Shown: piece by piece, positions 1 to 33,292 of the stretch
Layout of the letters: the number at the start of each line of letters is the position of its first letter
Numbering within the stretch: position 1 is the stretch's first letter
Translations under genes and position numbers: made by a program
Notes under the pieces: model-generated
The model's database searches: none
Told to the model about the DNA's origin: nothing
The model's input: the letters and a program-made list of their open reading frames with translations, nothing else
Origin: a virus
Virus record (IMG/VR): IMGVR_UViG_3300021962_000368
Span: 1-33,292 of that record
Strand: one strand, 5' to 3'
Length of the DNA stretch: 33,292 nt

Positions 1-1
1 T

Positions 2-946
2 AACTATCTATACTTTAATTCTGTATTAGGTTTAGGCCCTAGTGTAGATGCAGCAGGTAGTGGCGGTCAAAAATCCGGCGGAGGTGGCGGTAGAGAATCG
101 CAAAACCCGCCAAACAATTCTGGTCCAGGAAGTGGCGGTACAGGCGGAACTAGCGGCAATACAGGATTAAAATCTGACGCAGGCCCGGGTAGTAGTAATC
201 CTGCAGGAACCGCAACAGGAGGCGGAGTCTCACCTATCGCGACCGGGGCACGAAATAACGGAGATAGAACATCATCATTAGGTGTGGGTCTTGAAGCACA
301 AAATAGTGTCACAACATATTTAAATGACCTAGGTGCTTATTACCAAGGTAGAATGAAAATAATCGGAGATCCAGATTATTTAATTAGAGACGGAGTAAGT
401 TCAATCAATTCTTTATATAATCAATTTTACGATACTGATGGTTTCACTATTAATGCACAAGGTGGGCAAGTGTTTGTTGAAGTTGTGTTTAAAGAAGGCA
501 AAGATTATGATGATAAAACTGGATTACAAAAGATAAATGAAAATATTCTTTTTATAGAATATCCAGAAGATGTAAAAGCAGTAGCCAAAGATGCTATTGT
601 TTATTTGTTGGCTGATGTTGATAGTATTTTTAATGGTGGTAAATTTGAACAAACATTAAATTTAATAGGTCCTACATTCCCGGGCAACAAACCTGCTAAG
701 GCGTCACAGGGTGGGTCACCTGCAACACAAGCAGCCCCGCAACAACAAAGTCCTCAACAAACAACTAACACGCCAAAAGGTCAAGTGGCAGATGATGATA
801 GTAAGCCGCAAAACAATATACCTAATAACACGCAGCCAGAAAAACAAGGCAGAGAGCCAACTAATTTACAAAACTTAAGTGACGGCGAATTGTTCAGTTT
901 AGGTTATATGCCGGATGAAATAGAACAGATACGTAGAGGTGGATAA
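2..946 (+). CDS. Virion structural protein, probable baseplate hub component (5' end cut by window edge)
   Basis: The frame is open from base 2 to the TAA at 944-946 (314 codons), so the gene starts outside the window; a GTG at 284 is only an internal codon. The visible part begins with a Gly/Ser/Asn-rich low-complexity stretch (about bases 50-270), then a compact region with a GDPDY motif (about 367-381) and an acidic/aromatic segment, followed by a Gln/Pro/Asn-rich linker (about 690-860) and a short charged tail ending IRRGG. GDP-type motifs of this kind occur near the C-termini of large phage hub/tail proteins, which fits its place directly before the gp5-like spike. I cannot assign a T4 gene number. 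The stop overlaps the next start (TAATG), implying coupled translation. Confidence 0.8.
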   Translation, partial: NYLYFNSVLGLGPSVDAAGSGGQKSGGGGGRESQNPPNNSGPGSGGTGGTSGNTGLKSDAGPGSSNPAGTATGGGVSPIATGARNNGDRTSSLGVGLEAQNSVTTYLNDLGAYYQGRMKIIGDPDYLIRDGVSSINSLYNQFYDTDGFTINAQGGQVFVEVVFKEGKDYDDKTGLQKINENILFIEYPEDVKAVAKDAIVYLLADVDSIFNGGKFEQTLNLIGPTFPGNKPAKASQGGSPATQAAPQQQSPQQTTNTPKGQVADDDSKPQNNIPNNTQPEKQGREPTNLQNLSDGELFSLGYMPDEIEQIRRGG

Positions 947-2424
947 TGGCAGAAGATATACAAAAAGCAAAAGGCCCTACAAAAAGAAGTAGTATCTTTA
1001 GCGGCGGTGCAAACCCAAGACTTGCACCTGTAATAGGCATTGTTAAAAACAATAGTGATCCTAAACGTATGGGAACTATTGAAGTATATCTATTAGACAA
1101 CAGCGGTACTGATCCTGAAGATTATCGTAACTGGCGTAAGGTACAATTTTTAAGTCCGTTTTATGGTTTAACAAGAGCAACAAGCGGTAATACCGGAGAG
1201 GGCACATATAAAGGAAATTCAAGTAGTTATGGTATGTGGTTCGCCCCTCCTGATGTAGGCACGCAAGTGCTATGTTTATTTGCAGACGGTGATTTAAGTT
1301 ATGGATTTTATATAGGTTGTATACCAGAAGCAGATGCATTACAAATGGTTCCTGCTATTGGCGCAACAAATGCTATTGTACCTAATACCAGTGAAGCACA
1401 AAAATATGGTGATTCCCCTTTATTGCCCACCACAAACATTAACTCTAACAATAAAGAATTTACTAACACTACAAAATACTTAACAGCCGCCAAACCAGTA
1501 CAGAGTTGGATAGCAAGTACAATGTGGCAACAGGGATTAATACGTGATCCTATTCGTGGACCTATCAGCAGTAGCGCACAACGTGAAAACATAAGTCGTG
1601 TAGGATTTGGTATAAGCACACCAGGCAGACCTATCTATGAAGGTGGCTATAACGATGAAACTGTTCCTACGCAACTCAGAGAAAAAAATAAACTGTTAAA
1701 GGTTGTAGCACGCCGAGGCGGTCATACATTAGTAATGGATGACGGAGATATAGCAGGTAAAGATAATTTGGTAAGAATTCGCTCATCATTAGGTCATCAA
1801 ATTATGATGAGTGACAGCGGACAAACTTTAATTATAATTCATGCTAATGGTCAAAGTTATATTGAATTAGGTAAAGAAGGCACAGTTGATATCTATAGTA
1901 CAAATAGTTTTAACGTTAGAACACAAGGGGATATCAACCTACATGCCGATAACAATATTAATATACAGGCTACGAAAAATTTAAAAATACAAGCAGAAAG
2001 TATTGAAATAGAAAGTAAAAAAGATTTTAAGATCAGATCCGGCGCAAACTTTAATCAATATACTACGGGCACACATACTGTAAAAGCAGACGGCCCTTAT
2101 AGTATGTACAGCCAAGGCGACATTAGTATGGCAAGTGGAGCAAAGGCATTTGTTAACGGTAGCAGAGTAAATCTAAATTCTGGTAAAACTTCAACCAATC
2201 CTGCAACAGTCCCTGTCATAGATCAAACACAACACACAGATACGTTGTTTGATAATACAAAAGGTTGGACCGCTGCACCTAGTAAGTTAAAGAGTATTAC
2301 TAGTCGCGCACCTGCGCATACGCCTTGGGCTGATGCAAACTTAGGAGTGAATGTAAAAACAAGCGGGGCAGCAAATAGCAAACTACCTCAAACACCTAAA
2401 GGCCCATTGAGTAGAGGACGTTAA
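946..2424 (+). CDS. 5: gp5-like baseplate central spike protein, without lysozyme domain
   Basis: This is the likely trimeric cell-puncturing spike at the centre of the baseplate. Residues about 25-130 look like the gp5 N-terminal OB fold (GIVKNNSDPKRMGTIEVYL, then WFAPPDVGTQVLCLFADGD). A linker with no enzyme signature follows to about 250. The motif RRGGHTLVMDDGD (257-268) opens the C-terminal part, where regular short strands (about 270-410: INLHADNNINI, KNLKIQAESIEIES) match the triple-stranded beta-helix of gp5 and VgrG spikes. The C-terminus carries RAPAHTPW (454-461). T4 gp5 has 575 residues with a lysozyme domain between OB fold and helix; here, with 492, that domain is absent. The start is supported by AGAGGTGG at 935-942 and by the 1-nt overlap with the upstream stop. 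Confidence 0.88.
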   Translation: MAEDIQKAKGPTKRSSIFSGGANPRLAPVIGIVKNNSDPKRMGTIEVYLLDNSGTDPEDYRNWRKVQFLSPFYGLTRATSGNTGEGTYKGNSSSYGMWFAPPDVGTQVLCLFADGDLSYGFYIGCIPEADALQMVPAIGATNAIVPNTSEAQKYGDSPLLPTTNINSNNKEFTNTTKYLTAAKPVQSWIASTMWQQGLIRDPIRGPISSSAQRENISRVGFGISTPGRPIYEGGYNDETVPTQLREKNKLLKVVARRGGHTLVMDDGDIAGKDNLVRIRSSLGHQIMMSDSGQTLIIIHANGQSYIELGKEGTVDIYSTNSFNVRTQGDINLHADNNINIQATKNLKIQAESIEIESKKDFKIRSGANFNQYTTGTHTVKADGPYSMYSQGDISMASGAKAFVNGSRVNLNSGKTSTNPATVPVIDQTQHTDTLFDNTKGWTAAPSKLKSITSRAPAHTPWADANLGVNVKTSGAANSKLPQTPKGPLSRGR

Positions 2425-2434
2425 ATAAATTAAA

Positions 2435-4228
2435 ATGATCATAGATAATACAAATATAATCAAAGCAACTAAAACCCCACCGGTAAGTGTAAGCATTGAT
2501 CCATTAACTACACAGGCCACATTGGGTACAATTGCTCAAGGAGTCGCAGAAAGCGAGTTGGCTCCCGCTGCAACAAAAGGTTATACAGTATTAGATTCAC
2601 AACAAGGTAGTGAAACTTATATAGGTCAATATGCATTAACACCTAAACAATTAGAAAATGCAGGCATTATAAAGCCAGGATCAGCAGGATTGGTTGAAAG
2701 TTTAGTAGGAGCAGGCAATGATATTTCTAAATCAATGCCGCCTGCAATCTTTACTGGTAAATCAGGAGCAAAAGATTATAATAGTTTTGTTAGAAATATA
2801 CCAGCGCAATCAAATGCTATGGTTAAAAATTTACAAATATCTCAAACAGCATTACAAAATGCAGGATTGATTACAGGAGCAGAAGCCCCTAGCGAAATCA
2901 ATGGTGTGATTTTAAGTGCAACAAACAACGGCGTTGACAAAGTATTAGAAGTTGTTAATAGCAATAGAAACATAAACAGTTCATTTCTACAAAAAGAACC
3001 TTTAGGTCAGTTAAACGAAACGTATAAAGATATACAAAATGGTAACTATGCAGGTCAATTAGCCGAAACAGGATTAGGCACATTAAGCGGTGTTGAAACA
3101 GCCTTGCAAGGACTATTAAAAAATCCTAATACATCCAATGCTGTCAGCACCGGTCGAGGATTACAGGCTAATGCCTATGAGACTATTAAAAATAGTATAG
3201 GCGCACTTATACCCAATGTACCAAATGATCTAACTAGTTTACAAAAACTTAAGACAGCAGCCGTTGATGCTGCATCATTAACAGCAACAACAAATCAGTT
3301 TGCGCAGCAAGCACAGGGATTTTTAAATCCTAATTCTGCGTTCCCATTAAATCAGCAGCGTTTAGAACAGGGTGTTGCTAGTGTAGGGCAATCTTTAGTT
3401 AATTTAGGTAAAATGGCAGAAGGTGATAATAATTTAAATCAAATAATTAGTGATCCTCAAGCATTAGCAGATAATGCTATGTCTAGTTTATATGAGAATG
3501 TTTCAGGTGTCGCCGCCGGACTAAACAATTTACCTGGATCTTTAGGATCAGTAACAAGCATAACTGATTTTAGTAAAGGCAAAATGCCGGTATTACCGGG
3601 CACTGAAGGATTGCAAGCAGAATTAAAGAATTTGTCTACGGAATCATTAAACAATATTCAAAATACTGCTATGTCCGCAGTAGATAATCTTCTAGGTCAG
3701 AACAACTTAGGATCATTATCGTCCCCTAATATTAACGGACTTGTTGATTTAGTATCAAGCAAATTACCTGCAGGTGCAGCAGCATTATTGCAAAATGCAG
3801 CAGGGTCAATAGCAGCAGCAGGGTTAGGATTAAAATCACCTAGTGCTGGTGTTAACACCGTACCAGATAGAGAAACCATAGCAAGTGAACTAAGAAATGC
3901 TATGAATGATCCCGGTATACCTGAACCTAATTATTTAGGTGTAAGTGAGTCAGCAAAAGCAAAAATAGAAAGTACGACTGAAGAAAGAAAAGGATTTATA
4001 GTTAAACAAAAAGAGTTAAAAGATGCATTCAAGAAAAAAGATGACGAGTTTCAGGTGGCATATAAAGAATATGCGATTGCCGCTAACAACTTGCCGCAAG
4101 GATCAAGCATAGTCAATGGATTAAAAGCAAAGTATGAAGCAAAAATTAAAGAACGTGCGGCAATTAAAAAACAACTTGATGATCTTTATAAAGAATTTCC
4201 GGAATTTGCGGTAAGAAACATCGCCTAA
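2435..4228 (+). CDS. Probable baseplate hub / tail structural protein, 597 aa
   Basis: I do not recognise a full-length family. The protein is rich in Ala, Gly, Leu and Asn, has no signal peptide, and looks like a long helical structural protein. Near the N-terminus (residues about 60-90) the motif GQYALTPKQLENAGIIKPG resembles the G-x-Y-Q-F-T-P-Q-Q-L-E-x-A-G-Y-x-K-P-G segment of phage baseplate or lysozyme-associated proteins, and IFTGKSGAKDYNSF follows it. A looser echo of the motif (LQISQTALQNAGLI) appears at about 133-146. The last 90 residues are highly charged and probably form a coiled coil (about 510-590). No catalytic Glu/Asp arrangement is apparent, so I do not call it an enzyme. 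It lies 10 nt after the spike gene and 20 nt before gp25, so a hub, tube-capping or length-determining role is likely by position only. Confidence 0.75.
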   Translation: MIIDNTNIIKATKTPPVSVSIDPLTTQATLGTIAQGVAESELAPAATKGYTVLDSQQGSETYIGQYALTPKQLENAGIIKPGSAGLVESLVGAGNDISKSMPPAIFTGKSGAKDYNSFVRNIPAQSNAMVKNLQISQTALQNAGLITGAEAPSEINGVILSATNNGVDKVLEVVNSNRNINSSFLQKEPLGQLNETYKDIQNGNYAGQLAETGLGTLSGVETALQGLLKNPNTSNAVSTGRGLQANAYETIKNSIGALIPNVPNDLTSLQKLKTAAVDAASLTATTNQFAQQAQGFLNPNSAFPLNQQRLEQGVASVGQSLVNLGKMAEGDNNLNQIISDPQALADNAMSSLYENVSGVAAGLNNLPGSLGSVTSITDFSKGKMPVLPGTEGLQAELKNLSTESLNNIQNTAMSAVDNLLGQNNLGSLSSPNINGLVDLVSSKLPAGAAALLQNAAGSIAAAGLGLKSPSAGVNTVPDRETIASELRNAMNDPGIPEPNYLGVSESAKAKIESTTEERKGFIVKQKELKDAFKKKDDEFQVAYKEYAIAANNLPQGSSIVNGLKAKYEAKIKERAAIKKQLDDLYKEFPEFAVRNIA

Positions 4229-4235
4229 ATTAGAT

Positions 4236-4243
4236 AATAAATA
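4236..4243 (+). promoter_or_regulatory. Possible late-promoter-like octamer AATAAATA
   Basis: The octamer matches NATAAATA, the form of the T4 late promoter TATAAATA used by T4-like cyanophages. It sits only 5 nt before the gp25 start codon, so a normally spaced transcript would begin at or next to the ATG and lack a leader. There is no clear Shine-Dalgarno sequence here. It may be chance in an AT-rich gap. Confidence 0.25.
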
Positions 4244-4248
4244 AGTTT

Positions 4249-4698
4249 ATGCCACAATACATAGGATTTAGCACAATCAATGCCAACAAACCCAGATCAA
4301 CAAATGTCCGTACAGGTTATCAGGGCGGTGTAGGGTCTATCACAAACCCTATTATCGCGGGTAAAAAGTATAGATTGGTTGATGAAAGATTAGTGGTACA
4401 AGACTTTATCAACGCTCTTAACATACGTCAGGGTGAGAAAGTCGGACAACCGGACTACGGTACAACCATGTGGGGGTTTGTATTTGATCCAAACGTACAA
4501 GACGTACAAATGGCATTAGAAGAAGAAATACGCAGAATCGCTAGTCAGGACCCTAGACTAATGATTAATTATGTCAACGCATATCCGCAGCAAAATGGCA
4601 TATTAGTAGAAATGGAATTATCAATAGCACCCTTCAATCAAACGCAACTATTAAGCGTATTTTTTAATGCAAATAGTAATAGTGCCAGCGTAGTATAA
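4249..4698 (+). CDS. 25: Baseplate wedge subunit gp25 (GPW/gp25 family)
   Basis: gp25 is the small wedge protein that joins gp6 in the inner baseplate and initiates sheath assembly. The 149 residues compare with 132 in T4. The N-terminus MPQYIGFSTINANKPRSTN is the extension typical of marine T4-like phages. The GPW/gp25 domain spans about residues 38-142, with VQDFINALNIRQGEKVGQP, the YGTTMWGFVFDP motif, EEEIRRI and the closing VEMELSI strand all in place. The gene lies between the hub-region gene and gp6, as expected for a wedge partner of gp6. Confidence 0.93.
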   Translation: MPQYIGFSTINANKPRSTNVRTGYQGGVGSITNPIIAGKKYRLVDERLVVQDFINALNIRQGEKVGQPDYGTTMWGFVFDPNVQDVQMALEEEIRRIASQDPRLMINYVNAYPQQNGILVEMELSIAPFNQTQLLSVFFNANSNSASVV

Positions 4699-4724
4699 TC
4701 TTAAAAAATTGGTTTTTTCGGATA

Positions 4725-4732
4725 GATAAATA
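4725..4732 (+). promoter_or_regulatory. Late-promoter-like motif GATAAATA(CTA) before gp6
   Basis: GATAAATACTA stands in the 54-nt gap between gp25 and gp6, 20 nt before the gp6 ATG. It matches NATAAATA, and the same GATAAATACTA string recurs at 29348-29358 before a fibre-like gene. The spacing leaves room for a start near 4739 and a leader with the purine-rich site GAGAG (4743-4747). The role is inferred from the match and position. Confidence 0.6.
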
Positions 4733-4752
4733 CTAGAATTACGAGAGAAATC

Positions 4753-7700
4753 ATGGCTACAAGTTCTAGACAAGCAGCATTGTTCGGTGTAAATGATTGG
4801 AAAACAATCTACCAAACCTTTCGTGAAGTTGATTTCCGTAGTTATGATTACGAAACATTACGTAAGAGTTTTATAGATTACCTACGTACTTACTATCCAG
4901 AAACCTACAATGACTATATTGAATCAAGCGAATTTATCGCATTGCTTGACGTTATGGCATTCATGGGTCAAGGTCTTGCCTTTAGAAATGATTTAAATGC
5001 GCGTGAAAACTTTATAGACACTGCGGAACGCCGTGATAGCGTAATTAAGTTAGCAAACCTAGTAAGTTATACCCCGAAACGTAATCTATGTGCTGAAGGT
5101 TATTTAAAAGTTACAAGCATACAAACAACACAAAACATTACAGACTATAATGGTATTAATTTAAGTAATGCTATTATACTTTGGAATGATCCTGCTAACC
5201 CCAATTGGTTTGAGCAGTTTAATACAATCATAAACTCGGCGTTAATAAGCAGTCAGCGTGTAGGACGACCGGGTAACGTCAGCGACTTATTGGGAATTTT
5301 AACAGCAGAGTATGCTATACAAATACCCGGTAATAGTTTACCTATAGTACCGTTTACTACTTCAGTAGATGGCACTAGTATGGGCTTTGAATTAGTAAGC
5401 GTTACAAGTGTAGACAGTGATTCATTATATGAAATTCCCCCTGCCCCAACCGGCAAATTTAATATGCTTTATAGAAATGATAGGCTGGGCTTTGCTAGTG
5501 CAAATACAGGCTATTTCTTTTATTTTAAACAAGGGTCATTAGTTAATTTTGATTTTGTACTAGAACAGCAGATCGCTAACCAAGCAGTACCTATTAATAT
5601 TCAAGGTGTTAACAATACTGATACATGGTTATATCAATTAAACACAAATAACAATACAAGAATTTTATGGGAAAAAGTTGATAACGTTTATGCTGATGCT
5701 TACCTACAAACTGAATCAAGCAAGAAAAGTATATTCAGTGTAAGTTCAAGATTCAACGATCAAGTTACATATAATTTCGGTGATGGCGTTTTCAGTAACA
5801 TTCCCGTGGGAACTTTTAGATCATACGTTCGTGCAAGTAATGGACTTACATATACAATAGATCCAAATGAAATGCAAGGTATAACAGTTGCATTTACATA
5901 TATTACACGCGAAGGCCGTGCAGAAACACTAACATTGGGATTAACATTAACACAACCTGTCAGCAATGCACAGGCACGTGAAAGTCTACCAAGCATCAAG
6001 CAACGCGCACCTACACGTTACTATACACAGAATCGTATGGTTAATGGTGAAGATTATAACAATTTCCCGTATACATTATACAGTTCAATTATTAAATCAA
6101 AGGCTATTAATCGTAGTAGTATTGGTGTATCAAAGAATTTAGATTTACTTGACCCAACAGGCAAATATAGTAGCATCAATAGTTTTGGTGATGACGGTGC
6201 TATTTGGGAAAATAATGAAGATATTGTCCTTGATTTAACTATTAACAATAATAGTGACGTTATTAACTTTTTTGCCGATACATTAGCGGGAGCATTAGGA
6301 TTAAACCGCGCCAATCAATATTATATTAATCAAACAAGTACACAAGAAGGTTCTTGGTATAAAAGATTTACATTGCCATCATCCGGTACAAATGTAGTAT
6401 ATTGGAAAACAAGTACGGTAGATGCAAATAGTGAAAACGGATATTTTTATAATTTAGATTTAACATTGCAAGTACCGGTACAAGTAGGTATATTCAGTAC
6501 AACTAATACAAAATATATTACTAAGGGTGCAATGCTACAATTTGTTGCTCCAACTGGTTATTATTTTGATAGTAATAATAGATTAGTATTAGGCTTGCCT
6601 GGTAATAATCCTACAACATTATGGACTACAGTATTAAATGTTATCGGTGATGGTAGTAATAATGGAGAAGGTAATTTTAGTAATGGAAACGGTCCCGTCG
6701 CATTAAATGGTTATGTGCCATCCGGATGTATATTATATCAAATCATTCCAGTATTTGACAATTCTATAAGCATAGCCAACATTCAAGAAAGTATTGTAAA
6801 GACAGAATTAGAACAAGATTTTACATTAGTGTTTAATAATTCTTTACTTGTTAACCAAGATAGATGGACTATAAGACCTTATAATGATAATAATTGGTTT
6901 GTTAAATTTACCAGTTTGGGAAATCGCAGATATCAAATTTTAGTAAGATCATTAAGATATTATTTTGGTAGTGTTGCAGATACAAGATTTACATATAATG
7001 TTAATGAAATAGTTTATGATCCATTTAGTGGAAAAATTTTACAAGATTTTATTAATGTATTAGGTATTAATACTGCACCAGGATCATCATCTGCGCTAGG
7101 TAGGGATTATAAAGTTAATATATTAGGTCAAACAGTAGAAAGTGATGGTTATATTAATGATTTTGAAGTAGAAGTTAGTGCTACAGATGTGAATAATAAA
7201 CAACTAATTTTGAACCCAGATTTTTTCTATAATTTAACTGGAGTGGTAAATGGTAGCAGCAACATAGGCAAATACGTATTCTTTAGAACAGTACAAGACG
7301 CTATCAATTTAACACGTTTAGAAATTGTGCCGTCAACAGATATCATATATCAATATGCTACAGAAGAACAAATTGAATTAGTAAAATATGATTATCCTGT
7401 AGGACAATTATTTTATGCATATAGTAGTAATATTTTCTTTAAAACAGTTCAAGATACAACAATTAGAACACCGTTTTATACACTTGTTGCCCAACCAGAA
7501 TATTCAATAAAATATGGTCGTCAGGGTTTTAATTTCCAGTATAGACACAACAGTAGTAACACAACACGAATTGATCCAGCAACAACAAACATTGTTGATC
7601 TTTATGTTGTAACTCAGGCATACTATACACAATATCAAAATTACATACAAGACACAACAAATACAATCCCTGAACCTAGCAGGCCTACAATTGCAGAATT

Positions 7701-8142
7701 GTCAGCAAGTTACAATAAAGTAAATGATTACAAAATGTTGAGTGACAGTGTGGTATTAAATAGTGTAGTGTTTAAGCCATTATTTGGTCCTAAAGCAGCG
7801 CCAGCATTAAGAGGTACTATTAAAGTTATTAAAAACTCAACTACTACCGCTAGTGATAGTGAAATACGTAGCGCCGTTTTAACAACTATGAATCAATATT
7901 TTGATATTAATAGTTGGAATTTTGGAGATACTTTTTTCTTTAGCGAACTCAGCGCGTACTTACATAGTCAGTTAGGAGAGTTAATAAGTTCTACAGTTTT
8001 AGTACCTAATAATCCAGCAGAGCCTTTTGGAACATTATATGAAATTAAATGTAGCCCATATGAAATTTTTGTAAATGCAGCAACAGCAAATGACATTTTA
8101 GTAATACCTGCATTAACACCAAATGAATTACAAATAGCATAA
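4753..8142 (+). CDS. 6: Baseplate wedge subunit gp6, enlarged form
   Basis: gp6 forms the inner ring of the baseplate, where dimers join neighbouring wedges. The N-terminal 120 residues carry the family signature: WKTIYQTFREVDFRSYDYETL, then IDYLRTYYPETYNDY, FIALLDVMAFMGQGLAFR, ARENFIDTAERRDSVIKLA and YTPKR. A second conserved part (about 420-450, RAPTRYYTQNRMVNGEDYNNFPY) and the C-terminal part (about 990-1120, FKPLFGPKAAPALRG, WNFGDTFFFSELSAYLH) also look like gp6. At 1,129 residues it is far longer than T4 gp6 (660); the extra length appears to be beta-rich sequence between about 470 and 980. The gene follows a late-promoter-like motif with GAGAG at 4743-4747, and ends one base before the giant gene, implying coupled translation. 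Confidence 0.92.
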   Translation: MATSSRQAALFGVNDWKTIYQTFREVDFRSYDYETLRKSFIDYLRTYYPETYNDYIESSEFIALLDVMAFMGQGLAFRNDLNARENFIDTAERRDSVIKLANLVSYTPKRNLCAEGYLKVTSIQTTQNITDYNGINLSNAIILWNDPANPNWFEQFNTIINSALISSQRVGRPGNVSDLLGILTAEYAIQIPGNSLPIVPFTTSVDGTSMGFELVSVTSVDSDSLYEIPPAPTGKFNMLYRNDRLGFASANTGYFFYFKQGSLVNFDFVLEQQIANQAVPINIQGVNNTDTWLYQLNTNNNTRILWEKVDNVYADAYLQTESSKKSIFSVSSRFNDQVTYNFGDGVFSNIPVGTFRSYVRASNGLTYTIDPNEMQGITVAFTYITREGRAETLTLGLTLTQPVSNAQARESLPSIKQRAPTRYYTQNRMVNGEDYNNFPYTLYSSIIKSKAINRSSIGVSKNLDLLDPTGKYSSINSFGDDGAIWENNEDIVLDLTINNNSDVINFFADTLAGALGLNRANQYYINQTSTQEGSWYKRFTLPSSGTNVVYWKTSTVDANSENGYFYNLDLTLQVPVQVGIFSTTNTKYITKGAMLQFVAPTGYYFDSNNRLVLGLPGNNPTTLWTTVLNVIGDGSNNGEGNFSNGNGPVALNGYVPSGCILYQIIPVFDNSISIANIQESIVKTELEQDFTLVFNNSLLVNQDRWTIRPYNDNNWFVKFTSLGNRRYQILVRSLRYYFGSVADTRFTYNVNEIVYDPFSGKILQDFINVLGINTAPGSSSALGRDYKVNILGQTVESDGYINDFEVEVSATDVNNKQLILNPDFFYNLTGVVNGSSNIGKYVFFRTVQDAINLTRLEIVPSTDIIYQYATEEQIELVKYDYPVGQLFYAYSSNIFFKTVQDTTIRTPFYTLVAQPEYSIKYGRQGFNFQYRHNSSNTTRIDPATTNIVDLYVVTQAYYTQYQNYIQDTTNTIPEPSRPTIAELSASYNKVNDYKMLSDSVVLNSVVFKPLFGPKAAPALRGTIKVIKNSTTTASDSEIRSAVLTTMNQYFDINSWNFGDTFFFSELSAYLHSQLGELISSTVLVPNNPAEPFGTLYEIKCSPYEIFVNAATANDILVIPALTPNELQIA

Positions 8143-8143
8143 A

Positions 8144-11100
8144 ATGACTAGAATACGCACTTTAGATTTTTTACCTCAGATATTTCAAACATCAACCAAC
8201 AGCCAATTCCTTGCGGCTACCTTGGATCAATTAGTCAATCCACCATTAACAAGAAAAATACAAGGTTATGTAGGTAGTAAGTTTGGTTATGGTATTGATG
8301 CTAAAGACTATTATGTAACAGAACCCACAAAAACTAGAGCCGATTATCAACTAGAACCCGGTATTACGTTTTTAAAAGATAATGAATCAGTAGCCAAAGA
8401 TTTCATAAGTTATCCTGGATTATTAGACGCATTAAAATTGCAGGGTGGTATAACTACAGACAATAGTAAATTATTCAACAGTCAATTTTATAGTTGGGAT
8501 AGTTTTACTAATCTTGACATGATTATTAACTACAACCAGTACTACTGGTTGCCAGAAGGTCCACCTGCAGTTATTGTTGCTAGCGACACAGTATTCTTAA
8601 ACAATGAATATATTGTACAAAGCCTGCCTAACAGTTATAATATCAGAGCAGTGGGCGCAGGCGCCGGCGCAGATAATCCTACCATCACATTAATACGCGG
8701 CGGCACTTATAATTTTTATGTAAATCAGGATACTCAATTTTGGATTCAAGGTGCTCCTGGTGTAACAGGATATAGCCCTACACAAACTAATTTATATGTT
8801 CGTGATGTCTACGGTGTAAGCAATAATGGTTCAAGCAAAGACGTAATTACTTTTAATGTACCACAAAAAAATGCCCAAGATGAATATAACTATCCCGGCA
8901 ATAACCCTGTAGGGGTTGTAAGCACACGATCATTTAATCAATTAAATGGTGCAAGATTAGCAGATATTAATAATATTGATGGGGTCACATCCTTAAATGG
9001 TAGAACAGTTATGTTCTACAATACCAATATATCAAATGAAGTAGGGTATGTTTCTAATTTTTATGGTGAAGGAACATATGATGTAAATTATGATAACTTC
9101 ACTCCGTTGTTAACAACTGCGGCTACAGAGATAGATTTGTTTGGAAACATCACATTAGATAATGTTGATGATTTAGAAATCGGCACAGGAATACAATTTA
9201 GTGGAATTAGTTTTGGGGGTCTTGAATCTTATAGAACAACCAATTTCCCTATTTTTTCTAGTAACGATTTGGAAGCCGGATCTCAATATTTTATTAATTC
9301 TTTAGGAAATACTGACTGGATATCAGCAGGGGTAGAGTCTAATGCTATTATAAATGCTGAAATTAATGGTAATTTATTAATAGTTGAAAATCTAGTTAGT
9401 GGTGCATTTAGTATTGGACAAACTATAGTAGGCCCCGGTGTCGCTCCCGGCACAGTAATTATAGGGTATGACAACAATATTAGTATGACGACTAATAAAG
9501 ATACCTATATAATTAACAATGTACAAACTGTGTCTAATACTAATATGGATGTTTATGACATTCAAGTAGGTACAATATTTACTGCTACAGGTCCGGCAGT
9601 TGGCACTGGATTTGCAAGAGTTTATAGTCCGGTAATTTATTATGTTAAATCTATTAATACCTTAGATAATACTATTACTATAAGCAATATTTTAGGAGGC
9701 CCTACATATATTCCTAGTTCCGCAGACTCAGGTAGTATGACAGTCACTAAAAATCAGGGATTGTTTGAACAGGGTCTTTATGTTAATATTAATGATTATT
9801 TCTTTACTATCACATATGTGGGTGATATTGCAGATCCTATATTAAAATTAACCCCTGCAGGATTGATACCCACTGAACAAAAAATTACTCCGCAATTTGG
9901 TACACAATACATTGGATTAAATTTCTTTAAAAATCTAGATGGTTTTATTGAACAATATCCTTATATCTCTGCGCCATTAGATATATTGTATTATCAGGAT
10001 GGTACAAATCCAAATAAAGTTGGCGTGATACGTTTAATTGAAAGCAATACGTTAAACACATTAAATGTCAATACACAAATATTAGGTAAAAAGAATTTTA
10101 CATCAACTAACGGTGTTGTATTTACAAACGGATTAAAGGTTGAATTTGACGGTGACGTTATACCTAGAAGTTATTTAACTGGACAGTATTATGTCCAAGG
10201 TGTAGGCACTGCAATTGAATTGATTCCTGTAGAAAGTTTAATTGTTCCAGAAAGTTTTACTACACAAACATCATTGCCTTATGATACCACAAATTTTGAT
10301 ATAGGTAATTTTGACGCAGCATTGTTTATACCTGAAAATCAAGATTATATAACAATTGCTAGAAATAGTATTAACAAAAATGCATGGTCACGCAGCAATC
10401 GTTGGTTCCATAGTGATGTAATAAAAGCAACATCTGAATATAATAATGATCCAAATATTTTAACAACTTATGCTAACACTATTAATAAAGCAAAAAGACC
10501 TATCATTGAATTTTATCCTAACTTAAAGTTATTCAACAGCGGTACTGTCGCTAAATCATCAATTGATTTTATAGACACTAGAACCACAGATGCATTTTCA
10601 AGTGTTGCGGGACAGGCTGCATTTTATCCTGACGTAGAAACTTATACTGATTATACTGTAGAAGCAAGCATAAGTGCTAGCCCAACAGTTAATATAGGAG
10701 AATATCTAGTAGGACAACAATATAGAATTTTAAGTATTGGTACAACAGACCCTGCTAGTTGGTTAGAATTAGGTGTAGAGGTATTTGTAGAAGGTGAATT
10801 TGTACCCGGCATAGAATATGTAATTACAAGTTTAGGTGCAACCGATTGGAACGCAATCGCAGGAACAATAGGGGTTATATATAATGTAGGGAGTATATTT
10901 ACCGCTGTATACAGCGGCGAAATTGTAGGCTCCGGCGGCGGTCAAGCAGGTAAAACACTATTCACAGCACAAAATACCGGCGAATTTAATTCCAACACTT
11001 TGATATCAGGACTACCCTACACTATAACAGAATTAGGTAATACACTATGGGAAAATATTGGTAGTAGTTTAGATAGTATTACCTCATTAACGACTGTCCC

Positions 11101-14100
11101 AGCAACTGAATATATTATACAATCATTAGGAACTACAACTCAGGCTAATTGGAATACAGCAGCAGGCACCACAGACGTAGTTTATAAAGTAGGGGATGTG
11201 TTTATCCCTGTAACAAGTGTTCCGGGAGGTGGTACTGGTAAAGCTTATATTAGAAACTTTACTGCAACTGGTCCAGGAGTAGGCACAGGACTAGCAACAC
11301 AAGGTAACGGAACTTCATTATCACTTACTTCAACAAACATTTATATACCTGCCGATACAGTGAACGGAACATTATCTGTAGGCATGTATATTAATGATCA
11401 AATACAAAATGAAATTAGCCAATTGCCTGCTAACACACGAATTATAAGCATAGAAGGCACAGACACCTATACTATTAAAGTTATCTATCCATTGCCAACT
11501 ATTATTACTGGTTCAATACCCGGATCAAGTGTAATATCATTTGTTGCTAATACAAAAAATAATAGTGATTTACTACTGTTTCCCGGAGCAAGAATTGTTT
11601 TTGCTAATGAATCAAATCCATTAGTTAAAAATAAAATTTATGTAGCAAACTATAGCACAACTATAGCCGGATCATATCCTATCATTACATTAACAGAAGC
11701 ACTAGACGGCGACATACAAGCCAATGACCAATTTGCTGTATTGCGCGGACAATTATATCAAGGTACTAGTTTTTATTACAACGGTGAAAACTTTATACAA
11801 GCACAACAAAAGGTTACAGTCAATCAACCGCCAAAATTTGATGTGTATGATGAAAACGGTATAAGTTTTGGTAATGAAGATTTCTATGAAAGTACTACAT
11901 TTACCGGTAATGAATTATTCAGATATAAGTTAAATGAAAATGGTATCAATGATACTGTTTTAGGTTTTCCGGTTACTTATAGCAGTATTAATAACGTAGG
12001 TGATATCACATTTGAAGTTGCATTAAACACCGATACATTTAATTATGTAACTGGATTACAACAAAATATTACTGAAACACAGTATGTGAATACCGGTTAT
12101 GTTTACAACGTTACGTCAAGAACTGAATTTGAACGTTTGATAGGATGGCAAACAGCGGTAGCACCAAGCACTCAATATCAAATTTTCACATTTAATTATA
12201 CTCCGGACACAGATATAGAGTTTGAAGCAGGGGACAAAATTTTCTACACGGTATCATGTGATGTAGGACAACTTAATGTATCAGACACTATTTGGCCTAG
12301 TATTGAAGTTTATAATAACAATAATATATTAGTCGCAGAAACAGATTACACAGTAGAAAACGGTAGTAATTTTACTAACGTTACAGTACAAATACCCGGT
12401 ATGAATGAAACAGTAATACAGGTAGCAATATTAAGTAATCAAACAAGTAATAATGCATATTATACTGTACCTATTAATTTAAGTAACAATCCATTTAACG
12501 GTGACGTAACTACGGTAGATATAGGTGATATACGCGGTCATTATCAAAGCATATTCTATAACAATCCTGATACTACAGGTGTAGTATTTGGTCCTAACAA
12601 TACCAGAGATTTAGGTAATATTGTACCATGGGGTAATCGCATTATACAAAATAGTGCAAGTCTTGTATTACCCGGTGCGTTCTTACGTCAATCAGAACAT
12701 AATTTATTTGATGCATTGAAGTTTAATAGCAGAGAATATATTAAATTTAAATCATTATTAATAGATACAGCAAACAAGATTGCATGGCAACAAAGATTTA
12801 ATCCAAGTCAATTATTAGATGACGCATTAGATCAAATTACCAGTGTCAAAAACCAAGAGATGCCTTTCTTTTGGTCAGACATGATACCTAACAAATCTCC
12901 GTATCTAATAAACACATATACTTTCTTTAACAATATTGACACATCAACATTCCCACTAAGCAAAATTTATAATTTTGATACGGCTAATTATGAAGGTGTA
13001 TTAGTATATTTGGAGACAAAATTACAAGGTACTACAGTAACGCAACAACTTATTAAAAATATTGATTATATTATTAGTACAGAAAGTCCGTCTCTTGTAG
13101 TAACAAAAGACTTACTAAATGGCGATAAGATTATAGTCAAAGAATATAATCAAACATATGGTAGTTACATTCCAAACACACCTACTAAGTTAGGATTATA
13201 TCCTGCAACTGTACCGCATGTAACACTAGACAGTTCATATAATCAACCAACTTACTTTATAGTTGGTCATGATGGCAGTTATACAAAATTATACGGTGAT
13301 TATGATCCAATATTGGGTTGTATAGATTATCGTGATCAAGTGTTATTAGAATACGAAACTAGAGTTTATAATAACTTAAAGTTAAGCAGCACAATACCTA
13401 TCGTTGCTGCTGATATTATTCCTGGCTATTTTAGAAGTAATACAATCAACTATGATGAATGGTTGGATATGTATAGTGGCAACTTCTTAGATTGGATTGG
13501 ACAAAATAGATTGGACTATAAAACACAATTATATCTAACTAATAATGAGTACACATACAATTATAAGAATAGTAGAAATAAACTCAATAATAGTTTAATT
13601 CTACAAGGTAATTGGAGAGGTATCTACACATATTACTTTGATACCAGCACTCCTAACTTAACACCATGGGAAATGATTGGTTATAGCAACAAACCCGATT
13701 GGTGGGAAACACGTTATGGTCCTGCTCCATACACTAGCGACAACTTGATATTGTGGCAAGATATGGAAAATGGTATTGATTATAATAACGGCAATCCAAT
13801 AACAATTGACATCTATAAGCGTCCAGGATTGTTGAATATATTACCTGTAAATGATCAAGGCGAATTAATTAATCCATTATTTGCATTAGTCGGTAACTAT
13901 AATACAAATACTTTCCAACGTGATTGGAATATAGGTGACGTAGCACCTGTTGAATTTAGTTATCGCCGCAGTTCAACTTGGCCATATGATTTAATGAGAT
14001 TACAAGCATTATTGAAGCCTGCAAACTTCTTTAATCTTGGTGTAGATTTAGACAACTACAAATATAATATTGAATTCAATCAATTCTTAATTAATAATAG

Positions 14101-17100
14101 AACTCATTTAGTTCCTGCCGATATAAAAATATATGGTAATGGTACCGCAAAGACTTCATATATCAACTGGATAGTTGACTTTGAAAAGCAATTAGGAGTC
14201 AATGCTACTGATAACATAGAAAAATTATTAAAGAATTTAGATGTAAGGTTAGTATACAGATTAGCAGGATTTAGTGATAAGACATTACTAAAATTCTTTG
14301 TTGAAAAGGGTACTCCAGGATCTAAGAATGCAAGCCTATTAATTCCTGACGAAAGTTATCAAGTATTATTATATGAAAATCAACCATATGATAGACTGAT
14401 TTACAGTGCCGTCGTTGTACAATTAGTAGATGATGGATATAAAGTATTTGGTAATAGTCAAACAACAAATTACTTTAAAACATTAGTACCTGTAAAAAAT
14501 AGCAACACTAAAAAGATTACAATACAAGATGTTACAGTTGAGGTTGCAAGCGACTATAAAGATACTGTACAGTTAGTTCCATATGGCACTACACTCTATA
14601 CAGCACAAGAAGTGTCACAATTTTTAATGAGTTACGGCGCTTATCTCACAAGTGCAGGCGCTAAATTTGATATCATAGAATCAAGCGTAACAATCAATTG
14701 GGAACAAATGGTCGCAGAGTTCCTATACTGGTCTCAATTTGGCTGGAGTACAAGAAGTATCGTTACATTAAATCCAGCAGCCAACACTCTAATAATTGAT
14801 AAAGAAAGTCAAATAGTACAACCATTGACTTATCAACAAACTAATTTTGTATTAAACCAAAATTTATATCCTATTGAAATGAGGGATTTGAGTATATCAA
14901 GAGATGGAACAATATTTAGTGTATCAGCATTGAATAGAGGCGATACTATCGCTTACGGACAATTTAACTTAAGCAACATAGAACATGGTATAGTTTTTGA
15001 TAACAATACTATTTTCGGTGACGTTGTTTATAACCTAATATCAGGATTGAAACAAAATCGCATATTCGTTCAAGGTACTAAGAGCGCCGAATGGAACGGC
15101 ACTATGTTTGCCAGTGGATTTATATATAACCAAGACAATATTGAAGAATGGAAAGAAAATACAAAATACACTAAGGGCGCAATTGTTAAATTCAAAAACA
15201 AGTATTTTACTGCATTATCTGTATTGCAACCTAGCCCTACATTTGTAGAAGCACAATGGAAAGAAACCGATTACGATCAAATACAAAAGGGACTATTGCC
15301 TAATAGCAGCACAAGAAGTTATGAAAGTTCCTTGTACTACAATTCTAATCAAGCCAATCTTGAAGAAGATGCCGATCAAGTAGCCTTTAGTCTAATAGGA
15401 TTTAGACCAAGACCATATATGGCAAGTGCTGACTTGACAGATATTACTCAAGTAAATGTTTATAAAAACTTCATTAAAGAAAAAGGTACTAGAGCTGCAT
15501 TGAGCGTGTTCAAGGGTGCAAACTTACCGCAGGGCGGTATTGATTATAACATTTATGAAAATTGGGCAATACTAGCCGGCACATTTGGCGGCGTACTAAA
15601 CAATAATTTTATTGAATTCAAACTAAATCAAAATTCATTGACAGGCAATCCAGGAACCGTGGGCCTAACAACAGGTCAAACAGTTGAAGGAGTACAACAA
15701 ATAGTACCATTATATAATTTAAGAAATTATGGTCAACCTGTTAATACTGCAAATGTATTACCATTAATATCTCAATACACCCCCAGTGTTACATTCCCAG
15801 ACGCTGGTTATGTAAATTTTAACGATGTTAAAATGAGTGCATACTTCTTTGAACAGTTAGCGGTAGGTGTAGATCAATACGGCACGATTGTACCTATCAA
15901 CAATTTTTACGTAGGCGACTATGTTTATCTAGCGAATTATCTTGCAAAATGGCAAGTAATGACACCCTATGTTATAGGACAAGTTATTCAAGCAAATGCT
16001 AACTTGAATGGTACAACTACGATTACATTTGATAAACCACATAACTTAAATCAATATGAAATTTTTGCTATTATAAACTTTGATAGTTCTATCAATGGAT
16101 ATTACGTAGCAACTCAAATTGTAAATCCTTATGAAGTTATAGTTCCTCTCGTATTAAGCAATAGTGTACGAACTATTACAGGTCAAGGTATAGCATATAA
16201 TTTCTATAGCCAGCGTGTAGATCAACCAAGCGATATACAAAATCTACCGTTATTAGAAAAAGAATTTGTTAAAAATACTGCATGGGTAGACCTTAATAAT
16301 GACGGCGGTTGGGCAGTATATCGTAAAAGTATTAACTATCAATATGATAATGAATTTGAAATAGAAAATAGTGTAAATTTTGGTTCATCTGTTGCATTCA
16401 CATCAAAGGGTGACTACTTGTTCGGTGATGCAGGTACAGGTAATGTTTATCGCTTCCAGTACGATGCATTGAACAAAGTTTATGAACAAGATCAAACGAT
16501 TACTAACGATATTAGTTTTGGTACTAATATTGCCTATGCTCAAAATGTATATGCCATATCGCAAGCAACAGTTGATCCTAAAGTTTACTTTTATTATGTA
16601 AACGATACAACAATCACAGATGACATAACTCCATTTACAACAACAATTGCTGCCCCAATTGGTGCAACTAATTTTGGTACTGGTCTTGCAATGTCAGGTG
16701 ATGCTAATTGGTTATATATTGGCGATTATGATACAGACACGCCAAATATTAGAAATAAAGTTCATGCCTATCGTAGAAATAATACAGTAGTTGATGCAGG
16801 ATCATTCGTTATTGGTCGTACATATCAAATTACTGAGTTAGGCATTGATCCCGAATTTACAACTTCTGGTGCAGTAGAAAATGCTGTAGGTATATATTTC
16901 ACTGCGACTAACGTTGGTTCAGGTACAGGTAAAGCAATAAATGTAGATTATGAATTTGTAACTACATTAGAAAGTCCGGAAGTTACAGCGGATAAATTTG
17001 GTAGCGTAGTATCAACAAATTATTACGGTGATGTCGTTGTTGTAGGTGCGCCCGAATATGATTACAGTATCAATATAGAAAATTGGGGTAAATCATATGT

Positions 17101-20100
17101 GTTTAACAGAATTATTCAAAATTTTGAAGCACAAAATAATTCTTCAACAGACTCAACAACATTTACATTAGCATTTACACCAATTGGATCACAAGATCCT
17201 ATAGTTTATAAGAATGGAATTATTGTAGATAGTAGCAATTATACTATTACAGGAACAAATTTAGTTTATACTGGAACATTTAAAGCAGGTGATATAATAG
17301 AAGTTGATAGTTGTAACTTTAATCTTGTTCAAACACTTACAACAGAAACTAATCCAAGAATAGGAGTTGGATTTGGTACTGGATTAGATACAAACAAATT
17401 TGCAACTGAAATATTAGTTGGTGCACCGTTCGCGTTGAATAGCACAAATGAAGAAGGTGCTGTATATAGATATACAAATGCAGGGGCACGTTTTGGTATT
17501 GTAATAGGCACAGAAGAAGTCAATGTTACAGCACCTAGAGACTTATTAATAAATGGCTTTTTAGTAACTATACCAGTAGGTAACGGTGATTTGGCTGCAT
17601 TAACAATTAATCAAGCAGGCATATCTAATGTTGAAGCAGCATCAAGTAATGGCAAATTAATCATTTCTTTAATTAATCAAGACTTAGCATTAGCAAATGA
17701 AAAATTATTAATTAATGTTACTGATACAACTACACTAGAAGAATTAGGTTTAACATTATATACACAAACACAAGTTATACAATGTCCTCACTTGACAGGC
17801 CCAACTCAATTTGGCACAACTATTAAATTTAACGAACAAAATTCAGCAGTAGTCAGCGCGCCTTCAGGAACAAGATATGCGCAAACAACCTTTGATTTTA
17901 CCGACGATGAAAATTATCAAAATGATTTAGTGTTTGATAATAACGCTACACAGTTTATAGATAGTTATCCTAACGCCGGCGCAGTATACATGTACGATTA
18001 TTTGAGTAATTTTGAAGAAAATTTAAATAATATCGGTGCATACACATATGCTCAAAGTTGTAACAGCCGTGATCAAATTTACGGATCACAACCATATTAT
18101 GGTCGTGTATTAGACTTTAATGAAAATAAAGTTATTATAGGTACTCCTAACTATCGTCCTGATGATATTGATGGACAGGTTGTAGTTTATATTAATGAAA
18201 CCGGCATACCAAACTGGTCTGTATATCGTCAAACAAATCCAATTGTTGATATCAATAGAATACAGAACATACAAATTTATAGTGCAGAATCAAATCAAAC
18301 TTTAGTCAACATGGATTATTTTGATCCATTGCAGGGTAAATTGTTGGGTGCAGTTAGACAGAATATTGATAATATATCAAATGTTGATCCTGCCACATAC
18401 AACAATGAACTTAATACACAAAGCGGATTTGTATGGGGTGTAAATCAAGTTGGTACAGTTTGGTTTGACACCACAAACGTAAGATTTGTAAATTATCATC
18501 AAAATGATAATGCTTATAATGCAAAATATTGGGGAGCATTATTCCCGGGCAGTGACGTAGCGATTTATACTTGGATAGGTAGTTCCGTCAGTCCAGCAGA
18601 TTATCAAGGGCCCGGTATCCCTAAAGATGTAAATGCATATACAGTACAGACTATAATTAATAGTTCAAATACTATACAGCCTGTATATTACTTCTGGGTT
18701 AGAAATTCAGGATTAATATTAGGCAACAAAACACTAGCCGATACTAGTATCGCTTCATATATAAGAAATCCATTAGCATCAGGAATTACTTATTTGGCTC
18801 CGATTAATTCAAACGTATTTGCTCTTTATAATAGCCAGCAATATATCAATGCCACAGATAGTGTGTTGCACATAGGTTATAGTACAGGTTATAATGATGA
18901 TCCGAGCCATCAAAGTTATCAATTAATTAGACAAGATTTTGCAAGCGATTTCTTACCGGGCTTTGTAAATCCTGCTATGGGAATTTTCACACCAGAATCA
19001 TTATATGATAGAATGCTAGATAGCTTGGCTGGTGTTGATGAAGAAGGCGGCGTATTGCCGGATCCGTTCTTGCCTAAACTAGTACAAACAGGTGTATTGG
19101 CAAGGCCAAGACAAAGTTTCTTCTATGATCGTTACAAAGCATTACAAAATTATCTACAGTATGCAAATTCAATTTTACAATTGTATCCTATTACAGAATT
19201 ACGCCCACAAATTTCATTCTTGAATGAAAAAGGTGCGTACTATGACACAACAAACTATTGGGAAAGAATTAATTGGTGGGCACCGGGTTATAATAATAAT
19301 ACAAAACCAGTAACACAAGTTCAGTTTTATGCAGATTTGTCAACATTAACTGTACCAGAAGGTACAATTGTAAGTGTAAGCCAAAATAGTCAAGGCTTTG
19401 TTGAATATTACAGACTAGATCAAAACAATGTTTGGACTAGAATTGGATTACAAAACGGTACCATAAGATTTAAAACTGAATTATGGAATTATGATTTAGG
19501 TCAGACTGGTTATGGCGATGACTTCTACGGCACAACCCCATTTGATCAATATCCAAGTCAAGAAACACGTTGGATAATTCGCGCACTTAACGAACAAATC
19601 TATACAAATGATTTGCTAATTTATCGCAACAAATCATTGATATTATTGTTTGAATATATCCAAGCAGAAACAGTAGAAAATCAAAACTATTTGCCATGGT
19701 TAAATAAAACAAGTTTAGTAGACATATCGCACAAGATACGTGAATTAGTACCAATTCAAAACTTCAAATCTGACAATCAAGAATTTTTGTCTGGATATGT
19801 AAACGAAGTTAAACCTTATCACGTAGTGATTAAAGAATTCTTGTTTGAGTATAAAGGAACCGATGTATATCAAGGCAACATCACAGATTTTGATCTACCA
19901 GCAACTTATGATTTTACAACACAATCATTTATAACACCAGAATTGGTTTATAATAATCCTAATCAATCAAGTGAATTTTTACCTGATGATTCCGTATGGA
20001 CACTACCTCAATATACTGAGTGGTATAATAATTATGGCGTAAGTTTGGTTGGTCAAGAAAATTATCTAATAACTAAAATTGTAAGTTATTTGCCTATCGG

Positions 20101-23100
20101 CGCTACATTTGTTATTGTTGATAACGCACAAGGTTTCCCCATCAACGGTGTTATTAAAATAGCAGACGTTGAAAATCCAACAAGATTTGAAATTATAGGT
20201 TATAGTTCTGTTGATACTAGTACTAATACACTATTTGGTTTAACTAGAGGTTTAAACGGGACAGAAGAATATGATCACATACCTAATGAAAATGTCTTTA
20301 TTGATTTGCCAGCAGTTGTAGTATTAGATGGCGGTAGAGGTTACAGCAACCCACCTAGAGTATTAGCCCAAATTGATCTTAGTAAGTATCCTGAGCCTAA
20401 AGAAGAAGCAGTACTAGAAGCAATAATGAGTCTAGACTCAGTGGTAGGTATTAAAGTAATAAATCCTGGAATAGGATATGCTGTATTACCTAATATTATC
20501 ATTGATCCAGCCGCATCGTTTACATTTAGTAGTGATAATGTTACATCATTAGAGAATACTATTGAACTTTATGCTCCTGCATTGCAAACAGGGGATTTGA
20601 TACGTTATGTTAAAGTATCTGGAGAAAATATTGGTGGATTAGAAAACAATCAATATTATTATATTAACGTATTAGCAAGTAGTCCATTAACTGTATTAGC
20701 ACTATATGCAAATTATAGCGATGCAGTTAAGGATCAAAACAGAGTTGAAATTTATAGTCAAGGCACAGGATCTAATCATAAGTTTGAATTAGGTGCAAAA
20801 GCCAGTGCTATAAGTTCAAGTTATCCAATCAGAGAAAACAATTTAACTTTACGATTTGATAGAACAACTTACGATTCACAAGTCAAAGACTGGACTCCTG
20901 GCTCATTTTATGGAGCATTCTTTGCAGGTTCATATAACAATACAGAAAACGTAAGCAGTTCAAGTATTGAATTGCAGTCAACTTTACCTGCAATAAACAC
21001 TATATTAGCAAGTAATGATGGATTAGTATTACCTATCTCTAGCGTAAGCAACGAATCAGTTACCGAATGGTCAGAATTTGAACGTACCATATCTAATACT
21101 AATGCTTCAACAAATACGCTCTCACTACAAGTAAGTGTATCTACAGAAAATGCTAGTGGTTCTACAATCGGCTTTACAGTTGGAATGCCAATTAAATTTA
21201 CAGGACAAATGGGTACTAGCAACATTGTTGCTGATCAAACTTATTATGTCAACGAAATTATAAATGATACACAATTCACTATTAGTGAAACAATATCTGG
21301 TCCTGTTTATAATTTAGGAAATTATACTGCAACAACTATTAAATGCTATACCGGACAAATCACAGATACAGCAATTATTGGAACTTATTATCCGGGCATT
21401 AGAACAGTAGTCCAAACAAGTTCAACAAATAGCGTTGTTACTATCCCATTAACTAGTATTGGAACAGGCGGAACATCTGGTTTATATACAGGAATTCCAG
21501 TAGTGTTTACAGGTAATGTGTTTGGTGGCATAGAAGAACACGTTGTATATTTTGTTAATAGTGTATTAGATAATCAAAATTTCACCATACGTGAAAATAA
21601 CGATTTTGTAAGAATTAAAGCATTAAGTATTAACGCTGCCAACCAAATCATAGTACAAAATACGATCGGTCTAAATGTTAATGACAGAATCGTGTTTAGT
21701 AATATGACTATAGAGGGCGAGTCAGTTTCAGATTGGGGTAACATTGAGTTAGGTACAATATATTACGTAAAGAGTATTGGTATCAATGTTATTACAATTA
21801 GTGAAACATTAGGCGGTAGTGAGTATGCATTAAGTCCGGTAACTGCCGATAGTCAAACATATTGCTTCTTTGTAGATCAAGAAGGTAATCTTGAATTAAC
21901 AGATGAAACTGGCACTATGACAATTAACATACAGTTGCCAGCAAGTCCTGGACAAGTTGACGGACAATTGTTTACGTTCTATCCTACAAGTACTCAATAC
22001 ACAAATATTACATCATTGGAATATGGTAATTTAATTCAAAGAACAATAGAATATTCTTCAGCAACAGCCAATCTTATAACTATTACCAATAGTAGCGGCG
22101 GTCGTTCGGGTATGTACATAGGCATGCCGATTACAGTTGATATTAACATGGGCGGTCTTGTTGCCAATACGACATATTACATAGAAGAAATAGGCACATT
22201 AACTTATGCTATCACAAGTTCATCAGCAACAAGTGATGAATTTACAGTAGATGGTACTGTAGATTCTATGTATGTAGATATGCCTGTTGTATTCTCAGAA
22301 AATCCCTTAGGTAGTATAGTAGTCGGTGCAACTTATTATGTTGATACTATAGATACTATTAACAACAGATTTACAGTTAAAGATAGTTTAACAGGAACAA
22401 AAGTTGAATTAACAACAAATTCTGGTAGCATGATTGCAACTGGACCTGTATATTTAAAACTTAATACAACTATTACAAGTGATGAATATGGCCCAGTAAC
22501 ACTAAATCAAAAAATAACAACAGATGCCACTTTTGATGTAAGTTATATATTAGGTGGTTATAGAGTCATAATAAGTGATCAGGGTGCAGGCTTTACTATA
22601 AACAATACTATTAAAATACCCGGTAATTTACTAGGAGGTACAACTCCTAAAAATGATTTAACAATCACTGTTAACAAGATTGATAGTATAGTGCCTGGAA
22701 CATATAGTTGGTCATTACCAATAGAAAGTAATGGAAATATATTAAATGTCATTTGTAATGGAAAACCAAATGCAACAACAAACAAATACTATCTAAAGGT
22801 CATTAATGCAAATTCATTTAAGGTATATAGTGATCCAAGAATGACTATACCAGTAAGTGGTTTGACATTACCATATGATGGTTGGACTAGCGCTAACGCT
22901 ACTTCATGTTCTGGCACAAATATTATATTAGACGATACAAATTCCTTTACAGAAAATGATTCAGTCGTATTCACTGGAACAGTATTTGGTAATATAATAT
23001 TAGGTAAAACATATTATATTGCAGACATAATTGACAGTACAACTATTACTATTAGTGAGGAACCAGGTGGCACAGCATTTGTAGTTGGATCTGATTCTGG

Positions 23101-26100
23101 CTATATGATTATGACTAAGGCCGGTTCATTTATGCAATTACCTGAACCATTCTACTTTAATCAAAGCATAGTCAAATACAATAATCGCGTATATATTTGC
23201 GTGGTTTCAAATAACGACGATCAATTTGTATTCGGTAAGTGGGAAGAATTGAATAGCGGAGATAGACGCTTAAACGCAATGGATCGTGTTGTGGGCTACT
23301 ATCAACCGACTATTAATATGCCGGGTAAAGAACTATCACAGTTGTTTACAGGAGTAACTTATCCTAACACTACATATAAGGGTAATGCGTTTGACCCTGC
23401 GGAACAATTTGAAATTGATACATTATTGCAGGATCAAGTATTTTATCCGGAAAACGTTAATATTACAGGAATTACATTTGATGGTATTAACTATATAGCA
23501 CCTGCAAATTTACCAAATTATACTGCATTAGCAAAAGATTTAGAAGTCACTGATGATTGGCTATTAGGAAGATTAAGCAATAAATCATTATCAATTACAG
23601 ATATTATTAAAACAAATGATCTATATGTAATGACATCTACTAATAGTGCCACTCCGATATTAACTAGTACGGATGCAGTAGGCTGGTCAACTAACGGCTT
23701 CTTTGTACCATTCGGAGTCAATGAAGATGAATTGGAGTTTGAAAGGAAATTATTAATTCAATCAAAACTATCATTTAATAAAATTACTTACGCAAATGGA
23801 AAATATATTGCAGTAGGAAAAAATATTTGTGTAAGCGCTAATGGTGTTGATTGGGTTGAAGTATTTAAATTTGATACAGACAATAGCGGTATATTATATG
23901 ATGTCGCATATATTTCTTTACCGCTCGCTACATTCTTCTTAGCAGTAGGTACATATAACGGTTCAAAAATAATATTAAGAAGCACAGACGGAGTAGAATG
24001 GACAATAATTAGCAACTATAGATATCCTCCTGGTGTGCCTCCCTCTCATATAACCGCTACAATGAGAACTATAGCATATAATAATCTATTTGCTATAATA
24101 GCAGGAGATTTAGGAGTAGTATATCGCTATACAGGAGGCGTAAACGCCACCTATATATCTTCTATAGGTTCCGGAGATAGAATAAATGATTCTGCATTCG
24201 CACAAAATATATTCGTTTCAATAGGCGATAATGGAAAATTATTCACTAGTAGTGACGCAATTACTTGGGTTGATAAATCAACCGGAACAACAGAAAATTT
24301 AAATGTTTTATATTTTAATAATATAAAAAATGAATGGACTATAGCAGGAAATAACAATACATTATTCCAAACTGATGATATAACAGCAACTCCTATAGTT
24401 TGGGATAAAACACAAGTGTTTAGTATACCTAATCCTGCGTATACAATTAAAGGCGATCCATTCATGTCTGGTTATGGACCAGAAGAATTAGTTCCGGGGG
24501 TAATTCAAGATCAATTAACTATGATCGTTAATACACGTCCAGGAACAAACTGGCCTGCCACAGAATACGCACATGTGGGATATAATGTTAAATCTATTGA
24601 ATTAGATTATAATAGTGAAAATATCTATGATTTTGATAATGTTGCACAAGTACCAAGTAACATATTTGTATCTGTAATAGAAGAGGGATTATGTACAACA
24701 CTTTATCCAAATATTGATTATACTGTAGATTATGTAACGAAGAAAGTAGTACTAGATACAAACATTACAATTAGTCAACAATTAAGAATTGACATATATG
24801 AAATAGGCAACGGGGACCAATTAGTTAAATCAAATACTCAAATTGATCCATTACGTGATAATAGCATTACTGGCTTCCAAGAAATTTTATTAAATTGCAA
24901 CTATACTGCTGAGAGATTGAACGGTGGTGGTATTATTAGACCTAATACCGATCCTACTTCAACACTGGCTACAGCAACCAATGGATTGACTGATACTATA
25001 TCAGTTGACGATATCTCTATCTTTAATTTAAATGATGATGTATATTTTACAGGAGATGTATTTGGTGGTATAAGTGAAAATACTCCATATTATGTAAAGA
25101 CGATAGACGCTATACAGAAAACAATTACTATTTCTGACACTATAGTAAGTGGAATAGCAGGACCAATATTTGACTTGGATACTGATTCAGGATCAAACAT
25201 GACAGTGATTGCTCAAAATGGCCCCGGTCAATATTGGACACCTCCTGCTGTATTTTATAATGGCACTAAACTTGTAGCAGGATCAACTAACCTAGTAATC
25301 AGAAGTAAATCTAGCAACAATGCATTAACTACATATTCTACATCAGGATTTATTGTAGGACAAAAAATAGTGTTTGATAATAAGATTTTTGGTGGATTGA
25401 CAGCACATCAAGAATATTACATAAAGGAGATATTAACTGACGGAGTTCAATTTACTATCTCAACTACTATCGGAGGTCCAGCAGTAACATTATCAAATGG
25501 ACTAGGACAAAGTATTTTCATAACAGAAGATTATGCAGTAATGCTTGCTAATAATCAAATTTCTGCCAAAGTAATATTTGCAAATACTTATGATACTTCA
25601 GTTGATTATCTTGCATTTAGTTTCTTTGGTGAAACACTGCCAACACAATACGGCTACACAGTTCCAGAAACACAAACTATGTATGGTAATGGCACTACGG
25701 GTTATTATTATCTAACAAACTATTTAGGTGAAGATAATGACACTAATGCTATTGTTGAAGTTAATGGCTTAAGAATAATGCCAGATCAGTATACAATTAA
25801 TTATAATCAGCAGGTCTTAGTATTTGACACATTAGAACCAACTCCGACTGATGTTATAGCAGTTACAACATTTAATGACACACAAAGACAATATTTAAAC
25901 ACACAGTATGAATCAAGTCCTATAAATGTAGTGCCTATTAATTATGTGTTTAATACAATAACACAACCATTATTAGACACGCAAACAGCCGGTGCAGCCG
26001 GAGGATATTTCATAGCCGCGTCAACAACCGGTATGGTTGTAGGACAAACAGTTATGTTTCAGATTGATCAATCAGGCACATACAGTGGTTTTGGCGGAGT

Positions 26101-27595
26101 ATCAACTGATGGAACAGTATACACATTGAGTTATGTAAATCCAACTACAGGACAATTCCAAGTAACTAAAAATAGTATAACTTATCCTACTGTTAATAAC
26201 AGTGGCTTGATGCATGTAGTAGTTGGTGGACAGCCAGCAATACGTGTTGAAACAGAATATGCACATTCATTTGTAAACAATGATTTAGTTCGCATAGATG
26301 GCTTGCAAGGATCAGTACAATTAAATAATAATAAATTCTATGTACATGTCATCAGTGATACACAATTTGATTTATATCAATACTTCTCTGATTATCCGGA
26401 TGAACAATATAATTCATTCGTTGATGCAGTAAACTATCCAATCACGACATGTGATAGTTACGTAAGTGGCGGCTATGTATGGATTTCTGATACTTGGACA
26501 TTAGAAACAACTAGCGTTACAGATTGTACTACTACTACACTACTTGTTAATAATGTGTTACCATTAGTATTGAATACTCCTGTATACTTTACAGAAAGTG
26601 GTTTACCATTAGGTAAAACAACAAGTATACCAGAGATTATTGCAGGAGAAAAATACTATATAAGTGGTATTGATATTGACAATAGTAGAATTACTATTAG
26701 CGAAGAAATTAACGGCGATGATATTACATTTACTGTACCTGCAGGTAGTTTTGAATTGATATTAACACAATGGGAACAAACTAATGTTGACAGATTGTGG
26801 GTAACGGTAAATGGTAAGCGTGTTTCAAGTTCAGCATTGAAATTAAATCCTGGTAATCAAGTTAGCATTCTTGCTCCAGTGAACGCAGGTGATGAAATTA
26901 TTATTACCAGCATGATGCCTAGTGCAACACCTAATGAAATGGTATATGTAAACACTGTTGATAAGAATAATCAAGGTGTGGTATATAGAGCGAACGGTGA
27001 TTCAAGAACTTGGTTAACAGAAACATTAACTGAGTATCAGAATATTGTTTACGTTAATGATATTAATAATTTGACTTATAAACTAACACAAACAAATACT
27101 GCGCCTGTATCAACATTAGGATATTATTATATACCGTTAGATGCCGACAGAAATGATATTATAGATGTCAGCGTTTATAATAATGCTACAGGACGTGAGG
27201 GTTATATAGAGGAAGATTTCTTACAATTAGAAGTCACTTCAACCGGAGCATATATAAAGATTACTGAAGGTAATTGGATAGAGACCGGGGATATATTAAC
27301 ACTTACTGTATATGAAGGTAAACTGATTTATATGCAGGGCGAATATATGCGTGTACTAAGTGTGGATCAATTTACAAATAGCATGGAAGTACAACGCGGA
27401 GCCAATGGATCGGGCGTACAAACTTCAATTCCAAAATATACAGAGATTTATAGCTTTTTAGATAAAAACACCATGACTAATATAAATTATAACGATACTT
27501 GGAATAAAATTCCCGGGGTTTATAATACTACTGAAGGAGATCCATTGCAAATTGCAATAGGGTCAGCAGCAGAATTCTTAAGAATGGATGAATAG
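8144..27595 (+). CDS. Giant modular baseplate/tail protein, 6,483 aa (gp7 position)
   Basis: One frame stays open for 19.45 kb. By position (straight after gp6) it occupies the T4 gp7 slot, but it is about six times longer than T4 gp7 (1,032 aa). The N-terminus (1-150: TRIRTLDFLPQIFQTSTNSQ, FYSWDSFTNLDM, NQYYWLPEGPP) resembles that of very large structural proteins of marine T4-like phages. Then come nested repeat modules (336-535, 850-1051), a Trp/Tyr-rich conserved middle (about 1486-2470), a propeller-like region (2737-3366), a second conserved part with GYVNEVKPYHVVIKEF, tandem beta modules (about 4315-4994 and 5609-6209), and an Asp-box propeller (5148-5426). An RG-x-x-GT motif occurs near 4045 and again near 6410. 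No signal peptide, protease or intein motif was seen. There is no Shine-Dalgarno sequence; it probably starts by coupling with gp6. The baseplate role is inferred from position and family likeness. Confidence 0.93.
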   Translation: MTRIRTLDFLPQIFQTSTNSQFLAATLDQLVNPPLTRKIQGYVGSKFGYGIDAKDYYVTEPTKTRADYQLEPGITFLKDNESVAKDFISYPGLLDALKLQGGITTDNSKLFNSQFYSWDSFTNLDMIINYNQYYWLPEGPPAVIVASDTVFLNNEYIVQSLPNSYNIRAVGAGAGADNPTITLIRGGTYNFYVNQDTQFWIQGAPGVTGYSPTQTNLYVRDVYGVSNNGSSKDVITFNVPQKNAQDEYNYPGNNPVGVVSTRSFNQLNGARLADINNIDGVTSLNGRTVMFYNTNISNEVGYVSNFYGEGTYDVNYDNFTPLLTTAATEIDLFGNITLDNVDDLEIGTGIQFSGISFGGLESYRTTNFPIFSSNDLEAGSQYFINSLGNTDWISAGVESNAIINAEINGNLLIVENLVSGAFSIGQTIVGPGVAPGTVIIGYDNNISMTTNKDTYIINNVQTVSNTNMDVYDIQVGTIFTATGPAVGTGFARVYSPVIYYVKSINTLDNTITISNILGGPTYIPSSADSGSMTVTKNQGLFEQGLYVNINDYFFTITYVGDIADPILKLTPAGLIPTEQKITPQFGTQYIGLNFFKNLDGFIEQYPYISAPLDILYYQDGTNPNKVGVIRLIESNTLNTLNVNTQILGKKNFTSTNGVVFTNGLKVEFDGDVIPRSYLTGQYYVQGVGTAIELIPVESLIVPESFTTQTSLPYDTTNFDIGNFDAALFIPENQDYITIARNSINKNAWSRSNRWFHSDVIKATSEYNNDPNILTTYANTINKAKRPIIEFYPNLKLFNSGTVAKSSIDFIDTRTTDAFSSVAGQAAFYPDVETYTDYTVEASISASPTVNIGEYLVGQQYRILSIGTTDPASWLELGVEVFVEGEFVPGIEYVITSLGATDWNAIAGTIGVIYNVGSIFTAVYSGEIVGSGGGQAGKTLFTAQNTGEFNSNTLISGLPYTITELGNTLWENIGSSLDSITSLTTVPATEYIIQSLGTTTQANWNTAAGTTDVVYKVGDVFIPVTSVPGGGTGKAYIRNFTATGPGVGTGLATQGNGTSLSLTSTNIYIPADTVNGTLSVGMYINDQIQNEISQLPANTRIISIEGTDTYTIKVIYPLPTIITGSIPGSSVISFVANTKNNSDLLLFPGARIVFANESNPLVKNKIYVANYSTTIAGSYPIITLTEALDGDIQANDQFAVLRGQLYQGTSFYYNGENFIQAQQKVTVNQPPKFDVYDENGISFGNEDFYESTTFTGNELFRYKLNENGINDTVLGFPVTYSSINNVGDITFEVALNTDTFNYVTGLQQNITETQYVNTGYVYNVTSRTEFERLIGWQTAVAPSTQYQIFTFNYTPDTDIEFEAGDKIFYTVSCDVGQLNVSDTIWPSIEVYNNNNILVAETDYTVENGSNFTNVTVQIPGMNETVIQVAILSNQTSNNAYYTVPINLSNNPFNGDVTTVDIGDIRGHYQSIFYNNPDTTGVVFGPNNTRDLGNIVPWGNRIIQNSASLVLPGAFLRQSEHNLFDALKFNSREYIKFKSLLIDTANKIAWQQRFNPSQLLDDALDQITSVKNQEMPFFWSDMIPNKSPYLINTYTFFNNIDTSTFPLSKIYNFDTANYEGVLVYLETKLQGTTVTQQLIKNIDYIISTESPSLVVTKDLLNGDKIIVKEYNQTYGSYIPNTPTKLGLYPATVPHVTLDSSYNQPTYFIVGHDGSYTKLYGDYDPILGCIDYRDQVLLEYETRVYNNLKLSSTIPIVAADIIPGYFRSNTINYDEWLDMYSGNFLDWIGQNRLDYKTQLYLTNNEYTYNYKNSRNKLNNSLILQGNWRGIYTYYFDTSTPNLTPWEMIGYSNKPDWWETRYGPAPYTSDNLILWQDMENGIDYNNGNPITIDIYKRPGLLNILPVNDQGELINPLFALVGNYNTNTFQRDWNIGDVAPVEFSYRRSSTWPYDLMRLQALLKPANFFNLGVDLDNYKYNIEFNQFLINNRTHLVPADIKIYGNGTAKTSYINWIVDFEKQLGVNATDNIEKLLKNLDVRLVYRLAGFSDKTLLKFFVEKGTPGSKNASLLIPDESYQVLLYENQPYDRLIYSAVVVQLVDDGYKVFGNSQTTNYFKTLVPVKNSNTKKITIQDVTVEVASDYKDTVQLVPYGTTLYTAQEVSQFLMSYGAYLTSAGAKFDIIESSVTINWEQMVAEFLYWSQFGWSTRSIVTLNPAANTLIIDKESQIVQPLTYQQTNFVLNQNLYPIEMRDLSISRDGTIFSVSALNRGDTIAYGQFNLSNIEHGIVFDNNTIFGDVVYNLISGLKQNRIFVQGTKSAEWNGTMFASGFIYNQDNIEEWKENTKYTKGAIVKFKNKYFTALSVLQPSPTFVEAQWKETDYDQIQKGLLPNSSTRSYESSLYYNSNQANLEEDADQVAFSLIGFRPRPYMASADLTDITQVNVYKNFIKEKGTRAALSVFKGANLPQGGIDYNIYENWAILAGTFGGVLNNNFIEFKLNQNSLTGNPGTVGLTTGQTVEGVQQIVPLYNLRNYGQPVNTANVLPLISQYTPSVTFPDAGYVNFNDVKMSAYFFEQLAVGVDQYGTIVPINNFYVGDYVYLANYLAKWQVMTPYVIGQVIQANANLNGTTTITFDKPHNLNQYEIFAIINFDSSINGYYVATQIVNPYEVIVPLVLSNSVRTITGQGIAYNFYSQRVDQPSDIQNLPLLEKEFVKNTAWVDLNNDGGWAVYRKSINYQYDNEFEIENSVNFGSSVAFTSKGDYLFGDAGTGNVYRFQYDALNKVYEQDQTITNDISFGTNIAYAQNVYAISQATVDPKVYFYYVNDTTITDDITPFTTTIAAPIGATNFGTGLAMSGDANWLYIGDYDTDTPNIRNKVHAYRRNNTVVDAGSFVIGRTYQITELGIDPEFTTSGAVENAVGIYFTATNVGSGTGKAINVDYEFVTTLESPEVTADKFGSVVSTNYYGDVVVVGAPEYDYSINIENWGKSYVFNRIIQNFEAQNNSSTDSTTFTLAFTPIGSQDPIVYKNGIIVDSSNYTITGTNLVYTGTFKAGDIIEVDSCNFNLVQTLTTETNPRIGVGFGTGLDTNKFATEILVGAPFALNSTNEEGAVYRYTNAGARFGIVIGTEEVNVTAPRDLLINGFLVTIPVGNGDLAALTINQAGISNVEAASSNGKLIISLINQDLALANEKLLINVTDTTTLEELGLTLYTQTQVIQCPHLTGPTQFGTTIKFNEQNSAVVSAPSGTRYAQTTFDFTDDENYQNDLVFDNNATQFIDSYPNAGAVYMYDYLSNFEENLNNIGAYTYAQSCNSRDQIYGSQPYYGRVLDFNENKVIIGTPNYRPDDIDGQVVVYINETGIPNWSVYRQTNPIVDINRIQNIQIYSAESNQTLVNMDYFDPLQGKLLGAVRQNIDNISNVDPATYNNELNTQSGFVWGVNQVGTVWFDTTNVRFVNYHQNDNAYNAKYWGALFPGSDVAIYTWIGSSVSPADYQGPGIPKDVNAYTVQTIINSSNTIQPVYYFWVRNSGLILGNKTLADTSIASYIRNPLASGITYLAPINSNVFALYNSQQYINATDSVLHIGYSTGYNDDPSHQSYQLIRQDFASDFLPGFVNPAMGIFTPESLYDRMLDSLAGVDEEGGVLPDPFLPKLVQTGVLARPRQSFFYDRYKALQNYLQYANSILQLYPITELRPQISFLNEKGAYYDTTNYWERINWWAPGYNNNTKPVTQVQFYADLSTLTVPEGTIVSVSQNSQGFVEYYRLDQNNVWTRIGLQNGTIRFKTELWNYDLGQTGYGDDFYGTTPFDQYPSQETRWIIRALNEQIYTNDLLIYRNKSLILLFEYIQAETVENQNYLPWLNKTSLVDISHKIRELVPIQNFKSDNQEFLSGYVNEVKPYHVVIKEFLFEYKGTDVYQGNITDFDLPATYDFTTQSFITPELVYNNPNQSSEFLPDDSVWTLPQYTEWYNNYGVSLVGQENYLITKIVSYLPIGATFVIVDNAQGFPINGVIKIADVENPTRFEIIGYSSVDTSTNTLFGLTRGLNGTEEYDHIPNENVFIDLPAVVVLDGGRGYSNPPRVLAQIDLSKYPEPKEEAVLEAIMSLDSVVGIKVINPGIGYAVLPNIIIDPAASFTFSSDNVTSLENTIELYAPALQTGDLIRYVKVSGENIGGLENNQYYYINVLASSPLTVLALYANYSDAVKDQNRVEIYSQGTGSNHKFELGAKASAISSSYPIRENNLTLRFDRTTYDSQVKDWTPGSFYGAFFAGSYNNTENVSSSSIELQSTLPAINTILASNDGLVLPISSVSNESVTEWSEFERTISNTNASTNTLSLQVSVSTENASGSTIGFTVGMPIKFTGQMGTSNIVADQTYYVNEIINDTQFTISETISGPVYNLGNYTATTIKCYTGQITDTAIIGTYYPGIRTVVQTSSTNSVVTIPLTSIGTGGTSGLYTGIPVVFTGNVFGGIEEHVVYFVNSVLDNQNFTIRENNDFVRIKALSINAANQIIVQNTIGLNVNDRIVFSNMTIEGESVSDWGNIELGTIYYVKSIGINVITISETLGGSEYALSPVTADSQTYCFFVDQEGNLELTDETGTMTINIQLPASPGQVDGQLFTFYPTSTQYTNITSLEYGNLIQRTIEYSSATANLITITNSSGGRSGMYIGMPITVDINMGGLVANTTYYIEEIGTLTYAITSSSATSDEFTVDGTVDSMYVDMPVVFSENPLGSIVVGATYYVDTIDTINNRFTVKDSLTGTKVELTTNSGSMIATGPVYLKLNTTITSDEYGPVTLNQKITTDATFDVSYILGGYRVIISDQGAGFTINNTIKIPGNLLGGTTPKNDLTITVNKIDSIVPGTYSWSLPIESNGNILNVICNGKPNATTNKYYLKVINANSFKVYSDPRMTIPVSGLTLPYDGWTSANATSCSGTNIILDDTNSFTENDSVVFTGTVFGNIILGKTYYIADIIDSTTITISEEPGGTAFVVGSDSGYMIMTKAGSFMQLPEPFYFNQSIVKYNNRVYICVVSNNDDQFVFGKWEELNSGDRRLNAMDRVVGYYQPTINMPGKELSQLFTGVTYPNTTYKGNAFDPAEQFEIDTLLQDQVFYPENVNITGITFDGINYIAPANLPNYTALAKDLEVTDDWLLGRLSNKSLSITDIIKTNDLYVMTSTNSATPILTSTDAVGWSTNGFFVPFGVNEDELEFERKLLIQSKLSFNKITYANGKYIAVGKNICVSANGVDWVEVFKFDTDNSGILYDVAYISLPLATFFLAVGTYNGSKIILRSTDGVEWTIISNYRYPPGVPPSHITATMRTIAYNNLFAIIAGDLGVVYRYTGGVNATYISSIGSGDRINDSAFAQNIFVSIGDNGKLFTSSDAITWVDKSTGTTENLNVLYFNNIKNEWTIAGNNNTLFQTDDITATPIVWDKTQVFSIPNPAYTIKGDPFMSGYGPEELVPGVIQDQLTMIVNTRPGTNWPATEYAHVGYNVKSIELDYNSENIYDFDNVAQVPSNIFVSVIEEGLCTTLYPNIDYTVDYVTKKVVLDTNITISQQLRIDIYEIGNGDQLVKSNTQIDPLRDNSITGFQEILLNCNYTAERLNGGGIIRPNTDPTSTLATATNGLTDTISVDDISIFNLNDDVYFTGDVFGGISENTPYYVKTIDAIQKTITISDTIVSGIAGPIFDLDTDSGSNMTVIAQNGPGQYWTPPAVFYNGTKLVAGSTNLVIRSKSSNNALTTYSTSGFIVGQKIVFDNKIFGGLTAHQEYYIKEILTDGVQFTISTTIGGPAVTLSNGLGQSIFITEDYAVMLANNQISAKVIFANTYDTSVDYLAFSFFGETLPTQYGYTVPETQTMYGNGTTGYYYLTNYLGEDNDTNAIVEVNGLRIMPDQYTINYNQQVLVFDTLEPTPTDVIAVTTFNDTQRQYLNTQYESSPINVVPINYVFNTITQPLLDTQTAGAAGGYFIAASTTGMVVGQTVMFQIDQSGTYSGFGGVSTDGTVYTLSYVNPTTGQFQVTKNSITYPTVNNSGLMHVVVGGQPAIRVETEYAHSFVNNDLVRIDGLQGSVQLNNNKFYVHVISDTQFDLYQYFSDYPDEQYNSFVDAVNYPITTCDSYVSGGYVWISDTWTLETTSVTDCTTTTLLVNNVLPLVLNTPVYFTESGLPLGKTTSIPEIIAGEKYYISGIDIDNSRITISEEINGDDITFTVPAGSFELILTQWEQTNVDRLWVTVNGKRVSSSALKLNPGNQVSILAPVNAGDEIIITSMMPSATPNEMVYVNTVDKNNQGVVYRANGDSRTWLTETLTEYQNIVYVNDINNLTYKLTQTNTAPVSTLGYYYIPLDADRNDIIDVSVYNNATGREGYIEEDFLQLEVTSTGAYIKITEGNWIETGDILTLTVYEGKLIYMQGEYMRVLSVDQFTNSMEVQRGANGSGVQTSIPKYTEIYSFLDKNTMTNINYNDTWNKIPGVYNTTEGDPLQIAIGSAAEFLRMDE
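9149..9748 (+). repeat. Three-level nested module insertion in the giant protein
   Basis: Residues 336-535. The outer module is a 'V-x-F-x-G-x-x-F-G-G ... Y-Y-V-x-x-I ... I-T-I-S ... G-G' unit, found intact elsewhere in this protein. Its first half (GIQFSGISFGGLESY) is separated from its second half (IYYVKSINTLDNTITISNIL) by a second module type, which starts QYFINSLGNTDW and ends VGTIFTATGPAVGTG. That second module is in turn split by a third (residues about 404-469: INGNLLIVENLVSGAFSIGQ, GPGVAPGTVI), a unit common in phage and bacterial surface fibres. The boundaries are judged by eye against the uninterrupted copies. Confidence 0.7.
10691..11296 (+). repeat. Cluster of nested 'Y-x-I-x-x-LG-T-T-x-W' modules
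   Basis: Residues 850-1051 hold four openings of the same module: QQYRILSIGTTDPASW, IEYVITSLGATDWNAI, LPYTITELGNTLWENIG and TEYIIQSLGTTTQANW. Closing segments are GSIFTAVYSGEIVGSGGG, GDVFIPVTSVPGGGTGKA and FTATGPGVGTGLA. The order is best explained by the second copy lying inside the first, and the fourth lying inside the third: the third copy's closing FTATGPGVGTG comes only after the complete fourth copy. A single intact copy (ITELGIDPEF ... FTATNVGSGTGKA) occurs again at 16793-16939. Confidence 0.65.
15143..15270 (+). other. Carbohydrate-binding-like (ChtBD3/CBM5-12-type) motif in the giant protein
   Basis: Residues about 2334-2376 read EEWKENTKYTKGAIVKFKNK, then YFTALSVLQPSPTF and QWKE. 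The pattern W-x-x-x-T-x-Y-x-x-G-x-x-V-x-[FY]-x-x-x-x-Y ... W is that of the small chitin/cellulose-binding fold. A looser second copy (FNQSIVKYNNRVYICVV ... FGKWEEL) lies at about 23156-23260. Sugar binding is inferred from the pattern only. Confidence 0.5.
16352..18240 (+). other. FG-GAP-like beta-propeller region interrupted by other modules
   Basis: Residues about 2737-3366 contain blades of the form F-G-x-x-[VIL]-x-x-x ... V-V-G-A-P ... G-x-[VA]-Y-x-[YF]: NFGSSVAF, NFGTGLAMSG, KFGSVVSTNYYGDVVVVGAP, GFGTGLDTNK with ILVGAPFALN and GAVYRY, QFGTTIKFNEQNSAVVSAPSG, and YYGRVLDFNENKVIIGTPN. Three different modules lie between blades: a copy of the LG-T-x-x module (16793-16939), a 'VYKNGIIV ... 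YTI ... GDIIEV' unit (about 17196-17320), and a segment with INGFLVTI (about 17490-17790). FG-GAP propellers usually serve in binding. Confidence 0.6.
21085..23125 (+). repeat. Tandem beta-module array 1 in the giant protein
   Basis: Residues about 4315-4994 repeat a unit of about 60-85 residues with the core V-x-F-x-G-x-x-F-G-G-[I/N]-x-x-G-x-x-Y-[YF]-[VI]-x-x-I-x-x-x-x-F/I-T-[IV]-S/K-x-x-x-G. Clear copies begin near MPIKFTGQMG, IPVVFTGNVFGGI, DRIVFSNMTIEG, MPITVDINMGGL, MPVVFSENPLGS and DSVVFTGTVFGNI, each followed by a Y-Y-V/I or YFV strand and a T-I-S-E-like strand. The copies have diverged, so the array is old or fast-evolving at the protein level. Confidence 0.7.
23585..24420 (+). other. 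Asp-box (BNR-like) beta-propeller region in the giant protein
   Basis: Residues about 5148-5426 carry four motifs of the S-x-[DN]-[GA]-x-x-W type: STDAVGW (23666-23686), SANGVDW (23834-23854), STDGVEW (23981-24001) and SSDAITW (24248-24268), each after a short hydrophobic strand, with a further QTDDI-type strand at the end. Such Asp boxes mark sialidase-like and Ycf48-like propellers. They are structural turns, so they do not show enzyme activity; no sialidase Arg triad could be recognised. Confidence 0.6.
24968..26770 (+). repeat. Tandem beta-module array 2 in the giant protein
   Basis: Residues about 5609-6209 hold more copies of the module seen at 21085-23125: DDVYFTGDVFGGISENTPYY with TITISDTIV, QKIVFDNKIFGGLTAHQEYY with FTISTTIGG, and TPVYFTESGLPLG ... 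GEKYYISGIDIDNSRITISE. They alternate with 'VEVNGLRIMPDQYTI'-type units (about 25735-25890; another at 26785-26930) and with a ligand-type unit, HSFVNNDLVRIDGLQGS (about 26265-26350). Confidence 0.65.
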
Positions 27596-27598
27596 GTT

Positions 27599-27763
27599 AT
27601 GATAAATAAATCTATAAGTGATAAGTCGGAAATTAGCGACATAAAAGAACAAGTAAAAGAGAAAAAACCCGATGAAAAAAGCGGTGTTTACTTTAGTTCA
27701 CATGTTAAGATTTACGATCCTAATACTAAGGAAGTGTTTGTTCAAAAGAGGGCCGACGATTAA
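27599..27763 (+). CDS. Small protein, 54 aa, partial look-alike of the next gene product
   Basis: ATG at 27599, TAA at 27761-27763. The first 29 residues are Lys/Glu/Asp-rich (EISDIKEQVKEKKPDEKSG), probably a charged helix. The C-terminal half, VKIYDPNTKEVFVQKRADD, aligns without gaps to residues 12-30 of the following protein (LKIYDPNSLEVFVDKKNAI). It fills the gap between the giant gene and 27763 exactly: its start lies 3 nt after the giant stop, and its stop overlaps the next start as TAATG. Continuous frame, coupling and the shared motif make it a real gene. Function is unknown; a virion or assembly role alongside its longer neighbour is inferred. Confidence 0.75.
   Translation: MINKSISDKSEISDIKEQVKEKKPDEKSGVYFSSHVKIYDPNTKEVFVQKRADD
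27601..27608 (+). promoter_or_regulatory. Possible late-promoter-like octamer GATAAATA
   Basis: The octamer matches NATAAATA but overlaps the start codon of the 54-aa gene. If used, it would transcribe the 204-aa gene at 27763 with a long leader and not the small gene. It may equally be the coding sequence Met-Ile-Asn-Lys by chance. Confidence 0.25.
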
Positions 27764-28377
27764 TGATTACAGTATCCTATAAAATAGAAGGATTTTTAAA
27801 AATCTACGACCCTAATAGTTTGGAAGTGTTTGTAGACAAGAAAAACGCTATTAACTACGAAAATATGAGTCAGGCATTAGCCGACACATTAAGTAATCGC
27901 GGTTATGGCGAAATCTACCAAATGGCCTTTGGAAACGGCGGAGCGTCAGTTGACGAAACAGGTATCATCACATATTTGCCACCTAATACTACTGGCCAAA
28001 ATGCTGCATTATATAATGAAACATACGCTAAAATCGTTGACGATACTAGCGTATTCAATCTGGACCCTACCAGAAACAAGATGACAGTTAACCATACTTC
28101 AGGTAAATTGTATAGCGATATTCTAGTACAGTGCTTACTAGATTACGGCGAACCCGCAGGACAGGGCGCATTTGACAACAGCACACAAACAGATTCAGAT
28201 TACATATTTGACGAATTGGGACTATTAGCGAACTATGGAGCCGACAATGAAGGTAACGTCATCACAAGACTATTAACCCATGTCATATTTCACCCAGTTC
28301 AAAAGTCACTTAATCGTCAGATACAAATAGATTACACAGTTAGAATTCAGAGTCTAACTAACCTACTTACTATATAG
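27763..28377 (+). CDS. Virion structural protein, 204 aa (near gp8 position)
   Basis: The N-terminus carries IYDPNSLEVFVDKKNAINYE and ENMSQALADTLSNRGYG (about 14-50), and the C-terminus carries RLLTHVIFHPVQKSLNRQIQ and DYTVRIQSL (about 170-199). Both read like conserved segments of a small structural protein of aquatic T4-like phages. It is soluble-looking, with no signal or membrane segment. It follows the giant wedge-position protein and precedes the fibre genes, roughly where T4 has gp8 (334 aa), but it is too short and too different for me to call it gp8. The start is supported by AGAGGG at 27747-27752 and the TAATG overlap. Confidence 0.8.
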   Translation: MITVSYKIEGFLKIYDPNSLEVFVDKKNAINYENMSQALADTLSNRGYGEIYQMAFGNGGASVDETGIITYLPPNTTGQNAALYNETYAKIVDDTSVFNLDPTRNKMTVNHTSGKLYSDILVQCLLDYGEPAGQGAFDNSTQTDSDYIFDELGLLANYGADNEGNVITRLLTHVIFHPVQKSLNRQIQIDYTVRIQSLTNLLTI

Positions 28378-28378
28378 A

Positions 28379-28386
28379 GATAAATA
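28379..28386 (+). promoter_or_regulatory. Late-promoter-like motif GATAAATA(C) before fibre-like gene
   Basis: GATAAATAC begins 2 nt after the stop of the 204-aa gene and 29 nt before the next ATG. It matches NATAAATA, and the following leader (to 28407) shares its layout and last 11 bases, GTTTATTAGAT, with the leader before the gene at 30394. Confidence 0.6.
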
Positions 28387-28407
28387 CAAAAGCGGAGTTT
28401 ATTAGAT

Positions 28408-29352
28408 ATGGCATATACGATTGTAAAAAGCGATGGACAAGTATTAACTACTATCGCTGACGGTCAAATTAACACAGATAGCACCTCATTAGGTTTGCCT
28501 GGTCGTAACTACGCCGGATATGGACAAGTCTTAGACACTAACTTTGTTCATATGGTTGAAAATTTCGCTAGTACTGAACCTCCATCAAATCCATTGCGTG
28601 GACAACTTTGGTACAATACAAATAATTCTACCTTATACGTATGTCCCGAAGACGGTGAGGCAGTCGCTGCAAATTGGCTGTCGTTAGCAACTACAAGTGC
28701 TACAGGTAATACTACATTTGGAGGCGTTACTGTTATTGGTACCATCAGTTCTAATAATGCTATTATTACAAATAATTTATCAGCACCAAATGTATCATGC
28801 CAAACTATAAGTATAGCCGGTACAGCAACTATTCAAAATGCTAATATTACAACAGCAAATATTGGCACACTTAATACTACTTTAATAAGTGCAGGAAGCG
28901 CAGCAACTTCTGCTGAATTAACTGGTAATTGGACACTGACAAGTGGATCAAGACTTCAATCAACATATGCTGACTTAGCAGAGCGTTTTGAAGCAGACCA
29001 ACATTATACTTCAGGTACAGTAGTTGAGTTGGGTGGTCAAAAAGAAATTACAGCAGTAAAGTATGAATTAAGCGAAGATATATTCGGTGTCATTTCACAT
29101 ACAGCAGGATACTTAATGAATGCAGGCGCAGGAAACGACAAAACACACCCTCCAGTAGCAGTATCCGGACGTGTTAGAGTAAATATTTTAGGTCCAGTAA
29201 CTAAGGGACAGCGTTTAGTCAGTGCCGGTAAAGGATTGGCTAGAGCAGCAAAAGACGGCGAAGCCAATGCATTTAACACTATAGGCCGCGCATTAGAAGA
29301 TAAATTGACCTCTGATGTAGGAACAGTGGAAGCAATCGTCACAATTAGATAA
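28408..29352 (+). CDS. Tail-fibre-like protein with C-terminal autocleavage/chaperone-like domain
   Basis: The 314 residues divide into three parts. Residues 1-100 carry GYGQVLDTNFVHMVENFAST and NPLRGQLWYNT with a closing WLSL, an attachment domain found in many marine phage fibres. Residues 100-185 are Ser/Thr/Asn/Ala-rich beta repeats (NNAIITNNLSAPNVS, TTANIGTLNTTLIS), a shaft. From 190 onward come YADLAERFEADQHYTSGTVV, IFGVISHTAGYLMN, PVAVSGRVRVNILGPVTKGQ and the final EAIVTIR, a pattern resembling the Peptidase_G2-type intramolecular chaperone end of phage spikes. Whether it cuts itself is not visible. The gene has its own late-promoter-like motif and a Shine-Dalgarno-like GGAG at 28394-28397. 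Confidence 0.78.
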   Translation: MAYTIVKSDGQVLTTIADGQINTDSTSLGLPGRNYAGYGQVLDTNFVHMVENFASTEPPSNPLRGQLWYNTNNSTLYVCPEDGEAVAANWLSLATTSATGNTTFGGVTVIGTISSNNAIITNNLSAPNVSCQTISIAGTATIQNANITTANIGTLNTTLISAGSAATSAELTGNWTLTSGSRLQSTYADLAERFEADQHYTSGTVVELGGQKEITAVKYELSEDIFGVISHTAGYLMNAGAGNDKTHPPVAVSGRVRVNILGPVTKGQRLVSAGKGLARAAKDGEANAFNTIGRALEDKLTSDVGTVEAIVTIR

Positions 29353-29355
29353 ATA
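29348..29355 (+). promoter_or_regulatory. Late-promoter-like motif GATAAATA(CTA) over a stop codon
   Basis: The motif overlaps the TAA stop of the preceding gene (29350-29352) and lies 28 nt before the next ATG at 29384. GATAAATACTA is identical to the string at 4725-4735. The leader after it holds a 12-base palindrome and the ribosome-site-like TAGGAT (29369-29374). Confidence 0.6.
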
Positions 29356-29358
29356 CTA

Positions 29359-29370
29359 TACAATATTGTA
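29359..29370 (+). promoter_or_regulatory. Perfect 12-bp palindrome in the leader of the 318-aa gene
   Basis: TACAATATTGTA reads the same on both strands and sits just after the late-promoter-like motif, partly next to the ribosome site. It could bind a dimeric protein, form a weak RNA fold, or be chance in AT-rich DNA. Confidence 0.3.
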
Positions 29371-29383
29371 GGATTATAAAAAC

Positions 29384-30340
29384 ATGAGTTACGCACAATT
29401 TGGTCTAGTAGAAGCATCTGACTTCAACACATTAGTAGGTGGCAATCCCACTACAACAGCAAACACATTGAATGCTACATGGGCTACTGGTGGTAGCGGT
29501 GCAGGATATGGTCAAACCGCTGTAGGCAATGTTGCTACTGGCCAAACAGTTGCCGCGACTAATTGGGCGTCATTAGTTAATAGTACATCAAATGCTGCAA
29601 GCCATCAGGGCTCAAGCATCACTAGCGTAACTGCTCCGGTAGCAGGTGGTGTAGTTACTTATCTTTCAGCAATTCCTACAAACTTACAAACAATTTATAG
29701 CAGCCGTTTAAATGCAGCAGCACAAGGCTCAACAACTGCTAATTCAATCGCAACTGCATCTACATGGACACAAGTGGCAACATTCACACATACTGTGACT
29801 TTTGCTAACGGTGATGCAGCACGTTATTTCTTTAATGCAGGCGGACAATTAAAAGTCACTTGCGCACACGCCAATAATACAGCAGGCATTAATGCTTTGT
29901 TCAATAGCCTTGCAACTAACGTAGGTACAATGGTACTAAGCGGTCAGAGTTCAGGTTCAAGAACTGTAGTAGGCACATCATATACAGGATTCCAAAAAGT
30001 AGGCGGCGGCGGTAATACACCTAGCCCATACTTGACAAATAATGGTTATTTTGCATTAACAACATCAAACGCAACAGTATTCACACAAACAGCAACTGGT
30101 ACCCCAGCAGGTTATGTCAATACATTCATTTCATTGCTTGTTAAAACAAGTGCTGCAACAGGATCAAACGGTGATAATGGCAACGTGATCACACTATACA
30201 CTGTTTGGGACGAAGTTCCAAACGGTCTAACTGTAGGAACAGGTTCAACTGTAACTGTAACTGCGGTACCCCCATCAACAACTTATCTTGCAAATAGTTG
30301 GGGCACAATTACAATAGCCGGATCAGTCACACAAACTTGA
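29384..30340 (+). CDS. Probable virion appendage / fibre protein, 318 aa
   Basis: The N-terminal 80 residues hold a phased motif set, NATWATGGSGAGYGQT, TGQTVAATNWASLVN and ASHQGSSI, recognisable from appendage proteins of marine phages. The rest is Thr/Ser/Ala/Gly/Asn-rich beta sequence with FANGDAARYFFNAGGQLKVT at about 142-161 and no Cys-rich or membrane parts. The composition (few charged residues, many Thr) suits an exposed virion protein. It lies between the fibre-like gene and the glycosyltransferase-like block, with its own promoter-like motif. The exact structure it forms (fibre, fibritin, collar) cannot be told. Confidence 0.7.
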   Translation: MSYAQFGLVEASDFNTLVGGNPTTTANTLNATWATGGSGAGYGQTAVGNVATGQTVAATNWASLVNSTSNAASHQGSSITSVTAPVAGGVVTYLSAIPTNLQTIYSSRLNAAAQGSTTANSIATASTWTQVATFTHTVTFANGDAARYFFNAGGQLKVTCAHANNTAGINALFNSLATNVGTMVLSGQSSGSRTVVGTSYTGFQKVGGGGNTPSPYLTNNGYFALTTSNATVFTQTATGTPAGYVNTFISLLVKTSAATGSNGDNGNVITLYTVWDEVPNGLTVGTGSTVTVTAVPPSTTYLANSWGTITIAGSVTQT

Positions 30341-30347
30341 TTTTTTT
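30322..30347 (+). terminator. Candidate factor-independent terminator at the end of the 318-aa gene
   Basis: ATCAGT (30322-30327) can pair with ACTTGAT (30335-30341) with one bulged base and a 7-base loop, followed at once by six T (30342-30347). The stem overlaps the TGA stop. It is short and AT-rich, so weak, but it lies where the structural block ends and a new promoter-like motif follows. Confidence 0.4.
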
Positions 30348-30366
30348 AGTATCCTAAAATCTTCCA

Positions 30367-30374
30367 TCTAAATA
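30367..30374 (+). promoter_or_regulatory. Late-promoter-like motif TCTAAATA(CT)
   Basis: The motif lies 20 nt before the ATG at 30394. It differs from NATAAATA at one base (C for A), but has the TAAATACT core and is followed after the same 10-nt spacer by GTTTATTAGAT, as at 28379-28407. AGAGG (30381-30385) is a good ribosome site. Confidence 0.5.
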
Positions 30375-30393
30375 CTCGCAAGAGGTTTATTAG

Positions 30394-30699
30394 ATGGATG
30401 TCAAATCACTGCTCACCGAAGCCAAAGCACGTTTCCAACATAACGCAGCAAAAGAATATTTAAAAGAAAAATACAGAGACAAAACCTTACTTGCTGAACA
30501 AGGTGGTCTTTGGCGTGCTGATAAAGAAACAATTGCTTTCTTAAATAGTTTTACTACTGAAAGAGTTGTTCTCATAGATACCTACAATAATCCAGTAGAA
30601 GTTAATCGTGAAGAATTACTTCAAAAACTGCATGTAACTTACCAAACAATAATGGATGAATATCTCAAAGAATGGAAAGAACTTGAGGCCAAGAGATGA
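30394..30699 (+). CDS. Conserved phage protein of unknown function, 101 aa
   Basis: A small charged protein, helical at both ends, with a central segment AEQGGLWRADKETIAFLNSF followed by a strand VVLIDTYNNPVEVN and a C-terminal helix rich in Glu, Lys and Trp. I know similar short proteins from T4-like marine phages after the tail genes, but no function. The start has AGAGG 8 nt upstream. A second ATG four bases later is out of frame. The stop overlaps the next start (ATGA, 30696-30699), so it leads an overlapping gene block with the glycosyltransferase-like genes. Confidence 0.75.
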   Translation: MDVKSLLTEAKARFQHNAAKEYLKEKYRDKTLLAEQGGLWRADKETIAFLNSFTTERVVLIDTYNNPVEVNREELLQKLHVTYQTIMDEYLKEWKELEAKR

Positions 30700-31499
30700 G
30701 TCGCGGCGCGATATTATTCGCATTCAATAGCCCTAAATATGATTATTATGCAATGGCAGAATTCACTGCTAAACGCATCAATCATTTTCTTGATATGCCT
30801 GTAACATTAGTCACAAATGAAAAATCATTACTAGCAAGCACAGGTTATAAATTTGATAAAGTAATTGTTACTGAAGCTGATCAAACAAATAACTTTAGAA
30901 ATGTAATATGGATCAATAAAGGTCGCTACATGGCTTACGAATTAAGTCCATATGATGAAACACTTGTACTAGATGCCGACTATGTAATCAATAGTAGTAA
31001 ACTTACAAAAGTATTTGATGTTATGGATGATTTCACATGCCACGATAGTACTGCGTATTTTATGCACGGTAAAACACCCGAAGAAACATTAGGTCCATTA
31101 AGTTTCAATACATTGTGGGCTACCGTCATTGGTTTCAAGAAAACAAAACGTGTTCAGCAAATATTTGAATGCTTAGAAATGGTGCAAAAGAATTATAGTC
31201 ATTATGCTAACATACATGGTTTTCCGCCTGAAATCTATAGAAACGATCATGGTCTAACATTAGCACATAGAATCGTAAATGGACATAGTTATCCGCAATC
31301 TGATATTATACCTTGGAATCTTATGCACGTAGGTGTTAAGACTTACGTGTATAAAAATAGCCCATATGAATTCAATACAAGTTATACGATATTATTTGAC
31401 AAATGGAATCGCGGCAAGTTAAAGAAAGAATATATTACAATAAAAGATATGGATTTTCACGTAATCAATAAAGATATCTTTGTGGAGTTAATACAATGA
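30696..31499 (+). CDS. Glycosyltransferase-like protein (GT-A type), 267 aa
   Basis: The N-terminus (SRGAILFAFNSPKYDYYAMA) followed by PVTLVTNE and KVIVTE looks like the alternating strands and helices of a nucleotide-sugar-binding fold. YELSPYDETLVLDADYVIN contains a D-A-D (residues 93-95), the metal/nucleotide-sugar DxD motif of GT-A enzymes such as GT8. Late residues include H and W positions (SDIIPWNLMHVGVK), as often in this group. It is a relative of the next protein: both begin MSRG and both have SPYDET before the acidic motif. Start: GAGG at 30685-30688 and the ATGA overlap. The acceptor is unknown; the location after the fibre genes suggests virion or surface glycan modification (inference). 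Confidence 0.72.
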   Translation: MSRGAILFAFNSPKYDYYAMAEFTAKRINHFLDMPVTLVTNEKSLLASTGYKFDKVIVTEADQTNNFRNVIWINKGRYMAYELSPYDETLVLDADYVINSSKLTKVFDVMDDFTCHDSTAYFMHGKTPEETLGPLSFNTLWATVIGFKKTKRVQQIFECLEMVQKNYSHYANIHGFPPEIYRNDHGLTLAHRIVNGHSYPQSDIIPWNLMHVGVKTYVYKNSPYEFNTSYTILFDKWNRGKLKKEYITIKDMDFHVINKDIFVELIQ

Positions 31500-32329
31500 G
31501 TCGCGGCTATGTTGTATTAGCACAAAACACAAGTGATGTTGATTATGTCTATTGTGCCGAAGTATTAGCAATGAGCATACGGAATGTTATGCCAAATGCC
31601 GATATCACATTGATTTCTGATGATGTTGATGATAGCAAATATTTTGATAAAGTTGTAGCATTACCATATGGCGACCTCGCTAAAGACAGTAAATGGAAAC
31701 TAATCAACGACTGGCAAGTATATGAAGCAAGTCCTTATGATGAGACCATTAAACTAGAAGCAGATATGATTATCCCGCAAAACATAGATTATTGGTGGGA
31801 TGTACTGAAGTTAAAAGATATCGTGGTTAGCACACACATACGTGACTTTAAAGGACAACTTAGCGATTGTATGGTCTATAGACGTTTCTTAGAAAATAAT
31901 AAACTACCCAATACATACAACTCAATTACATATTTCAAAAAGTCTGAAACGGCACAACGTTTTTTTAATATAGTACGTGATGTGTTTGAATGTTGGCCAG
32001 ATTATCGTGGATTACTACAAAGTAAAATTGATGAAGAAGTATCAACTGACTGGGCATATAGTTTAGCAGCACATATTATAGGCATAGAACATACAACGTT
32101 ACCTGCATTTAATAATATGAGCATGGTACATATGAAGCAGTTTGTTAATAATACACATACGGAAGACTGGACTGACAGTTTAATTTACGAGATAAGTAAA
32201 GAGCAAATACGTATCAATACTATACCGCAATATCATCCATTTCACTACCATGTAAAAGCGTTTAGCAAAAAATTACGAGCAATATATGAGCAACCCAGAA
32301 AGCAAGGATCCATTCCTTCTAATCTCTGA
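31496..32329 (+). CDS. Glycosyltransferase-like protein, 277 aa, relative of the upstream gene
   Basis: The protein opens MSRGYVVLAQNTSDVDYVYC, then has ADITLISDD and KVVALPYGD, and YEASPYDETIKLEADMII, in which E-A-D (88-90) stands where its neighbour has D-A-D. This ExD variant of DxD could still bind metal. The middle has NSITYFKKS and DWAYSLAAHIIG; the end is basic and aromatic (YHPFHYHVKAFSKKLRAIYE). Fold and function are inferred from the alignment with the preceding protein. The start is fixed by GGAG at 31484-31487 and the ATGA overlap with the upstream gene (31496-31499). Its 3' end overlaps the next gene by 44 nt. Confidence 0.68.
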   Translation: MSRGYVVLAQNTSDVDYVYCAEVLAMSIRNVMPNADITLISDDVDDSKYFDKVVALPYGDLAKDSKWKLINDWQVYEASPYDETIKLEADMIIPQNIDYWWDVLKLKDIVVSTHIRDFKGQLSDCMVYRRFLENNKLPNTYNSITYFKKSETAQRFFNIVRDVFECWPDYRGLLQSKIDEEVSTDWAYSLAAHIIGIEHTTLPAFNNMSMVHMKQFVNNTHTEDWTDSLIYEISKEQIRINTIPQYHPFHYHVKAFSKKLRAIYEQPRKQGSIPSNL

Positions 32330-32699
32330 AAAATTCAAAGCATTAGATAATCTTCAAAATATCAATGGCGAAGATTTCGTAGTCTTTGAAGCACCCAAAA
32401 TTGTAGCACCAGAGTTCAGATTATATTATGATGAGAATGGTAGTGTCATAACATATACTTGCGATAAAATGGAAGGCAATTATATTGTTATTGATAGACA
32501 GACATTTATTGAAGCAAGACCTGATGTTAGAGTAGTTGACGGGAAATTAAAACGCATAAATCCTGCTATGGTAATTTACAAACTAAAGCCGGACACAACA
32601 GAAGGTGTTGCTTGTAGTCTTGAAGATATAAGTATAATCGTACCTCATGGTACAAACAATTCACAATTATGGAAGTTGACAACATATGAGCTTGACTGA
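32286..32699 (+). CDS. Conserved phage protein of unknown function, 137 aa
   Basis: The sequence LLISEKFKALDNLQNINGED, FVVFEAPKIVAPEFRLYYD, YIVIDRQTFIEARPDVRVVD and CSLEDISIIVP shows conserved-looking short beta strands; similar proteins occur in marine T4-like phages. There is no catalytic motif I can name. The next in-frame Met is residue 61, inside the conserved part, so the ATG at 32286 must be the start although it lies 44 nt inside the upstream gene in another frame. Its 3' end overlaps the next gene by 14 nt. Confidence 0.75.
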   Translation: MSNPESKDPFLLISEKFKALDNLQNINGEDFVVFEAPKIVAPEFRLYYDENGSVITYTCDKMEGNYIVIDRQTFIEARPDVRVVDGKLKRINPAMVIYKLKPDTTEGVACSLEDISIIVPHGTNNSQLWKLTTYELD

Positions 32700-33292
32700 T
32701 GATATCGTTGACGTTGCAGATTTAGACTGTATTTACCTAAGTTATGACGAGCCGCAAAAGGAAGAATTTTGGCTCAAGATCAAGAACATGGTACCTTATG
32801 CCAAACGTGTTGATGGCGTAAAAGGTAGTGATGCTGCACACAAAGCAGCAGCAGAGGCTAGCGATACTGACCGTTTCATATTGATTGATGGCGATAACAT
32901 GCCAGAAGAAAAGTTCTTCAATCTCACATTTGATTTTACAGGATTAGATCCTAACTATAAACTTGCGCAGTTCCGTTGGCGAGCAATCAACAACATCAAT
33001 GGACTACGCTATGGAAATGGTGGCATGAGTAGTTGGACTAAAGACTATGTGCTAAACATGAAAACGCATGAAACTAGCGATGGCAGCGCACATACACAAG
33101 TTGACTTTTGTATGGATAGCGCAGATAGCCTTTACTGGGCTATGCATGATTGCTATAGCACCACATATCCCAATTACACAGCCTTTCAAGCATGGCGTGC
33201 AGGATTCCGTGAAGGTGTAAAGATGGTACTTGATCGCGGCGCAAGACCAACTGCTGATGAATTCAAACAGCGTGTGGCAAATCGCAATCTAA
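32686..33292 (+). CDS. Glycosyltransferase-like protein, 3' end beyond the window
   Basis: The frame from ATG 32686 is open to the right edge (202 full codons). Residues 14-75 read DCIYLSYDEPQKEEFWLKI, VPYAKRVDGVKGSDAAHKAA and DRFILIDGDNMPE, ending in D-G-D (68-70) on a hydrophobic strand, the form of a DxD glycosyltransferase. Later parts contain FRWRAINNINGLRYGNGG, then VDFCMDSADSLYW and FQAWRAGFREGVKM. It overlaps the 137-aa gene by 14 nt and has GGAAG at 32671-32675 as ribosome site. It is not obviously related to the two MSRG proteins outside the acidic motif. Activity and sugar are unknown. Confidence 0.7.
   Translation, partial: MSLTDDIVDVADLDCIYLSYDEPQKEEFWLKIKNMVPYAKRVDGVKGSDAAHKAAAEASDTDRFILIDGDNMPEEKFFNLTFDFTGLDPNYKLAQFRWRAINNINGLRYGNGGMSSWTKDYVLNMKTHETSDGSAHTQVDFCMDSADSLYWAMHDCYSTTYPNYTAFQAWRAGFREGVKMVLDRGARPTADEFKQRVANRNL

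Follow-up and report, generated by a model that had tools for sequence, protein, structure and literature searches.

Three-level nesting of small modules in a giant protein of the tail base from an uncultured aquatic phage, and the simpler versions found in its relatives

The gene considered here comes from an uncultured aquatic virus of bacteria and encodes a giant protein of the tail base. It raises the question of whether a protein module can be split by a second, unrelated module that is itself split by a third and, if so, how such an arrangement was reached. The gene lies in a 33,292-base contig that carries a tail region and is held as a virus record in a viral contig collection; the whole of this stretch is referred to as the window. 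The best family match of the giant protein is phrog_10938, a virion structural protein family (E 1.8e-137). The baseplate wedge gene directly preceding it has homologues in large myoviruses; its best matches among named phages, at 32–34% identity, come from jumbo phages, for example Phosso, Munch and Atu_ph07. At the same gene position PA5oct and Atu_ph07 encode ‘virion structural proteins’ of 3,857 and 4,449 aa, respectively, and gp355 of PA5oct, annotated as detected by ESI-MS/MS, is an ortholog of the giant protein. As judged by gene order only, the giant gene is suggested to occupy the position of T4 gp7. Elsewhere in the giant protein, matches below cut-off were seen to a chitin-binding module (CBM_5_12, E 0.005, positions 15146–15214) and to an FG-GAP repeat (E 0.009, positions 16985–17104). 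Outside the giant gene, an adjacent pair of putative glycosyltransferase genes, related to one another by eye, is present at 30696–32329.

Table 1. Position of the nested modules, intact module copies and surrounding features in the window
Feature	Position	Strand	Residues and basis
Baseplate wedge gene (gp6-like)	4753–8142		phrog_10646, E 3.9e-257
Giant virion protein gene	8144–27595	+	ORF of 6483 aa, immediately downstream of the gp6-like wedge gene
Module A, N-terminal half	9107–9235	+	residues ~322–364; HMM match and joined-halves test
Linker, A N-terminal half to B	9236–9262	+	best A excision begins at residue 365
Module B, N-terminal half	9263–9346	+	residues 374–401; HMM, joined-halves test and split point
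Module C, intact	9347–9553	+	residues 402–470; HMM 112 bits (the HMM itself includes this copy and its orthologs); phrog_21413, E 1.1e-6
Module B, C-terminal half	9554–9616	+	residues 471–491; HMM, joined-halves test and split point
Linker, B to A C-terminal half	9617–9634	+	best A excision stops at residue 497
Module A, C-terminal half	9635–9754	+	residues 498–537; HMM and joined-halves test
Second hot site	10655–11323	+	residues ~838–1060; B(B) then B(B), within a C-like host domain
Free-standing intact B	16805–16936	+	residues 2888–2931 from the start codon (2890–2933 on the stop-to-stop count); HMM 48.8 bits
Series of intact A modules	21110–22441	+	residues ~4323–4766; HMM
Further intact A modules, three copies	24965–26749	+	residues ~5609–6202; HMM

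Within residues 322–537 of the giant protein, module A is split by module B and B in turn by module C. HMMs built from compact intact copies of A, B and C located all five pieces, in the order A, B, C, B, A and in frame within the ORF, with recognisable halves of A and of B on both sides of their inserts, as a sequence-only reading of the window had described. That reading had placed the nest at 9149–9748; the location stands, and the true span is slightly wider, at about 9107–9754. For a joined-halves test, every segment on a grid of start and end positions was cut out, and the remainder was rescored by HMM. Rejoined B scored 57.4 bits, against 26.6 and 25.5 bits for its separate halves, and the best of all excisions tested was that of residues 402–473. 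Rejoined A scored 58.0 bits, against 21.3 and 29.3 bits for its halves, with the best excision at residues 365–497. As a null, pieces of this protein were joined at random approximately 4,600 times, with maxima of 8.6 bits for B and 11.7 bits for A; pairing a true half with a random piece gave at most 36.8 and 38.5 bits. Once joined, the outer halves thus score as whole modules against the models of the intact copies. Compared by hhalign, the A, B and C profiles are mutually unrelated, with probabilities below 1%. The three-level nesting of unrelated modules is confirmed as real at the sequence level.

Intact versions of the two outer modules were also said to occur elsewhere in the same protein. 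HMM matches placed intact A copies at residues ~4325–4770, 4918–4993, 5611–5795 and 6126–6204, and the free-standing B of Table 1 is intact, so that the outer two modules do recur. One intact A copy matches Pfam PF16190 (E1_FCCH) at 25.1 bits, under the curated gathering cut-off of 29.5, and there is no ubiquitin E1 context here. Neither B nor C matched a Pfam or NCBIfam family above cut-off, and none of the three matched the Pfam Ig families. Searches of named phages by tblastn gave no match with residues ~251–633 or with the B consensus sequence, although the BLAST low-complexity filter may hide glycine- and threonine-rich modules in both cases.

Structure prediction of residues 300–548 with AlphaFold2 (19 sequences) gave a model with a pLDDT of 84.1 and a pTM of 0.59. 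Structural alignment with VIA-align returned two sets of matches. The first comprises about 65–78 aligned residues (~73), discontinuous and spanning model positions ~19–242, with Z of 6–7.5; the second comprises 62–76 aligned residues within positions ~91–174. Because of these aligned ranges, the first set is taken to represent A alone, modelled as one barrel formed from its two halves, and the second to represent C with a little of B, which in the model resembles small barrels such as those of Pbp11, T5 pb9 and 8eci. All Z values of both sets are below 8, and so below the reliable range. The predicted A aligned with the barrels of EF-Tu domain 2, ribosomal L3 and F1-ATPase at Z of 4.6–7.5. 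With every structural Z below 8, fold names are to be read as leads. In BFVD, other phage proteins gave matches of ~80 columns at 1.7–3.7 Å and 19–28% identity. A PDB sequence search with the nest region and with C returned nothing credible, and Foldseek gave no match at E <= 0.001.

Versions with fewer layers were sought in related phages, in 195 orthologous loci with a readable site that came from three scans with orthologous queries and include some near-copies. Most of these loci carry A alone, and in some the site holds no module and a linker of 11–66 aa is present instead. B alone occupies the site in L085 and L101–103, and A(B), with B at the same A loop as in the window, was found in L041. 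In L013 and L127, and in L094, A(B) is formed at two other A loops, while in L017 and L020 a tandem A takes the place of nesting at the same site. The full A(B(C)) is present in the window, about ten relatives and the distant L095, L096 and L123. A five-level A(B(C(B(C)))) was read by eye in L016, L018 and L019; its AlphaFold model has an inner part with pLDDT of 30–40, unusable there. The automated parse of these states is a lower bound, since it misses the A(B(C)) of the window as well as L013, L127 and L016, which were read by eye. In the alignment, L041 is without exactly C, and the A-only loci are without exactly B(C). Relatives thus keep zero-, one-, two-, three- and five-layer versions, from which the build-up of the stack can be followed almost one step at a time.

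The loops at which modules are opened differ between hosts. The proposal of a permissive loop needs refining in this respect: B is always cut at one loop, A is opened at several different loops, and C opened by an insert was seen once. In L063 and L064, residues 645–770 of the giant protein contain B inside an A module at yet another A loop. On a tree of the flanks (89 rows, 483 columns, unrooted), site state changes at least 20 times and A(B(C)) changes at least three times. Both gain (L055, in a largely module-free clade) and loss (the L059–L182 clade) are indicated on this unrooted tree.

Some differences between relatives are recent. Between L053 and L055, DNA identity is 87% and 90% over the 750 nt on each side of the site, which is ~59 nt long in the former and ~329 nt, with module A, in the latter. 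This event also replaces the ~59 nt and is hence not a clean insertion. L004 is 85–88% identical to L012 and L005 (less far downstream for L005), and an additional B within B, a net 150 nt in frame, is found only in L012 and L005; the uninserted form is common to L003, L014 and the window. The window, compared with L014 (77% identity), has an additional B within B at residues ~985–1035. At the DNA level, the search for donor copies of the inserted modules found none: outside its own near-copies, the best relative of the inner B of L012 is only 45% identical, and the module A of L055 matches any other at 71.5% over 123 nt at best. Most inserted B copies resemble copies from other phages, often at other sites, more closely than those beside them in their own gene. 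An origin of inserted B by intragenic duplication was rejected on this ground; the exception is the L006 inner B (47%). No shared 6-mer, and so no target-site duplication or junction repeat, was found at the L012 junction, the cleanest and the one junction inspected.

A second site, downstream of the nest, behaves in a similar way. Its orthologs carry no B, one B, B(B)+B or, as in the window, B(B)+B(B), and the deepest nests are B(B(B))+B in L012 and L024 and B(B)+B(B(B)) in L006. The host domain here was called C-like by eye, without detection by the C profile, and the nests were read by eye with their split points scored. Every one of the 11 split B hosts examined is opened between columns 23 and 28 of the B module, which has 43 columns. 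We judge that at least seven of these 11 uses of the loop are independent, because the position or the inserted sequence differs. When 102 intact modules from 48 proteins were excised, 20 junction-spanning hosts were exposed, compared with 0–5 for random excisions. Repeated insertion of small beta modules, as first proposed from the sequence, is strongly supported by the joined halves, the ortholog ladders, the pairs of empty and filled sites and the reuse of one B loop.

The placing of these modules within fibre genes proved wrong or too narrow. Here, as in PA5oct and Atu_ph07, the giant gene comes right after that of the gp6-like baseplate wedge, and its best family is phrog_10938; it is for this reason not regarded as a fibre gene. 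The same modules are also present in a head-tail adaptor and a head-closure protein. A search beyond the giant proteins with a B(C) profile found free-standing C in unrelated virion proteins: in an SU10-type head-tail adaptor (L230; PF24175, phrog_12985), where the C stretch is extra, in a head-closure protein (L226, phrog_578) and in fibre- or baseplate-like ORFs (L224, L227). The same search placed B in L263, a small ORF that matches no family. The identities of C to the query in the adaptor, head-closure and fibre-like ORFs are mostly 38–54%, and once 65% over 37 residues; contemporary phage domain mosaicism (PMC10684548) asks for 50% or more between fragments of otherwise unrelated proteins. 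Adaptor (SU10_adaptor) or head-closure proteins of other phages with C as an extra segment are those at L230:1297–2265, L251:1267–2217 and L226:1132–3102. Among giant proteins, C was seen only inside B.

Taken together, the arrangement is very probably the result of recursive insertion, at loops, of three small beta modules. The loop between the halves of A, whose predicted structure is a barrel like that of EF-Tu domain 2, carries B, and B carries C in its single permissive loop. The termini of the inserted modules are probably close together, so that the host module would still fold. Modules may arrive and leave via in-frame recombination between co-infecting phages, with B(C) sometimes moving as a compound unit; the modules may have arrived singly, in the order A, B, C, or with B(C) joining A in a single step. 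The modules would serve as surface decoration on the outside of this baseplate-associated protein, where they may diversify contacts with cell surfaces or accumulate near-neutrally.

An account in which the nest is ancient, the simpler states arose by module loss and the modules are not truly mobile gains from the flank tree, on which the placement of the module-free L059–L182 clade among A(B(C)) phages suggests losses, and from L095, which, though distant, has B(C) junctions similar to those of the window. We nevertheless hold it unlikely, given that L055 carries A within a mostly module-free clade, that the third B of L012 and L005 is missing from L004, L014, L003 and the window, that inserted copies are closest to those of other phages, often at other sites, and that orthologs of the giant protein in isolates contain no significant A, B or C matches. 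The reuse of one loop, judged to have occurred independently at least seven times, and the repeated entry of B into B would fit a dedicated means of spread, such as a mobile element, a diversity-generating retroelement or a homing system, in place of general phage recombination. This is more doubtful still: the cleanest junction has no target-site duplication, reading the translations of the window ORFs revealed no recognisable gene for a reverse transcriptase or nuclease, and folding constraint alone could account for the choice of loop.

Two explanations would remove the nest altogether. Every locus comes from assembled metagenomes and the modules repeat, the setting in which assembly artefacts could arise, but A(B(C)) is found in about ten distinct sequences from many samples (46–63% identical to the window over the region), the five-level form in three contigs from different samples and the L095 type in four, and all nest-bearing sequences are open in frame; misassembly is thus highly improbable. 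Short modules in a protein with a high content of T, G, S and I would favour chance matches of low-complexity, beta-rich sequence. That possibility, which we rate the most remote, is refuted at the sequence level by the joined-halves and ortholog tests: random joins reach at most 12 bits against 57–58, and the exact ladder among orthologs and the recursive-excision null likewise stand against it.

Recursive insertion has likenesses among known systems. Phage Ig-like accessory domains are small beta domains added to virion proteins and common to several phages. The domains of T4 Hoc form a string (compare PMC10385173), whereas the modules here are nested. Nested domain insertion of the form A1-B1-C-B2-A2 is described in an ECOD census, with up to six levels in cyanobacterial RNA polymerase (PMC13114784); there, as here, a domain interrupts a domain that interrupts another, and the words ‘phage’ and ‘viral’ were not found in that text. 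Unlike in those nests, the same small modules here both host and insert, repeatedly at the same loop, and orthologs keep intermediate states. Phage domain mosaicism offers a second likeness, in that phage proteins that otherwise differ have fragments in common, above all in tail fibres and tail spikes but also in baseplate proteins (PMC10684548, a text in which the word ‘nested’ is absent). Here, in contrast, modules are inserted in loops of other modules, and they also occur in connector proteins. In the literature searched, no direct precedent for nested domain insertion in phages was found, and no description of recursive use of one loop by the same modules with intermediates at one site. 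Nested domain insertion itself is known; what is new is recursive, apparently ongoing nesting with kept intermediates in phages.

Domain insertion is usually inferred from finished proteins, while here versions with 0, 1, 2, 3 and 5 layers are present at one orthologous site. Phage pairs that are 85–90% identical and differ by one module make the tempo, order and loop rule of insertion directly testable. B and C are uncatalogued small modules, present in phage virion proteins that are unrelated to one another, and might be put to use as natural scaffolds for insertion. A further idea, to which we give little credence, is that B, alone or as B(C), acts in phages as a mobile element at the protein level, a mini-module selected to land in a loop that its own copies also offer. 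If true, it could nest with no fixed limit and spread over virion genes for baseplate, adaptor, head closure and fibre.
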